Shown here: positions 1-64,000 of the stretch, piece after piece
How positions within the stretch are numbered: position 1 is the first letter of the stretch
Layout: each line of letters starts with the position of its first letter
Source: SAR92 clade bacterium H455
GTDB lineage: Bacteria > Pseudomonadota > Gammaproteobacteria > Pseudomonadales > Porticoccaceae
Direction of reading: 5' to 3'
NCBI GenBank assembly: GCA_024802545.1
Contig: CP103416.1
Coordinates: forward strand, 2,232,001-2,296,000
Length of the DNA: 64,000 nucleotides
The notes under the pieces: model-generated
The model's input: only the letters and a program-made list of their open reading frames with translations
Told to the model about the DNA's origin: nothing
Databases searched by the model: none
Program-made: the position numbers and the translations under genes

Positions 1-1
1 T

Positions 2-511
2 TTAAAATCAGCAATTCGTGACGACGATCCAGTTCTTATATTTGAGGATGTCAATCTCTGGGATCAAGAAGAGTGCGTCTCAACTGATCCGGAGGTCTTA
101 ATCCCGATAGGCCAGGCAGAGATCAAACGGGAGGGCTCGGATATCACAATTGTAGCCATAGGCGCGACACTAAATATTGCGTTAGAGGCCGCCCAGATTC
201 TAGAAGATCAAGGCATATCTGCTGAAATAATAGACCCGCGAACCCTGATACCACTCGATACTGAAGCTCTGATTACTTCAGTGAGAAAGACTGGTCGTCT
301 GGTTATCGTCGATAACGCTCATCGCACTGCCAGCGTTGGCTCTGAGATAGCTGCCCTTATCGTAGAGAGGGCATTTAAGTCTTTAAAAGCGCCAATTCAG
401 CGGATAACTACTCCCGATGTCCATATACCCTACAGCGAAACACTTGAGGCACTGGTTTATCCAAACTGTTCGGACATCTTAGCGGCCGCAACCGTGGCGA
501 TTGCATACTAA
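2..511 (+). CDS. 2-oxoacid dehydrogenase E1 component, beta subunit (3' part, cut by window edge)
   Basis: The reading frame is already open at base 2 and ends at the TAA at 509-511, so about 169 C-terminal residues are seen. It matches the C-terminal half of the complete E1-beta at 21906-22910 segment by segment (DDDPV.IFED, then EI/VVDPRTL.PLD, and KTGRLVIVDNAHRT identical in both). This part is the transketolase C-terminal domain of the pyruvate / acetoin / branched-chain dehydrogenase family, which with E1-alpha and thiamine diphosphate decarboxylates a 2-oxoacid and passes the acyl group to lipoyl-E2. An SDR gene starts 13 bases downstream. No lipoyl or E2 gene follows, unlike the copy at 22 kb. 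The substrate cannot be read from this fragment. Confidence 0.9.
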   Translation, partial: LKSAIRDDDPVLIFEDVNLWDQEECVSTDPEVLIPIGQAEIKREGSDITIVAIGATLNIALEAAQILEDQGISAEIIDPRTLIPLDTEALITSVRKTGRLVIVDNAHRTASVGSEIAALIVERAFKSLKAPIQRITTPDVHIPYSETLEALVYPNCSDILAAATVAIAY

Positions 512-524
512 ATCAAGATCATAA

Positions 525-1343
525 ATGGAAATAACAATGGAACGAATCCTGAATAAAAAAACCGCATTTATCACAGGTGGCGGCCAAGGAATTGGAAGAG
601 GTATTGCGTTAAAACTCGCTGAGGCAGGTGCCAATATCGTGATTGCACAGCGCAATCAGGAAACCGCAAAAAGTGTCATAGATGAAATCCAATTGATGGG
701 GCGTGAGGCAACAGCAATATACATCGACGTAACAGATAAGGAATCTGTAGAAAAGTGCATTGCGAAGTCTCTGAAAGCTTTTCCTGAGATCCAAATCATC
801 ATAAACAATGCAGGTTCATTGCAAAAAAACATTGGAGACTTTACATCAGAGAGTGATTTTGATCTGTGCTATAACGTCAATTTGAAAGGTATTTGGAATG
901 TAGCAGTTCAGTTTTCAGAACATTTAGCTAAGCATCGCCAGGGTAAAATAATTAACATTTCATCAACTGGAGGGCGCGGGCCAGACCCCCTATTCCCAGC
1001 ATATTGCGCCTCAAAATCTGCAGCTATAAATCTAACTCAATCATTAGCCATAAAGTTTGCATCACACAACGTTAATGTAAATGCTATTTGCCCCGGTATT
1101 ATATGGACTCCAATGTGGGAAAAAATAGAGCAGTTTCTCTGTGATGAGAACAGATTAACAAGCAATAATAATGGAGCTATTTTCAACTCCTATACGAAAC
1201 AAATACCACTGGGAAGACCACAGACCAGTGAAGATATTGGAAATGCCGCAGTATTCTTGGCTTCCAAATACTCTTGTAACATTACCGGCCAGTCAATCGA
1301 TATTGATGGAGGTGAACTACTCGCCAGCAGCACGAGACCGTAA
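525..1343 (+). CDS. SDR family NAD(P)-dependent oxidoreductase
   Basis: A classical short-chain dehydrogenase of 272 residues, expected to oxidise or reduce an alcohol/ketone pair in the cytoplasm. The cofactor loop TGGGQGIG is at residues 17-24, NNAG near 94-97, the catalytic Ser near 146-147 and the YxxxK pair at Y160 and K164. It starts 13 bases after the E1-beta stop and is probably cotranscribed with it. A second ATG at 537 is an equally good start. Its middle and C-terminal half resemble the SDR at 20027-20779 (INLTQSLAIK, NVNA.CPG), so an E1-beta plus SDR pair occurs twice in the window. The substrate is unknown. Confidence 0.88.
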   Translation: MEITMERILNKKTAFITGGGQGIGRGIALKLAEAGANIVIAQRNQETAKSVIDEIQLMGREATAIYIDVTDKESVEKCIAKSLKAFPEIQIIINNAGSLQKNIGDFTSESDFDLCYNVNLKGIWNVAVQFSEHLAKHRQGKIINISSTGGRGPDPLFPAYCASKSAAINLTQSLAIKFASHNVNVNAICPGIIWTPMWEKIEQFLCDENRLTSNNNGAIFNSYTKQIPLGRPQTSEDIGNAAVFLASKYSCNITGQSIDIDGGELLASSTRP

Positions 1344-1388
1344 AAAATTGCCATAAATCATTATTTTTATATTAGGGAAGAATTAATT

Positions 1389-2603
1389 ATGGAAGAATTA
1401 GATTGGGTTAGACGACTTAACTATCATGGATCCATGGCGAGTGGGGCGAAAAATATTGTCCCGATAGATCATTATGAATTAATTGATCTAGCCATCACAG
1501 GTACTGGCCTAAGTGATTTTGGGGACGATCTATGGCAGCGCCAGTATCAAGTTTACATTGAGCGCTTAAACCACATTAACAAAGTTCATTTGCTAGGCCG
1601 GATTAGAATAAAGACTCTATTATTAAATGGCCTTATGAATAGACTTTTAATTATAGAGAAAATTAAGCGCGCCCCTGAAATCAAGAATGAGCCCATAAAG
1701 AAACCAATATTTATAACTGGCCTCCCCAGAACGGGGACAACAATACTGTTCTCACTGCTATCATTAGACCCCACATTAAGGAGCCCAAAGGGGTACGAAG
1801 TAGCTAGTCCAGCCGAGAACGCCGCCCGATCCCGCAAAGAAAAGATTAATTCGGAACAGAGGGCCCAATGTTTATTTGACTTTGAAATGGATATTCACAG
1901 GGGAGTTAAATCAATGCATAACCATCGACAGGACTATTCTGTCGAATGTCAAAACATCATGCTAAATACACTAACAATGTTCCATCGAGAAATAATCGCG
2001 GATCACACAAGCCAAATATCATACGAAAATTCACTATCACAGTACATTTGGCACAAGAAAGTCCTTCAAATTTTGCAGCATAAAGCCTCCCAAAAAAAAT
2101 GGCTCCTAAAATGCCCGTCACATATAAATTCACTTGATAAACTTTTTAGCGTGTACCCTGACGCCCAAATATTGCATATTCATAGAGACCCCGTACTCGC
2201 CATTCCCTCCTGCGCAAAATTACTTAAGTTTTTAACAGAATCATATTGCATAAAAAATGAGTTTCAAAAAACATTCGAAGATTTTGTTTCTTATTTGGAA
2301 ATCTCTCTACGAAAAACAATTAAGTATAAACAGTTATTAGAACTGAAAGGGGTTACCATTCATGACATTCAACTAAGTGATTTAGAAACTCGTCCAATTG
2401 ATACTATTAGAGATATTTACACAAAATTAGGGATGACATTTACTGAAGACATGAAGATAGAAATCATTTCTCATTTAAAAAACAATCAACGACAAAAGTA
2501 CGAGCGCTACTCAAAATACCCCTCAGTGGTCACTCACCCAACCTTTAAACTACGCAACCAGTTCAAGTTTTATACTGATTACTATCACATACCAACTAAA
2601 TAG
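1389..2603 (+). CDS. Sulfotransferase family protein
   Basis: A 404-residue protein with the PAPS-dependent sulfotransferase signature. The 5'-phosphosulfate loop ITGLPRTGTTIL lies around residues 109-120, and the 3'-phosphate binding segment HIHRDPVLAIPS lies near residues 255-266. This fits the Sulfotransfer_3 type. Such enzymes move a sulfuryl group from PAPS to a hydroxyl or amine, but the acceptor cannot be predicted. A clear ribosome site (AGGGAAG) precedes the ATG at 1389. It follows the SDR by 45 bases on the same strand and converges with the DUF3604 gene, whose stop is 16 bases away. GC content is low, as in the neighbouring accessory genes. Confidence 0.85.
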   Translation: MEELDWVRRLNYHGSMASGAKNIVPIDHYELIDLAITGTGLSDFGDDLWQRQYQVYIERLNHINKVHLLGRIRIKTLLLNGLMNRLLIIEKIKRAPEIKNEPIKKPIFITGLPRTGTTILFSLLSLDPTLRSPKGYEVASPAENAARSRKEKINSEQRAQCLFDFEMDIHRGVKSMHNHRQDYSVECQNIMLNTLTMFHREIIADHTSQISYENSLSQYIWHKKVLQILQHKASQKKWLLKCPSHINSLDKLFSVYPDAQILHIHRDPVLAIPSCAKLLKFLTESYCIKNEFQKTFEDFVSYLEISLRKTIKYKQLLELKGVTIHDIQLSDLETRPIDTIRDIYTKLGMTFTEDMKIEIISHLKNNQRQKYERYSKYPSVVTHPTFKLRNQFKFYTDYYHIPTK

Positions 2604-2619
2604 CGAAATACAGCGAGAA

Positions 2620-4524
2620 TCAAGGCGTATACCAAATCGGCGAACTATAAGCCCGTTCCTGGGTGATCATAGGTATTTCTTCTGGAATGTCTTTAAGACC
2701 AAAGAATTTCGCATCATAAGCAGTCCACCTCGGGGTAGGTATTTCCAGAACACGAAGGTAATAGAATGCCAGTTCATCGCGATCAAAGTCCGGATCCCGC
2801 CAAACCACAGCCAGTTCTGGATCACCAATGCTATTGGTATAGCTGGCGTCTTTTACATCAACTGTAGAGCCGACGGCAGGCGCTCTTCCGTGTTTATCTA
2901 CGGTTCGGCCGTCAGACAGGGCAACGTTATAAATTCGCTCATGTAATTCGCCTTGGCTGTCATGCCAACCTTTAATCACCTGAACTCGATCAAGATTAGC
3001 GCCATCAGGGTCTTTTACTGCACGAATCAGAAAGGTGGGTGACTTTCCGTCAGCCGCATTCGCTAAATCGCCGCCCATGGGCACACCTTTGCTGTAGCCA
3101 ATGCTGGCAAGGTCTGGCCATAGAGCCTCGTTTGGCTGGTAGTCCCAGCCACCAAAAAATCGCACTGTAATACGGGGCCCCGTGGAGGCATAGACTTCCC
3201 TGCGCTTCATCGCTGTAAACAGAGATTCACGGGTGTTTTCTTGGGCCCAGATAGCTGCGTAGCCTGAAGCGTCAAAAGTATTCCTTAACTTAAAATTCTC
3301 CTCAAACCAATTTTCTGCTCGCTGTAATCGCCCAGCGTCAGGCTCTAAGTCGAGCAGCTTTCCACCAAAATTATTTTCCTCAATATTCGATAGCGATGTA
3401 TGAGAATCCGTACTCCCGATCACCCCAACTTTGAATGGATTGACACCAATCCTTTCCTGTTCCTGTAACCCCAGCTTTAGCGCAGATCGAAGATAATCAT
3501 ATCTACGGCCTTTTGACGCTTCACCCTTGTCGCCAAACCACGTCCAAGTTCCGAAGTCGGAAAATTCATCTTCTGGGGATAAACTGGGATGAGTTTCGCT
3601 GTCGCCCTTGGTTTGTGTCACTTCAACCAGAGGTTCATAGCGGCTTCTGGTCACCGCATAGTTTTGACTAAAAGGCCGCCCATAGGAATCGTTTGTCTTG
3701 AATAATCTTCCCCCACTCAGATTGGGATTGTGAGGAATCGCAATTGCATCACCACCAGTAGTTTCTGCATAGCTTTTAAGATACGCCCAAAGATCTTCCG
3801 GCTTGTTGCTATCCAGCTGGGTAAATGGAAGGACACTAGCTACTTTTTCCGAACCGTCCTTGTAAATAACATTCCGATGCCACCAACCACGACCATCTCC
3901 CGCATAAACCATACCTGTCCATTCATACCCGATAAATGCCGTAAATTTGCCTGGATCATTGTTGCGTTCGGCACTTGTGATTACTTTTTGCCATATTGAT
4001 TGGCGGAACTCTCTATCGTTTTCATCTTGATTATCAATAAAATACTGGGTATCAGGATCTAGTGCCCATGCAATCTGCTCCGCTTGTGCAGGAGATTTGG
4101 TCTCTATTATTTGCTTTATTTTACTTATCCACTTGCGCCCCTTAGCGCTCTTCCTTAGCAACGGATCATTAGACGCCAGCCCATACATGAGGCCCATTGC
4201 CTCGGCGTGGTCGGCAACCACTAAAAAATCTAACGGCCGACTCAAGCGCATTGGCATGCCATTCATTGCATTGACGGTTTTACCTTTAGCAAAAGCATAG
4301 GAATCCTCCAAATCAAGCCTGTTGTTAGGACTGAGTCCATAAAGGGCGGAAATAAAGCCATCACTTGAGAGTGTGGTATGCAGATGCGTATCGCCCCAAT
4401 ACACCTGAATGGGGAACTTTTGTTCAGCATCAGGAGAATAGCTTTTGTCCGCTAATATCTGCCCTGCCGACACTAATAAGATCGCGCTAAGTATAAAGTG
4501 AATCTGATTGCATTTAAGTGCCAC
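2620..4524 (-). CDS. DUF3604 family secreted PHP-like protein (copy 1)
   Basis: A 634-residue member of DUF3604 with an N-terminal signal peptide (hydrophobic stretch about residues 9-24, possible cleavage after ILA). Metal-ligand-like motifs typical of PHP-fold hydrolases are visible: GDTHLHT (H47, H49), VADHAE, GYEWT, KGDSETHP and GSTDSHT. The family has no established reaction, so hydrolase is an inference. Translation starts at GTG 4524, six bases after GGAGG. The N-terminal two thirds is nearly identical in DNA to the chimera at 9508-10944. The last ~215 residues are nearly identical to the copies at 11116 and 13210. That mosaic pattern points to gene conversion in the array. Confidence 0.9.
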   Translation of the reverse strand: MALKCNQIHFILSAILLVSAGQILADKSYSPDAEQKFPIQVYWGDTHLHTTLSSDGFISALYGLSPNNRLDLEDSYAFAKGKTVNAMNGMPMRLSRPLDFLVVADHAEAMGLMYGLASNDPLLRKSAKGRKWISKIKQIIETKSPAQAEQIAWALDPDTQYFIDNQDENDREFRQSIWQKVITSAERNNDPGKFTAFIGYEWTGMVYAGDGRGWWHRNVIYKDGSEKVASVLPFTQLDSNKPEDLWAYLKSYAETTGGDAIAIPHNPNLSGGRLFKTNDSYGRPFSQNYAVTRSRYEPLVEVTQTKGDSETHPSLSPEDEFSDFGTWTWFGDKGEASKGRRYDYLRSALKLGLQEQERIGVNPFKVGVIGSTDSHTSLSNIEENNFGGKLLDLEPDAGRLQRAENWFEENFKLRNTFDASGYAAIWAQENTRESLFTAMKRREVYASTGPRITVRFFGGWDYQPNEALWPDLASIGYSKGVPMGGDLANAADGKSPTFLIRAVKDPDGANLDRVQVIKGWHDSQGELHERIYNVALSDGRTVDKHGRAPAVGSTVDVKDASYTNSIGDPELAVVWRDPDFDRDELAFYYLRVLEIPTPRWTAYDAKFFGLKDIPEEIPMITQERAYSSPIWYTP

Positions 4525-4680
4525 ACGTATCCTCCAAGGATTTGTAGTAACTAAATACGCGGAGAGATAGCTAGAGCATCAGCAAATATTTATGTACTTC
4601 AAGAGCTTATCTAGAGGCAGGTTTTAGTAAGTGAAATGGTACGTTTATGCCACTGAAATATTGAGATACATGAATTGTTC
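4525..4680. other. Spacer between DUF3604 copies 1 and 2
   Basis: This 156-base AT-rich gap holds the GGAGG ribosome site of copy 1 at its left edge. It is recognisably related to the spacers at 10945-11115 and 13039-13209 (for example the shared TTTATGTACTT block), so the duplications that built the array included the flanking DNA. The hairpin seen in the other two spacers is degraded here. No open frame is visible. Confidence 0.6.
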
Positions 4681-6636
4681 TTAATTCTGGAGAGGTATTA
4701 ACTGTTGCGGCGTATACCAAATTGGCGAACTATAAGCCCGCTCCTGAGTGACCATAGGTATCTCTTTTGGAAGGCCTTCAAGGCCAAAGAATTTGGCATC
4801 ATAAGCCGTCCACCTAGGTGTGGGAATTTCGAGGACCCGAAGGTAGTAAAACGCCAATTCATCGCGATCAAAATCTGGATCTTGCCAAACTACAGCTAGC
4901 TCTGGATCACCAATGCTATTGGTATAACTTGCGTCATTGACATCGACCGTGCTACCAACAGCTTTCACGAACCCTTGATCATCTTCCGCTCGCCCATCGG
5001 ACAGGGCGACATTGTAGATTTTTTCATACACCTGACCCTGGCTGTCATGCCAGCCTTTTATCACCTGGATTCGATCAAGATTAGCGCCGAGCGGGTCTTT
5101 TACTGCGCGTATCAGGAAGGTAGGCGCCTTGCCCTTAGCTGCACTTGTCAAATCACCACCCATGGGGACACCTTTGCTATAACCTATTTGGGCAAGGTCA
5201 GAACGGAGTGCATCATCTGGCTTGTAGTCCCAGCCGCCAAAAAATCGTACGGTAATTCGAGGCCCAGTTGACGCATAAACTTCCTTGCGCTTCATGGCCG
5301 CAAATAGAGATTCGCGGGAGTTTTCATGAGCCCAAACTCCAGTGTAGCCGGCGGCCGACATACCCCAATTAAGGGGTTTCTCACCATACTTCCATACGAA
5401 TGGCTTCCATGAGGGAGTCACTATACGAGAAAAACTAGGCTCTGAAGATTCGGCAAACTTTCCCCAATAGTTATTCTCATCGGCAGTCGTCAAACCAGTG
5501 TGGGAATCTGTACCGCCAATCATGCCAAATTTAAAGGGATTTTTTCCTACCTTTAACTGTAACGACATTCCCAACATTAATGCAGAGCGTGCATATTCAG
5601 ATGCCTTTTTTTCAGTTAGCGCTTCGCTTGTCTCACCTGTGATATCTCGACCTTCCCACCCATCCCAAGTTTCATAATCGGCGAATGTATCTAATGAGGA
5701 TAATAACGGATGTGTTTCGCTATCGCCCTTTATCTGAGTTACTTCATACAGCGGTTCCCACCGGCTGCGTAAATCAGCGTAATTTATATCAACAGGTGCT
5801 CCGTTTTGGCGATTAAGAGGAAACATTTCGCCATTACTCAAGTTACCATTATGGGCAATAGCCAAAACATCACTGCCAGTTCTCTCCTCATAGTCCTCTA
5901 GGTAGCTCCATAGATCCTCTGGATCGCTGCTATCGAAAACTGTATATGGGAGAGTCTCCTTTACGGTTTCTGCATCCCCCTCAAAGACAACCACACGATG
6001 TAGATTCCCGGAGGGAGATAAACCCGAAGAAGTCCATTCATATCCGATAAATGTTGTGAATTTTCCAGGGTGGTTGTATTGGTCCGCTCTTAAAGTGACC
6101 TTTTCCCAAATCGAGGCGCTAACCAATTTTGTAACTGAGCTGACCCCCCCCTCATTATAAATAGTTCTAACAAATTGGTCAGTTTCGGAGGTCCAGATGC
6201 TAGGACCTTTTCCTTTTAGAATATTTTTATATTGCCGATTTAGTCGCTGACCTGAATCGGTTTTAATAAGTTCTGAGTTACCAGACTGTAAACCCTCCAT
6301 AAGACCTAGATTGAAGCCATGATCTGCTAGCACCAAGAAGTCTAGGGGTCTGTCCAATTTTGCCCACATTCCGTTGCTAGCCTTAACAGTCTCACCCTGA
6401 GCAAAGCGATATGCTTCATCCGGACCTACTCCAGTGTTGCCAAACACATAAGCGTCCACTGACAAATTGGTGTGCAGATGCATATCGCCCCAGTACACAT
6501 TTTTCGGAACAATTGCGTCTAGATGTTGAGGATAATTTTCTTCGGGCATCACTAAAGACGGTATGGAAAGAATAGCCATCGCAACTAAACATCTACGAAT
6601 GAACTCTTTCCGAAACACTGATTTTATATTAAGCAT
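4681..6636 (-). CDS. DUF3604 family secreted PHP-like protein (copy 2)
   Basis: About 651 residues with a cleavable-looking N-terminus, then VYWGDMHLHT, LADHGFN, GYEWTS, KGDSETHP and GGTDSHTG, the same putative metal-site motifs as copy 1. It is the most diverged full-length copy, although its C-terminal ~230 residues still follow the common pattern (STGPRITVRFFGGWDY). The ATG at 6636 overlaps the stop of the upstream GMC oxidoreductase frame by 8 bases and has AAAAAGGCG in front of it. A GTG at 6657 would add 7 residues. The overlap suggests translational coupling to the oxidoreductase, now lost because that gene is disrupted. Function is unknown. Confidence 0.88.
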   Translation of the reverse strand: MLNIKSVFRKEFIRRCLVAMAILSIPSLVMPEENYPQHLDAIVPKNVYWGDMHLHTNLSVDAYVFGNTGVGPDEAYRFAQGETVKASNGMWAKLDRPLDFLVLADHGFNLGLMEGLQSGNSELIKTDSGQRLNRQYKNILKGKGPSIWTSETDQFVRTIYNEGGVSSVTKLVSASIWEKVTLRADQYNHPGKFTTFIGYEWTSSGLSPSGNLHRVVVFEGDAETVKETLPYTVFDSSDPEDLWSYLEDYEERTGSDVLAIAHNGNLSNGEMFPLNRQNGAPVDINYADLRSRWEPLYEVTQIKGDSETHPLLSSLDTFADYETWDGWEGRDITGETSEALTEKKASEYARSALMLGMSLQLKVGKNPFKFGMIGGTDSHTGLTTADENNYWGKFAESSEPSFSRIVTPSWKPFVWKYGEKPLNWGMSAAGYTGVWAHENSRESLFAAMKRKEVYASTGPRITVRFFGGWDYKPDDALRSDLAQIGYSKGVPMGGDLTSAAKGKAPTFLIRAVKDPLGANLDRIQVIKGWHDSQGQVYEKIYNVALSDGRAEDDQGFVKAVGSTVDVNDASYTNSIGDPELAVVWQDPDFDRDELAFYYLRVLEIPTPRWTAYDAKFFGLEGLPKEIPMVTQERAYSSPIWYTPQQLIPLQN

Positions 6637-7907
6637 ATGTTTTGGCGCCTTTTTCACTTAAACAATTTAGAATCATCGAAGCTGCCTTCTCGGCAATCAT
6701 AATAGTTGGCGCATTGGTATTTCCTGATGTAATAACCGGCATAATAGAGGCATCGGCCACCCTTAGATTCTTTACTTGGTGTACCCGCAATTGCTCGTCA
6801 ACCACAGCCAATTGATCTTGCCCCATTTTGCATGTTCCAGCGGGGTGAACCGTATCAATAACCGTATCTCGCAGCCATTGATAAACATCTGCGTCAGTTT
6901 CCACGCCGATACCTGGCGCAATTTCCTGGCGGACGTGAGATTTAATGGATGGCGACGAGAATATTTTTCTAACCTGTTTGATACCAACGGTCAATCTCTC
7001 CAGAGAGCGTTGAGTCCCAAGTAGTTGTGGATATAGCTTGGGCTTCGCATTTGGGTCCGCAGACTCGAGTTCTATGTGACCTCGGCTCTCTGGGCGACAT
7101 TCGTTGACGATAACAAGGACGACCTCTTTGTTTTTAATGTTGTTTTTCTTATTCTTCGGATCAAGACCAAAGGGAATAAGAGTCAGCTGTAAGTCCGGCC
7201 TAGTTGCATCAGGAGAGGAACAGGTAAAAGCTACCGCCTGAGACATACCCGAGTTGGCTAGACCTTTTTTTCGGAAGAACCAATTTGAGCCATGCAGAGC
7301 TTGCTTAAATAAAGAGACCTCAGATGACCAAGTTGGCAATGCCATTTCATACATCATGTAGGCAGCTGGATGTTCCATATGATTTTGCCCAACTCCGGGT
7401 AAATCAAACAGGCAGGGTATGGAGTGTTTTAATAAATGCTGTCGTGGGCCAACTCCGGAAAGCATTAAAAGTTGTGGTGAGCGCAGAGCGCCAGCGCTGA
7501 GAATAATTTCTGAGGAAGCATGCACTGAATACAATTTTCCACTACGCATGTACTCAACTCCTACGGCTTTATCATCTTCGAATACGATACGCTGCACCAA
7601 TGCGCCAGTGATAACTTTCAGATTCTTTCGCTTCAATGCGCCCTTTAGATAGGTCAGTGCCGTGCTCTGACGGATTCCCTGATAAGTAGAACAAGGCGTT
7701 GGAGAAACGCCCTCTTGACTCTCACCGTTGATGTCTGGGTTGTAGGGTATACCCGATTCAACGGCAGCTTTGATAAACAGCGATGAAACCTCTAGCATCG
7801 GGTTAGCATACTCAACCCCGAGGGGACCTGACCGACCATGATATTGATCGGAGCCAATGGTGGTATGCTCTATTTTTTGAAAGAACGGTAATACGTCGTT
7901 ATATGAC
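6629..7907 (-). pseudogene. GMC family oxidoreductase, C-terminal fragment (disrupted by IS)
   Basis: Carries the FAD-dependent glucose-methanol-choline oxidoreductase fold from YNDVLPFF onward: the GALRSPQLLMLSG signature, HMEHP, and the C-terminal catalytic region DTVHPAGTCKMG followed by NTNAPTIMIAEKAA. The 5' part of the gene lies at 9107-9451. The two were separated by the element at 7908-9106. An apparent open frame begins at 7921 but its first codons are IS sequence. Removing the IS and one copy of the 4-bp duplication rejoins GNKGWS with YNDVL in frame, giving about 537 residues, a normal GMC length. The intact enzyme would oxidise a primary alcohol to an aldehyde. It is presumed inactive now. 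Confidence 0.92.
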
Positions 7908-7947
7908 GGTAATCCCCCCATTAATAACCGAAGTTAAAAGTAGAGAG

Positions 7948-8775
7948 TCATGCAGCTAACGCCAACTTCTGTTTTGGTGTTATACCGCCAAGTGCCATAT
8001 TCGGTCTTTCATTATTGTAAGTCCAGAGCCAACGAGTCGCATAGTCTTGAACCTCTTCAATTTGCGCGAAGAGATAATGGCTTAACCAATCGTATCTGAC
8101 TGTGCGATTGTACCGCTCGACATACGCGTTTTGTTGAGGGTTGCCAGGTTGGATGAACAGTAAATCGATACCCCGATCTTCCGCCCAACCCGCCAGCAAC
8201 TCACTAATGTATTCTGGCCCATTATCACAACGAATCTGCCGCGGCTTACCCCTCCACTCAATGACCTGATCCAAAGCGCGCTTAACGCGGATGGCGGGCA
8301 ATGAGAAGTCAACTTCAATGGCGAGCCCTTCACGATTGAAATCATCAATAACGTTGAACAAGCGATAACGTCTGCCATCCGACAGCTGATCATGCATGAA
8401 ATCCATTGACCAACAATCATTGATGGCGGCTGGTACCGATAGGGGTTCTGGCTTGTGCCGCACTAAGCGCTTCTTTGGCTTTATGCGAAGGTTGAGCTCC
8501 AGCTCGCGGTAAATACGATAGACGCGCTTGTGGTTCCACCCAAAGCCCTTCACATTGCGCAGATAGAGATAGCACAGGCCAAATCCCCAGTTGCGTTGAT
8601 TGTGGGTAATTCGAATCAACCAGTCTGCGATGAGAGCATTTTCCTGACTCAGCTTTGGCTGATATCGGTAGCACGTTTGGCTAATCTGGAACGTTAGACA
8701 CACCAGTTTCACGCTGACTTTGTACTTCTCTGTCGCCACCTTAGCCATCTGTCGACGCTGAGATGGCTTTACCAC
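7948..8775 (-). CDS. IS3-family transposase OrfB (DDE integrase domain)
   Basis: This 275-residue frame holds the retroviral-integrase-type catalytic core. The three acidic residues are visible in the contexts [16 protein letters not shown] and [10 protein letters not shown] (D, D, E). An HTH_21-like segment precedes them. The C-terminus, with [14 protein letters not shown], is typical of the IS407 group. It starts at GTG 8775 inside the end of orfA. It is more likely made as an OrfAB fusion by -1 slippage at the AAAAAAG around 8775-8781, where the -1 frame continues directly into this ORF. Confidence 0.93.
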
Positions 8776-9035
8776 TTTTTTGCCATAGCCTCCTGAATGA
8801 TCTCGGCCTTGAGCCGCTCTTCGGCATACATCTTCTTTAGTCGCCTGTTTTCGTCCTCCAGCTCCTTGAGTCGCGTCATCATCGAGGCGTCCATACCGCC
8901 GTATTTACTGCGCCATTTATAGAAGCTCGCGGAGCTCATGCCGTGCTCCCGGCAGAGCTCTGGCACTGGCGTCCCAGCCTCAGCCTGCTTAATGATAGCC
9001 ATGATTTGACTGTCTGAATATCTTGATTTCTTCAT
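8769..9035 (-). CDS. IS3-family transposase OrfA (helix-turn-helix)
   Basis: An 88-residue DNA-binding protein of the transposase_8 (HTH_Tnp_1) type: a [20 protein letters not shown] start, [20 protein letters not shown] recognition region, then a leucine-zipper-like helix ([20 protein letters not shown]). It overlaps orfB by 7 bases, with the slippery sequence in its last codons. It binds the IS ends and, fused to OrfB, forms the active transposase. Confidence 0.93.
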
Positions 9036-9106
9036 GCAGAATCTCCTGCGTATCGGTTACGAGAATATTCTACTTAAAACCTCAGTTAATTTGTGGGGGG
9101 ATTACC

Positions 9107-9451
9107 TGACCACCCCTTGTTGCCCAAGTCAGCCCAGTGATCAAAATCACCAGCGTTGCCTCGAATAAACATCATTCCGTTAATCGAACTGCCTCCACCT
9201 AGTAACTTGCCAGTGCTGAGTTTACATCTGTAGTTATTGATGCTGGGGTCCGATTCCATTACATCGCCCCAATTAAATAAAAGACTGTCAGTCAAATAGA
9301 GAACGCCACCTGGCGCCTTGACGATTGGCAATGAAGCCTTTCCTCGCATTCCTGCTTCGAGCAGCAGCACTCGCTTGCTACTGTCTTCTGAAAGGCGGTT
9401 AGCCAGAACGCAGCCCGCGGAGCCTCCGCCGATAATAATGTAATTCCACAT
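9107..9451 (-). pseudogene. GMC family oxidoreductase, N-terminal fragment (disrupted by IS)
   Basis: The first 115 codons of the GMC oxidoreductase: Rossmann FAD motif IIGGGSAGCVLANRL at residues 6-20, the VLLLEAG strand, the GKLLGGGSSINGM signature and DHWADLGNKGWS, where the IS interrupts it. The ATG at 9451 has AAGGA upstream. The open frame runs a few codons into the element and stops at 9086. The remainder of the gene is at 6629-7907. The E2-like tail of the chimeric gene ends 56 bases upstream, which suggests that the ancestral order was E2 then GMC oxidoreductase. Confidence 0.92.
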
Positions 9452-9507
9452 ATTCTATGTCCTTGGGATAATGTCTTGCTTTTTATCAAATTTAATACTT
9501 CATCAGT

Positions 9508-10944
9508 TCACAGAACAAGATCAGTAGGATTTTCTAACAGCTCCTTAAGACCAGTCAAAAACTGGGCGCCATCGCTTCCATCAAAAACGCGATGATCCAT
9601 GGATAGGGTTACCTTCATAACCGTGCCAATAGACAGCTCTCCATCTTTAACAATAGGCTGAGGATTTCCGCGTGCCACAGCGAGTAAAGTATTCTTCAGT
9701 TTAAAGTTTTGCTCAAACCAATTTTCAGCTCGCTGCAATCGCCCACCGTCAGGTTCCAAATCGAGCAGCTTTCCACCAAAATTATCTTCTTCAATGTTAG
9801 ATAGCGATGTATGAGAATCAGTACTGCCTATCATCCCAACTTTGAACGGATTGGCGCCAACTCTTCCCTGCTCTTGTAAACCCAACTTTAATGCGGACCG
9901 GACATAATCATATTTCCGGCTATTAACAGCTTCACCCTTATCACCAAACCATGTCCAAGTACCAAAGTCGGCTAATTTATCCTGTGGCGACAAACAGGGA
10001 TGGGTTTCGCTATCTCCCTTGGTTTGTGTCACTTCAACAAGGGGCTCATACCGACTTCGAGTTACAGCATACTTTTGACTAAAAGGTTGACCATAAGAAT
10101 CTTTCGTCTTGAACAATTTCCCTCCACTCAGATTGGGGTTATGAGGAATCGCAATTGCATCACCACCCGTCTTATCGGAGTAGCTTTCGAGATATGCCCA
10201 CAGGTCTTCAGGTTTGTTACTGTCGAGCTGTGTAAAGGGAAGGACCTGAGCTACTTTCTCACCACCGCCTTTATAGATAACATTTCGGTGCCACCAACCA
10301 CGACCATCTCCCGCATAAACCATACCTGTCCATTCATACCCGATAAATGCCGTAAATTTCCCTGGATCATTGTTGCGTTCGGCACTTGTGATTACTTTTT
10401 GCCATATTGATTGGCGGAACTCTCTATCGTTTTCATCTTGATTATCAATAAAATACTGGGTATCAGGATCTAGTGCCCATGCAATCTGCTCCGCTTGTGC
10501 AGGAGATTTGGTCTCTATTATTTGCTTTATTTTACTTATCCACTTGCGCCCCTTAGTGCTCTTCCTTAGCAACGGATCATTAGACGCCAGCCCATACATG
10601 AGGCCCATTGCCTCGGCGTGGTCGGCAACCACTAAAAAATCTAACGGCCGACTCAAGCGCATTGGCATGCCATTCATTGCATTGACGGTTTTACCTTTAG
10701 CAAAAGCATAGGAATCCTCCAAATCAAGCCGGTTTTTAGGGCTAAGCCCATAACGGGCGGAAATAAAGCCATCACTTGAGAGGGTAGTATGAAGATGCGT
10801 ATCACCCCAGTACACTTGCTGAGGAAAGTTGCTATCAGCATAGGGCGAGTAACTTTTTTCTGCCAATAGTTGTCCCGCCGACACTAACAATATTGTGCTA
10901 AGTAGAAAGTGAATCTGATTACATTTAAGCAGCACATTTATCAT
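9508..10944 (-). CDS. Chimeric protein: DUF3604 N-terminal region fused to the C-terminus of an E2 acyltransferase
   Basis: A 478-residue frame. Residues 1 to about 419 are a DUF3604 protein with signal peptide, GDTHLHT, VADHAE, KGDSETHP and GSTDSHT motifs, almost identical to copy 1. Homology to copy 1 stops near base 9686 at the NT codons. The last ~59 residues are instead the end of a 2-oxoacid dehydrogenase E2 catalytic domain, including TVMKVTLSMDHRVFDG with the HxxxDG active-site motif, and they match the end of the E2 at 20876-21610. The DUF3604 C-terminal ~215 residues and most of the E2 are missing. It most likely arose by illegitimate recombination during array expansion and may be non-functional. 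Confidence 0.9.
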   Translation of the reverse strand: MINVLLKCNQIHFLLSTILLVSAGQLLAEKSYSPYADSNFPQQVYWGDTHLHTTLSSDGFISARYGLSPKNRLDLEDSYAFAKGKTVNAMNGMPMRLSRPLDFLVVADHAEAMGLMYGLASNDPLLRKSTKGRKWISKIKQIIETKSPAQAEQIAWALDPDTQYFIDNQDENDREFRQSIWQKVITSAERNNDPGKFTAFIGYEWTGMVYAGDGRGWWHRNVIYKGGGEKVAQVLPFTQLDSNKPEDLWAYLESYSDKTGGDAIAIPHNPNLSGGKLFKTKDSYGQPFSQKYAVTRSRYEPLVEVTQTKGDSETHPCLSPQDKLADFGTWTWFGDKGEAVNSRKYDYVRSALKLGLQEQGRVGANPFKVGMIGSTDSHTSLSNIEEDNFGGKLLDLEPDGGRLQRAENWFEQNFKLKNTLLAVARGNPQPIVKDGELSIGTVMKVTLSMDHRVFDGSDGAQFLTGLKELLENPTDLVL

Positions 10945-11763
10945 CCAATAATTGTATTAACTAAAAATACGTAGGACTCTACCCAGACCATCAGCGGAGA
11001 TTTATGTACTTAAACAGTTTTTCTAAATGAAGATTTCAGCAAGAAGATTCATAGATTTATGCCGCTGAGATATTGAGCGGCATGAATTATCCTATAATCC
11101 AGATAACCCTTATTACTACGGCGCATACCAAATCGGCGAACTATAAGCCCGTTCCTGGGTGATCATAGGTATTTCTTCTGGAATGTCTTTGAGACCAAAG
11201 AATTTCGCATCATAAGCAGTCCACCTCGGCGTAGGTATTTCCAGAACACGAAGGTAATAAAATGCCAGTTCATCGCGATCAAAGTCCGGATCCCGCCAAA
11301 CCACAGCCAGTTCTGGATCACCAATGCTATTGGTATAGCTTGCGTCTTTTACATCAACTGTAGAGCCGACGGCAGGCGCTCTTCCGTGTTTATCTACCGT
11401 TCGGCCGTCAGACAGGGCAACGTTATAAATTCGCTCATGTAATTCGCCCTGGCTGTCATGCCAACCTTTAATCACCTGAACTCGATCAAGATTAGCGCCA
11501 TCAGGGTCTTTTACTGCACGAATCAGAAAGGTGGGTGACTTTCCGTCAGCCGCATTCGCTAAATCGCCGCCCATGGGCACACCTTTGCTGTAGCCAATGC
11601 TGGCAAGGTCTGGCCGTAGAGCCTCGTTTGGCTGGTAGTCCCAGCCACCAAAAAATCGCACTGTAATACGGGGCCCCGTGGAGGCATAGACTTCCCTGCG
11701 CTTCATCGCTGCAAACAAAGATTCGCGGGTGTTTTCTTGGGCCCAGATAGCTGCGTAGCCTGA
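10834..11763. repeat. 930-bp direct repeat, copy A
   Basis: Bases 10834-11763 repeat at 12928-13857, offset 2094, with no difference in any line I compared. The unit spans the 5' end of the chimera (and likewise the 5' end of copy 3), the whole spacer and the last ~215 codons of the next DUF3604 gene. Similarity ends abruptly at the codons after SGYAAIW... on one side and before VYWGD on the other. This is the footprint of a recent tandem duplication or gene conversion. Confidence 0.88.
11059..11083 (-). terminator. Spacer hairpin downstream of DUF3604 copy 3
   Basis: An 8-bp perfect inverted repeat, ATGCCGCT / AGCGGCAT, with a 9-base loop lies 33 bases after the stop of the minus-strand gene ending at 11116. 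It recurs identically at 13153-13177 after the gene ending at 13210. The following bases are only weakly T-rich, so it may be a poor terminator or an RNA-stabilising stem. Confidence 0.4.
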
Positions 11764-13038
11764 CGCAGAGGATTCCCAGTTGCGCAATTCAGGAAACAAG
11801 CTCGGCAGCATAGGCTTGTTCATTCGCTCTGCACTTGGAGCATCAGCGGAAAACTTGCCGAAATAGTTATCTTCCTCTGCATTTGCTAGACCTGTATGCG
11901 AGTCGGTGCTACCAATCAAACCAAATTTAAAAGGATTAACCTTGAAACTGGATTTTAATCTAAGCCCGAGCTTTAAAGATGAACGAGCATATTCATATTT
12001 TTTTAACTTAAGGGAGCCTGCCTCCTCTGTGCCTTTTAAACTTTTCCCATACCAACTATTCCATTTCTCATAGTTTGCAAAGCGATCATTAGGAGATAAT
12101 AAAGGGTGAGTTTCACTGTCACCTTTTATCTGAGTGACTTCAATCAATGGTTCCCAGCGTTGACGAGTTTCAGAATAGGATTTAGTTAGCGATTGCCCAT
12201 CATAGGTAGTTAAGGAAAACATCTTTCCATAACTGAGATTACTGTTGTGAGGAATAGCCAGTACTGCACCGCCAGTTTCTTGCTCATATCTTTCAAAATA
12301 TTCCCATAGCTTTTCCGGATTTTTACTATCATTTGCTGAAAATGGGATAGTTTTACTGGTTATATCGGCTCCATCTCTAAAAATAACTACCCTATGGAGG
12401 TTCGAAAATGTTGGAAGATTCCCAGGAATTATAGAGGGAGCATAATCTAGCGATGTCCACTCATAGCCAGCAAAAGCGGTAAAACTACCGGGTTTATTGT
12501 ATAAATCGGCGGTTGCAATGACTTTGTGCCAAACTGTTTTCAGAAATGGGGCATTGGTTTGTTCTAAAAGCGCATTAAAGTCCTCTAGTCCGTAGACATC
12601 ACCTAGACGATGGCTATTCAATATCTTGTTATTTTCCCTGTATAAGCTAAGTAGCTGAGTACCCTGATTCGTTTCAATCAGATAAGGGTCTGCATGCCTA
12701 AGGCCATCAAGTACACCAAGCTCTTCGGCATGGTCAGCAATGACAAGAAAATCAAGAGGCCGATGCATTCGAATGAGCATGCCATTGTGCGCAACCAAAC
12801 TATCTCCCCGCGCAAACCGATAAGCTTGATCCGGCGAGATAGATGAATTACCCATCAAATTGGCATCGAGAGAGATATTTGTATGTAAATGGGTGTCACC
12901 CCAGTAAACCTGCTGAGGAAAGTTGTTATCAGCATAGGGCGAGTAACTTTTTTCTGCCAATAGTTGTCCCGCCGACACTAACAATATTGTGCTAAGTAGA
13001 AAGTGAATCTGATTACATTTAAGCAGCACATTTATCAT
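11116..13038 (-). CDS. DUF3604 family secreted PHP-like protein (copy 3)
   Basis: 640 residues and complete: signal peptide with LLSTILLVSAGQLLA, then VYWGDTHLHTNIS, VIADHAEELG, GYEWTS, KGDSETHP and GSTDSHTG. Its first ~45 residues are those of the chimera at 9508. Its middle (about residues 50-425) is its own diverged version. Its last ~215 residues are identical to copy 4 and nearly identical to copy 1. The middle part carries the putative metal site and probably decides specificity, so the array seems to keep different catalytic regions with a shared end. Start is ATG 13038; GTG 13029 is an alternative. The product is probably periplasmic or exported. The reaction is unknown. Confidence 0.9.
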   Translation of the reverse strand: MINVLLKCNQIHFLLSTILLVSAGQLLAEKSYSPYADNNFPQQVYWGDTHLHTNISLDANLMGNSSISPDQAYRFARGDSLVAHNGMLIRMHRPLDFLVIADHAEELGVLDGLRHADPYLIETNQGTQLLSLYRENNKILNSHRLGDVYGLEDFNALLEQTNAPFLKTVWHKVIATADLYNKPGSFTAFAGYEWTSLDYAPSIIPGNLPTFSNLHRVVIFRDGADITSKTIPFSANDSKNPEKLWEYFERYEQETGGAVLAIPHNSNLSYGKMFSLTTYDGQSLTKSYSETRQRWEPLIEVTQIKGDSETHPLLSPNDRFANYEKWNSWYGKSLKGTEEAGSLKLKKYEYARSSLKLGLRLKSSFKVNPFKFGLIGSTDSHTGLANAEEDNYFGKFSADAPSAERMNKPMLPSLFPELRNWESSASGYAAIWAQENTRESLFAAMKRREVYASTGPRITVRFFGGWDYQPNEALRPDLASIGYSKGVPMGGDLANAADGKSPTFLIRAVKDPDGANLDRVQVIKGWHDSQGELHERIYNVALSDGRTVDKHGRAPAVGSTVDVKDASYTNSIGDPELAVVWRDPDFDRDELAFYYLRVLEIPTPRWTAYDAKFFGLKDIPEEIPMITQERAYSSPIWYAP

Positions 13039-13857
13039 CCAATAATTGTATTAACTAAAAATACGTAGGACTCTACCCAGACCATCAGCGGAGATTTATG
13101 TACTTAAACAGTTTTTCTAAATGAAGATTTCAGCAAGAAGATTCATAGATTTATGCCGCTGAGATATTGAGCGGCATGAATTATCCTATAATCCAGATAA
13201 CCCTTATTACTACGGCGCATACCAAATCGGCGAACTATAAGCCCGTTCCTGGGTGATCATAGGTATTTCTTCTGGAATGTCTTTGAGACCAAAGAATTTC
13301 GCATCATAAGCAGTCCACCTCGGCGTAGGTATTTCCAGAACACGAAGGTAATAAAATGCCAGTTCATCGCGATCAAAGTCCGGATCCCGCCAAACCACAG
13401 CCAGTTCTGGATCACCAATGCTATTGGTATAGCTTGCGTCTTTTACATCAACTGTAGAGCCGACGGCAGGCGCTCTTCCGTGTTTATCTACCGTTCGGCC
13501 GTCAGACAGGGCAACGTTATAAATTCGCTCATGTAATTCGCCCTGGCTGTCATGCCAACCTTTAATCACCTGAACTCGATCAAGATTAGCGCCATCAGGG
13601 TCTTTTACTGCACGAATCAGAAAGGTGGGTGACTTTCCGTCAGCCGCATTCGCTAAATCGCCGCCCATGGGCACACCTTTGCTGTAGCCAATGCTGGCAA
13701 GGTCTGGCCGTAGAGCCTCGTTTGGCTGGTAGTCCCAGCCACCAAAAAATCGCACTGTAATACGGGGCCCCGTGGAGGCATAGACTTCCCTGCGCTTCAT
13801 CGCTGCAAACAAAGATTCGCGGGTGTTTTCTTGGGCCCAGATAGCTGCGTAGCCTGA
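12928..13857. repeat. 930-bp direct repeat, copy B
   Basis: Second copy of the repeat described at 10834-11763. It covers the 5' end of DUF3604 copy 3, the spacer with its hairpin (13153-13177) and the last ~215 codons of DUF3604 copy 4. Recombination between A and B would delete or duplicate one 2.1-kb unit. Confidence 0.88.
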
Positions 13858-14117
13858 AGCGCCAAATTTCCATCCAGCCAGACCGTCGGCTATTCCTTTT
13901 GCCGCACGATCATTACTGGGTTCATGCAGTGTTAGCTTGCCCCAAAAGTTCCTGTCATCTGCCGTCGACAGCGACGTATGAGAATCAGTACTACCGATCA
14001 TGCCGAACTTGAATGGATTTACTTCTAAGAATGATTCGAACTTAAGCCCTCGCTTTAGCGCAGAACGGGCATATTCATATCTTTTCTCCTCAACAGTCCA
14101 ATTTGGATTTAGTGGAT
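13210..14117 (-). pseudogene. DUF3604 family protein (copy 4), 5' end removed by IS
   Basis: The frame is open from the IS boundary at 14117 to the stop at 13210 (about 302 residues). It begins in the middle of the family with RYEYARSALKRG, then NPFKFGMIGSTDSHT and the standard C-terminus. The ATG at 14001 is internal and not a true start. The signal peptide, the HxH motif and roughly 330 N-terminal residues are missing. The segment specific to this copy (about 13858-14117) differs from the other copies, so it was a distinct paralogue before truncation. It is presumed inactive. Confidence 0.88.
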
Positions 14118-14249
14118 TGGACTTCCCAGGCTTTCCTAGACACTGGTTGACTCCAAAAAATACGCCTCTTCGAACTTAGCAGGTGGACTTCCCAGGCTTT
14201 CCTAGACACTGGTTGACTCCAAAAAATACGCCTCTTCGAACTTAGCAGG
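14118..14249. repeat. 66-bp tandem duplication of the IS left end
   Basis: Two identical 66-base units, 14118-14183 and 14184-14249, each start with TGGACTTCCCAGG and end with AACTTAGCAGG. Each carries the terminal inverted repeat and the last codons of orfB. Such doubled ends can arise from IS circle or one-ended transposition events, or from replication slippage. Confidence 0.92.
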
Positions 14250-15023
14250 CGATACGCCGCCTGTATGAGTGTGGCGTTTTATCGGATTGTAAAACATCTC
14301 TATAAAATTAAATATCTCAGTTTTCGCTTCATCCCTTGTCGAGTAGATCTTCCGTTTTGTCACACGCTTTTTAAACGTGGCAAAGAAGCTCTCAGCAACC
14401 GCATTATCATGGCAGTTACCACGCCGGCTCATCGAAGGTATGAGATTATGCTCCTTCACAAATGCCAAGTAATCAGAGCTGGCATACTGGCTTCCTTGAT
14501 CGCTATGAATGAGCACCTCACCTTTTGGCTGTCGCTGCCAGATCGCCATAAGCAAAGCGTTGATCACCAGATGGCGGTCGATATGTTTATCCATTGACCA
14601 GCCTACAATGCGACGCGAAAACAAATCTAAAACCGTAGCCACATACAAAAACCCTTCGTAAGTTCGAACGTAAGTAATGTCGCTGACCCAAGCCTGATTC
14701 GGGTGCTCAGGATTGAACTGACGATCAAGCAAGTTAGCTGCTATCTTCGCCGGCTTGCCGCCTTTGATGTAACGGCGCTTGTAGCCTATCTGCGCTTTTA
14801 AGCGGTTTTCTCGCATGATTCGAGCAACTCGGTGAACGCTACAGCTTTCGCCAGCCTCGCGCAGGTCACGATGAATCCAGGGGCTGCCATAAGTGCCACC
14901 ACTGGCCATGTAAGATTCCTTAACCAGTTTTAGCAGCCGTTGATCCTCAACTGCTCTATCCGAGAGCGGTTTCTGTAGCCACGCATAAAACCCGCTGCGG
15001 TGCAGTTTGAATACACGGCACAT
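14202..15023 (-). CDS. IS3-family transposase OrfB (DDE integrase domain)
   Basis: At least 273 residues of an integrase-core transposase. HTH_21-like region with GGTYGSPWIHRDLRE, then the acidic triad in WVSDITYVRT, HSDQGSQY and NAVAESFFATFK. The C-terminus HTHTGGVSPAKFEEAYF is typical of the IS3 subgroup. The frame is open upstream of the ATG at 15023 and runs back to the slippery heptamer (AAAAAAG, complement at 15104-15110) inside orfA, so the natural product is probably an OrfAB fusion. The last codons lie in the 66-bp duplicated segment. Confidence 0.92.
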   Translation of the reverse strand: MCRVFKLHRSGFYAWLQKPLSDRAVEDQRLLKLVKESYMASGGTYGSPWIHRDLREAGESCSVHRVARIMRENRLKAQIGYKRRYIKGGKPAKIAANLLDRQFNPEHPNQAWVSDITYVRTYEGFLYVATVLDLFSRRIVGWSMDKHIDRHLVINALLMAIWQRQPKGEVLIHSDQGSQYASSDYLAFVKEHNLIPSMSRRGNCHDNAVAESFFATFKKRVTKRKIYSTRDEAKTEIFNFIEMFYNPIKRHTHTGGVSPAKFEEAYFLESTSV

Positions 15024-15070
15024 CGTTTTAATTGAAAACTCACCCTGATTGTCACGAATGAAGGAGTACT

Positions 15071-15349
15071 TTACTCGGGCTGGCTTGCAAAGTACTTTGC
15101 GGCCTTTTTTAGAATGTCGCGTTCCTCCGTGACACGCATCAACTCGACTTTAAGGCGAATGATCTCAGCCTGGTCGTCGGAAGATTTGATCTGCTGCGGG
15201 CTGCCGTGCATGGAGGCCTTCCAATGGTATAAGGTTTTTGTACAGATGCCGAGTCGCTCCGCGACCTCAGCAACAGAATAGCCTCGTTCGACAATCTGCT
15301 TAACGGCCTCTTCTTTAAACTGCTGTGTGTAGCGTTTTCCCTTGCTCAT
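15071..15349 (-). CDS. IS3-family transposase OrfA (helix-turn-helix)
   Basis: 92 residues: GKRYTQQFKEEAVKQIVERG, an HTH with VAEVAERLGICTKTLYHWK, and a C-terminal heptad helix (AEIIRLKVELMRVTEERDIL). It is the DNA-binding half of the transposase. An A-AAA-AAG site in codons for LKKA allows -1 frameshifting into orfB. It looks intact. Confidence 0.92.
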   Translation of the reverse strand: MSKGKRYTQQFKEEAVKQIVERGYSVAEVAERLGICTKTLYHWKASMHGSPQQIKSSDDQAEIIRLKVELMRVTEERDILKKAAKYFASQPE

Positions 15350-15543
15350 ATGACCCTCTCTTTGAGTTACATTTTAACTCTTTTGAGTGTCTAGAAAAGT
15401 CTGGGAAGTCCAAAATACTAATTGTTATTTTTCTTAAAAATAAGACACTACAAAGGCCCTATTTCCGAGCTAAAGTATTCCCTTATTAAACTGCGATAAA
15501 TTGACTCATTTTTCTCAATTTTAAGCATGAAAAGGAAATCCTA

Positions 15544-16371
15544 ATGAAAGAAAACTTATCCATATTTGATTTAACTGGTAAAACCGCACTAGTCACGGGT
15601 GGTGCGGCTGGAATTGGCCGCGCTTGCGCAACAGCGTTGGCCATGGCTGGAGCAGATGTCGCAATAGCGGATGTCAATAAAGATCTCGGCGAAAAAACAG
15701 CAGCATCTTTAAGAGAGCTAGATGTAAAATCATTTTTTTTACGATGTGATGTGTCCAATGAAGAGCAAATTCAGACCATGATATCCTCTGTCGTCGAGGT
15801 ATTCGGCAAGCTTGATATAGCGGTCAACAATGCCGGAATCGGTGTAATCAGTGATCAAGATGAGATTTTCCCGAAAAATGAATGGGATAAACTCATGGCT
15901 ATAAACCTAGATGGATTATGGCTTTGCGCCAAATACCAGGCGCAGCAGATGATTAGGCAAACTCCGACCGAAGGCAAAATCATTAATATCTCATCCATCG
16001 CTGGCGTTGTATCACTACCCATGAGTAATGGCGCCTATGATGCATCTAAAAGTGCCGTCATTCACCTCACAAAACAACTTGCACTGCAGTGGGGGCGCTT
16101 CAATATCAACGTAAACAGCATAAGTCCGAGTTATGTCCTGACACCTATGATGTCTCGTACTACTCTAAAATTTCGTCAACGGATTCGTGACACAACTCCG
16201 ATGGGGCACATACAACGGCCTGAAGACTTATATGGGCCCATTTTGTACTTGGCATCTGCAGCATCAGACTATATGACTGGTCAAAACTTGATCGTTGATG
16301 GCGGCCATACCTTGGGCCCCTGGATAGAGCCAGCCAGGAAGCGTGAAATACCCCCCCCGAATCAACGTTAG
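15544..16371 (+). CDS. SDR family oxidoreductase, C-terminus frameshifted at a C8 tract
   Basis: A 275-residue classical SDR: TGGAAGIG at residues 18-25, NNAG near 95-98, catalytic S near 150-151, Y165 and K169 (YDASK). A ribosome site AAAGGAAA precedes the ATG. The frame ends at 16371 just after eight C residues (16351-16358). In another frame directly downstream, sequence with good coding character continues to a TAG at 16454-16456 (ELVEMKKDLDAMG, then VAYDENGQVDAEN). Loss of one C would join the two and replace the last few residues by a ~35-residue tail. The catalytic core is intact, so the short form may still be active. Confidence 0.87.
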   Translation: MKENLSIFDLTGKTALVTGGAAGIGRACATALAMAGADVAIADVNKDLGEKTAASLRELDVKSFFLRCDVSNEEQIQTMISSVVEVFGKLDIAVNNAGIGVISDQDEIFPKNEWDKLMAINLDGLWLCAKYQAQQMIRQTPTEGKIINISSIAGVVSLPMSNGAYDASKSAVIHLTKQLALQWGRFNINVNSISPSYVLTPMMSRTTLKFRQRIRDTTPMGHIQRPEDLYGPILYLASAASDYMTGQNLIVDGGHTLGPWIEPARKREIPPPNQR

Positions 16372-16372
16372 G

Positions 16373-16456
16373 CAAGAACTAGTTGAAATGAAAAAAGACT
16401 TGGATGCCATGGGTGTTGCCTATGATGAAAACGGGCAGGTCGATGCTGAAAATTAG
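16373..16456 (+). pseudogene. Displaced C-terminal tail of the upstream SDR
   Basis: The 27 codons in this frame (QELVEMKKDLDAMG, then VAYDENGQVDAEN and a stop) lack their own start. They become a smooth continuation of the SDR at 15544 if the C8 run at 16351-16358 is read as C7. This is seen directly in the sequence. Whether it is a real mutation, a phase-variable site or a sequencing error in the homopolymer cannot be told from here. Confidence 0.65.
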
Positions 16457-16497
16457 GGGGTTGCAACAAATATCCAAAAGGCTTCATCCAAACCATT

Positions 16498-16995
16498 TCA
16501 TTTGCTGGAGGGATATATCTTTTCTGGTGGAGGGAAAACGGTCCCTTCATCGGCCTTTCCGTACTCAGTAATGCAGGCTAAGCCCTTATCGGTGCCCAGG
16601 TAGCTATATGTGCCGATATCGAAAATACGACCACTCTGAATTTCTTTGTAACCCTTGTCTTGGAAATGTGCCATTGTTTCATTGAAATCGCACACACCAA
16701 ATTCAATATGATGCAGACCTTCCCCGTGTTGCGCCAAATGCTCGGCATACAAGCTCTCTCCACATAAGGGCTGAATAAGTTCTAATTCGACATCCCCTAC
16801 ACTTGCAATTGCGGCAATAAAAGAATGCTCAATTACTTTTCCACGTAATTTCATATCACTCGAGTTTACAGGATCAATTGTATAAAAACGCCATGGTCCG
16901 ATGCCAGCATCATCCCAATAGCGCCTTGCTGTTGCCTCAGCATCTTTTACTACCATACCAATTTGATTTACTTTATTAAAAATAGGTCTTTGCAT
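16498..16995 (-). CDS. VOC family (glyoxalase / bleomycin-resistance fold) protein
   Basis: 165 residues with paired beta-alpha-beta-beta-beta modules: FNKVNQIGMVVKDAEATARR at the start, VELELIQPL in the middle, LHHIEFGVCD opening the second module, and a final YLGTDKGLACITEYG strand. Possible metal ligands are E/H residues in ELIQ, HHIEFG and ITEYG. The pattern resembles methylmalonyl-CoA epimerase-type or extradiol-like VOC enzymes, but neither can be assigned. It is divergent from the esterase at 17348 across a 352-base gap and convergent with the SDR at 15544. Confidence 0.82.
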   Translation of the reverse strand: MQRPIFNKVNQIGMVVKDAEATARRYWDDAGIGPWRFYTIDPVNSSDMKLRGKVIEHSFIAAIASVGDVELELIQPLCGESLYAEHLAQHGEGLHHIEFGVCDFNETMAHFQDKGYKEIQSGRIFDIGTYSYLGTDKGLACITEYGKADEGTVFPPPEKIYPSSK

Positions 16996-17347
16996 ACAAC
17001 ATTTACCTCTAGTCCACTGAATTTTATCCGTCCACTTGTTTACTTAAAAGATTAAGTGTCGGTCTTTAGGTCACCCATAAAGTTATAGGTTACACATCAA
17101 CCCAGCATTTAAAAATATTTAATTTTTTAGGAATACTTAAGGAAGTCTGAACTAGCCAATCGATCATATTTATGTACAAATTAAATTTCAATGTCGAAAT
17201 AATTGGGCTGCTAAAAAACTGGTGTTATACCAATTATATTTACTGGATATATTAGCCAGAGGAGATAGAACACGATTAAACCGGAACCTGAGGTAACCAC
17301 TGATTTATACCGTATAAGCTTTTACACTATAACGAGATCTGATAACT
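16996..17347. promoter_or_regulatory. 352-base divergent intergenic region
   Basis: This AT-rich gap separates the VOC gene (minus) from the esterase gene (plus) and must hold both promoters. An imperfect dyad TGGTgttatACCA lies near 17221-17233 and could be an operator. A GAGGAGA motif near 17260 is not next to any start codon. No convincing -35/-10 pair or small gene was found. Confidence 0.4.
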
Positions 17348-18409
17348 ATGAGCAACCCAGAACAGCTAGCAAAGTTTGAACAGAAAATAGATCCTCAGCT
17401 TCGTGAACTACTCAGGGCTACACCAGACTTACTCCATGACCTACCGACTCTGCGTGAGATACAGGCACGGGTTAGCAATTATCTGCTGGAATACGGCGAC
17501 AATATAAAGCATTCGTCAGAGGTCCTAATCTATGAAGCAGAGGTGCCCCGTACACAAACCAGTGCACCAGTAAAAATCCGTTGCTATGAACCCAAAAATC
17601 GTGAGCGCACTAGGGATGATCAAGACAAACCTCTACCGGTTTTACTCTGGATTCATGGCGGCGGGTTTATTTCCGGAGATGTAAGATCCAATGACAATAT
17701 CTGCGAAAACTTTGTGGTTCAGTGTAACTGCCTTGTGGTCTCGGCAGAGTATCGGCTGACACCTCAGCACCCCTATCCTGCAGGATTTGATGACTGCTAT
17801 GCGGTTCTAGATTGGCTCGCCAGTAGTGGTGTTGAAGAGCTAAATATAGATAGTGACAGAATTGCTGTGGGCGGCTCGAGTGTTGGCGGTTGTCTAGCGG
17901 CCGGTATTGCGCTAAAAGCCTGCGAAACTGATGGCCCTAAGATCAAACATCAACTGCTACTAATTCCGGTACTCGATGACCGCCACATAACACAGTCAAG
18001 CCAAGATATAACCGATCATCGGGTGGTTTGGAATCGCGATCTATCAATGCTCGCCTGGGATGGTTATCTCCATGATGTCTTTGGTGAGACGCCTAGCTAT
18101 GCGGCTCCAGCCCGGACAAAGACCATACCCAACCTGCCCAGCACGTTTATCTCGGTGGAAGAACAGGATATCTTGCGCGATGAATCCATTGTCTATGCTC
18201 AGCGCCTGATGCAAGCCGGCGTGAACACCGAGCTGCACGTCTACCCTGGCACTTTCCATGGGTCTTTTATGGATGTGCCTGAGGCCGATGTTAGCAAACA
18301 GCATATGGCAGATGTTTTTAATTCCTTGAAAAAAGCGCTGAGTGAAAATTTGGACAGTGAAGATGCTGATTGCGGCATACTAAAAGACTGGTTTGAAACT
18401 CCTGTCTGA
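17348..18409 (+). CDS. Alpha/beta hydrolase, hormone-sensitive-lipase (type IV esterase) family
   Basis: 353 residues with the HSL oxyanion motif HGGG at 103-106 and a nucleophile elbow GSSVG with Ser178 (the common family form is GDSAGG). The likely acid is Asp274 in DILRDE and the base His304 in TFHGS. It should hydrolyse carboxylic esters of small or medium chain length in the cytoplasm, since no signal peptide is seen. It stands alone on the plus strand, converging with the SDR of the large minus-strand operon. It may release the alcohol or acid that the operon oxidises. That link is inferred only from proximity. Confidence 0.9.
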   Translation: MSNPEQLAKFEQKIDPQLRELLRATPDLLHDLPTLREIQARVSNYLLEYGDNIKHSSEVLIYEAEVPRTQTSAPVKIRCYEPKNRERTRDDQDKPLPVLLWIHGGGFISGDVRSNDNICENFVVQCNCLVVSAEYRLTPQHPYPAGFDDCYAVLDWLASSGVEELNIDSDRIAVGGSSVGGCLAAGIALKACETDGPKIKHQLLLIPVLDDRHITQSSQDITDHRVVWNRDLSMLAWDGYLHDVFGETPSYAAPARTKTIPNLPSTFISVEEQDILRDESIVYAQRLMQAGVNTELHVYPGTFHGSFMDVPEADVSKQHMADVFNSLKKALSENLDSEDADCGILKDWFETPV

Positions 18410-18428
18410 GTTCATTGAAAGAGCGATA

Positions 18429-19217
18429 TCACATTGTTAAACCGCCATCTACAACCAGCTTGACCCCGGTTATATGATGGGCTTCATCCGATGCAAGAAA
18501 TAGCACGGCATTGGCGATATCCTCAATCTCCTGAAATTCACCCTGTGGTATTTCAGCCTGGTACTCTGCCAATAACGCGGCTGATGAAGTTGTCGACTTA
18601 TCTATTCGCCCTGCTGTAAGACGATTAATCATCGCCGTTTTAATGACACCAGGGTGAATTGAGTTGCAACGGATTTTTGAGCCATCAGTGGCGCAATGCA
18701 TAGCAACTGATTTGGTCATATGGCGGACTGCGGCTTTACTTGCTCCATAAGCCATATTGTTGGGCGTAGGTTCCAAAGAGCCAATAGAAGATATGTTGAT
18801 GATACTGCCGCCTCCGCTTGCTCTGATCAACGGAATCGCGGAGCGGCAACCCAAGAATACTCCCTCTACATTAATTCGATGTATCAATTGCCAGTCCGCT
18901 AGAGTTGCGGTTTCTGGCGTAGACACTGGGTTACCCTCAATACCAGCATTGTTCACTAGGATGTGTAGTTCTTTATACTGCTCCTGTATAGCCTTTATTA
19001 CATGGTTCCATGCGTTTTCGTCACTGACATCTTGGTGGATAAATCTGCAACCCAGAGCCGCTGCCTCAGCCTCACCAAGGGACTTATCAATGTCCGTTAT
19101 TATCACTTGAACACCGCTTAAAACCAGCGCTTGGGATATCCCAAGCCCCAGCCCTGATGCGCCCCCTGTAACCAGTGCGACTTTGTTTTTCAAACTAGGC
19201 GAGTATATGGTCATCAA
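18429..19217 (-). CDS. SDR family oxidoreductase
   Basis: 262 residues: TGGASGLG at 17-24, NNAG at 89-92, catalytic S near 143-144, Y157 and K161 (YGASK), and the common C-terminal VVDGG. An aspartate at the end of the second strand (ITDID) favours NAD over NADP. It is the last gene of the minus-strand operon that begins with the aldehyde dehydrogenase at 26914, and follows the EthD-like gene by 16 bases. Expected to interconvert a secondary alcohol and a ketone. Substrate unknown. Confidence 0.9.
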   Translation of the reverse strand: MMTIYSPSLKNKVALVTGGASGLGLGISQALVLSGVQVIITDIDKSLGEAEAAALGCRFIHQDVSDENAWNHVIKAIQEQYKELHILVNNAGIEGNPVSTPETATLADWQLIHRINVEGVFLGCRSAIPLIRASGGGSIINISSIGSLEPTPNNMAYGASKAAVRHMTKSVAMHCATDGSKIRCNSIHPGVIKTAMINRLTAGRIDKSTTSSAALLAEYQAEIPQGEFQEIEDIANAVLFLASDEAHHITGVKLVVDGGLTM

Positions 19218-19233
19218 GTCAGTTCCAAATTGG

Positions 19234-19980
19234 TCAGCTACATACTGCTATGGGAATGCTTTGCATAGGTCGGTAGACCCACTCGGCGAAATTGATTAAG
19301 TCAAGAGCTGGAAAGTCGAGAGCATCCTCCGGCAATAGCCCCATACTCTGCATCATTGCTTCAGGTGTTCCCTCCTGCTCGTAGACCGCGATCATTTGAT
19401 AGCTTGGTTGTCGTGCACCAGGCCTTTGATAACCGGTTAGCTCCAAACACTGACCGCTGACCAGTTCAGCAACTTTTAGGGCGTGACGAATATGGCGAGT
19501 GCAGTACCATTCACGGAACTCTTGGTCTGTACCAGGTAACGGATTCGCAAACGCCAGAGTTAACATTTCTTCTCCGGCGATAGCCGAACGGCCTACTTTT
19601 TCACTTACGGGGTAGTACAACCAGGTACTTGGAACGCCGGCAGAGGGCTCCAGCTTATACAGCTGTTCTATCTCTTGAATAATTTTCTCTGCCTGTTCGG
19701 CACCATCTACTGAGAGTTCGATAATGCTCAGATAGTCATCAGGAATATCTTGGTAGGCTCCCTCAGTCACATCCACATCATGTTTCTCAAAATGATTGAC
19801 ACTGAGAACACCCTGTAATTCCGCAAGTCTTGCAGAAAAGGCACTCTTAGACCAACTGACAAATTCCCCCTGCTGATCAGGCTTGGAGCTACTGAGTAAA
19901 AAAATCACGTGACTACGTTGAGTTTTTATTAGCTCCAACGGATTCTCTGTACTAGTTTTGAGCGGTTCTATCCTTGACAT
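19234..19980 (-). CDS. EthD-like / dimeric alpha-beta barrel protein
   Basis: About 248 residues forming two similar halves. The second half, with FREWYCTRHIRHALKVAELV and then a QCLELTGYQ strand, resembles EthD / stress-responsive dimeric alpha-beta barrel domains (pattern F.WY...H...). The first half has a comparable but weaker layout. The ATG at 19980 is preferred over 19992 because GGAGAA lies just before it. No catalytic motif is known for such proteins; some act in degradation of organic compounds. It sits between two SDR genes in the large operon, which suggests a role in the same route. The family assignment is tentative. Confidence 0.6.
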   Translation of the reverse strand: MSRIEPLKTSTENPLELIKTQRSHVIFLLSSSKPDQQGEFVSWSKSAFSARLAELQGVLSVNHFEKHDVDVTEGAYQDIPDDYLSIIELSVDGAEQAEKIIQEIEQLYKLEPSAGVPSTWLYYPVSEKVGRSAIAGEEMLTLAFANPLPGTDQEFREWYCTRHIRHALKVAELVSGQCLELTGYQRPGARQPSYQMIAVYEQEGTPEAMMQSMGLLPEDALDFPALDLINFAEWVYRPMQSIPIAVCS

Positions 19981-20026
19981 ATTGTTCTCCATTTATTCAT
20001 TACAATTCATTAGAAATGATCCTGCG

Positions 20027-20779
20027 CTAACTCAGTACAGTCCCGCAGTCGACATTAAGTGCCTGTCCAGTAATATTTTTTGCTCTGGGAGAGGCAAAAA
20101 AGGCTACTGCACAGCCGATGTCTTGGGCACTAAGTGGGCGCTTTAAAATTCTTTCGTCAATGATATTTTCTAGCAGTCCTTCACCGTTGGATGAAAAACT
20201 ATCAGCCATTCTAGTCATCACCCCGCCAGGGCAAACTGCATTGACATTGATATTGTCAGCACCCAATTTTATCGCAAGTGACTGTGTCAAATTGATCACA
20301 GCAGCTTTAGATGCTGAGTAAGCTGGTGTGTCCGCCCATGGGGAGCGACCGTTAATTGAGGCTATATTGACAATATTTCCTGTATGCGCAGCTTTAAAGT
20401 GCGGTACCAATGCCGTGACCATCCGCCAAATACCAAAAAGATTAATATCAAAGCATTGATTAAATTGCTCTATGGTTGAGTCAGTATTGAGATTCTCCCT
20501 GTGTATACCGGCATTATTCACCAAGATATCAATCTGCCCAAAATGCCCTATACCATGACCAACAGATTTATTAACTGATTTATCATCTGACACATCTAAA
20601 GCTAAAGGTAAAACATCCCAGTCTAGTGATCGCATTTCATCTGCTGTAGCTTGAGCAGCGTTTAAGTCGATATCGCCTATGACTACGCGCGCTCCAGCGG
20701 CAGCCAATTCAGTGGCTATTCCTTTACCTATGCCCTGAGCACCTCCGGTCACTAGTGCAACCTTAGATTTCAAATCCAT
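20027..20779 (-). CDS. SDR family oxidoreductase
   Basis: 250 residues with TGGAQGIG at 11-18, an acidic residue after the second strand (IGDID, suggesting NAD), NNAG at 88-91, a catalytic Ser near 141, Y154 and K158 (YSASK), and a C-terminal NVDCG. It is closest in the window to the SDR at 525-1343. In both places the SDR is encoded just downstream of E1-beta, or E1-beta/lipoyl/E2, genes. It probably makes or uses the 2-oxoacid or its hydroxy precursor. That role is inferred from context. Confidence 0.9.
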   Translation of the reverse strand: MDLKSKVALVTGGAQGIGKGIATELAAAGARVVIGDIDLNAAQATADEMRSLDWDVLPLALDVSDDKSVNKSVGHGIGHFGQIDILVNNAGIHRENLNTDSTIEQFNQCFDINLFGIWRMVTALVPHFKAAHTGNIVNIASINGRSPWADTPAYSASKAAVINLTQSLAIKLGADNINVNAVCPGGVMTRMADSFSSNGEGLLENIIDERILKRPLSAQDIGCAVAFFASPRAKNITGQALNVDCGTVLS

Positions 20780-20875
20780 TATTACTATTCCGCTGTAAGT
20801 TATTCATACCATTCTAAAAGGCACTGTATAGCCAGACTGCATAGCCAGATATACCTAGACCTCTTCTCATAAAAG

Positions 20876-21610
20876 CTACAACTCAGACAAAAGACTTTTA
20901 GGGTTTTCTAAATAGGCTGATAGAGATGTCAGAAACCCAGCGCCAATTGCGCCATCTACAGCGCGGTGATCAACAGAGAGTGTCACTCGCATTACTGTTC
21001 GGATAACAGCTTCATTATCTACAACAATCACTTTTTTCTTGGCCCGTGCAGCAGCTAAAATGGCTATCTGAGGAGGATTGATAATTGCATCGAATTGATC
21101 AACGCCGTACATACCCATATTAGAAATAGTGAATGATCCTCCGCTTATGTCTGACATTTTCAACTGCCCACTGGCCGCGCGAGAAACCAGACTTGCCAAC
21201 TCTCTTGCGATCTCCTGAACGGTTTTTGTCTCAGCCTTTCTCAATACTGGTATAGTTAGACCACCATCAATAGAGACAACAATCGAGATATTCGACTCGG
21301 GAAACTGCACTATCTCGTTATCGCAAAAGTGGCTATTAATCGCAGGCCATTCATTCAGAGCTAAAGCACAGGCTTTGACTATAAAGTCATTAACGGAGAC
21401 TTTGCTCTCAACACTTCGAGCGTTTATCTCTCTGCGCAATCTGAGAAGCTCATCCATCTCTATATCAGCCACCACCCGAAAATGCGGTATTGACTGCTTT
21501 GCCTCTGTCATGCGCGCTGCAATGGCCTTTCGCAATGGTGATAAACGATTTCTTTGGGGGCTTGAACTGGCCTCAGCAACGTCAAGAATATCCTGTTCAA
21601 TTGTATCCAT
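20876..21610 (-). CDS. 2-oxoacid dehydrogenase E2 (dihydrolipoamide acyltransferase), catalytic core only
   Basis: 244 residues covering the 2-oxoacid_dh catalytic domain: LSPLRKAIAARMTEAKQSIPH at 23-43, DFIVKACALAL, and the CoA-acyltransfer motif VDHRAVDG with H215, D219 and G220. It transfers the acyl group from lipoate to CoA. Unlike usual E2 proteins of 400 residues or more it has no lipoyl domain and no recognisable subunit-binding domain. The lipoyl domain is a separate gene ending 5 bases upstream in another frame. It follows E1-alpha and E1-beta in the operon. No E3 (lipoamide dehydrogenase) gene is present in the window, so a shared E3 must serve. Confidence 0.93.
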   Translation of the reverse strand: MDTIEQDILDVAEASSSPQRNRLSPLRKAIAARMTEAKQSIPHFRVVADIEMDELLRLRREINARSVESKVSVNDFIVKACALALNEWPAINSHFCDNEIVQFPESNISIVVSIDGGLTIPVLRKAETKTVQEIARELASLVSRAASGQLKMSDISGGSFTISNMGMYGVDQFDAIINPPQIAILAAARAKKKVIVVDNEAVIRTVMRVTLSVDHRAVDGAIGAGFLTSLSAYLENPKSLLSEL

Positions 21611-21615
21611 AAGGG

Positions 21616-21855
21616 TTATGCCATCTCTAAGAGTGCAATAACAGCCCCAACGTCAGCCGACTCCGTCTCCGCCACAACAATTTTTGTCAACACACCAGAA
21701 ATAGGGGCTTCAACTTCTTCCAGCGCCTTTGCGGTTTCTATTTCAACGAGGACTTCACCCTTAACAATTACTTCACCCTCGCCCTTAAGCCATTTTTGGA
21801 TTGTGCCTTCGGCAATACCCATGCCCGTCTTTGGTATGGTTAATTCTATAGTCAT
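21616..21855 (-). CDS. Free-standing biotin/lipoyl-attachment domain protein
   Basis: A 79-residue lipoyl domain (from ATG 21855, preceded by AGAGAA; an in-frame ATG at 21882 would add 9 residues). IETAKALEEVEAP holds the lipoylated Lys43 in the canonical ETAKA turn, and the hammerhead fold is complete, ending in GAVIALLEMA. It acts as the swinging arm between E1 and E2. It lies between E1-beta and the E2 core, 5 bases before E2. In most species this domain is fused to E2, so here E2 is split into two proteins. Confidence 0.92.
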   Translation of the reverse strand: MTIELTIPKTGMGIAEGTIQKWLKGEGEVIVKGEVLVEIETAKALEEVEAPISGVLTKIVVAETESADVGAVIALLEMA

Positions 21856-21905
21856 AAATAAATTCTCTGGTTGATTATTCAATTAGCTAATATCAGTCTG
21901 CTGAA

Positions 21906-22910
21906 CTACTGAATTCTTTTCACCGCGCTAATAACATCAGCGGCGGTCGGATAGACGATTTTTTCCAACACTGGGCTAAACGGAATATGGACATCTGCTG
22001 TAGTGACCCGCTGAATCGGCTTACGTAAACTTTCAAAAGCCTCTTCAGCTATAACAGCGGCAATCTCTGATGCTGCGCTGTTAGTGCGATGGGCATTGTC
22101 GACAATAACCAGGCGGCCTGTTTTGGCCACTGAACGAATCAACACTTCTTTGTCCAGGGGAACCAAGGTTCGAGGGTCGACAACTTCTGCGGAAATGCCC
22201 TGTTTTTGTAGTGTCTCTGCAGCGGCTAGAACCATCGGCAAACAGGCCCCTATAGACATTATCGTCACGTCGCTACCTGGTCGTTTAATGTCGGCACAGC
22301 CTATGGGTATTAGAAAATCGGGATCGGTTGATACTAGGTCTTTTTTTGCCCAAAGATTACAGTCTTCAAAGATCATCACTGGATCGTCATCACGCACAGC
22401 GGATTTCAGCAGCCCTTTCATATCGGCCGGTGTTGAAGGAACGATGACTTTTAATCCGGGGGCAGACATAAAGAACGGGTAGGGTCTGTCAGAATGCTGC
22501 GCTGCATTGCCAATTTTGTAATACATTCCAGCGCGAAAAACGATCGGCACCTGTATCTGTCCGCCGGTCATGTAACGTAACTTACTGGCCTGATTAATGA
22601 TTTGGTCAGAGGCCAAGTAGGTAAAGCTGGCGATAGTTAGGTCGACAATAGGCCGTAAACCTGTCATCGCGGCACCAATGGCCATTCCGGTAAAGCTGTT
22701 CTCAGAAATCGGCATATTACGCACACGATTTTCATCAAAGCTTCTAACCAGCTCTGTACCACCATAAATTGAGATATCCTCACCGATCAGAACAACTCTC
22801 TCGTCCCGCAGCATCTCTTCCTTCTGCGCTAAGACAATCGCGTCCATGTAGCTCAGCTTAGAGCTGATGAATTTCTCTGCGGTAGGTGGCGCTTTAATGG
22901 TATCTAACAT
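21906..22910 (-). CDS. 2-oxoacid dehydrogenase E1 component, beta subunit
   Basis: 334 residues: pyrimidine-binding transketolase-like domain with GEDISIYGGTELVRSF and SENSFTGMAIGAAMTGLRPI, then the C-terminal domain with VDPRTLVPLD and RLVIVDNAHRT. With E1-alpha (28 bases upstream in the transcript) it forms the ThDP-dependent decarboxylase. Length and order (alpha, beta, lipoyl, E2) match acetoin, branched-chain or pyruvate dehydrogenase complexes of the alpha2beta2 type. Its close paralogue is truncated by the window edge at 2-511. The substrate is not identifiable from sequence alone. Confidence 0.93.
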   Translation of the reverse strand: MLDTIKAPPTAEKFISSKLSYMDAIVLAQKEEMLRDERVVLIGEDISIYGGTELVRSFDENRVRNMPISENSFTGMAIGAAMTGLRPIVDLTIASFTYLASDQIINQASKLRYMTGGQIQVPIVFRAGMYYKIGNAAQHSDRPYPFFMSAPGLKVIVPSTPADMKGLLKSAVRDDDPVMIFEDCNLWAKKDLVSTDPDFLIPIGCADIKRPGSDVTIMSIGACLPMVLAAAETLQKQGISAEVVDPRTLVPLDKEVLIRSVAKTGRLVIVDNAHRTNSAASEIAAVIAEEAFESLRKPIQRVTTADVHIPFSPVLEKIVYPTAADVISAVKRIQ

Positions 22911-22938
22911 AACGATTACGTCCTTTTAAGTTGCTAGG

Positions 22939-23910
22939 CTACGCCGGATAATGAATCGGGTTGCTGTACATGTGTTGATAGAGATCGACTGGGTCCGGAT
23001 AAGCACTTTGTTGCGCAAACTCGACGGCGGCTTGAACTTCAATCTCAACCTCAGTATCTATGGCATCGAGATCTTTTTGACTGACCTCCGGCATAGCCAA
23101 TAACGCGGCTTGAAAAATCGCCAGTGGATCTCTGTTTGCCACATGGTGATCAATCTCCTCTTGGCTGCGATAGGGAATCAGAATATTGAGATTGTCACAG
23201 TGTTCTTCAAATCGGTAAGTCTTGGCTTCGATTAGCGTAGGACCCTCTCCATTGCGCGCTCTAGTGACAGCTTCATTGGTTACCTGATAGACAGCGAGAG
23301 CATCCTGACCATCGACGATCACGCCGGGAATACCATAGCCATTAGCACGCTTGGCAATGTCGGGCTGGCCATGAGATTTCTGCACGGAGGTAGATATTGC
23401 ATAACCATTGTTTTCACAGAAAAAGATCACAGGTAAATTCCACACTGCCGCAAGATTCATCGATTCGCTAAAAGTTCCTTGGTTACTGGCTCCATCACCA
23501 AAAAAGCACAGACTTACTTGATCTGTTCCCCTTACCTGAGCACTAAAGCCTGCTCCGGTTGCCAGTGGGATACCACCGCCAACAATGGCCGACTCACCGA
23601 CAACACCCACGGAGAAATCTGCAAGATGCATTGAACCCCCGCGGCCACGGCAGATACCCGTAACCTTACCCAGTAGCTCGGCCATTAGCGGCGCCAAGTT
23701 GGCGCCCTTGCCTATTGGATGGCCATGTGACCTATGTGTGCCAGCAATGTAATCATCATCTCTAAGGGCCATACAGGCGCCAACAATTGCACCTTCCTGC
23801 CCGATACTTAAATGGCCTTCTACCGGCAGTTTTTTTACCGCTTCTTCAAAAATACGAATGCGCTGCATACGCCGATACATTTCTAGATGTTCAGATATTT
23901 TAAGACTCAT
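22939..23910 (-). CDS. 2-oxoacid dehydrogenase E1 component, alpha subunit
   Basis: 323 residues of the ThDP-binding E1-alpha family. The thiamine-diphosphate/Mg motif runs from GDG at 138-140 to NN at 167-168 (GDGASNQGTFSESMN ... FFCENN). The HRSHGH segment at 59-64 and the CRGRGGSMHLAD segment at 87-97 are conserved in acetoin/pyruvate dehydrogenase alpha subunits. It catalyses decarboxylation of a 2-oxoacid, or C-C cleavage of acetoin, with transfer to lipoate. It lies 66 bases after the symporter gene in the same operon. Confidence 0.93.
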   Translation of the reverse strand: MSLKISEHLEMYRRMQRIRIFEEAVKKLPVEGHLSIGQEGAIVGACMALRDDDYIAGTHRSHGHPIGKGANLAPLMAELLGKVTGICRGRGGSMHLADFSVGVVGESAIVGGGIPLATGAGFSAQVRGTDQVSLCFFGDGASNQGTFSESMNLAAVWNLPVIFFCENNGYAISTSVQKSHGQPDIAKRANGYGIPGVIVDGQDALAVYQVTNEAVTRARNGEGPTLIEAKTYRFEEHCDNLNILIPYRSQEEIDHHVANRDPLAIFQAALLAMPEVSQKDLDAIDTEVEIEVQAAVEFAQQSAYPDPVDLYQHMYSNPIHYPA

Positions 23911-23976
23911 AGCTTTACTTCCTGTAATTTAAAAAGCCCTTGCCATCACCCAGGCAGCCCTTGAGTTATCCCTCGC

Positions 23977-25407
23977 TTAGGCTTTCACGCACCCATCTGG
24001 AGAGTTGTGGCGCGATTCAGTGCTGCCTAGATTGGTCAATCGAGTAACAGACCTGGAGTCTCGCTGCTGGAGACATTTCCTGATTCTTGCATGACGGTTC
24101 GAATCAATGGGAAAATTCCAAATAAGACCGACACTGGCCGTCATAATGACAATTGGAATAATGCAGCAAACGATAATAAGCGGCAGATTATTCGCAGTTG
24201 AAAGATCAGAGTTGGCATCAAAGCCCAGTATTTGTAACATTGGTAATGCTATACCTACTCCCAATCCCATACCTAATTTGTACACCAGATTTATACCTGC
24301 CATATAAGTACCAGCTTGCTCTCCATAGCCTTTTAAATTTCCAAGATCGGAGAGATCACCAATAATTGCCGGCGGCATGGCCCAAGCCGCAGATGTTGAA
24401 AGCCCTATTAAGACAAAACAGACCGCGGCAGCGAGATAACTCTGAGCTGGTATTGCCAGCAAAATAAGCAGAGACAGGGATGTCAGCAGTATTGAGGCAG
24501 ATAAAACCTTATGGCGACCAAAACGATAGGCCGCTCTCACGCAAATTGGCATACCGATAATCGCCGAAACAAAGGCAAGAAATATCAGTGAGATAAATGA
24601 GTTTTCCAATAGCAAGCGATATTTTATAAACAAAACAATAACAGCATTTAAGATGCTCACACCCAATGTAAAGGTAAAGTGGTAAATGAGAAATCGGAGG
24701 AATGGCTTGTTGGTTTTTATTGCCGTTAAAAGCCCGCCACTTCGACGAGGCGAAGTGCTAATGTGACGTTGTTTTTCGCCAAGAAACATTGTAGCTATAA
24801 TCATAAATGGAAGTGTAAAAATAATTGTATAGCTAATTAATCTTAGGATTTGACTCATGGGCGCAGTGTCTGAGAGAAATATAAAGGGTAGTGCAGCACT
24901 AAGAAAAATACCGATAGTAGTACCTGTTTCACGGAATCCAAAGACCCTACTACGGCCTTCATAACAATTTGACATCTCTGCCCCCCAAGCCATGTAGGGA
25001 ACCTGCACAATGGTCCAGAAGACAAAAAATATCGACATCCAGATAATCAAATACTCCTTTCCCGAACCAATAGGCGCATTAAACAAGTAGTAAATACTAA
25101 TGAGTAAAGGCAAGGTTCCGCACAACATCCAAATTTTACGTTTACCAAATTTGGAGCGCGTAACATCAGACATGCGACCGATAACAACATCGGTTATACC
25201 ATCCCAAATATTGGCAATCATAAAAGCCAGACCAGTCCAATAGAGGCTAACTCCCACTTCCGTCACATAGAAAGTCGGGAGATAATTAATAACTGGGGTA
25301 ATCAACATTGCCAGTGGAATAGCCGGGCCAGAGAATGTCAGTAACCGCCTCAATGTCAAGGCTGTATCTCCCTTGGATTGCGTTGAAATCGTTTGGTTGT
25401 CAGGCAT
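23977..25407 (-). CDS. MFS transporter, GPH (glycoside-pentoside-hexuronide):cation symporter family
   Basis: 476 residues with about 12 hydrophobic segments in the inner membrane. The first cytoplasmic loop carries the GPH hallmark NIWDGITDVVIGRMSD followed by SKFGKRK, as in MelB-like Na+ or H+ symporters. Sequence alone cannot name the solute; many marine GPH members sit in clusters for non-sugar organics. The ATG overlaps the end of the aldehyde dehydrogenase gene by 8 bases, so the two are translationally coupled. It likely imports the pathway substrate. Confidence 0.9.
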   Translation of the reverse strand: MPDNQTISTQSKGDTALTLRRLLTFSGPAIPLAMLITPVINYLPTFYVTEVGVSLYWTGLAFMIANIWDGITDVVIGRMSDVTRSKFGKRKIWMLCGTLPLLISIYYLFNAPIGSGKEYLIIWMSIFFVFWTIVQVPYMAWGAEMSNCYEGRSRVFGFRETGTTIGIFLSAALPFIFLSDTAPMSQILRLISYTIIFTLPFMIIATMFLGEKQRHISTSPRRSGGLLTAIKTNKPFLRFLIYHFTFTLGVSILNAVIVLFIKYRLLLENSFISLIFLAFVSAIIGMPICVRAAYRFGRHKVLSASILLTSLSLLILLAIPAQSYLAAAVCFVLIGLSTSAAWAMPPAIIGDLSDLGNLKGYGEQAGTYMAGINLVYKLGMGLGVGIALPMLQILGFDANSDLSTANNLPLIIVCCIIPIVIMTASVGLIWNFPIDSNRHARIRKCLQQRDSRSVTRLTNLGSTESRHNSPDGCVKA

Positions 25408-26914
25408 GATTAAACCACCTCACCTGCGCTCTACAGTAAGAAGCGAGACCGGCAACACCAAACTCGGATCCCACACCGGACATGCCATAAGGCTCTGTTG
25501 AGATAGCCTCAGAGCCCTCCCCTGTCGGTGTTGCCGCATTTACCGTGACCATCCCGGCATGCACTTCAGTGGAAAGACGCATGCCGGCATTAAGATTAGT
25601 GGTCCAGGCATAGGCCGCCAGACCATAGGCAGTCGCGTTGGCGATTTCGATGGCTTCATCTAGGGTGCGAAAGCGGGTAATGGTCAGCACCGGACCAAAT
25701 ATTTCATCTTGGAAGAGCGGATCCTCAACCGATACATTGCCGAACAGTGTCGGCTCCACAAAGAAGCCGTTATTGAAATCCAAACGCTGGCCGCCATACA
25801 TCAAATTGGCAGTCTTGGCTCCGGCTTCGATACAGCCGAGAACCTTTTGCATGTGCTGAAGACTGGCCATGGGACCATAGGTAGTTGACGGATCCAATGG
25901 ATCTCCGGGGCTAACCTTTCGAAATCTCTGAATGATCTTTTCGATTAACTCGATTTCGATTTTTTGCTCTACAATTACTCTTGACCCGGTAACACACAGC
26001 TGACCTTGGTTAAGCAGAATTAACTCGACAATACTGTCGGCGACCTCATCTAGGCCATGGCAATCGGCAAAGACAATCTGTGGTGATTTACCGCCACATT
26101 CCACATGGGCAACTTTCATATTTGATTGACCTGCGTACTGCAACATCAGCTTGCCGACGGCAGTAGAGCCAGTAAAGGCAATCATATTGACATCCATATG
26201 CAGGCCCAGCGTGCGAGCGACTATATTTCCCTGCCCCTGCACCACATTTAAAACTCCGGGGGGAATCCCAGCTTCTGTGGCGAGCTCCGCTAGACGAGTA
26301 GCTGACTGAGGCGACTGCTCTGATGGTTTTAAAACTACGCAGTTACCCGCTGCTAGTGCAGGAGCCACTTTGCTCATAGCGCTAAGGGTTGGGAAATTCC
26401 AGGGGACTACAGCAGCAACTACACCTCGAGGCACTAGCTGCTGAGCAATCAAGCAGCTTTTGTCGCTGTTGTAAGCATCGGCTGTGATGCTCTCCATGGC
26501 ATCGATAGAATAGCGCAAAAGACTTGCTGCACTACTGGCATTGCCAAATAGCAGGCCAATGGGCTTACCCATATCCTCAGCATCGAGCCTATCTAGCTCC
26601 GGTGCATGCTTCTCAATTAGGTTGGCAAAGGCATGTAATAGACTTTGTCGGGTGGCTTTAGCAAGACTTGGCCACAGACCCTTTTCAAAGGCTTCTTTGG
26701 CCGAGGCAACCGCTTGCATGGCATCCAACTCACTGCCTGCGGGCATTGTGATTGATTCACGGCCATTAGCGGGATTAACCAGCTGCAACCTCTCGTCGCT
26801 TGATGATGTAACAGATATACCATTGATATAAGAACGTACTGCGACTTTGCTTTTACTTTCCTTAGCCACAATAGTTTGTGATTTGGTATTACTTTTATTA
26901 ATCACTGCATCCAT
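25400..26914 (-). CDS. Aldehyde dehydrogenase family protein
   Basis: 504 residues, a full-length NAD(P)-dependent aldehyde dehydrogenase. PWNFP at 171-175, FTGSTAVGK at 247-255, the general base E272 in VECGGKSP and the nucleophile C307 in NQGQLCVTGSR. It oxidises an aldehyde to the acid. It is the first gene of the operon that continues with the symporter and the E1/E2 genes, and no strong ribosome site is visible before its ATG. A hairpin at 26964-27010 separates it from the TonB receptor upstream. Confidence 0.93.
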   Translation of the reverse strand: MDAVINKSNTKSQTIVAKESKSKVAVRSYINGISVTSSSDERLQLVNPANGRESITMPAGSELDAMQAVASAKEAFEKGLWPSLAKATRQSLLHAFANLIEKHAPELDRLDAEDMGKPIGLLFGNASSAASLLRYSIDAMESITADAYNSDKSCLIAQQLVPRGVVAAVVPWNFPTLSAMSKVAPALAAGNCVVLKPSEQSPQSATRLAELATEAGIPPGVLNVVQGQGNIVARTLGLHMDVNMIAFTGSTAVGKLMLQYAGQSNMKVAHVECGGKSPQIVFADCHGLDEVADSIVELILLNQGQLCVTGSRVIVEQKIEIELIEKIIQRFRKVSPGDPLDPSTTYGPMASLQHMQKVLGCIEAGAKTANLMYGGQRLDFNNGFFVEPTLFGNVSVEDPLFQDEIFGPVLTITRFRTLDEAIEIANATAYGLAAYAWTTNLNAGMRLSTEVHAGMVTVNAATPTGEGSEAISTEPYGMSGVGSEFGVAGLASYCRAQVRWFNHA

Positions 26915-26963
26915 GTATTTTTCAACTTAGCGTTTGTTGACTCAACAATAAAATAAAGAAAGA

Positions 26964-27010
26964 AGTGATCCCGGCCGGGAGGGAGGAAATTAAACCGGGA
27001 CCACTTTTTC
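26964..27010 (-). terminator. Terminator-like hairpin after the TonB-dependent receptor
   Basis: Inverted repeat AGTGATCCCGG (26964-26974) and CCGGGACCACT (26995-27005), 10 of 11 pairs matched, with a GC-rich stem. On the minus strand it is followed by CTTCTTTCTTT, about 50 bases past the receptor stop at 27059. The plus strand also has a T5 run after it. Confidence 0.65.
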
Positions 27011-27058
27011 CATTGTTAACATCTTTATCAAAAAAGATGCGGGTGATGATCGAGACTG

Positions 27059-29569
27059 CTAGAAGTCAACCCTAAACGTCAGGCCCATAGTTCTTGGCTT
27101 TAGTCGGAACGCTCGGAAGGTATTCACATTAAAAAGGTCCATATCGTACTTACTGGTGGCTGCATCATTGTTCAACAGATTATCAATATAAAGAGCTACC
27201 TCATAATTCCTATATTGAAGACCGCCGCGAAGATTGAAGGAATTGTAAGTGTCGCTATACAAGTAATCTGCATTATTGATGTTTGAGACCATTTGGCCAA
27301 CATGTTGATGGCTAAGCCGGACGTAACCGGCGAGGTCATTGGACATCTCATTTTCAACATACTGAACATAATTTGCCATGGTGAAATCAGGCGTTCCTGG
27401 AAGAGTTGATCCTGGAGTAAGACCTGTATCGCCAGCCACAGTTTCAAGAGTCGCATCTACATAGCTGAATGCTGTCCCCACCTCCCAGTTTTCGTTAGGC
27501 AGATAGGTAAGCTCTACCTCTATACCTTTGGAGGTTGCATCACCGGCATTATCATTAAAATTAAAAACCCGATCGTCATCAGTTTTGATGGTCCTCTGCA
27601 GCTGAATATCAGTCCAATCAATATAATAGGCAGCCATGTTTAATTTCAGATGACCATTGAGCAGTAAGGTTTTCAACCCGACCTCATAATTCCATAATGA
27701 GTCAGGGTCATAACTTGCAGGAACACCAGCTTCAGGAGCCACTGTAGTGTTGATTTGACCCACACGAAACCCCTTGGTGGCAGAAGTGTAGATATGTGAA
27801 TCATCATTTATATAATATGATAATGCGACCTTTGGAGTGAAGGAGCTGGATACCTCATCCGTTAATGGCAGTGTGCTATTGGCAAGTGCTCCTATGTTTA
27901 TCGGTATTTCAAACTCGAAACTATTGTCAAACCATCGACCACCACCAGTAACAAATATTTCGTCAGTAATTTGATATGTTAATTCACCAAAGACAGCCAT
28001 TTCGGTGATATGTGGGAAAAATTGAGTCTGCTGCACGAGGTCGCCTAAATTATCTGCAGTCCAATCCTGAAAAGTATCTATCTTTTGGTCCAGATAAAAA
28101 GCGCCAACGGTCCATTGCATTGGGCCATCACCCTGAGACACCAATCGAATCTCCTGAGCAAAGGTCTCAACCTCCTCCGTAAGACTATAGCCATTCTCAT
28201 CTGGCTCTAAACCAGTATCGAAAATGGCATCAACAAGGGAAGCAAGATCGAGGTTAATAAGTGAATCACGCTTTGAATAGGTAGTCGAAGAGGTCAATAG
28301 AGCATCGCCTAGATCATAGTCAGCGGATAGATTGTAGATACTAATACTGACATCGGAGAACTCAGGAATAACACCATCATATGCATAACGAGGACCATCG
28401 TCCTTATCACGGAAGGTTGCCGAACTATCGTCAACAATATCTGCCTGATGTGTTGCAGTGAGTCGCAAGGACAAGTCTTCATTAGGCATGTAGGCCAGCA
28501 TTAAACGGCCACCCTCCATTTCACCGCCATTCACATTTTTCTCGTCACGACGAGTATTATCTATATAGCCACCATCATTTCGACTGAAGGCCACGACTCG
28601 CAAGGCTAGCTCATCATCAACCAAGGGAATATTGAGCATTGCATTGATGCTATTACTGTCGTCGCCACCTTGAGTAAACGATTGACCCAGATCGATACTG
28701 GATTGAAACTCTGAAGCATTAGGCTTGTTATTAATTACCCGTAATGCTCCCCCTAGAGCGCCAGAACCAAACAAAGTGCCCTGCGGCCCCCTAAGCACCT
28801 CCACACGCTCAACATCAAAGGTATTGGGATCTGTATTGGTCCAAGCACCCCAGCGCTGCAGTGAGGGTAAATTATCAATATAAATAGCACTGGTACTCTG
28901 AGCATCACTCAAGATAGTAGTACTAATTGTTGAGATCCCTCTCACTATTACTGGACTACGACCTTTTCCCTGAGCGTTATAATTAACCCCAGGTATTTGC
29001 GCCAAATAATCCTGCGCACCAACCGCACCAATGCGATTCAAATCATCACCAGTCAGCGCCGACAAACTCATCGCAACATCCTGGAGATCCTGCTCACGCT
29101 TATTAGCAGTTACCGTTACCTCTTCAATTCCGGAGTTGCGATAACCCTTTTTTTCAGCAACCCCCATGCCAGCATCACCAGCGGCAATATTAGCGCGAGC
29201 TCTATTTCTCTCATCCTGACTGGAAACTACCATAAACACTTTTTCGTCACTCGTTTCTGCAACTAGGCCTGCATCTGCGAGCATGGTTGTAAGTGCTTGC
29301 TGACGAGTGTATTCGCCTTTTAGACCCCCCATTGATTTGTTGGCGACTAATGATGGAGAAAATAAAACTTCGCTATCGGTCTCTAGAGCAAAGACTTTTA
29401 ACGCTTCACTCATTGTATTGGGGGCAATATCATAATATTGACGATCATTTTCGACAGCCTGAACCAAACCTACTGAGGCGGATAGGCCAAGAGATGTTGC
29501 GATAACTTTTGTAAGTAATTTAATTTTAAAAAACGGGATTGCTTTGAGTTTTATAAAAGAAACGTCCAT
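27059..29569 (-). CDS. TonB-dependent receptor with N-terminal STN signalling domain
   Basis: About 836 residues. The start at ATG 29569 follows AAGGAGAAAGTAGGA; an open frame to 29731 exists but has no such site. After a signal peptide comes an STN (secretin/TonB short N-terminus) domain (IAPNTMSEALKVFALETDSE ... LKGEYTRQQALTTML), then a TonB-box-like region (IEEVTVTANKREQ), the plug with VEVLRGPQGTLFGSGALGG, and a 22-strand-type barrel ending in Phe (TFRVDF). STN receptors signal through FecR/FecI-type partners, and both genes lie 1-3 kb upstream. Ligand unknown; the NANKREQ-type plug is common in receptors for complex organics. Confidence 0.92.
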   Translation of the reverse strand: MDVSFIKLKAIPFFKIKLLTKVIATSLGLSASVGLVQAVENDRQYYDIAPNTMSEALKVFALETDSEVLFSPSLVANKSMGGLKGEYTRQQALTTMLADAGLVAETSDEKVFMVVSSQDERNRARANIAAGDAGMGVAEKKGYRNSGIEEVTVTANKREQDLQDVAMSLSALTGDDLNRIGAVGAQDYLAQIPGVNYNAQGKGRSPVIVRGISTISTTILSDAQSTSAIYIDNLPSLQRWGAWTNTDPNTFDVERVEVLRGPQGTLFGSGALGGALRVINNKPNASEFQSSIDLGQSFTQGGDDSNSINAMLNIPLVDDELALRVVAFSRNDGGYIDNTRRDEKNVNGGEMEGGRLMLAYMPNEDLSLRLTATHQADIVDDSSATFRDKDDGPRYAYDGVIPEFSDVSISIYNLSADYDLGDALLTSSTTYSKRDSLINLDLASLVDAIFDTGLEPDENGYSLTEEVETFAQEIRLVSQGDGPMQWTVGAFYLDQKIDTFQDWTADNLGDLVQQTQFFPHITEMAVFGELTYQITDEIFVTGGGRWFDNSFEFEIPINIGALANSTLPLTDEVSSSFTPKVALSYYINDDSHIYTSATKGFRVGQINTTVAPEAGVPASYDPDSLWNYEVGLKTLLLNGHLKLNMAAYYIDWTDIQLQRTIKTDDDRVFNFNDNAGDATSKGIEVELTYLPNENWEVGTAFSYVDATLETVAGDTGLTPGSTLPGTPDFTMANYVQYVENEMSNDLAGYVRLSHQHVGQMVSNINNADYLYSDTYNSFNLRGGLQYRNYEVALYIDNLLNNDAATSKYDMDLFNVNTFRAFRLKPRTMGLTFRVDF

Positions 29570-29762
29570 TCCTACTTTCTCCTTTACTGACTTTTGTTTA
29601 TAGTATTTTTTCAACTTCTTACTACACAAAATTACGCACCTATGGACAATTGTGATCAGTGCAGGAAAGAGTATATGGGTCGACTTATACTTACGGATAG
29701 GTGTATTTCGACATGGCAGATTTTTAGACAAAAATAAAAAAATGGATATTAATATAGAGTTT

Positions 29763-29790
29763 ATTATATTTTTTTATAAAAAAATATAAT
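29763..29790. other. AT-only 28-bp palindrome in the gap between regulator and receptor
   Basis: A perfect 13-bp inverted repeat (ATTATATTTTTTT, 2-base centre, then the complement) made only of A and T. It lies 57 bases past the stop of the LuxR-like gene at 29847 and about 200 bases before the receptor start. It could act as a weak terminator, an H-NS-like binding site or an operator. The rest of the 277-base gap (29570-29846) is AT-rich and shows no gene. Confidence 0.45.
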
Positions 29791-29846
29791 TCTTAAATTT
29801 ATATTATATTAAATAGTCAATTAAAGAGATGATTACAAGTTTGTAG

Positions 29847-30494
29847 TTATAGTTTTTTTGAGGACATAGGGATATAGCCCTCTTTAGCCGCATAGAGAAC
29901 CGCCGCCGGGAGTGTCAAGACACCAAATTCCAATTTAATTTTGGCAACATACTTATTTGCTGTATGCACTGAAATTCTAAGCGTATCTGCCGCCTCGTAA
30001 AGAGTAAGATCCTCCCCTGCCAGTAAAATTAGCAACTGCAGAGGCTTTGCAAGGAAAGTGGGGTCTATGGAAGTATTGCTTAATACAGAAAGGGATGAGT
30101 CTATGTCATTAAGGCCTGAGCTATTATAATCCGCGCCCGGTGATCGGATTGCAAATGAGTCGTCAAGCAGATAGCTGTTATGCTCAACATCCTCTATTTG
30201 ATATTCAAACGGTTCAAGCTTAGTAAAACTAGTAGGTATGTAGTCAATCGTCGACTGACATAAACCTTCAATCACCAGACCTTCAACCAAAAAATGTCTA
30301 GGCAATAAACCCTGGCCTAATTTCGGAGTATTAGAAATATCAGCTCTAACGCAATGCATTACATATGAAGCAGTGCGAAAGGCTTCCTGCGTAGATAAAA
30401 CCGTCAGATCAAATAAGGGCTGAGCCGAGGAAATTCCAGGAAATATAATTAAATTAACAAGTATTTTAATTTTCGGTATCAAAGAAATCACCAA
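29847..30494 (-). CDS. LuxR-like HTH transcriptional regulator (short form)
   Basis: 215 residues. The C-terminal ~60 residues form a LuxR/GerE-like helix-turn-helix (LTLYEAADTLRISVHTANKYVAKIKLEFG) in which the usual T-V-K/R-T/N-H recognition region reads TANK. The N-terminal part is shorter than in the two related regulators at 32317 and 37015 and no ligand domain is recognised. It sits between fecR (163 bases upstream) and the STN receptor on the same strand, so it may be a local regulator of receptor expression. Start codon uncertain. Confidence 0.72.
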   Translation of the reverse strand: MVISLIPKIKILVNLIIFPGISSAQPLFDLTVLSTQEAFRTASYVMHCVRADISNTPKLGQGLLPRHFLVEGLVIEGLCQSTIDYIPTSFTKLEPFEYQIEDVEHNSYLLDDSFAIRSPGADYNSSGLNDIDSSLSVLSNTSIDPTFLAKPLQLLILLAGEDLTLYEAADTLRISVHTANKYVAKIKLEFGVLTLPAAVLYAAKEGYIPMSSKKL

Positions 30495-30657
30495 TCATGG
30501 ATAAAATAAGTTTTGTCTTAATTAGCATAGAAACAAATCTGCACTGAAGGTTTGATTGACACAAAAACTAACCGCCAAGCTTGACGTGAATCAACAGCAA
30601 CTATTAGAAACCCTTAGCATCAATTTATGCTATCCATAGGTGCGCCTTACTGGAATG

Positions 30658-31764
30658 TTATACCTTAGACTGAATGTTGCTTACTGCAGAATTTGTACTG
30701 TCCTCACTTGGGGTTAGAACTAAATTTCCACGCTGATCAGTGGTCAGCTGGAGTGAAAAATAATCCTGTAGTGCTCGGAGTGCATTGCCACCTGGTCCGA
30801 CATTGAAAACCCCAGTCACCCGAATTGATCGCAGTGATCGGTCACCAATAACGATCTTTTTCTTTGCGTAACGATTTAGCTCCGATACCACCTCGGCGAG
30901 GGTGTTATTTTCAAATACCAACCTACCGTCTTGCCAAGCGACAGACTGAGGAATATCGACAATATTAGCTTTTGAAATACCTTTTCTAGAGTAGGCCAGC
31001 TGCTGTCCAATATGCTCAGGTTGCGAGGGTGCATGGGTAATAGTTGTCATCTGGTCCTGTTGCTCGACAGCTATCTTGCCCTCGATTAGGGTGACCAATA
31101 CATCAGAGGGGGTTTTCTTAACCACGAAAGCAGTGCCCAAGGCAGTGATTTTCCCGATACCGGCCATAACACTAAAAGGTCGGTACGCATCGTGAGCAAC
31201 ATTGAAGCGTGCTTGACCACGCACAAGATTAATACGCCTTGTCTCAGGAGTAAAATCGGCAATAATCCGCGTTTGGGTGTCAAGGAAGATGACCGAGCCG
31301 TCACTGAGTTCAAACTTTTTACGTTCGCCAATGCGAGTTTCGTAAACATCCCCGACAACAGTTGCCTTCGAACTTGTGCCGTAGCCCAAATGCAGGCTGC
31401 CAAGGGTGACCATAACAAATGAGGCGGCGATAGCCATATGAACCCAGCGAGTGCGGAGAGCCCCAAACAGCCCAGGGCGCTCTGCTCTACTGATTACAGT
31501 GTCATCCACAGGGTTGCGCAAAACGGTCTGTCGCGCGGCAGTAATTTCTGGGGTATTCGAAAAGCTGCCAGTTATATCCCATAGAACCTCTAACTCTTCG
31601 TAGGCACGCCTATGCTTTGAATCGGCCTGCAACCACAACTGGTGATCGGCGATTTCAGCATCACTGATATCGCCAGAGCCACGTCGGATAAACCATTTCT
31701 CGGCCTGGCTTTCAATGAGTGTGGGTTCAACACTCTCAGCCGGTCTATCACTGGCATTGGTCAT
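30658..31764 (-). CDS. FecR family anti-sigma regulator
   Basis: 368 residues: an N-terminal DUF4880-type cytoplasmic anti-sigma segment (AEKWFIRRGSGDISDAEI ... DSKHRRAYEELEVLW), one transmembrane helix near residues 112-130 (HMAIAASFVMVTLGSLHLG), a periplasmic FecR domain (KFELSDGSVIFLDTQTRI, RGQARFNV) and a C-terminal STN-binding-like region (FENNTLAEVVSELNRY). It transmits receptor occupancy to the sigma factor. Its ATG overlaps the fecI stop by 4 bases, the standard coupling. Confidence 0.93.
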   Translation of the reverse strand: MTNASDRPAESVEPTLIESQAEKWFIRRGSGDISDAEIADHQLWLQADSKHRRAYEELEVLWDITGSFSNTPEITAARQTVLRNPVDDTVISRAERPGLFGALRTRWVHMAIAASFVMVTLGSLHLGYGTSSKATVVGDVYETRIGERKKFELSDGSVIFLDTQTRIIADFTPETRRINLVRGQARFNVAHDAYRPFSVMAGIGKITALGTAFVVKKTPSDVLVTLIEGKIAVEQQDQMTTITHAPSQPEHIGQQLAYSRKGISKANIVDIPQSVAWQDGRLVFENNTLAEVVSELNRYAKKKIVIGDRSLRSIRVTGVFNVGPGGNALRALQDYFSLQLTTDQRGNLVLTPSEDSTNSAVSNIQSKV

Positions 31765-32258
31765 TGGGGCTCCTTGAGTATTTCCTTCATACGCTTAAGT
31801 GCAATCATCATATATTTCTCTACCGCACTTACGCTAATAGCACAGTGCTTGGCGATCTGAATATAGGTCAAACTTTCATAGCGACTCAGTATAAAAACTT
31901 CACGAACTCGCGGACTGAGGCTTTCAAGCAATCTGAGATAATATTCATAGAGCTCTTCACCACGAACTATATCCTGAGGCGTTACTGGATCCTCCCGCGC
32001 TAACTCCTCATCATACTCAACATGCATATCATGGTGCCGGACCTTCTCTCTGCGCAGTCGATCGCGCAGCACACTCCAAGCGATGGTAAACATATAAGCA
32101 TCGCTGTAGTCACTGAGTGCGATATCGCGACGCTTCCAAATCTTACAAAACACCTCTTGAGTGAGTTCTTCCGCGTCCCATGCGTTACGTGATCTTCGCA
32201 TAAAGAAGCTCACTAAGGTTCTTTGATATTGATCTACGAGTGCTTTCATAATTAGCAC
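31761..32258 (-). CDS. ECF sigma factor, FecI family
   Basis: 165 residues with sigma region 2 (WDAEELTQEVFCKIWKR) and region 4 (SPRVREVFILSRYESLTYIQIA ... AVEKYMMIALKRMK). It directs RNA polymerase to the target receptor operon when released by FecR. GGGAGGAA precedes both a GTG at 32258 and an ATG at 32249; the spacing favours neither strongly. It is encoded with fecR and about 2.2 kb upstream of the STN receptor, with a LuxR-like gene on either side. Confidence 0.92.
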   Translation of the reverse strand: MLIMKALVDQYQRTLVSFFMRRSRNAWDAEELTQEVFCKIWKRRDIALSDYSDAYMFTIAWSVLRDRLRREKVRHHDMHVEYDEELAREDPVTPQDIVRGEELYEYYLRLLESLSPRVREVFILSRYESLTYIQIAKHCAISVSAVEKYMMIALKRMKEILKEPQ

Positions 32259-32316
32259 GTTCCTCCCTGGAGCTGATTTTTATCTATCTAAACAGAGTCT
32301 GTGCCGACCCTTTTAT

Positions 32317-33183
32317 CTACAGTTGAATTAGGCCTTTTCTTATTGCTAGATAGACCGCATGTGCCTGAGATCCTGTCCCCAGGGCTTGTTTTGCCAATGC
32401 CATATGCTTGTTCGCAGTATCGAGACTGATACACAGGTCGTCTGCTGCCTCAGCCAGTGAAAGATCACATTTGGCCATGGTGGAGAGCAAGCGCAAGGCT
32501 TTGGGTTTAATTTCGTTTTCAGGCCTAATGTGGTTAAACCTCTGTTCATTGAGAAAGCTAATGGCATCCGCAAGAACCTTTAATAATGGGCCGAAGCGTT
32601 TTGCCTTGACGCGGAATTCCGCATCATCCATGCCAATCGCCATAACCGTTAAAACACCTCGATCCTGACTAGATTTTTTGGTACTTCTTACTGGGATAAT
32701 GTAGGCGTTACTTACACCGTAGCTGTTGTAGAGCCCCAATATCTCTTCGTTTTTCTTGAAGGTGTACGTCATGACCGGTGAGCTTTTAATCGTATCGGTC
32801 ACCATAGACAGAAGAATTGGATCGCCTATCCCGCAATGAATGTAATCCAGCACCATGTCGAAACGGCAGTAACCCTCGTCCTCGTAAGCTTTAAATAATT
32901 CATCAGGAAGTGAGCTGTGAGGCGCCTCAATAGTACCCACGCCGGTTTTACAGATTAACGCGTAATCACTAAACCCAAGCCCTGTGAGTATTTGCATAAT
33001 TTCGGCGTGAAACTCCTCAACCGTTTCAACACTGCTCAAATTCCGGATGTAATCAATTTGGCTTATCAAAATACCTAGGGTTTGATCATCTGCATCCTCG
33101 GAAATAACAAGCTCTCCGGCCTCGAGAAAATTCACTGGTTTTTGATAACCCATTTTCAGCAACGATTGACACTGTGATGTCAT
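32317..33183 (-). CDS. LuxR-like HTH transcriptional regulator
   Basis: 288 residues. The N-terminal ~200 residues resemble the autoinducer-binding fold of LuxR proteins (FHAEIMQILTGLGFSDYALI, then a GYCRFDMVLDY segment at the place where canonical members carry the ligand-contacting Y and DP), but most signature residues are changed, so the ligand is probably not an acyl-homoserine lactone. The C-terminal HTH (LSLAEAADDLCISLDTANKHMALAKQALG) has the TANK variant shared with the genes at 29847 and 37015. No LuxI-type synthase is in the window. It lies 58 bases upstream of fecI and may control it. Confidence 0.78.
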   Translation of the reverse strand: MTSQCQSLLKMGYQKPVNFLEAGELVISEDADDQTLGILISQIDYIRNLSSVETVEEFHAEIMQILTGLGFSDYALICKTGVGTIEAPHSSLPDELFKAYEDEGYCRFDMVLDYIHCGIGDPILLSMVTDTIKSSPVMTYTFKKNEEILGLYNSYGVSNAYIIPVRSTKKSSQDRGVLTVMAIGMDDAEFRVKAKRFGPLLKVLADAISFLNEQRFNHIRPENEIKPKALRLLSTMAKCDLSLAEAADDLCISLDTANKHMALAKQALGTGSQAHAVYLAIRKGLIQL

Positions 33184-33431
33184 ACTTCAAAATCCTTATA
33201 AGACAATTGCGGTATGAAAGATCATATTTAAGAAGATAGTGTTGAACAATTACACGTAACCGTGGATCAGGGGCAGAATCCTGCCTGATTATTGATAGCA
33301 ATTCGTCAGTGTGTGGAAATCAAGCGCTAGATCAATGTCAGATCAGCGTACTACGTGCGTTACGGAGCCTATTGATTGACCGCAGAGTGTTGGCTTAAAA
33401 TCTATGTGGATTTTCAAGTAGTTAATAATAA
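33184..33431. promoter_or_regulatory. Intergenic region upstream of the LuxR-like gene at 32317
   Basis: About 250 bases between the receptor terminator and the regulator. An interrupted dyad ATCAGG ... CCTGAT lies near 33268-33291 and could be an operator. No convincing promoter pair and no small gene are visible. Confidence 0.35.
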
Positions 33432-33465
33432 AACAGTGGCGCCCATTTGGGCCGCCACTGCTGTT
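33432..33465 (-). terminator. Rho-independent terminator of the TonB receptor at 33519
   Basis: AACAGTGGC-GCCC and GGGC-CGCCACTG-CTGTT pair into a long GC-rich hairpin. On the minus strand it is followed by TTTTATTATT. It begins about 54 bases past the receptor stop. Confidence 0.75.
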
Positions 33466-33518
33466 AAGAGATAATTGAACAGGCCATAAATAAACTAGCA
33501 TGTTCGCGGGTGAGACGC

Positions 33519-35732
33519 TTAGAACGTATAGCTAATATCCAATCCCATGGTACGTGGTGCCCCAAAGGCCTGGGCAACCGAAACTGCCGGCTCTCCCACA
33601 GCAAATGCATAAACAACATAGGCTTCATCAAGCAGATTCTTAGCCCAGATGGAGGCTTTGAAAACACCTCCACCTGAACCACCCAAATTGATGTCTCCTA
33701 ACTCTAAGCGCGCATTTAATAGGCTGTAGGCATCAGTGCGCTGTTCACCAAACGGAACGTAGGAATAATGATCAGTGGATGTCATGTCAATATGCAATGC
33801 CAGAGCACCATAGGACCGAGGTTCAAATGCATAGTCAAGCGTAATAGAACCCGCATGTTGCGGCGTCAGAGGTACAAAGAACTGTTTTAAGGCACCTCCA
33901 TTCAACGGATTGGGCTGCAATGGCATATCGCTATCAAGATAGGTATAGCTTAAGCCGAGCAAAAGGCCCGACATTGGTGACACAGCAATGTCCATTTCTG
34001 CACCGCTTACCTCTACAGTCTCGGAGGCATTGATCGTCTCCACCAAGGTGACCATCACCGGGTCTGAGAAGTCCAACTGCATATCCTCGTAATCGGTGGT
34101 GAACACAGCGACATTAACTCGTGCCCGATGATCCCAAAATTCGGATTTCAATCCTATTTCCCAAGTCTCTGCCACTTCCTTCTCAAAGGCACCAAAACTG
34201 CCTGAACGTGTATTTACACCGCCCGCTTTATAAGCCGTGCCCCACTTTAGGTAAGTTGATAGATCATCCTGCCACTGATATTGCAATGCCATTGAACTAT
34301 CCAGATTCTCATAATCTTGGCGCGACTGGCTCAAACTGGTTTCAAAGCGACTGGCGACTTTTTTATCTTCGGTATAACGCCCCCCCAAGGTCAACTCCAA
34401 GCGTTCACCAAACCCATCTGGTTTCCATGAGGCCTGGCCATAGGCAGCTCTTGAACGGGCTTCTGCATCGACAATTCTAGGAGGAAGAGTCGCTCCGGAT
34501 CCCAAGGCATCAAAAGTGCTCGGGGGATCAATGGCACTTAATTGCGGACCAAAGATACCGAAAATATCAAGGGAGAAGCTATCCTGTAAAAATTTATTCA
34601 CATCCTCCTTCAAGTAATAGAGTCCGGCAACCCAATCAGTTCGCTCGGACCTACCTATCAACTGCAATTCTTGCGAATACTGATCCTGCTCCATAAGCGA
34701 GAGATCTAGCAGTCCATTGAAGTAAAGAACGCCGGCATAGTTATTTTGGCTATCTTCCTTTAAGTTGCGCACTGCACTGATAGATTTAATCGTCAACTGA
34801 TCGGAAGCTATCCAGGTTACTGTTGCTGAGTGCCCCTGCTGCTCAACTACAGTCGGCTTTAAGGGAGCAACCGGCAATCGAGTTTCAGAGAGGCGTTCTC
34901 GCTCTTGGCTAAAACTACCGAGATTATCCTTATAAAACTGCATGTATCTCTGGCTCATCTCCACACTGGAATTGTCATAACTGTAGTCGATAGCGACATG
35001 ATCCCTAGCCTGCCAGTTAACGCTAAGCTTGCCTCCATCTTTGTTATAAGCATTGTAATCAGCCTGACCTGGCGCTGTATTATTGACCCACCCATCCCGT
35101 TCAGAGTGGAGATAATCTAGCTTTATTTTGACTTTTGCCATTTCCGGCAAATCGAGGCGACTAACCGATCTCAGCTCATTAAAGCGCCCAATACTCAAGA
35201 CCTGCTTAAATCCTAAATTACCTGAGGGTTTTTTTGATACTAGGCTGACAGCGCCACCAATGGAATTGCGCCCAAACAATGTTCCTTGGGGCCCTCGCAA
35301 GACTTCAATGCGTTCAAGATCGGCCAACTCGAGACCAAAGCCATGAGAACGGGCCAAGTAAACGCCATCTAGATAGATACCTACAGACCCGTCTCGGGTA
35401 ACTTCGCTGACATCAGAGGGTGCATTGCCGCGAATAGAAATAATAAGGTTTGATGGGGTACTGCCGATCGGCATTACACGCAGCGAAGGAATAATACCCC
35501 CTTCCAAGCCGCCAACATCCGTTATCGCCTGCATCTCCAACTGAGATGAGGTCATAACCGACATGGCGATCGGTGCATCTTGCATCGACTCTGGGCGCTT
35601 TTGTGCGGTTACTATGATTTCCTGTAAGCCATTCTGATAATCAGACTTATACTCGCTTTGACCCAACGCGAAAATACTGTACACGGAGAAAAAACAAACT
35701 GTAATTAAATGCGAATTTTTGATCCTTTTCAT
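33519..35732 (-). CDS. TonB-dependent receptor
   Basis: 737 residues in the outer membrane. Signal peptide ending near ALGQ, TonB-box-like LQEIIVTAQKRPESMQDAPI, plug with IEVLRGPQGTLFGRNSIGG, and a barrel with a final Phe (LDISYTF). It belongs to the large group of receptors with the QKR/SMQD plug that proteobacteria use for varied organics and siderophores. No STN domain. GGAAC lies before the ATG. The stop of the P450 gene is 21 bases upstream, so regulator, P450 and receptor likely form one transcript, linking uptake with oxidation of the same compound. Confidence 0.92.
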   Translation of the reverse strand: MKRIKNSHLITVCFFSVYSIFALGQSEYKSDYQNGLQEIIVTAQKRPESMQDAPIAMSVMTSSQLEMQAITDVGGLEGGIIPSLRVMPIGSTPSNLIISIRGNAPSDVSEVTRDGSVGIYLDGVYLARSHGFGLELADLERIEVLRGPQGTLFGRNSIGGAVSLVSKKPSGNLGFKQVLSIGRFNELRSVSRLDLPEMAKVKIKLDYLHSERDGWVNNTAPGQADYNAYNKDGGKLSVNWQARDHVAIDYSYDNSSVEMSQRYMQFYKDNLGSFSQERERLSETRLPVAPLKPTVVEQQGHSATVTWIASDQLTIKSISAVRNLKEDSQNNYAGVLYFNGLLDLSLMEQDQYSQELQLIGRSERTDWVAGLYYLKEDVNKFLQDSFSLDIFGIFGPQLSAIDPPSTFDALGSGATLPPRIVDAEARSRAAYGQASWKPDGFGERLELTLGGRYTEDKKVASRFETSLSQSRQDYENLDSSMALQYQWQDDLSTYLKWGTAYKAGGVNTRSGSFGAFEKEVAETWEIGLKSEFWDHRARVNVAVFTTDYEDMQLDFSDPVMVTLVETINASETVEVSGAEMDIAVSPMSGLLLGLSYTYLDSDMPLQPNPLNGGALKQFFVPLTPQHAGSITLDYAFEPRSYGALALHIDMTSTDHYSYVPFGEQRTDAYSLLNARLELGDINLGGSGGGVFKASIWAKNLLDEAYVVYAFAVGEPAVSVAQAFGAPRTMGLDISYTF

Positions 35733-35753
35733 AAACGTTCCTTTTTCTAGCTA

Positions 35754-36986
35754 TTAAAACTGATGAAATCTAGTGGGTAGTTCGGATACGCCTTGAACAA
35801 AAAACGACTTTTCCCAAGCCAACTGATCATCGGGCGGGCAATCAAATTTGGAGAAATTTTCGACTAAGGTTTCAAAAGCGACGGCAAGCTCCAATCTAGC
35901 TAAAGCAGCTCCTACGCAACTGTGAATACCATAGCCAAACGTCATATGGCCTTTTAAGTCAGATCTATGTAGATCGAATGTATTAGGGTCATTAAATCGA
36001 TCTGGGTCGCGATTGGCGGAAGCCAATAATGCCATGACCATCTCACCCTCAGGGATAGTCACACCGGCGATCTTAACTGCCTGTGTAGTAATTCTCATAG
36101 TGCATGAGCCTGACGGGCTAAAGCGCAACAACTCTTCGACAAAGTCGGGAATCAAACTGATATTAGCGGCCAGATGATTGAGTAGACATGGATTTCGAGA
36201 GAGTAGAATCACCCCATTATTTAACATCTGTACGCCAGTTGAAAAACCTGCTGACATAATTAGACTCATTAAGCCAAAAAGCTGCTTATCTGATAATTTT
36301 TTGTTATCTACTTCGGCATTTACTAACTCTGTTACTAAATCATCTTTTGGAGTTTTTAATCTTTTTTCAAAAACTTTTAGATAATAGTTGTGCTGCCTAA
36401 TCGTTACGGCCTCATATGCATCGATAAATTCTTGAGTTGGCCGCTTAAATGTTATCTGCTCTTCTAACTCAACCCACTCTTTTATCTCTGCTAAACTCTG
36501 CTCGTCATTAAGGCCCACAATAGTACGCATTATTTCAGCGATATAGGGATAGGCAAACTGCTCCACAAAATCAACGGGATCGTCTTGCATCAAGTTAGGA
36601 GTTAGTGATTCAGCAATAGACTTCATTAACGGAGCCATGGACTGCATAGCCTGGGTCGCGAAGGCTCCATTGATGATTTTGCGGTATTGCCTATGATCAG
36701 GTGGATCTTGAGAAATAACTGGTCTTGGCACTCTACATTCGGCTCTTAACCACTTAGAATCATATGCTAGATCAATACCTGTAGAGGAAAATATTTCTGG
36801 ATGAGAAAGTATAAACTCTACGTCAGAGGCTCGGCTTACCGCCCACATATCGTCTGGTTTAACCTGGCAGACTGGGTTAAATCGACGCATATTCTCATAG
36901 GTTTGGTATGGATTAGCTCGAAAACTACTATCATTAAAATCTATCTTTTTAGCTTCATCTTCCTTGATATCTTCAGATATAGTCAA
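35754..36986 (-). CDS. Cytochrome P450
   Basis: 410 residues, a soluble bacterial class-I-type P450. The heme loop is FGYGIHSCVG with Cys357. The ExxR motif is E285-L-L-R288. The I-helix oxygen-activation segment reads A246-G-F-S-T250-G, so the usual acid before the conserved Thr is a Ser. It would hydroxylate a hydrophobic substrate with electrons from a ferredoxin, though no ferredoxin or reductase gene is in the window. It lies 28 bases after a LuxR-like regulator and 21 bases before a TonB receptor. Confidence 0.93.
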   Translation of the reverse strand: MTISEDIKEDEAKKIDFNDSSFRANPYQTYENMRRFNPVCQVKPDDMWAVSRASDVEFILSHPEIFSSTGIDLAYDSKWLRAECRVPRPVISQDPPDHRQYRKIINGAFATQAMQSMAPLMKSIAESLTPNLMQDDPVDFVEQFAYPYIAEIMRTIVGLNDEQSLAEIKEWVELEEQITFKRPTQEFIDAYEAVTIRQHNYYLKVFEKRLKTPKDDLVTELVNAEVDNKKLSDKQLFGLMSLIMSAGFSTGVQMLNNGVILLSRNPCLLNHLAANISLIPDFVEELLRFSPSGSCTMRITTQAVKIAGVTIPEGEMVMALLASANRDPDRFNDPNTFDLHRSDLKGHMTFGYGIHSCVGAALARLELAVAFETLVENFSKFDCPPDDQLAWEKSFFVQGVSELPTRFHQF

Positions 36987-37014
36987 CTTACCTTCCCCCT
37001 GTACCTCTTAGGAT

Positions 37015-37917
37015 TTACTTCCGATATATAATGAGTCCGTTTAGGATCGCCTTTTTAATCGCTGCATAGTTTGTACGCGCACCAAAAGCTTTTCGCGCAG
37101 CTTCAAGATGTTTATTGGCCGTTACTACACTGATATTTAGCCGGTCTGCAACCTGCGAAATATTTAAATCATTATTGGCTAAGGTATCTAGCACCCCTAA
37201 TGGCTTTGGATTGATCAAGTAACTGGGATTATCATCGCTCGGCGCGCTACCAAATAGTGAGTCGGGGAATTTTCGTGACGCAACAAAGTCAATTGCTTCA
37301 CATAGAAGCTGCAATGTTGACTCCGAGCCTCTAACAATACGTTTTAATTCCACAGGACTGCATCCTCGAACCGTCACCGACAGAACAACATTCCCTGTAC
37401 CACTCTTCGCTTTCGCAAGGGTATTGTAAAATTCGTGATAGCCATGAGATTTATTTAACTCGCCAATAGCTCTCATCATCTGAGTCATGTCGATATCGAA
37501 AGGGGCATTTTTCACATAGTCATGCAAAGTAGACTGATATAGCGGTGCCGTATTATTGTCGGCATAGGGTAGTATTAGATCATATTCAAAGAGACGTTCG
37601 GCAAAGTAGTCTTTAAGCAGGTCTCTTGAAACAGTAACTAACCGCTCTGAATCAGCCGCTCCACCATCAGACCTAAAATAAGAAAACTCCTTGAATCCTA
37701 AATCTCTGATGGATTCTTCAATCTTTGCCTCAAACTGAGGCAAATCATTGGCAGCCGAAAGATGTGCATAATAGCCAAACTCAATTTCTGAATAGGATTC
37801 CAGATCATTTAAAGAGTTAGCGGGCGGTGCAGGAGCCGTTTTTGAACCATTGATTATGTCAATAATCGTACTGCTAGAACCATCCTCCCATGAAGGGAAT
37901 TGCTTTATTTCTGCCAT
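37015..37917 (-). CDS. LuxR-like HTH transcriptional regulator
   Basis: 300 residues with the same plan as the protein at 32317: an N-terminal autoinducer-binding-like domain (IEESIRDLGFKEFSYFRSDG; a YDLILPYADNN segment at the ligand site) and a C-terminal HTH (LNISQVADRLNISVVTANKHLEAARKAFG) carrying the TANK variant. The gene ends 28 bases before the P450 gene and is probably cotranscribed with it, suggesting that it senses a substrate or product of that pathway. Confidence 0.78.
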   Translation of the reverse strand: MAEIKQFPSWEDGSSSTIIDIINGSKTAPAPPANSLNDLESYSEIEFGYYAHLSAANDLPQFEAKIEESIRDLGFKEFSYFRSDGGAADSERLVTVSRDLLKDYFAERLFEYDLILPYADNNTAPLYQSTLHDYVKNAPFDIDMTQMMRAIGELNKSHGYHEFYNTLAKAKSGTGNVVLSVTVRGCSPVELKRIVRGSESTLQLLCEAIDFVASRKFPDSLFGSAPSDDNPSYLINPKPLGVLDTLANNDLNISQVADRLNISVVTANKHLEAARKAFGARTNYAAIKKAILNGLIIYRK

Positions 37918-38040
37918 TTCCTAAGACCGGTTGTTCCTGTACAAAAACATTACGCAGACGAGAATGCGCACCTCAATACAGAAGAAAAATTGATTCAGGC
38001 AAAATATATGGGTTTTAACGAGGTCGAAAATAGACGCAGA

Positions 38041-38601
38041 TCAATAAAAACCGATCTCTGCGACTTGAATGTCAGCGCTGTGGTCTCTGCCGAAGGCAAC
38101 AATACCGATACTGCGGATGGATTTGGGGTTGACCACTTTACTCAGCCAGTTTCCTGAGCGGACGAAGGCTGTGAGGGGCACTTTAACGATCTGCCACTGG
38201 TCTGTTGTGGTGAAGCTTGCTTGATAGTACTGCCAGGGCAGCAATGTGCCGCTGGTGCGCAGGTGCAGAAAGTACTGCTGGCCATTGCCACGTACTTTTA
38301 GATAGGCACCGGTGGCGGTGTCGATGGTTTTCTTCGGGATCGCTTTGCGCAGCTGAATAAAGCCGCCATTATTTTCGGTGCTAACCTGCCCTGTTATATG
38401 AGCATACTGTTCGCCTTGGTCTTCCTTGAAGGCGACTCTGCCTTGAGAGACTCCTCCCATGACCTGATCGCTGACGTAGGACCAGCGAATCTGTGGGTCG
38501 GATTCAAAGCGATCGATCATCAGTGGCTCCAGAGCATTGGTGCTGGGTATCAAAAACAGGCTCAGGCAGGTAGCCATGATGTGCTGGCGAATAGTTTTCA
38601 T
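38041..38601 (-). CDS. CIA30 family protein (complex I intermediate-associated protein 30 domain)
   Basis: About 186 residues from the ATG at 38601 (an upstream frame to 38703 overlaps the next gene and lacks a signal peptide). A cleavable signal peptide (MKTIRQHIMATCLSLFLIPS) precedes a galactose-binding-like jelly roll with the family signature DQVMGGVSQGRVAF and a final SIGIVAFGRDHSADIQVAEIGFY. The bacterial role is unclear. Here it would be periplasmic or secreted. It follows a DUF2805 gene by 13 bases and marks the start of the higher-GC, conserved part of the window. Confidence 0.85.
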   Translation of the reverse strand: MKTIRQHIMATCLSLFLIPSTNALEPLMIDRFESDPQIRWSYVSDQVMGGVSQGRVAFKEDQGEQYAHITGQVSTENNGGFIQLRKAIPKKTIDTATGAYLKVRGNGQQYFLHLRTSGTLLPWQYYQASFTTTDQWQIVKVPLTAFVRSGNWLSKVVNPKSIRSIGIVAFGRDHSADIQVAEIGFY

Positions 38602-38614
38602 GATTAAATGCCTT

Positions 38615-38926
38615 CTATCCGCGCTTGTATTGAGTGGGGCAGTAACCGCGACTGACGTCTGGTGAGCGCAATTGCAGGTGTTTGGTTTTGCGACCAGTGA
38701 CACGTTTTCGCCAGAGACGAAATGATCGTGGCTTCATATTACGGCGCATCAACGAGATGACGGCAGATTCATTCAGCTTAAACAGGCCTTCGATAGCTTC
38801 AAAGGGTGTGCGATCTTCCCACGCCATCTCTACAACACGGGAAACTTCGCTGTCGCTTAAGCCAGTGACTGCGGGAGCAGGCACTATTGCGGGGTTTAGC
38901 TCGCCGATATTATTTGCCATGGGCAT
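38615..38926 (-). CDS. DUF2805 / TIGR03643 family protein
   Basis: 103 residues. The core SEVSRVVEMAWEDRTPFEAI, then FKLNESAVISLMRRNMKPRSFRLWRKRVTGR, is the DUF2805 signature, a small helical domain that looks like a helix-turn-helix. The function is not established. In other gammaproteobacteria it is often found near small redox or membrane proteins. Here it directly precedes the CIA30 gene on the same strand. Confidence 0.82.
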   Translation of the reverse strand: MPMANNIGELNPAIVPAPAVTGLSDSEVSRVVEMAWEDRTPFEAIEGLFKLNESAVISLMRRNMKPRSFRLWRKRVTGRKTKHLQLRSPDVSRGYCPTQYKRG

Positions 38927-39061
38927 ACCTTTAACAGATCTTTGCTTTGATACGATTTCAATGGATTATCCGATGACTCACTCAGCTATTACATTTGCTC
39001 TGGCTTTGCGGTAGAGTCGTGCGCTTATTAGTTCAACATTAACCAATTCCAGTAGCTGACT

Positions 39062-39556
39062 ATGACCGAACAACAGACCGAACAACAAGCCATCAATATC
39101 GATGCTCGCAAACTCTTTAACCTGGGCGCCAATTTACTGGTCGCCGGATTTAAAAACCAAAGCCCGGAAAATGCTAAAAAGCTTTTTAAAGAACTTAAGC
39201 AAGGCGCTTCGGTAAATTCTGGCGAGCTTAGCGGTGAGACCAGTGGCATTAAGATTCCAATCAAGCTGGAGCTTGACCGCAGCGAATATAAGGGTCAGTT
39301 TAACTACCCTAATTTTGAGTTGTCTTTGAATGCCATGCTGCAGAAGTTCCAGACTGAGGTGCGCAAGGACAAAGAACTGAAGGATTTACGGACTCTAACC
39401 AATGAGGCTACTGGGGGTATAGTGTTTAATCTTCCCTCTGGCGTCGAGATTCAAGGCAACCTCAATGTGATGATGCTTTGCATGGAGCCATCAGCAGATT
39501 GTCTGGCTGTACGATTGATGTTTGTTGATTCGACTCAGTTTCAAGAACAGAGCTAG
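39062..39556 (+). CDS. Hypothetical protein
   Basis: 164 residues with no family recognised. It is hydrophilic and lacks a signal peptide or membrane helix. The first ~55 residues are helical and charged (ARKLFNLGANLLVAGF, NAKKLFKELKQG). The second half alternates in a strand-like manner (IKIPIKLELDRSEYKGQFN, GIVFNLPSGVEIQGNLNVMM). The composition and GC match the core genes. It is divergent from the DUF2805 gene, and 59 bases before a LuxR-family gene on the same strand. Confidence 0.7.
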   Translation: MTEQQTEQQAINIDARKLFNLGANLLVAGFKNQSPENAKKLFKELKQGASVNSGELSGETSGIKIPIKLELDRSEYKGQFNYPNFELSLNAMLQKFQTEVRKDKELKDLRTLTNEATGGIVFNLPSGVEIQGNLNVMMLCMEPSADCLAVRLMFVDSTQFQEQS

Positions 39557-39615
39557 CCGGTCGGTGCCCTAATTTGAGCAACCGATTTCGAGTCTCTTGT
39601 CTTGAGTAGTTTATC

Positions 39616-40440
39616 TTGACCAGCCATCTTCGCGAGTTTAGCAACCATCTCGCTACCATCATGCCCCAGATCGGCAGCCGTCGGCTGCCTTCACTGCTAG
39701 TGCGTATGCTGAAGAGCTTGGTGCCTTTCGACAATGCGGTTATGTTGCATTATCGTCACGATGAGCAGCCACTCATCCTGTATAACGACATTCCTCCGCC
39801 AGAGCTAAAGAAGCAGATTGATACCTTCGTCAATGGTGCCTTCTTGCTCGACCCCTTTTACCGTGCCGCGGTCGACGATCAAGCTAGCGGTTTGTATCGA
39901 TTGTCTGACCTGGCCCCCTGCGGCTTTGAAAAAACTGAGTATTACCGCAGCTACTTTCGCTACACCGAGATTAAAGATGAGCTGGGTTTTATTATTCATC
40001 TCTCGGCGGATCAATTTATTAATATTTCCATGGGCCGACTGACCTTTCCACAACCGTTTAGTGCCACCCAGATAAGTCTACTGGAGGATATTACCAAGGT
40101 TATAGAGACAGTATGTATGCTGCAGTGGGATGCCGAAACTGGGCTTCAGCAGGCACCTAATAAGCTGCCGGGGCAGTTAGATCGTGCGTTGAAGCATTTC
40201 GGCACGGCTTATTTAACCGGTCGCGAGACCCAGGTAGTACAGCTTTTTCTCCACGGCCATTCGACTAAGTCAATTGCCGAGCGTTTGGGGATTTCTCCAG
40301 AGACCGTCAAATTGCACCGCAAGAATAGCTATGCCAAGTTGGACGTGTCGTCTCAGGCGGAATTATTCCATCTATTTATCGATTCCCTTGCCAGTCTGTC
40401 GGACTATTCCGGCGGCGATCCGCTGATTGGCTATTTATAA
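39616..40440 (+). CDS. LuxR family transcriptional regulator (canonical GerE HTH)
   Basis: 274 residues if started at the TTG at 39616; an ATG at 39661 would give 259. The C-terminal domain is a textbook LuxR/GerE HTH: LTGRETQVVQLFLHGHSTKS then IAERLGISPETVKLHRKNSYAKL. The N-terminal ~180 residues may be a GAF/PAS-like sensor (VPFDNAVMLHYRHDEQPLIL). It differs clearly from the three TANK-type regulators in the accessory region. It converges with clpB. The target is unknown. Confidence 0.85.
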   Translation: MTSHLREFSNHLATIMPQIGSRRLPSLLVRMLKSLVPFDNAVMLHYRHDEQPLILYNDIPPPELKKQIDTFVNGAFLLDPFYRAAVDDQASGLYRLSDLAPCGFEKTEYYRSYFRYTEIKDELGFIIHLSADQFINISMGRLTFPQPFSATQISLLEDITKVIETVCMLQWDAETGLQQAPNKLPGQLDRALKHFGTAYLTGRETQVVQLFLHGHSTKSIAERLGISPETVKLHRKNSYAKLDVSSQAELFHLFIDSLASLSDYSGGDPLIGYL

Positions 40441-40479
40441 ACCCAAGGCATTCAGCATCCCACTTCTAGCAATAATCAA

Positions 40480-43047
40480 TTAACCGAATACCACCGCGCC
40501 CTCTTCTAGGGTTCCCTTTATCTCTGCCCCAGGTGCGAATTGACCGGAGAGAATGCTCTGGGAAAGTGGATTTTCAATCATCTGCTGAATAACCCGCTTT
40601 AAGGGCCTGGCACCATAGACTGGGTCAAATCCCGCTTCGAGCAGTTTATCCAAGACCTGGTCACTGAGATTCAGTTGCAGTTCATGATCGGCCAAGCGCT
40701 TACGCAAGAGATCGAGCTGGATAGTGGCGATACCGCGGAGTTGATCCTTGGCAAGGGGATGGAATACCACCACCTCGTCTACTCGGTTGATAAATTCAGG
40801 ACGGAAATGGCCGCTAACCACATCCATTACGGCGGATTTCATGACATCGTAGTTCTCTTCACCGGCGAGCATTTGAATAACGTCGGAACCCAGATTTGAG
40901 GTCATCACAATCACTGTGTTTTTAAAATCCACGGTGCGGCCCTGACCATCAGTCAAGCGTCCATCGTCGAGGACCTGGAGTAAAATATTGAAGACATCCG
41001 AGTGCGCTTTTTCAATTTCATCTAGCAGCAATACTGAGTAAGGTCGACGGCGCACAGCTTCGGTGAGATAGCCGCCCTCTTCGTAGCCAACATAGCCGGG
41101 AGGCGCACCAATCAATCGTGCCACAGAGTGCTTTTCCATAAACTCGGACATGTCGATGCGCACCATGGCTTCTTCGCTATCAAACAAAAATTCGGCGAGC
41201 GATTTACAGAGTTCGGTTTTACCCACACCTGTGGGGCCCAAAAACAGGAAAGAACCGTTGGGTTTATTGGGATCCGAGAGACCAGCCCGTGAACGGCGCA
41301 CAGCGTTGGATACGGCGACTACGGCTTCGCCCTGGCCCATCACTCGCTGGTGCAGGGAGTCTTCCATACGCAGCAGCTTATCCCGCTCTCCTTCGAGCAT
41401 CTTCGACACGGGGATGCCGGTCCACTTGGCAACCACCTCGGCCACTTCTTCTTCGGTAACTTTGTTTCTCAGCAGGCGTTTTTCAACCTGGACTTCACTA
41501 TTGGCGCTGGCCAATTGTTTTTCTAAGTCGGGAATAATGCTGTATTGAATCTGCGCCATTTTCTCGAGATTGCCTGATCTGTGGGCTGCTTCAAGATTGA
41601 CCTTGGCTTGCTCAAGTTCAGCTTTAATGTGGGTTGAACCCTGCATTGAGGCTTTTTCAGATTTCCAAATCTCTTCTAGATCGGCATATTCTGCACCCAG
41701 TTCAGCGATATCATCTTCAAGTTTTTGCTGGCGTTTGCGGGAGGCTTCGTCTTTGTCTTTCTTGACCGCTTCGCGCTCGATTTTTAATTGGATTAAGCGT
41801 CGTTCAAGACGATCCATTTCTTCCGGTTTGGAATCAATTTCCATGCGGATACGACTGCCGGCTTCATCGATAAGATCAATTGCCTTGTCAGGCAGTTGAC
41901 GGTCGGTGATGTAACGCTGGGATAATTTGGCGGCGGCCACTATGGCGCTGTCAGTGATCTCAACGCCGTGATGCACTTCATAGCGCTCTTTAAGGCCGCG
42001 CAAAATTGCCACTGTGTCCTCTTCGCTGGGTTCTTCTACCAAGACTTTTTGGAAGCGACGTTCGAGGGCGGCGTCCTTTTCAATAAATTTGCGGTATTCA
42101 TCCAGAGTAGTGGCGCCGACGCAGTGGAGCTCACCGCGGGCCAATGCGGGTTTCAGCATATTGCCTGCGTCCATGGCACCCTCGGCTTTGCCGGCACCGA
42201 CCATGGTATGGATTTCATCGATAAACAGGATAATTTGCCCTTCCTGCTTGGACAGATCTTTGAGCACGGCTTTTAAGCGCTCTTCAAAGTCGCCACGAAA
42301 TTTGGCTCCGGCTAAAAGTGCGCCGAGATCAAGGGTCAAGACGCGTTTGTTTTTTAGGCCCTCTGGCACTTCGCCATTGATAATACGCTGGGCCAGACCT
42401 TCGACTATAGCGGTTTTACCGACACCGGGTTCGCCGATTAAGACTGGGTTGTTTTTGGTTCGACGCTGCAAAACCTGAATGGTGCGTCGAATCTCGTCAT
42501 CGCGACCAATTACCGGATCCAGCTTGCCAGACTCTGCCTGTTCGGTGAGGTCGATGGTGTACTTGTCTAGGGCTTCACGTTGGCTCTCGGCATCCGCATC
42601 GCTAACCTGCTCGCCACCGCGAACCGATTCAATGGCGCTTTTGGCTTTGTTCACATCACCAAATTTGGCCAAGCTTTTACCGAGCAAATTTTTATCTTCA
42701 AGAGCGGCTAACAGCAGAATTTCGCTGGAGACAAATTGGTCACCTTTTTGCTGAGCGCTGCGATCGGCCATATTTAATAGACGACTGAGATCTTGCGAGA
42801 GATTGGCTTCGCCAGTGGGGGAGCTGATCTTGGCGAGTTTGTCGAGCTGACTATTGAGTTCAGTTTGTAGGCCGACCACATCAAAGCCGGCGCGATTGAG
42901 TATCGGGCGGACACTGCCACCCTGCTGATTTAATAGTGCCAGTAAAAGATGCAGTGGCTCTATGGCGGAATGGTCGTTGCCCACGGCAATGGATTGAGCA
43001 TCTGCCAGAGCACTCTGCAGTTGATTAGTTAGCTTGTCGATTCGCAT
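40480..43047 (-). CDS. clpB: ATP-dependent chaperone ClpB
   Basis: 855 residues, matching the family length. Clp N-terminal repeats, first AAA+ module with Walker A GEPGVGKT (about 206-213) and Walker B LFIDEIHT, the coiled-coil middle domain rich in charged helices (about 410-530), the second AAA+ module with GPTGVGKT (about 605) and [11 protein letters not shown], and the ClpB-specific C-terminal domain. With DnaK it disaggregates heat-denatured proteins in the cytoplasm. A heat-shock-type promoter lies 43-70 bases upstream. In Pseudomonas clpB lies next to pgeF and rluD; here rplU-rpmA-obgE-proB stand between. Confidence 0.98.
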
Positions 43048-43088
43048 GGCCTACCTCGAAAATGGTTTTTAATCTTACTTAGTATTTG

Positions 43089-43116
43089 AGGTGGGGGCTG
43101 ACGGTGAATTTTCAAC
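43089..43116 (-). promoter_or_regulatory. Sigma32-like heat-shock promoter of clpB
   Basis: On the minus strand GTTGAAA (complement at 43110-43116) is followed after 12 bases by CCCCCACCT (complement at 43089-43097). The heat-shock consensus is CTTGAAA, 11-16 bases, CCCCATNT. It lies about 45 bases upstream of the clpB start, an ideal place. Confidence 0.65.
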
Positions 43117-43212
43117 GGCTGAAAACAATTGGTTGATGTAAGTCATAAAAAACAGAGCGTCAATCAAGAGTACAAAAAGCGGATATAGCTCTGAGGTTAA
43201 GGCGCTAAGATC

Positions 43213-44334
43213 TTAGCTGACAACCATGTTATCGCGATGAATAAGTTCATCATCTTCACGATAACCGAGAATTTTGACTATATGTTCGGTGCCTTGACCT
43301 TTGATACGGTCTGCTTCGTCGGAGTGGTAATTGACCAATCCACGGGCGATTTCCTGCCCAACGGCGTCAACACAGCTGACCAATTCACCGCGGGTAAATT
43401 GCCCTTTGACCTCAGTCACTCCAACGGCCAATAAACTGCGGCCCTGCTGCTGCAAGACCTTAATTGCACCAGCATCGAGTACCAGCTGACCTTTGACCTG
43501 CAACTGCCCTGCGAGCCACTGCTTGCGTGCCGCCAGGGGTTGCTGTGAAGCGGTGAGCAATGTGCCCACTTCGGCGCCTTGAGCCACTGCAGTCAATATG
43601 CCGCTGTTGCGTCCGCCTACGATTACGGTGTTGCAACCAGAGCGCGCTGCCAGCCTAGCTGCCTGTAGTTTGGTTATCATGCCACCACGACCAAGGGCAC
43701 TATTGCTGCCGCCGGCTAAGGCGTTGAGAGAGCTGTCGTTGGCCATGGCTTCGCTGATCAGCTGAGCATTTGGATCTAGATCGGGGTTGGCGCTGTAGAG
43801 GCCGTCTTTATCGGTGAGAATCACTAGTAGGTCAGCATCAATCAGATTGGCCACCAGTGCGGCGAGACTGTCGTTATCACCAAAGCGAATTTCATCGGTG
43901 ACTACGGTGTCGTTCTCATTGACTATGGGCAGCACATTTAATTGAATTAAGGTCTGCAGGGCACTGCGGGCATTGAGGTAGCGCTGGCGATTGGCTAGAT
44001 CATCGTGATCTAAGAGTATCTGTGCTGTGAGACGATCAAAGCGTTGAAAGCTGCTCTCATAGGTTTGAATTAGGCCCATCTGACCCACTGCGGCAGCGGC
44101 CTGAAGCTCATGAATGCTCTCGGGACGGGTTTTCCAGCCAAGACGCACTATGCCTTCGGCAATTGAACCGGAGGAAACTAAGACAATCTCTTTACCCTGA
44201 ACCAAGAGCTGGGCGATTTGCTCGACCCAGCCGTCTATAGCCTGGCGATCAAGGCCAGCGCCATTATTGGTCAACAGCGCGCTGCCAATCTTAACGACTA
44301 AGCGCTGTGCATCTTGGGTAATTGTTCTTGTCAT
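43213..44334 (-). CDS. proB: Glutamate 5-kinase
   Basis: 373 residues: amino-acid kinase domain ([61 protein letters not shown]) and a C-terminal PUA domain from about residue 280 ([18 protein letters not shown]). It phosphorylates glutamate in the first step of proline synthesis. It lies 60 bases after obgE in the common rplU-rpmA-obgE-proB order. Confidence 0.97.
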
Positions 44335-44394
44335 ACCTAGCTACTCTCTATTCCCCAAACTCAGTCTTGGGTGCGGCTACAATTAAAGCTACAG

Positions 44395-45624
<1,230 letters not shown>

Positions 45625-45683
45625 TTACAGTTGCTGTTGCTGTGTGTCATGGCGCCGGCGACCAGTGCTAAATCGCGCGCATA

Positions 45684-45710
45684 AAAAAAGCCCCACGTAG
45701 GGGCTTTTTT
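45684..45710. terminator. Bidirectional terminator between rpmA and obgE
   Basis: AAAAAAGCCCC-ACGTA-GGGGCTTTTTT is a perfect 11-base inverted repeat (with A and T tracts) and works on either strand. On the minus strand it follows the rpmA stop by about 19 bases and so limits transcription into obgE. Confidence 0.88.
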
Positions 45711-45729
45711 AACATGAAGTGGTAGTAAC

Positions 45730-45987
45730 CTACGCGGAAACCACTTCTGCATACTTACGGTTCTTCGGGCCTTTCTGCACAAACTGTACAACGCCTTCGG
45801 CAGTTGCAAACAGTGTGTGGTCTTTGCCGATACCGACATTGTTGCCTGGGTGGAATTTAGTACCACGCTGACGAACGATGATGCTGCCTGAATTTATTGC
45901 TTGGCCGCCGAAAACTTTAACACCAAGGCGTTTGCTTTCTGAATCGCGACCGTTACGAGTACTACCACCAGCTTTTTTGTGAGCCAT
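45730..45987 (-). CDS. rpmA: 50S ribosomal protein L27
   Basis: 85 residues, standard length and sequence: [20 protein letters not shown] at the N-terminus and [24 protein letters not shown] thereafter. The N-terminal tail reaches the peptidyl-transferase centre. It lies 18 bases after rplU. No N-terminal processing extension of the Firmicutes kind is seen. Confidence 0.98.
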
Positions 45988-46005
45988 TGCTATTTCCTCT
46001 TCGGA

Positions 46006-46320
46006 TTATCCAGCGTTAATGCTAGTAATCTTAACTTCTGTATACCACTGTCTGTGGCCCTGTTGTGTGCGCGAGTGCTTGCGACGACGGAATTTAATAA
46101 TATTCACTTTGTCGCCACGGCCGTGAGAAACGATCTCAGCAGTCACTTTGCCACCCTCGACGAGAGGAGCACCAACCTTGACTTCGGCACCTTCGCCGAC
46201 CATCAAGACTTCTTCAAAATCGATATTATCACCAGTCGCTAGATCCAGCTTCTCAAGACGAAGGGTCTCTCCTTCAACTACGCGATGCTGCTTTCCGCCA
46301 CTTTTGATTACTGCGTACAT
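46006..46320 (-). CDS. rplU: 50S ribosomal protein L21
   Basis: 104 residues from the ATG at 46320, which has GGAG eight bases upstream (an in-frame codon at 46332 would add four residues but overlaps that site). [18 protein letters not shown] at the start and [20 protein letters not shown] near the end are diagnostic. First gene of the rplU-rpmA unit, driven by the promoter at 46417-46445. Confidence 0.98.
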
Positions 46321-46416
46321 GTTCTGCTCCAATTTATAGTGGCCGCATCAGTTAGTTAGCAGCCAGATTCCGTCGCTTTTTTTCTTGAAGCCAATAGCCT
46401 CTGCGAGAGGGCGGCA

Positions 46417-46445
46417 ATTCTAATGGAACACCCCCCTGTTATCAA
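46417..46445 (-). promoter_or_regulatory. Sigma70 promoter of rplU-rpmA
   Basis: On the minus strand TTGATA (complement at 46440-46445), a 17-base spacer and TAGAAT (complement at 46417-46422). This is close to the TTGACA-17-TATAAT consensus and lies about 97 bases before the rplU start. A small stem CCTCT-GCG-AGAGG is near the expected transcript 5' end. Confidence 0.75.
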
Positions 46446-46492
46446 GTCTTATCCGACTGAAAAACAGAGGAATTTTACGCTCTGCACAGAGG

Positions 46493-47269
46493 CTATTCAC
46501 GGAGCCAAATAAGTGACCCGTTGCGACCGGTTTTTGGCTCCCTTCTGAAGGAGTAAAAGCGCTCTGAATCGCTGTAGCTGCAGTAGTCGCCGCCATAGAT
46601 TTGCCGGACACCTGAGGCCTGCAGTTCGGCTCGTGCCAGGGCATAGAGATCGGCGAGATATTTGTCTCCCGCAGAATCACGCGCAGTAAAGGCGTTGACT
46701 ATGGCTTGTTGATGCGGTGGATTTTGCGCCTGATCGAGAAAGGCTTGCAGTACTTCGCCACCCACTTCAAATACGTGAGGGCCGATTGCAGGCCCAAGAT
46801 AGACTAACAATTGGTCCGGCGACTGATAAAAGGTGGCGACTGTTTTGCGCAGTATGCCACCGCAGAGTCCGCGCCAACCGGCATGGACTGCGGCAATCTG
46901 TGTGCCAGCACGATTGCAGAATAAGACCGGCAGACAGTCTGCGGTTAGTACTGCACAGACAGCACCGGGCTGATCGCTGTAGCTGCCATCGGCTTGAGGT
47001 GCATTGCTAGATTCTGGCAGATCAGCCCCGGACGCATACACAATGTCAGTGCCATGCACCTGATCCAGCCACAGCGGCTCTGTGGGTAAGTTAAGTGATT
47101 CGACTAGGTTGCGGCGATTGGCTAACACATGTTCCGGATCATCCTGCACATGTAGCGCAAGGTTACTCTGATCAAAAGGTGCTCTGCTGCAACCGCCACT
47201 GCGCATTGTTATGGCGGCACCAACATTGGCGGGGGCCGGCCACTGAGGGGTGATTACTTCTATTGGCAT
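46493..47269 (-). CDS. pgeF: Purine nucleoside phosphorylase / peptidoglycan editing factor PgeF (YfiH, DUF152)
   Basis: 258 residues of the multicopper-fold YfiH family: LDQVHGTDIV, VLTADCLPVLF and AAVHAGWRGL hold the conserved H, C, H metal ligands. The family acts on purine nucleosides and helps edit peptidoglycan precursors. It lies 47 bases after rluD on the same strand, as in other gammaproteobacteria. Confidence 0.95.
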   Translation of the reverse strand: MPIEVITPQWPAPANVGAAITMRSGGCSRAPFDQSNLALHVQDDPEHVLANRRNLVESLNLPTEPLWLDQVHGTDIVYASGADLPESSNAPQADGSYSDQPGAVCAVLTADCLPVLFCNRAGTQIAAVHAGWRGLCGGILRKTVATFYQSPDQLLVYLGPAIGPHVFEVGGEVLQAFLDQAQNPPHQQAIVNAFTARDSAGDKYLADLYALARAELQASGVRQIYGGDYCSYSDSERFYSFRREPKTGRNGSLIWLRE

Positions 47270-47316
47270 AAGTCTTCTCCCAGGGGTTCTCTAATCTTTT
47301 TGCCTGGCTTTTTACG

Positions 47317-48393
47317 CTAGCCTTCCTTCAGAGCGGCTAAGAGTTTTTGCATATCGTCGGGAAGTTCTGTCTCCCAGCTAATGTACTCGCCAGTGGCCGG
47401 ATGCACCAGGCCCAGTGCTCGGGCATGGAGAGCCTGACGACCCAGCTGCTGCAGAGTTTCTCTGAGATGATCGGATACCCCTTTATGGATACGGAAGCGA
47501 CCGCCGTATGTATCGTCGCCAACTATCGGGTATTTGATGCTCGCCATATGTACACGAATCTGATGAGTGCGTCCGGTTTCAAGCTTTAGGCGGATATGGG
47601 TGTGACCGTCAAAGCGCTTGACCACTTTATAGTGAGTGCGCGCCTCTTTGCCATCTCTGACCACAGCCATTTTGACTCGCTGCTTGGGATGCCGGCCAAT
47701 GGGCTGATCAACCACTCCTCCTCCGGTCATGACACCACTGACTACGGCTTCATATTCACGGCTGACGGTGCGCGCCTGGAGCTGCGCCACCAGATCGGTG
47801 TGGGCAGCGAGGGTCTTCGCCACGACCATAAGACCGGTGGTGTCTTTATCAAGACGGTGGACAATGCCAGCACGGGGCACTGATTCTAACTGCGGGCAGT
47901 GAAATAATAGCGCATTGAGCAAAGTACCCTCGCGATTGCCTGCGGCGGGATGGACAACAAAATTAGTCGGCTTGTTGATTACCATAATACTGTCGTCTTC
48001 GAAGACGATATTCAGTGGAATATCTTCGGCTTGCCAATCCCCCTCAGCTTTTAACTGGGCTGAGACCGCAAGGATTTCGCCACCCAGCAGTTTAAATTTT
48101 GGAGGTTGCTGTTGCCCGTCCACTGTTAGCTCGCCGGATTTAATCCACAGCTGTAGGCGCGAGCGGGAATAGTCGCTAAACAGTTCCGCGGCAATTTGAT
48201 CAAGACGACGGCCACAATCACTGGCAGAGACAGTCGCGGATTGTTCAATATGATCTATAAGGTCTTTAGAGTCTGTAGCGTCTATAAAATCAGTCAATCG
48301 AGGTAGTCCTAGCGTTGAATTTGAGAGGCTGCCAACATGGGCGGCCGTGCTGGTTTGATGTACCAGCGCCTTTACAGTAGCTATATCAGTCAC
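47317..48393 (-). CDS. rluD: 23S rRNA pseudouridine synthase RluD
   Basis: 358 residues: an S4 RNA-binding domain (CGRRLDQIAAELFSDYSRSR) and the RluA-family catalytic domain with VHRLDKDTTGLMVVAKT, holding the catalytic Asp, plus KLETGRTHQIRVH. It modifies helix 69 of 23S rRNA (positions 1911, 1915, 1917 in E. coli). The N-terminus is about 35 residues longer than usual, so a downstream GTG or TTG may be the true start. Divergent from bamD with an 85-base gap, the usual arrangement. Confidence 0.95.
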   Translation of the reverse strand: MTDIATVKALVHQTSTAAHVGSLSNSTLGLPRLTDFIDATDSKDLIDHIEQSATVSASDCGRRLDQIAAELFSDYSRSRLQLWIKSGELTVDGQQQPPKFKLLGGEILAVSAQLKAEGDWQAEDIPLNIVFEDDSIMVINKPTNFVVHPAAGNREGTLLNALLFHCPQLESVPRAGIVHRLDKDTTGLMVVAKTLAAHTDLVAQLQARTVSREYEAVVSGVMTGGGVVDQPIGRHPKQRVKMAVVRDGKEARTHYKVVKRFDGHTHIRLKLETGRTHQIRVHMASIKYPIVGDDTYGGRFRIHKGVSDHLRETLQQLGRQALHARALGLVHPATGEYISWETELPDDMQKLLAALKEG

Positions 48394-48478
48394 ACAGATT
48401 GGTTTACCGCAGCCTGTGTGGTTAAATGCACGCCTACATCGCTAGCGCGTCGACACTTTCTCAGGCTGGGAATATTAC

Positions 48479-49471
48479 ATGAAAATCAGGTCAATTATTT
48501 TACTCATATTGAGTTTGTCTGCTATCTCTGGATGCTCTTGGTTGGGATGGGGTGAGGATGAGTCTACTGAAGACGAAAGCTCTGGCTATACCGAAGTCGA
48601 TTTTTACGAGAAAATTCAAAGCAGCCTCAACTCGAGCAACTGGTCGGTAGCGATTAGCAACCTGGAGTTGCTGGAGTCACAGTTTCCCTTCGGCAAGTAC
48701 GCCGAGCAGGCTCAGCTTGAACTTATGTACGCACAGTTTAAGTCCGGTGACCACGACTCTAGCATTGCCGCCGCAGACCGGTTTATCCGTCTGCACCCGC
48801 AACATCCCAATGTCGATTACGCCTTCTATGTAAAAGGTCTCTCTGAGGTCTCACAGGCTTCTAGCGCCTTTGATAACTTTCTTCCCACTGATAGCAGCAT
48901 GCGTGACATAGGCACAGCGCGCAATGCCTTTGGCACTTTCTCGGAGCTGCTCAATCGCTTCCCGAAAAGCCCCTACGCTGCCGATGCACGCAAGCGCCTG
49001 GTGAACCTGCGCAACCAATTAGGCCGCGCTGAAATACATGTGGCCAACTACTACTTCTCTCGCGGTGCTTATTTAGCCGCCGCTAATCGCGGTCGCTATG
49101 TGGTGGAGAACTTTCAGCAAACACCAGCTGTTCCAGATGGTCTTGCGGTGATGGCGCAGGGTTACCATATGTTGGGCATGCAGGAACTAGCTGATCATGC
49201 AATTGAGGTCTTGGCTGCAAACTATCCCGAGCACCCGTCGCTCAATCAGTCCGGCGAGTTCGATTTTGACAAGCGCCTTGTGGGCAACGGCGATTCGTTC
49301 CTCGGTAAAATCACTTTTGGTTTGATCGAGCGTCTGCAACCGCCAGCTTTTGACTCTCGCGCTATCTACAATCGTTCTGTGCGCGAAGCTGAGCTCATTG
49401 AGACCAATGAAGACAAGCAAGAAGAACCGCGCTCGATTTGGAACCGTATCTCCTTTGGTCTAGTCGACTAA
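48479..49471 (+). CDS. bamD: Outer membrane assembly lipoprotein BamD
   Basis: 330 residues. A lipoprotein signal peptide ends in the lipobox ISGC (Cys19). Five TPR-like helical repeats follow ([60 protein letters not shown]). It belongs to the BAM complex that inserts outer-membrane proteins. It is about 85 residues longer than E. coli BamD, with an extended C-terminus. Divergent from rluD. Confidence 0.96.
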
Positions 49472-49505
49472 TTTATCCACCGTCCAAAGGGGTGTTGCGG
49501 AGCTT

Positions 49506-50339
49506 ATGAACAAGGCAGCTATTATTCAAGAAATGCGCGTTATTCCAGAGATCGACCCGCAATTTGAAATCCAACGCAGAATAGAATTTATCAAAAGCCA
49601 GCTCACAGCAGCTGGCTGTAAGACCCTAGTTCTGGGCATTAGCGGCGGTGTTGACTCCTCAACCTGTGGCCGTCTCGCGCAACTCTCGATAGATCAGTTA
49701 AATGCTGAGCAGAACTCTGGTGACTATCAGTTTGTTGCTGTGCGCCTGCCCTATGGCGTGCAGATGGATGAGGCTGATGCCCAGGTGGCATTGAGATTTA
49801 TTCAGCCCAGTAAAAGCCTTACCGTTAATATCAAAGGGGGCGCTGACGCTATTCATGACAGCGTTTGCGGCGCCCTGACCGAAAATGGTCTGCATCCCCA
49901 AGACGACGGTGTCACTGATTTCGCCAAAGGTAATCTCAAAGCTCGCGCACGGATGGCTTCACAGTACGAGATCGCCGGTATTCTTGGGGGATTGGTTCTG
50001 GGCACAGATCATTCGGCAGAAAATATTACGGGCTTCTATACTAAATTTGGCGATGGCGCCTGTGACCTGGCACCGCTGTTTGGACTGAGCAAGCGTCAAG
50101 TGCGTATGCTGGCCAAGACTCTGGGTGCGCCGGACTCTCTAGTGATCAAGACACCGACTGCGGATTTGGAATGTCTGACACCACAGAAAGCCGATGAGCA
50201 GGTTCTCGGGCTCAGTTATGACGAAATTGATAATTTTCTTGAAAACAAAGCTGTCTCTCAGGAAGCTGAGGATCTGCTGATTGCTATTTATAATAAGACT
50301 CAACACAAGCGTTTGGCTATAGCCACAATCTACGACTGA
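49506..50339 (+). CDS. nadE: NH3-dependent NAD+ synthetase
   Basis: 277 residues, the size of the single-domain bacterial enzyme. The PP-loop [15 protein letters not shown] at 43-57, the [13 protein letters not shown] segment and [12 protein letters not shown] for the adenylate site are visible. It forms NAD from deamido-NAD, ATP and ammonia. There is no glutaminase domain. It follows bamD by 34 bases. Confidence 0.96.
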
Positions 50340-50383
50340 TAAAGGCTGGTTGAGTTAACTCCAATTTGGATGGAGATCTCAGT

Positions 50384-52030
50384 ATGCAGGAAGCATCGCG
50401 GCGCAATCGCGCCCCCTCTAGATTACTCAAGCTTTATTCCAGCTACAGGCTATTTCTCTCCGCCCTCCTGCTGTGGCTGGGCCACTTAGATTCCTCTGCC
50501 ATCTATTTCGATGACAGTGACAGTGGCCTCTTCTCCACAACCGCTGCAGCCTATCTAATAGCCAGCCTGCTCAATCTGCCACTGTTCCAACTATTGCGCT
50601 GGAGGCCCAACGAAACTCTGCTATTTGCGATGTTATTGGTGGATGTGGTGGCGATTAATCTGATGCTCTACAGCTCTGGCGGTATGGCCGGATCCATGGG
50701 CTATCTGCTAATGGTTACTGTGGCCGCATCCGGCACTTTTCTGAAGACCAGGCTAGCGCTATCCATTGCTGCGATTGCCAGCTTTATTCCTGTCTCTATA
50801 GCCATGTCGGAATTTCTTTTCAGCGACGGCGGACAAACGGAAGCAGTGCGCAGTGGTGTCTTCGGCATTCTGCTGTTTGCCACTGCGGCAATCTTTATCT
50901 ATCTGACCAAACGTTTGACTCTGGTACAGGCGCTGGCCGAAAGTGAATCCAGAGCGGCGACAAGGTTGCAGCATATCAATGACCTGGTTTTTAATAAGAT
51001 GCTCACCGGCATTATTGTCTTTGACAGTGATTTTTGTATCGAGCAGCTCAATGAGCGGGCGTCCCTTTTACTGGGTCCAAGTGATAGTCAGAAACTACTC
51101 GCACGCCACGACTCCCTCGATCAGGTGTCCGAACTTCTAACTTACTATCATGATTGGAAGGCCAATCCACAGCGGCAGCTGCCAACCTTTCTGTGTAAAA
51201 ACTCCGATATTCCTCTGCAAATTAGCTTTAGTGAAATTCACAGCAACAGTGTTGTAGATACGATTTTATTTATCGAAGATGCACGGACCCTTTCGCAACA
51301 TGCTCAGCAGCTCAAAAACAGCTCTCTTGGGGCACTGACCTCAAGTATTGCCCATGAGATACGCAATCCTCTCGGTGCCATTAGCCACGCCGCACAGCTG
51401 CTTCAGGAGTCGCAGTTGGATCAGGCGGACCAGCAGCTGGTGGATGTGGTGCTGCGCCACAGTAGCCGAATGGACAATTTGGTGCAGGATATTCTCCAAC
51501 TGTCACGACAGCAGGCACCGCAAATTAGTGTCACCAATATCTTTGCTAATTGCATGCTGAGCAAAACCCAGGTGCAAGAGAGTAATCTGTTTAACAATCC
51601 CCAGATCGAAATTGACGCCTCAGCACAGTCTGTTAATGCGCCATTTGATAGCAGTCAACTGCAACAGGTGTTGGTCAATTTAATCAGTAATGCACTGCGT
51701 CACTCAGAGAAGAAAACCGGCCAGCCTTGGGTGGCCATTCGCTTTGATTATCAGACCGATATGAATCTGGCCATGCTAAAAATCTACGATCGCGGCGAAG
51801 GCGTTTCTGACGCCAATAAAAATAAAATCTTTGAACCCTTTTTTACCACCGAAAAACAGGGTTTAGGCCTCGGTCTCTATATAGCTCGGGAACTTTGTGA
51901 AATCAACTTCGCTACACTAAGCTATGTGTATAAAAGCTCATCAGAAGGCTACTTTAAAATAGTTTTTTCTGACCCGGCCAAGCTACTGCCAAGGAATGCA
52001 GAAAATGAACAAGACCGTTCTGATCGTTGA
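50384..52030 (+). CDS. pilS: Two-component sensor histidine kinase PilS
   Basis: About 548 residues from the ATG at 50384 (GGAG upstream; an in-frame ATG lies at 50366). Six hydrophobic segments in the first ~190 residues anchor it in the inner membrane. A PAS-like region (MLTGIIVFDSDFCIEQLNER) follows, then HisKA with the phosphorylated His in SSIAHEIRNPLGAISHA, and the HATPase N, G1 and G2 boxes (NLISNALRHSE, YDRGEGV, GLGLGLYIA). It senses pilin levels in P. aeruginosa. Its stop overlaps pilR. Confidence 0.94.
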   Translation: MQEASRRNRAPSRLLKLYSSYRLFLSALLLWLGHLDSSAIYFDDSDSGLFSTTAAAYLIASLLNLPLFQLLRWRPNETLLFAMLLVDVVAINLMLYSSGGMAGSMGYLLMVTVAASGTFLKTRLALSIAAIASFIPVSIAMSEFLFSDGGQTEAVRSGVFGILLFATAAIFIYLTKRLTLVQALAESESRAATRLQHINDLVFNKMLTGIIVFDSDFCIEQLNERASLLLGPSDSQKLLARHDSLDQVSELLTYYHDWKANPQRQLPTFLCKNSDIPLQISFSEIHSNSVVDTILFIEDARTLSQHAQQLKNSSLGALTSSIAHEIRNPLGAISHAAQLLQESQLDQADQQLVDVVLRHSSRMDNLVQDILQLSRQQAPQISVTNIFANCMLSKTQVQESNLFNNPQIEIDASAQSVNAPFDSSQLQQVLVNLISNALRHSEKKTGQPWVAIRFDYQTDMNLAMLKIYDRGEGVSDANKNKIFEPFFTTEKQGLGLGLYIARELCEINFATLSYVYKSSSEGYFKIVFSDPAKLLPRNAENEQDRSDR

Positions 52031-53354
52031 TGATGAACTGGATTTACGCGAACTACTCAAGCTGACATTGGCGAAAATGAGTATTTCTGCAATAGCTGTT
52101 GAAACCGTTAAGGAAGCCAAAAGCGAGCTCAAACAACAATCCTTCGACCTATGTCTAACTGATATGCGCCTGCCCGACGGCAGTGGTCTCGACCTGGTCG
52201 CCTATGTGCAGAAGCACCATCCACAGCTGCCGATCGCGGTGTTAACCGCCTATGGCAATGTGGAGCTTGCAGTTGAGTCGCTTAAATTGGGGGCTTTTGA
52301 TTTTCTCTCTAAACCGGTCAACCTATCGCGTTTACGCAATCTAATTGGCAACGCCCTGTCACTGCCTGACGCTGCCCATATAGAGAGCATGATAGATGAA
52401 CCTCTGCTACTCGGCGAATCACAGCATATGCAGAATATTCGTCAGCAAATCACCAAGGTGGCACGCAGTCAGGCACCTATGCATATCAGCGGTGAGTCGG
52501 GCACCGGTAAAGAGCTGGCGGCACGGTCAATACATCAGCAGAGTGCTCGAGCTAAAAATCTATTCGCCCCGGTGAACTGCGGCGCCATTCCGAGCAATCT
52601 AATGGAGTCGGAGTTTTTTGGTCATCTCAAGGGCAGCTTTACCGGTGCTATTGAAGACAAGATGGGGCTTTTTCAGGCGGCATCTGGCGGCACATTATTT
52701 CTCGATGAGGTCGCGGATTTACCTCTGGATATGCAGGTTAAATTGCTCCGTGCGATTCAGGAGAAACGGGTTCGACCTGTGGGTTCAGAGAGCGAGGTGG
52801 AGGTAGATGTGCGACTGATTAGCGCCACTCACAAAAACCTTCAAGATGCGGTGATGGAGGGCAGCTTTCGCAGCGACCTATTCTATAGACTCAATGTGAT
52901 AGATATTCATATGCCCAGCCTGCGACAGCGCCCTGAAGATATAGAACCGCTTACTAAGGAGTTTCTCAAACATCTCCGCAGCAACGGCAAAGCCGTTGAG
53001 TTGTCCAATTCGGCGCTAGATGCACTGCGTTATTACAACTTCCCAGGCAATGTTCGTGAGCTGGAAAACATTCTTGAGCGAGCCGCTACCCTTTGTGAAA
53101 AAAACCGTATTGAGGTTACGGATCTTAAACTTAACGGCGACAGCAGCGGCCAAGAACAGAGTAAAATTGCTCGCCCCGAGCGCCAGCCCGCAGAGATTAA
53201 CTCCTTGGATGATCATCTTGAGGAAATAGAAAAAAAGATTTTACTGGATACCTTAGAGCGCTCCCGCTGGAACAAAACTGCCGCCGCGAAAAAACTCGGC
53301 ATCAGTTTTCGTTCCATACGCTATCGCCTGCAAAAGCTTGGGCTGGATGATTAG
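52005..53354 (+). CDS. pilR: Sigma54-dependent response regulator PilR
   Basis: 449 residues from the ATG at 52005, which has AAGGA nine bases upstream; an in-frame ATG lies at 51996. Receiver domain with the phospho-Asp in LCLTDMRLPDGSG, the AAA+ sigma54-interaction domain with Walker A GESGTGKE and the GSFTGA loop (the usual form is GAFTGA), and a C-terminal Fis-type HTH (NKTAAAKKLGISFRSIRYRLQKL). It activates sigma54 promoters of type IV pilus genes. Overlap with pilS indicates coupling. A -24/-12 element is found upstream of the pilin operon at 59960. Confidence 0.95.
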   Translation: MNKTVLIVDDELDLRELLKLTLAKMSISAIAVETVKEAKSELKQQSFDLCLTDMRLPDGSGLDLVAYVQKHHPQLPIAVLTAYGNVELAVESLKLGAFDFLSKPVNLSRLRNLIGNALSLPDAAHIESMIDEPLLLGESQHMQNIRQQITKVARSQAPMHISGESGTGKELAARSIHQQSARAKNLFAPVNCGAIPSNLMESEFFGHLKGSFTGAIEDKMGLFQAASGGTLFLDEVADLPLDMQVKLLRAIQEKRVRPVGSESEVEVDVRLISATHKNLQDAVMEGSFRSDLFYRLNVIDIHMPSLRQRPEDIEPLTKEFLKHLRSNGKAVELSNSALDALRYYNFPGNVRELENILERAATLCEKNRIEVTDLKLNGDSSGQEQSKIARPERQPAEINSLDDHLEEIEKKILLDTLERSRWNKTAAAKKLGISFRSIRYRLQKLGLDD

Positions 53355-53393
53355 CTAACCGGCAGTGTCAAAGATAAAGAATAAAAAGCCAGA

Positions 53394-56300
53394 CTACTTA
53401 TCCTGTTTGCTGTACCACCAGACTCGACGTCGAACGCCCAATGGGTCCCCCTCAGTATCCTCCGCGTGAAATCCAAACATCACACCACTGACCGCTTTTT
53501 CCTCAATGGTGCAGTTGCCATCGGCATCGCAGGTTTCCTCTTCGACTATAACGGTAAAGCCCACGGGCTGCGGTAAGAAACCACCCCCTTCAACGGTGAC
53601 ATAGTTTTTCTCTCCAGGTGCCTTACCCAATACGGCAAAGGGATTTATTTTATAAATTCGCGCTTCACCTAAGTCAGTACAAGCATCGTTTTGCCCGGGA
53701 AGATTGGTCGCAAAGGTGGCGACCTCATTAGTGGTTAGCACTGAGGTCACTACTTTCTCACCGCTTTCAAGGGCCAGATACCAGCCTTTTAAAAATTTGC
53801 TGTTGGTGGTGATGTCAGTGTCAGGATCAAAGGTCGACGTGTTGCCAGAGACGGCGGTAGTAGCGGCCGCCAAGTCATTTTGGGTTAATGTCACTGTCGA
53901 GCTTGAAGTGCTGGTTTGGTCGTAGTCACGATAGAAAACCATATAATTTGGCACTGAGGTATCTACTGGTTTTTCCCGGTTTCCAGAGCCAATAATAATC
54001 ATGTCGTAGTTGCCATCAGGACTCTCAACAACATCGGGAGCATTTAAGAAGCGCTGTGGCGAAGTGGAAAATTTAAACAGACGAGTGGCTTTCCAATCGG
54101 CAACAGTGGAACTGCCAATATCAAGACGCCATAGCTGCCCCCCAGTATCACCAAAATAGACCCGATCAGAGTAACCATTGCCATTGCGATCAACCACGGC
54201 GAGATCCGACGGCACGCTAAATGTCATATTGGCTTCACTGAGAACTGTGCCTGAGGGGCTAGACACTGAACCTGAGGTAACCTGCCAAATATCCTCGCCA
54301 GTTAAGGCATCAATAACAATCACACCGCGACCCTGAGTACGGGTTGCTAGACCTCCATCATCTACATCGGGATCGTAACCCAAGCCCGTAATAAGCACGA
54401 TTTTGTCCTGAGTACCTATCTTTAACTTGGTTACAACCGGCTTCGACCAGGTCTGTCCCAGTTCACTGAAGCCATTGTCGGCACTACTTTTACGCCATTT
54501 CAACAGTGGTGATTCAGGATCGGTAACGTCTAGGGCATAAAGCAGATCCCCACCACGGCGCGCAGTGAGGTAGATGATAGCGCGGCTCACTTCATTGTTG
54601 CTGTCATAGACTACATAGCTGCCCACGGAGCCATCAAAAAAATAGGGCTTATTATCAAAGCCTCCAGTCAAAGTGGTGTTGTCATAGAGTGCTTTAAGTA
54701 ACGGGAAATGCTCCGGCGCAGTAAATGCCCAGATCTCCTCGCCATCTTTAGAGCTGCCATCCACGGTCTTCTCAACAATACCGCCCTTGACTCCGTGGAA
54801 CATGCCGTCGTTAGAGCCATAAAAGACATAGGGTCCGGTGCTACCGCCGTAGTTGATCACCACTGGCTGAGAATGAATCACATCGCCATGGACATTGGGC
54901 CGAATATCGGTGATATCTGTGGGGTCGTCGTTGTCCGCATCTTCAAGATCAATGCCTTTTGACCAGTTGATAATGTTATTCATCTCGGCGCTATCAGCAG
55001 CTCCAAAATCACCGAAATTGAGATTATTGTTGGACGTAGCAAAGCTTTCCAAACTGCTGCAGGTTCCGGTGCAGGTATAAACAGTGCGACCGGTACCAAC
55101 ATATTCACGCAATCCCTGAGCCGCGCCGCCGCGCTCCACTTCTTTGCCGTCAGGATTGTCGCTGACACTGGCAGTCTCGGAACCACGATTAACCGAGAGT
55201 GTGGGTATATTGGTCCAGTAGGTGCTGGAGGCAGTCCAAAAACTCCGCGCCAGTGTTTCAATAAATCCAGTAGCTGTGTCCTCCGCAGAATCTCCATCGG
55301 CATCTACTAGTATCGGCTTGCCAGTAATTGAGTCGAGACCAATTTGATAGAGTTTGAGATTGCCAGCCCAACGAGGCTGCTGTGAGGGGCGAAAGATGCC
55401 CATATAGATCTGATTTTCATTGGTGCCCTTGATGTTTACCGACACAGGCAAACTCACCGCGGCAAAGACACTGTTTTTTTCGAGAATATCATCGACCACA
55501 TCGTTTAACGCCGCGGCTAGTGCGTCGGCCCCTGAGGCGATCAGATAGTCGCCGCCACCGAAACCTGAGGAGGCGTTGTACATCAAAGCATGCTTCGAAG
55601 CCTCAGGCTTAGTCAGGCCAAATTGTCTGTACTTTTCTGCATCAGTGCTGGGATCATATTGTTTGCCGCTGGAATTGAGTGCCTCAAATACATCTACAGC
55701 ATAGATCGAGACATTCTGTTTTCCCTCCACGTCATCCTTAATATCGTTAGTGTTCAAAAAACGTGCATATTCATCCAGCCAGCTGGACTCTTCACCGCTG
55801 TGAAAACCAGTGGATAATGGATCATCGGCAAAGACGCCACCCAGTGCATCGAGTTTGGATTCAGCGACATTATTCTCACCACTATCCGGGCCGCCATTGG
55901 AAATAAATAGCATATAGTTATTGGCGCAGGCCTGATCGTCAATTGGGCTAATATAGTTGCTGCCATTAAAGGCGCTGGGATCAAAGCCATCGATATTTGA
56001 CGACGACTGCACGCCATCCTGTTGGCCTGACTGATAAGCCTCCCCGGCAAACCACAGGTAGGCTTCATTAAACGCTAGAGCCATGGGCGCATTATTGGTT
56101 TTTGGCAGATTTTCCGAGCCGTAAAACAGGCTCACATCAAAGCCTGTTGCACCCCACTCCATGCTCAGCTGAGCGCGACAGGCGGCCTCGTTTGCTGCAG
56201 CATTGCCTTTAAATGCATCTTTATTGCAGTAAAGCCTTGCCTTGAGTGCATTGATATCAGCGTCACTTGCGGATTCAATTTTTAGGAAGGCCTGAATGGC

Positions 56301-56636
56301 TTTTCCCCCTTTCGGCGAGTTGCCGCTGGAGTAAACCAATATTCCTAGATTGATACCATGGAAGTCAGGGTCATCAGCAAAGCGTTGCCTGAGACTGTCG
56401 AGAAATTTAAACAGCGCTTCATGCATAATTTGTTGTTTAGTCACACCATTGGAGTTGCTATTCCAGTTAGCCGAATTATCCAGTACAAGTAGCACATTGG
56501 GCACCGCAACATTGGTTGAATTGACGCGGAAAATATCGATATCTGCGGCGGAAGACCAGAGTGATAAAAGCAGTATCAATGCCACTATGGGTCCTCGAAC
56601 TAACAGCTTGCGATGCAATATAGGTGTTTGCTTCAT
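53394..56636 (-). CDS. pilY1: Type IV pilus tip/biogenesis protein PilY1
   Basis: About 1080 residues from the ATG at 56636, which follows AGGAGG (an upstream frame to 56702 has none). Signal peptide, an N-terminal VWA-like domain starting VLLVLDNSANWNSN with a degenerate MIDAS (DxSxN instead of DxSxS), and a C-terminal PilY1 beta-propeller with the calcium loop DRNGNGYSDRVYFGD and repeated ALDVTDPESPLLKW-type blades. It sits at the pilus tip and supports surface sensing, twitching and adhesion. Last gene of the minor pilin operon. Confidence 0.95.
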   Translation of the reverse strand: MKQTPILHRKLLVRGPIVALILLLSLWSSAADIDIFRVNSTNVAVPNVLLVLDNSANWNSNSNGVTKQQIMHEALFKFLDSLRQRFADDPDFHGINLGILVYSSGNSPKGGKAIQAFLKIESASDADINALKARLYCNKDAFKGNAAANEAACRAQLSMEWGATGFDVSLFYGSENLPKTNNAPMALAFNEAYLWFAGEAYQSGQQDGVQSSSNIDGFDPSAFNGSNYISPIDDQACANNYMLFISNGGPDSGENNVAESKLDALGGVFADDPLSTGFHSGEESSWLDEYARFLNTNDIKDDVEGKQNVSIYAVDVFEALNSSGKQYDPSTDAEKYRQFGLTKPEASKHALMYNASSGFGGGDYLIASGADALAAALNDVVDDILEKNSVFAAVSLPVSVNIKGTNENQIYMGIFRPSQQPRWAGNLKLYQIGLDSITGKPILVDADGDSAEDTATGFIETLARSFWTASSTYWTNIPTLSVNRGSETASVSDNPDGKEVERGGAAQGLREYVGTGRTVYTCTGTCSSLESFATSNNNLNFGDFGAADSAEMNNIINWSKGIDLEDADNDDPTDITDIRPNVHGDVIHSQPVVINYGGSTGPYVFYGSNDGMFHGVKGGIVEKTVDGSSKDGEEIWAFTAPEHFPLLKALYDNTTLTGGFDNKPYFFDGSVGSYVVYDSNNEVSRAIIYLTARRGGDLLYALDVTDPESPLLKWRKSSADNGFSELGQTWSKPVVTKLKIGTQDKIVLITGLGYDPDVDDGGLATRTQGRGVIVIDALTGEDIWQVTSGSVSSPSGTVLSEANMTFSVPSDLAVVDRNGNGYSDRVYFGDTGGQLWRLDIGSSTVADWKATRLFKFSTSPQRFLNAPDVVESPDGNYDMIIIGSGNREKPVDTSVPNYMVFYRDYDQTSTSSSTVTLTQNDLAAATTAVSGNTSTFDPDTDITTNSKFLKGWYLALESGEKVVTSVLTTNEVATFATNLPGQNDACTDLGEARIYKINPFAVLGKAPGEKNYVTVEGGGFLPQPVGFTVIVEEETCDADGNCTIEEKAVSGVMFGFHAEDTEGDPLGVRRRVWWYSKQDK

Positions 56637-56655
56637 GGTGTAGCCTCCTGGCTTA

Positions 56656-57162
56656 TCAAGCGGGGCAATAGCCCTCGAGATACCTGAATTTGAATCCTTC
56701 AATAATATTCGATGATGCCCCCGAGACGGGGTCAGTTACGCTGACATCAGCCTCCCAGTAATACTCTGGATGGCAGGGCGCCGAACTGCCCTCGAGCAGA
56801 GAACAACCCGCAGGGGTGGCCTGTAACAGACATTGCAGGCCGTTGATGGTGACAGCCATGCCATTGGATACATTACTTGGGAATGAGAGGCTGAAATCGC
56901 CATTGCCATCTAGGTAGCTACTGTTATTGACGTAATAATCGAGATCGCTGAGCAGATAGTTAATCGAGTTTTGCGCCGCCTGGCTGGCTTCTTGCTGGCG
57001 CTGCTGGCTCTGCACCAGTTGCAGAGTGATATTGGTCGAGGTAATGGTCGAGACACCGAGGGTGGTCATTACCAGCAGCATCATCAGGGCGACAATCAAA
57101 ACTGCGCCACTCTGTCGTGCTGCTCTAAATTGAAAAGAGCTCACTAAAGATTGCTTGTTCAT
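56656..57162 (-). CDS. pilX: Type IV pilus minor pilin PilX
   Basis: 168 residues with the PilX N-terminal signature: basic leader, then QSGAVLIVALMMLLVMTTLG and the helix continuing to QLVQSQQRQQEASQAAQN. The prepilin cleavage site is unusual (SGAV rather than GF) as is normal for PilX. The gene overlaps pilW by 4 bases (ATGA) and precedes pilY1. Confidence 0.9.
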   Translation of the reverse strand: MNKQSLVSSFQFRAARQSGAVLIVALMMLLVMTTLGVSTITSTNITLQLVQSQQRQQEASQAAQNSINYLLSDLDYYVNNSSYLDGNGDFSLSFPSNVSNGMAVTINGLQCLLQATPAGCSLLEGSSAPCHPEYYWEADVSVTDPVSGASSNIIEGFKFRYLEGYCPA

Positions 57163-58136
57163 GCGCCGCTCCTCTTAATACTGACATTAGTGAGCCGCGC
57201 AACAGCGCTAAATAACCGGCGTTTTTTACTGTCACTAAAAGTAATCCCCGCCTTGTCCGCGTAGGAGTAGGTTTTACCGTCAGCCAGTCCCGGTGCATTG
57301 CTGGTGCTACTGAGCAGCAAGAAAACTTTTACTGATACCACATCTTCCCACTCGCTGGCTGAGGCGGGCAGCTCCACAAAAGCGGGGTTGCTGCCATCGG
57401 CATTGGCAATACCATCACCAGAGCGATCAATACCATAGACCAGTTGAAAATCGTCCACCCCCTCGACTAGCGGCTCCAAAGTGTAGGCACCATTAATCAA
57501 GCTTAGGCGGTTGAACACATTGTTAGTGCCGACAAAGTAAATATCCTGGTGGTACTCGCGAATGGCGGCAACCGTGGCGCCATCTTTTTCCCGCAGGGTA
57601 AAGTGGTCGACAGTGCTTGAAAATTTTTCCAGTACCGCTGCAGTAACCGTCTCTTGCAGATAGTGTTTATTGCTATCTAGACCTGCAGTGGTGTTGACCG
57701 AGGTGGTATCTGCACGACGAATCAACAGCGCATCTGTGCCGGTAAGCATGACATAGCTACCACAGATTGTGTCGCCGGGGGCCACACTATCCAAACCGAA
57801 GACTGGGTAATTCATACCATTGCGCAGACTGGTCGAGGACAACACGCAGGCATCGGGCTGCGCTGTCACCGTGACGTCAACATAGTCTTCCAGACGACCA
57901 TAGAACCCGGCCAATTGCAGTTCACCGCTTAACAAATTGGTCAGGTAACGACCATTTTCAACCATTTCACTGGTGAGTTCGAGCTCTCTGGCGGTGCGTG
58001 AGGAGTTTAGAGTGACATCGAGAATTGCCCAGGACAGTACAATGCCTAGGGCCACCGCGATCAACAGTTCGACTATGGAAAATCCCGACTGCTGCTTGCT
58101 GGATCTGTGGCCGTAATAGGCGGCGTTTCTTTTCAT
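57159..58136 (-). CDS. pilW: Type IV pilus minor pilin PilW
   Basis: 325 residues with a class III signal QSG-FSIVELLIAVALGIVLSW (cleavage before Phe, Glu at +5) and a large C-terminal domain of the PilW type (GFYGRLEDYVDVTV, DDFQLVYGIDRSGDG, VVSVKVFLLLSS). It is primed with the other minor pilins for pilus assembly. Two bases separate it from pilV. Confidence 0.93.
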   Translation of the reverse strand: MKRNAAYYGHRSSKQQSGFSIVELLIAVALGIVLSWAILDVTLNSSRTARELELTSEMVENGRYLTNLLSGELQLAGFYGRLEDYVDVTVTAQPDACVLSSTSLRNGMNYPVFGLDSVAPGDTICGSYVMLTGTDALLIRRADTTSVNTTAGLDSNKHYLQETVTAAVLEKFSSTVDHFTLREKDGATVAAIREYHQDIYFVGTNNVFNRLSLINGAYTLEPLVEGVDDFQLVYGIDRSGDGIANADGSNPAFVELPASASEWEDVVSVKVFLLLSSTSNAPGLADGKTYSYADKAGITFSDSKKRRLFSAVARLTNVSIKRSGA

Positions 58137-58138
58137 CG

Positions 58139-58768
58139 TTAACTGTCCAGAGTCGGAGTGCGCACTACATAGGTCACTGCCCGGCGCAATTTGCTGCTGG
58201 CGCCACCGTAGCCTGTGGCGCCGCAGTTAGTGCTTGTTGGGGCAATGGTTTCCACCAAACCCTGCCAGACTACAGAAATACTGTAGCTCTCATTGACACT
58301 GTCGTAGACAATACAGCCGCGGGCATTCAGCAGCCCGCCAACGCTGGCACCGCCCATCACTTCACCAGCGCCCTTTAATAAATCACTCCACTCATTAACT
58401 GCATCCACTACTTGAGCCTGGGTCTCAGTGGTGCCATAACTTGAGCAGCTGTAGGAGCCAGAAAATCCGGTTCCCACTTCGGTTGTGGCCAATCCATAGC
58501 AGCCTTGCGCCAGAGGGTTTGAGCGGATCTGATCGACCATATAGTCCACCAAATTTAGTGCGTAGACTCGCTGATAGACCTCGAGCTGAGCTTTTTGCGC
58601 ACGATTTTGCAGGGAGGCATACCCCAGTAAACCCACTGCAAATACCAACAGCGTAATCAGCACCTCGATAATGCTAAAACCGCGACTGCTATTCCGTGCT
58701 CTGGAGTCCTGAGACCTTGAGCCGAATGCCCCCACTTTGAACTGACTACTAGTCATACCAGCTGGCAT
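58139..58768 (-). CDS. pilV: Type IV pilus minor pilin PilV
   Basis: 209 residues. SSRG-FSIIEVLITLLVFAVGLL is a type IV prepilin signal with Glu at +5, followed by GYASLQNRAQKAQLEVYQRV, typical of PilV. It overlaps the upstream pilE-like gene by 20 bases. The long leader (about 29 residues) suggests the true start may be further in. Confidence 0.92.
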   Translation of the reverse strand: MPAGMTSSQFKVGAFGSRSQDSRARNSSRGFSIIEVLITLLVFAVGLLGYASLQNRAQKAQLEVYQRVYALNLVDYMVDQIRSNPLAQGCYGLATTEVGTGFSGSYSCSSYGTTETQAQVVDAVNEWSDLLKGAGEVMGGASVGGLLNARGCIVYDSVNESYSISVVWQGLVETIAPTSTNCGATGYGGASSKLRRAVTYVVRTPTLDS

Positions 58769-59150
58769 TTTTTTGTCCCAGGTGATTGACGGTTAAGGTG
58801 TCACTGCCCGCCTGTGGTGTCCCCGCGATGGGTGCGGCTTGAAGCGTGAAGGTTGGCGGCGAAGCGGTGTTATCCACTGCCCCTATGGTCACTGTATAGT
58901 TGTCGCTGACCCGCGCAATGGGCGTGGTGCCGAGGGCTGCGAGAGTGGTGGAATAGGTACGAGTGTCGAGAATAAATTGATGCTGGAGGCTGGAGACTTC
59001 AAGGAGGTATTGCTGGGCGACGGCGCGGTTATTACGCACTATGTGCTGCTGATAACTGGGATAGGCGACTGCAGCCAATATCGCCACAATGGCGACTACG
59101 ATCATTAATTCAAGCAGTGAAAATCCTGCGGTTTTTGGTTGGCTCTTCAT
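58749..59150 (-). CDS. pilE: Type IV pilin, PilE-type minor pilin
   Basis: 133 residues with the classical prepilin signal TAG-FSLLELMIVVAIVAILAA, then YPSYQQHIVRNNRAVAQQYL and a short globular domain ending in a DTLTVNHLGQ region as in PilE minor pilins. In P. aeruginosa pilE is the last gene of the operon; here it stands before pilV. It could also be a pilA-like subunit, but the small globular domain and the position among minor pilins favour PilE. Confidence 0.88.
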   Translation of the reverse strand: MKSQPKTAGFSLLELMIVVAIVAILAAVAYPSYQQHIVRNNRAVAQQYLLEVSSLQHQFILDTRTYSTTLAALGTTPIARVSDNYTVTIGAVDNTASPPTFTLQAAPIAGTPQAGSDTLTVNHLGQKNASWYD

Positions 59151-59343
59151 GATCCATCAAGCTCCCTGTTTAGCTCCCTGTTTAGCTCCCCGTTCCGTTT
59201 CTAGCTCTCTGCTAATATCCTGCTTGCAACTTTAGTACTCTCAACTCAAAACAACAGCTCTCGCAGATTAACGGTAATAAATATCAGATTGGCGTCGCGC
59301 CAGGTATTCTATTTGAGCTATTTAACCGGTCTCTAGCTATTCT
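59151..59343. repeat. Spacer with short tandem repeats between fimT/U and pilE
   Basis: In this 193-base gap GCTCCCTGTTTA occurs twice in tandem at 59161-59184, followed by a degenerate third unit (GCTCCCCGTTCC) and further TAGCTCTCT fragments. No gene or clear sigma54 or sigma70 promoter was found. The repeats may be replication slippage products. Confidence 0.55.
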
Positions 59344-59907
59344 CTAGCTGCTTGGGCACTCTATTTTTGTTCCGCCAGTATCATCGTAACCGTCGCCATC
59401 GGAATCACTGGACAGGCGAATGCGGCCACTGCGAAAGACAATTACCTGACGCCCGTAATCAACAGTTTGATTTGTTGAACAGACTTCAAGGTTGCCTGAC
59501 TCCAGAGCCTCACCATTGCGTGCAAAGCGCATATAAGGGACCCCAAAGGAGGCTGACATCTGCAGGGCAATGGTGTTTATATCGATTTCCTGCTGAAGCA
59601 TTTCCCCGCTATCAAAATCGTTATTAGCATTATCGTCGCGAAACACTAACAGGCGCAGACCTTCACTGCTTACACAGCTATTTGAAGCATCCACGGTGCA
59701 CACCGTCCACACCTGGCGCTGGGATAAGGCAAGACCCCGCGCCAAGTCCAAAGCATTGCGCACTTGCACCGTTTTTTGGCTGATCGCGCGCTTTTGCACA
59801 AAACTGGTAAATGACGGCACCGCAACGGCTAATAAAATAGCGGCAATGGCCAAGGTGACCATTAGTTCGACCACGGTAAATCCGCGCGAGAAAGCGAAGC
59901 GGTTCAT
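59344..59907 (-). CDS. Type IV pilus minor pilin FimT/FimU (GspH-type pseudopilin)
   Basis: 187 residues. SRG-FTVVELMVTLAIAAILLA is the prepilin signal. The C-terminal GspH/FimT domain carries the family features LDLARGLALSQRQVWTVC, LLVFRDDNANNDFD and a terminal VIVFRSGRIRLSSDSDGDG. FimT and FimU cannot be told apart with confidence; FimU is favoured by its place at the head of the minor pilin operon. A sigma54-like promoter is 53 bases upstream. Confidence 0.9.
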   Translation of the reverse strand: MNRFAFSRGFTVVELMVTLAIAAILLAVAVPSFTSFVQKRAISQKTVQVRNALDLARGLALSQRQVWTVCTVDASNSCVSSEGLRLLVFRDDNANNDFDSGEMLQQEIDINTIALQMSASFGVPYMRFARNGEALESGNLEVCSTNQTVDYGRQVIVFRSGRIRLSSDSDGDGYDDTGGTKIECPSS

Positions 59908-59959
59908 CCCTAAACTCCTAACATGACAGCTACTGTAAAACGCCGGTAAAACCTCGGCG

Positions 59960-59975
59960 TGCTTTTAACTTGCCA
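59960..59975 (-). promoter_or_regulatory. Sigma54-like -24/-12 promoter upstream of the minor pilin operon
   Basis: On the minus strand TGGCAAG-TTAA-AAGCA keeps the invariant GG and GC at the correct spacing of the TGGCACG-N4-TTGCA consensus. It lies 53 bases before the first pilin ATG. PilR, a sigma54 activator, is encoded 6.6 kb away. Upstream PilR sites were not identified. Confidence 0.5.
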
Positions 59976-60089
59976 TTAAAGGATAGCAGCTAATCAGAGC
60001 GTGGCTTATTAGTCTCGGAAAGTTGCGATTGAATCGATATTAATCAGCTAGCAGAACTGCTTCCGGTGTGTCCCTGAGGGACACCAAAA

Positions 60090-61502
60090 TCACAGACTCA
60101 TGCCCACCCACAAATAGGCGACCATACTGATGACACCCACCACCATTGAGTAGGGAAGCTGAGTTTTAATATGGTCAATATGATCAGATGCTGCTCCAGT
60201 GGAGGCCAGAATAGAGGTGTCAGATAGAGGTGAGCAGTGGTCACCAAAGACGCCGCCGCCAGCGGTGGCCGCCAATGTTGCATAAACTAGAGTCGAGAGC
60301 TCACCACCGGAAAAGTTAAACGCTAGGGGCACTGAGATGGGGATCATGATCGCGTAAGTGCCCCAGGAGGTGCCGGTGGAAAAAGCGATGACAGCGGAAA
60401 TAATAAATACTAACAATGGCAAGATTGAGGGCGTTAACCAGGACTTTGTAATTGACACAATATAGTCAGCCGTATGCAGAGCCGCGGAAAGATCATTTAA
60501 CGCATAGGCAAAGGCCAGAATCACCACCGCCGGCATAATGCCCTTGATGCCGAGCATAGCCGTGGAGGTAATTTCATTTAGCGGAACACCCTGAAGCCGC
60601 ATAATAATCGCCAGCACAAAGGTTGCCAGCATAAAGGCCTCTAGAGGCTTGGCACTGGAAGTGAGACTCACTGACACCAGGGCAAAACCAATTACCAGCA
60701 TTACCGGAAAAATAAAATTCCAGAACAGACTGGTGCGAATACCCGCATAGGGCTCTATCCCAGTGAGCTCATCAGCCATAAGTGGCTCGCCGCCGTCACG
60801 GACCACCTTACCCTCTTCCTGAGCTCGGCGTTCGGCTTCTTTCATGGGGCCAAAGTCAGGCAGCCAACCGGAGGCGATCAAGCCCACCATCAGCACTGAG
60901 AGTATTGGATAGACGTTAAATGGAATGGCAGTAATAAAAAATCCCATGGCATCCCCTGCGTTGGCTACTGGTCCCATTCCTATGGTCAGTCCGGCGACAA
61001 ACACAGCCCAACCGGTAAAGGGTACCAAAATGCTCACAGGAGCCGAGGTGGAGTCGCAAATATAGGCGAGTTTTTCCCGGGAGATTTTATAGCGATCCGA
61101 CAGGCTGCGCATGGTCGAGCCAACAAACAGCGGACTGAAGTAATCGCTGAAATAGACAAACAACCCCATAAACCAGGAGACCAATTGGATGCGCTTACGG
61201 GTCATCCTGCGCCGCTCAATAAACAACGAGAAATTAGTCACTGCACCAGTGCGTTGAAAAAACGCCAGCAGTATGCCGATAAAAAATTCGAGCAACAGGA
61301 TCCAAGAAAAACCTTCATTACCCAAGGCGCCGACCAGTAGATCGGGAAATCCCTGAAAGCCTTTACCGGCAACCAGCACACCGATCAAACAGGCAACGGC
61401 TAAGGAAAACACTGTATTGCGCGTGGCAAAGGCTAAAAATACGGCCACGCCGGCGGGCACTAAAGACAGGGGGCCAAAATAGTCAGTCACTTCCATTATC
61501 AA
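60090..61502 (-). CDS. Na+/H+ antiporter NhaC family protein
   Basis: 470 residues with about 11-12 membrane segments. Family-typical stretches include FFIGILLAFFQRTGAVTNF, FSDYFSPLFVGSTMRSLSD, VPFTGWAVFVAGL and, at the C-terminal half, STGTSWGTYAIMIPI and FGDHCSPLSDTSILASTGA. It exchanges Na+ for H+, or carries an organic acid or amino acid as several relatives do. The gene lies downstream of two FAD oxidases of amino acids or amines on the same strand, so a role in amino-acid transport is possible. Confidence 0.9.
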   Translation of the reverse strand: MIMEVTDYFGPLSLVPAGVAVFLAFATRNTVFSLAVACLIGVLVAGKGFQGFPDLLVGALGNEGFSWILLLEFFIGILLAFFQRTGAVTNFSLFIERRRMTRKRIQLVSWFMGLFVYFSDYFSPLFVGSTMRSLSDRYKISREKLAYICDSTSAPVSILVPFTGWAVFVAGLTIGMGPVANAGDAMGFFITAIPFNVYPILSVLMVGLIASGWLPDFGPMKEAERRAQEEGKVVRDGGEPLMADELTGIEPYAGIRTSLFWNFIFPVMLVIGFALVSVSLTSSAKPLEAFMLATFVLAIIMRLQGVPLNEITSTAMLGIKGIMPAVVILAFAYALNDLSAALHTADYIVSITKSWLTPSILPLLVFIISAVIAFSTGTSWGTYAIMIPISVPLAFNFSGGELSTLVYATLAATAGGGVFGDHCSPLSDTSILASTGAASDHIDHIKTQLPYSMVVGVISMVAYLWVGMSL

Positions 61503-61548
61503 TTCCTTGGTTAACTAGCCGCAAAAACGCTCAACTTTATTCTCTTGG

Positions 61549-62868
61549 TTACAGTTCTCGCCTACCTTGCCAACTCTCCAAAGCCGCACTGAATTCAAAG
61601 CCAATGCGCCGTAGTGGGTCCGGTGGCATCCAGCTAGGGGAACCAAAGATAGCGCTCACATCCAGAGCGCTATTGCCCAGGGCCAGCTCAGCCAGAGCAT
61701 TGCCTAACAGTGTTCCTTTCACAGTGCCGCCGCCATTGCAGCCGCTGGAGATAAATAATCCCGGCTCGCGCTCACCCCACACCGGCGCAGCGTTGTAAGT
61801 GACGCCCACAGCACCACCCCAAACATGTTCGAAGCGTTTTTCTTGCCCTGCCCCTTTGCCTCCTCCATTCGATTTAAGCTGAGGAAATCTACGCCATAAT
61901 CGATCCTGTAAAAGCGCGGTCACTTTTGACCCAGACAACTCCGCCTCATAACTGTGTCCAGAGCGCACCAACAGTCGACCATCGGCTGTGCGTCGCAACG
62001 TGCTGCCGAGTCTATGGGTGGGCAACAGACCCCAGTTTTGGACGGTGCCCAAACTATCGAGAAACTCAGGATCTAATTGCGGCGTTATAGCCGCATAGGT
62101 ATACACAGCAGCTAATCGCGAACGCGCCACGCCCTGTTCTTTGGCAAAGGAGTTGTTCGCCAGCACCAGCTTCGAGCAGGTCAATTCACCCTCAGCTGTA
62201 GTGACCACCCACTTGGCACCACTGGAGTTGATTTTTAATGCAGGTGTATTCTCGAATACCGTAATTGAGTCGGCCAATTGGCTGTGAATCGCGCGAATTA
62301 CCGCCGCAGGCTGCGCCAAATAACAGTGAGGGCTGTAGAGACCGGACTGATAAAAGTCAGTCCCCAGTTCCGCGTTCAACTGTGCCTGATCCAGTTGCCT
62401 GTAGGGGAGCCCTGCGCCTTCGAGGAATTGCTTATAGTTATTCAGTGATGCAAGCCCCGCCGAGCTGGCGGCAGCACGATAGGTACCGACCCGCTGTAGA
62501 TCAACATCCAAGCCACTGGCCTGAACATTGCTAAGAATCGATTGCATGGCGGTCTGAGTGAGGCGATTGGCCTCTAGCATGCGCAGCATATTTTCGGGGT
62601 TGGCATCTTCGGCCAGAGCAATTTCCAAGAGAAAGCCGGAATTTCGACCCGGGTTGCCCTCGCCAATCTCGCTGGCATCGATCACAACTACCCGGGCATC
62701 CGGCTGCAAATCCTGCCATCGCCGAGCACAGGCAAGACCGGTGAAGCCAGCACCGATCACCACCACATCCGCAACCTGCTTACCTTTCAAAGAGGCATGG
62801 GCCTGACGAGGGGGCAGTAGAGCATTCCAGCCACTGGCTAGTTGGTAATTGGGGAAAATAGGTCGCAT
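61549..62868 (-). CDS. FAD-dependent oxidoreductase (DAO family, gamma-glutamylputrescine-oxidase-like)
   Basis: 439 residues: the N-terminal Rossmann FAD motif VVVIGAGFTGLACARRW at 36-52, the NPGRNSGFLLE segment typical of DAO enzymes, and the C-terminal FAD closure GLFISSGCNGGGTVKGTLLG. It resembles OrdL/PuuB-like oxidases of amines or N-methyl amino acids. It directly follows the second DAO gene (62922) by 53 bases and precedes the antiporter gene by 46 bases, suggesting one operon for amine or amino-acid use. Confidence 0.88.
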   Translation of the reverse strand: MRPIFPNYQLASGWNALLPPRQAHASLKGKQVADVVVIGAGFTGLACARRWQDLQPDARVVVIDASEIGEGNPGRNSGFLLEIALAEDANPENMLRMLEANRLTQTAMQSILSNVQASGLDVDLQRVGTYRAAASSAGLASLNNYKQFLEGAGLPYRQLDQAQLNAELGTDFYQSGLYSPHCYLAQPAAVIRAIHSQLADSITVFENTPALKINSSGAKWVVTTAEGELTCSKLVLANNSFAKEQGVARSRLAAVYTYAAITPQLDPEFLDSLGTVQNWGLLPTHRLGSTLRRTADGRLLVRSGHSYEAELSGSKVTALLQDRLWRRFPQLKSNGGGKGAGQEKRFEHVWGGAVGVTYNAAPVWGEREPGLFISSGCNGGGTVKGTLLGNALAELALGNSALDVSAIFGSPSWMPPDPLRRIGFEFSAALESWQGRREL

Positions 62869-62921
62869 GTTGTTTTCTTTTTATTATTTTAATATTTTAT
62901 TAGGCTCGAACTTGCCATCTG

Positions 62922-64000
62922 TTACCAAGCACGATCTACCCTAAACGGACTTATAGCAAGGGGGCAATCCTCCCCCACCGCCAGAGCAGACAACATTGCT
63001 CCGGTAACAGCCGCTTGAGTCAAACCTAAATGCCCATGGCCAAAACCAAAAAAGGCATTGTCAAAATGTGGCGAGGCCGAAATAACCGGCACCGTATCCG
63101 GCACACTGGGTCGAAAGCCCATCCAAGACTTCGTCTCTTGCGCATTCAACTGCGGGAACAAATAGGCTCCCTGCTGCGCCAAATTATGTGCCCGCTGGTA
63201 ATTCGGCGCAGCCTTAAGACCGGCAAACTCAACAGTGCCCGCCAAACGCAAACCATTCGCCATACTGGTAGCGGCAAAGGCGCGGCCAGCAAATAACAGT
63301 GGTCGTTTTAATTGGAATCCAGGATTAGATAAATCCACGCTGTAGCCCCGCTCAGTATCCAGGGGCACAGTACTGCCCAACTGTTTAGCCAGAGTCTTGG
63401 AATAGGCGCCGGCGGTAATAAATACTTCGCGGCAAAGCACTTGATTGGAGAGGACTTGCTGAGAGGATATCTCACAATCAGTATGCAGCGCCGTTACACG
63501 CTTCCCCTCAAGCTTAAAACCAGTGACCTCGGCGGTTAAAAACTCACCACCCTGCTGCTGGAACAACGTAAATAAACTCCGTGACAGTGCCAACGGAGAA
63601 AGGGTCTGCGCACCAGCAGGCACCAATACGGCACCGGCTAAGCCCGGTCGTAAGCTAGGCTCAAGATCAGCCAGCTCGGTCCCTTCTACTATCTGATAGT
63701 CCACATTCCGGCGCTGGTAATAGCTGCAATTCAACTTTGCCGCGGCAAACTGGCTCGAAGTTTCATTGATATAGAGCGTGCCCTCTTGTCGCAGCAGGGC
63801 TTGCGCGCCGGCCTTGTCCACAAGGGGCTGTAAATAGTCCAGTGCCCGACTCGACAAGGCACTAATAGCGGCCGATGACTGGTCGGCCTTGGCTGCCGAA
63901 CTACTGACTAAAAAACGCACCAACCAAGGTAATAATCGCGGCGCATAAGCGGGCCGCAGAGAAATTGGCGCCATCCGCTGCATCAGCATATGGGGAATCT
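62922..64000 (-). CDS. D-amino-acid dehydrogenase / DAO family oxidoreductase (5' end beyond the window)
   Basis: The frame is open to the window edge (residues IPHMLMQRMAP upstream of an internal Met at 63989), so the N-terminal FAD-binding Rossmann motif is off the window. What is seen fits DadA-type enzymes: LRPAYAPRLLPWLVRFL, FITAGAYSKTLAKQLGSTVPLDTERGY (split here across the motif), and the C-terminal FFGFGHGHLGLTQAAVTG. It oxidatively deaminates D-amino acids, or hydroxyproline-type substrates, at the membrane with quinone as acceptor. Assignment to DadA itself is not certain. Confidence 0.87.
   Translation of the reverse strand, partial: IPHMLMQRMAPISLRPAYAPRLLPWLVRFLVSSSAAKADQSSAAISALSSRALDYLQPLVDKAGAQALLRQEGTLYINETSSQFAAAKLNCSYYQRRNVDYQIVEGTELADLEPSLRPGLAGAVLVPAGAQTLSPLALSRSLFTLFQQQGGEFLTAEVTGFKLEGKRVTALHTDCEISSQQVLSNQVLCREVFITAGAYSKTLAKQLGSTVPLDTERGYSVDLSNPGFQLKRPLLFAGRAFAATSMANGLRLAGTVEFAGLKAAPNYQRAHNLAQQGAYLFPQLNAQETKSWMGFRPSVPDTVPVISASPHFDNAFFGFGHGHLGLTQAAVTGAMLSALAVGEDCPLAISPFRVDRAW

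What the first reader, a model, noticed from the sequence alone, without database searches (positions are those of the whole stretch)
2620..14117. Tandem, mosaic array of DUF3604 proteins, a possible new secreted enzyme system
Three full-length copies, one chimera and one truncated copy of a poorly characterised family lie within 11.5 kb. All keep PHP-like metal motifs (GDxHLHT, ADH, KGDSETHP, GxTDSHT). The last ~215 residues are homogenised in copies 1, 3 and 4, while the catalytic middle differs. This looks like a family selected for several substrate specificities, kept similar at one end by gene conversion. Remnants of a GMC oxidoreductase and of 2-oxoacid dehydrogenase genes are interleaved, which ties DUF3604 to an oxidative catabolic route.
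Basis: partly seen in the sequence, partly recalled or inferred. Interest (0 to 1): 0.75.

Follow-up and report, generated by a model that had tools for sequence, protein, structure and literature searches.

The report
Mosaic tandem array of secreted metallohydrolases
A bacterial chromosome carries a row of related genes for probably exported metal-dependent enzymes of unknown substrate; recombination has kept several of their ends and spacers nearly identical while the catalytic parts differ as much as those of enzymes from unrelated bacteria.

The parts
2620..4524 (-). c1: full-length DUF3604 (signal peptide by eye, PHP domain, Ig-like C-terminal domain)
   Evidence: PF12228 39-634, E 1.6e-219; nine ligand positions kept
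4681..6657 (-). c2: full-length DUF3604; its C-terminus is an older, diverged version (about 79% DNA to c1 and c3)
   Evidence: PF12228 E 7.4e-227
6629..7907 (-). 3' part of one GMC oxidoreductase gene (listed ORF 6629-7921)
   Evidence: PF00732 59-217 + PF05199; choline-dehydrogenase-like below cut-off
7908..9106 (-). IS3-family element inside the GMC gene, 12-bp inverted ends, 4-bp flanking repeats tgac
   Evidence: NF033516; sequence; two further 100% copies in the genome
9107..9451 (-). 5' part of the same GMC gene
   Evidence: PF00732 2-59
9508..9690 (-). in-frame E2 (2-oxoacid dehydrogenase acyltransferase) tail of the fusion gene
   Evidence: PF00198 174-231; best own-genome E2 matches 50-57% aa identical
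9691..10944 (-). fusion gene: DUF3604 residues 1-418, keeps nine PHP ligands, lacks C-terminal domain and end of the barrel
10833..11763 (-). connector repeat copy 1: c3 C-terminus + spacer + fusion-gene 5' end
   Evidence: 931 bp identical to 12927-13857
11116..13038 (-). c3: full-length DUF3604
   Evidence: PF12228 E 3.3e-225; AF2 pLDDT 91.3
11764..12926 (-). PHP cassette of c3, bracketed by the direct repeats
12927..13857 (-). connector repeat copy 2: c4t C-terminus + spacer + c3 5' end
13210..14117 (-). c4t: C-terminal part of a fourth DUF3604 gene, cut at an IS end
   Evidence: PF12228 326-591
14118..14183 (-). 66-bp duplicated end of the IS3-family element
   Evidence: D10
14184..15412 (-). 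complete IS3-family element, two further 100% copies in the genome
17348..18409 (+). Abhydrolase_3 esterase that also flanks the sister-species array
   Evidence: 88% aa identical neighbour of the G001 array

Best explanation
The array encodes exported metal-dependent hydrolases of the PHP superfold: signal peptide, PHP barrel with a probable two- or three-metal centre, Ig-like C-terminal domain. They most likely hydrolyse phosphodiester-like or other ester bonds outside the cytoplasm, with a different substrate range per copy. Shown here: anatomy, predicted fold, ligand conservation, mosaic tracts, IS damage. Inferred: export, catalysis, substrate, and the recombination route. The mosaic arises because only the C-terminus, spacer and signal-peptide region (and the c1/fusion PHP halves) are similar enough for RecA-type recombination. 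Unequal crossing-over and conversion homogenise these connectors and add, drop or swap the too-divergent PHP cassettes between them.
Against: No call gave substrate or activity evidence for DUF3604. Foldseek alone shows no PHP chain in its 50 listed rows, and a sequence profile found no PDB relative at E 10. Picked neighbours of related copies are mixed esterases, sulfatases, amidase, peptidases and others, without a phosphate theme in the 25 of 71 families shown. Homogenisation is not a rule of the family: among 23 other multi-copy loci only the sister-species array resembles it, more weakly.
Confidence: 0.66

Rival explanations
1. Positive selection for new substrate specificities drives the middle apart while conversion keeps one end.
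For: PHP regions 33-59% identical against 82-99% for C-terminal regions; array PHP domains at best 49-67% between sister species against 93-99% for single-copy copies.
Against: dN/dS 0.05-0.16 in every comparison with measurable dS (dS between PHP domains of c1 and c3, and between species, is saturated, so those comparisons say nothing); PHP divergence equals the average of 67 outside members. Site-level tests were not run.
Confidence: 0.15
2. The array is part of an oxidative catabolic route, with GMC and 2-oxoacid dehydrogenase as functional partners.
For: A GMC gene lies inside the array; E1/E2, ALDH, SDR and TonB genes lie within 30 kb; GMC or a GMC-ALDH fusion lies beside another DUF3604 subfamily in G003, G023 and G027.
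Against: GMC 0 of 80 and E1-alpha 2 of 80 named loci; none on the short sister-array contigs seen; the GMC gene is broken by an IS; the E2 tail is a fusion scar.
Confidence: 0.12
3. Purely neutral decay: a duplicated gene set being degraded by IS elements and ectopic recombination, with little function left.
For: Three of six genes are damaged: GMC by an IS, c4 cut at an IS end, the fusion by an E2 tail.
Against: c1, c2 and c3 are intact with all ligands; low dN/dS also between c1 and the fusion outside the tract (0.06-0.07).
Confidence: 0.15
4. Assembly artefact: the identical tracts are collapsed or mis-joined repeats.
For: 931-bp perfect repeats are a classic site of mis-assembly; no reads were available.
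Against: Single-contig genome; tracts with different dS; a sister-species array beside the same esterase, though itself broken over two contigs.
Confidence: 0.05

Closest known systems
DUF3604 family (Pfam PF12228)
   Same: Full-length match of c1, c2, c3 far above the cut-off
   Different: The family has no assigned function in Pfam; the mosaic array with connector repeats was seen only here and, older, in one sister species among the loci examined
PHP-superfamily phosphoesterases, e.g. BVU_3505 (3e38), TM0559 (2anu), PsfC (7rty), EndoQ (7k30)
   Different: No significant sequence similarity to any PDB chain; large insertions; extra Ig-like C-terminal domain; invariant family motif ExxQxKGxxExH
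Sb-PDE of Sphingobium sp. TCM1 (PMC5460133)
   Same: Signal peptide, PHP domain, phosphodiester hydrolysis (abstract and passages)
   Different: 441 aa and assigned to PF02811; another family; no C-terminal domain mentioned in the passages seen
Concerted evolution in tandem paralogs (general knowledge)
   Same: Conversion tracts homogenise shared parts inside one genome
   Different: The homogenised unit spans gene end + spacer + next gene start, leaving a catalytic cassette between perfect direct repeats

Membership tests
DUF3604 (PF12228) | Pfam score over the curated cut-off along the whole profile | tested here: met
   c1, c2, c3: 730.7, 754.9, 749.5 bits against 20.4; fusion and c4t partial
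DUF3604 (PF12228) | Biochemical activity | not testable with these tools
   None found: the term occurs in 1 paper of the held library, as a table entry; PF12228 in none
PHP superfamily | PHP barrel fold | tested here: met
PHP superfamily | Nine metal ligands in four motifs | tested here: met
   c3 H50 H52 D58 H103 E193 H215 H264 D379 H381 invariant wherever present in 70 sequences; assignment by recalled PHP motif order, geometry not measured
PHP superfamily | Metal-dependent phosphoester hydrolysis | not testable with these tools
   needs assay
Gene conversion / concerted evolution | Identity tracts with sharp breakpoints and tree discordance between segments | tested here: met
GMC-linked oxidative cluster | Recurrent neighbourhood of DUF3604 with GMC and E1/E2 | tested here: not met
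   GMC 0 of 80, E1-alpha 2 of 80, E1-beta and E2 0 of 80; GMC beside DUF3604 in 3 other genomes of the genus

The most novel reading that the evidence does not exclude
The locus is a natural domain-exchange site: near-identical ~1-kb connectors (C-terminal domain + spacer + signal peptide) act as recombination arms through which different PHP catalytic cassettes, some from outside the lineage (c3 groups with a distant MAG), are taken up, swapped and lost, giving each strain its own set of exported hydrolases.
Probability: 0.3. Interest if true: 0.62.

Novelty: new variant of a known kind. Interest (0 to 1): 0.42.

Why it matters
DUF3604 occurs in many phyla and in many copies in this genus, yet I found no known activity. 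Placing it in the PHP superfold with a complete predicted metal site, and finding its recurrent PpiC-HupE partners, makes the function directly testable. The array is a clear case in which recombination fixes the ends of a probably exported enzyme and lets the catalytic part turn over between sister species.

Tried and rejected
Rejected: 'remnants of GMC' (one gene split by an IS). Rejected as general: the oxidative association. Rejected: homogenised C-terminus as a family rule. Of 29 pairs in 23 multi-copy loci, none of those with C-terminal data except the sister-species pair (82% in residues 425-530, 62% in its truncated last region) exceeds 75% aa in a C-terminal region. In self-BLASTN of the same 23 loci (at most six rows printed per locus) no DUF3604 tract reached 85%; L068, L085 and L134 have repeats of 93-97% outside DUF3604; L129 (G009) has a 79% gene-end/spacer-type repeat not followed up.

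Rows dropped: tree input kept 127 of 134 sequences (under 560 aa dropped except the fusion and c4t). A2 used 67 of 87 ORFs of 560-760 aa plus 3 window copies. The 80 named loci are the best 80 of 537 and lean to our query; one (L117) gave no DUF3604 ORF. A4 holds 48 ORFs that I picked from nine loci, not every ORF.

Full report
WHAT IS THERE. The window is 2232001-2296000 of a single-contig 2.96-Mb genome. On the - strand, in order of transcription: c4t (13210-14117, C-terminal part only), c3 (11116-13038), a fusion gene (9508-10944), a GMC oxidoreductase gene split by an IS3-family element (9451..6629), c2 (4681-6657) and c1 (2620-4524). The genome has four further full DUF3604 genes elsewhere (at 1562796, 2178293, 2590750 and 2660292). 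The fusion is DUF3604 residues 1-418 followed in frame by 60 residues of an E2 acyltransferase tail. c4t ends at a 66-bp copy of an IS end, beside a complete IS3-family element. The GMC gene is interrupted at profile position 59 by a 1,199-bp element with 4-bp flanking repeats. Each element has two further 100%-identical copies in the genome, which points to recent insertion.

RECOMBINATION. C-terminal regions of c1/c3/c4t are 98-100% identical in DNA, against 54-57% upstream. The c3/c4t tract continues through the spacer into the next gene: 10833-11763 and 12927-13857 are 931 identical bases, so the 1,163-bp PHP part of c3 lies between perfect direct repeats. c1 and the fusion share a separate tract, about residues 75-235 (dS 0.11; flanks 0.95 and 1.12). 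Max-chi2 breakpoints: 0 of 1000 permutations reach the observed value for each of seven pairs. FastTree on 126 sequences per segment gives discordant trees: PHP places c1+fusion with G001 L132:3438 (1.0), c2 with G001 L133 (0.97) and c3 with L046 (0.91); the C-terminus places c1+c3+c4t together (0.974). Some neighbouring nodes are weak (0.35-0.53).

AGE AND SELECTION. PHP parts of c1-c3 are 33-59% identical by region, and 67 outside sequences average 37-58% over the same regions; the C-terminal regions of c1-c3 are 82-99% against a family mean of 58-61%. dN/dS is 0.05-0.16 wherever dS is measurable, so I see purifying rather than diversifying selection; between PHP domains of different array lineages dS is saturated and the ratio cannot be given. 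A sister species (G001) holds at least three DUF3604 genes on two contigs that overlap by 127 identical bases, next to the same esterase (88% aa identical). Four single-copy DUF3604 orthologs between the two species are 92-96% identical over the protein, dS 0.42-0.73, and 93-99% by region; the esterase has dS 0.9. Array PHP domains reach at best 67% (c1 or fusion), 57% (c2) and 49% (c3). The array is thus a fast-turnover locus, by replacement or by old paralogs sorted differently. In the G001 pair the 5' end (78% DNA) and C-terminus (75%, then 67% in the truncated last region) are again more alike than the middle (47-60%), an older version of the same pattern. Among 23 other multi-copy loci only this sister-species one shows it.

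CONTEXT. In 80 named loci (best 80 of 537; up to 10 kb of flank, often less) BLASTP with window and own-genome neighbours at 1e-8 found the rotamase in 30, HupE in 27, TonB receptors in 10, SDR 9, ACAD 8, ALDH 4, E1-alpha 2, and GMC, E1-beta and E2 in 0. Rotamase or HupE occurs in 31 of 80; in 30 of these all these genes lie on one strand, L057 being the exception. The own-genome queries are a PpiC-type rotamase (Rotamase_2) and HupE_UreJ_2. In 56 genomes searched (own and relatives) at least 37 of 55 HupE_UreJ_2 genes of 100 bits or more lie within 2.5 kb of DUF3604, in 34 of the 38 genomes that have such a gene. This suggests a dedicated foldase and a metal or other permease for the single-copy type (inference); the array copies lack these partners in the window. 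Around nine array-clade loci, 48 picked neighbours are a mixture: no Pfam family in more than 3 of 48; among the families shown are carboxylesterases and alpha/beta hydrolases (3 each), beta-lactamase-type, sulfatase and cyclase (2 each), and single amidase, M81 and S15 peptidases, proline racemase and others (25 of 71 families shown). GMC directly beside DUF3604 was seen in G003, G023 and G027, with a distant subfamily, there as GMC-ALDH fusions (two checked) or neighbours; in G015 a GMC gene lies about 5 kb away.

LITERATURE. 'DUF3604' occurs in 1 paper of the held library, as a table entry (passage seen); 'PF12228' in none. Most subscription journals and bioRxiv preprints are not covered.

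VERDICT. Observation confirmed and extended; interpretation partly supported. New variant of a known kind: concerted evolution of tandem paralogs, with unusually clean connector and cassette anatomy, in an uncharacterised PHP-fold family.

Noticed in passing
L044 (genome 2652000-2670000) 6258-10179; 31 of 80 named loci: DUF3604 with a PpiC-type rotamase and/or HupE_UreJ_2 is a recurrent gene module in loci from several phyla.
   Followed up: partly
L041 13257-17753 (just left of the window): 1498-aa single-module NRPS-like protein (condensation, AMP-binding, carrier, terminal reductase) between an AMP ligase and E1-alpha/E1-beta genes.
   Followed up: partly
L041 17764-20000 with window 1-1343, and window 19234-23910: Two similar gene sets (a ~250-aa protein without Pfam hit, E1-alpha, E1-beta, SDR) flank the array on both sides; only the right one has an E2 beside it.
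   Followed up: no
window 20876-21882: E2 of the right-hand set is encoded as separate lipoyl-domain and catalytic ORFs a few bases apart.
   Followed up: partly
L165 9239-12412, L167 9074-12193: GMC oxidoreductase fused to aldehyde dehydrogenase beside a DUF3604 gene; in L165 an FMN oxidoreductase follows.
   Followed up: partly
L133 4635-5930: A PF02458 Transferase-family acyltransferase gene (family recalled as mainly known from plants) near the sister-species array.
   Followed up: no
L129 (G009:C75): Genome G009 has 18 DUF3604 matches; a 79% repeat at gene end/spacer may be another connector-type array broken by assembly.
   Followed up: no
L050 and L051: One MAG has DUF3604 genes, three of them in tandem on L051, near sulfatases (two sulfatase hits; the one on L051 named by eye) and a TIM-barrel isomerase-like gene (by eye).
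   Followed up: partly
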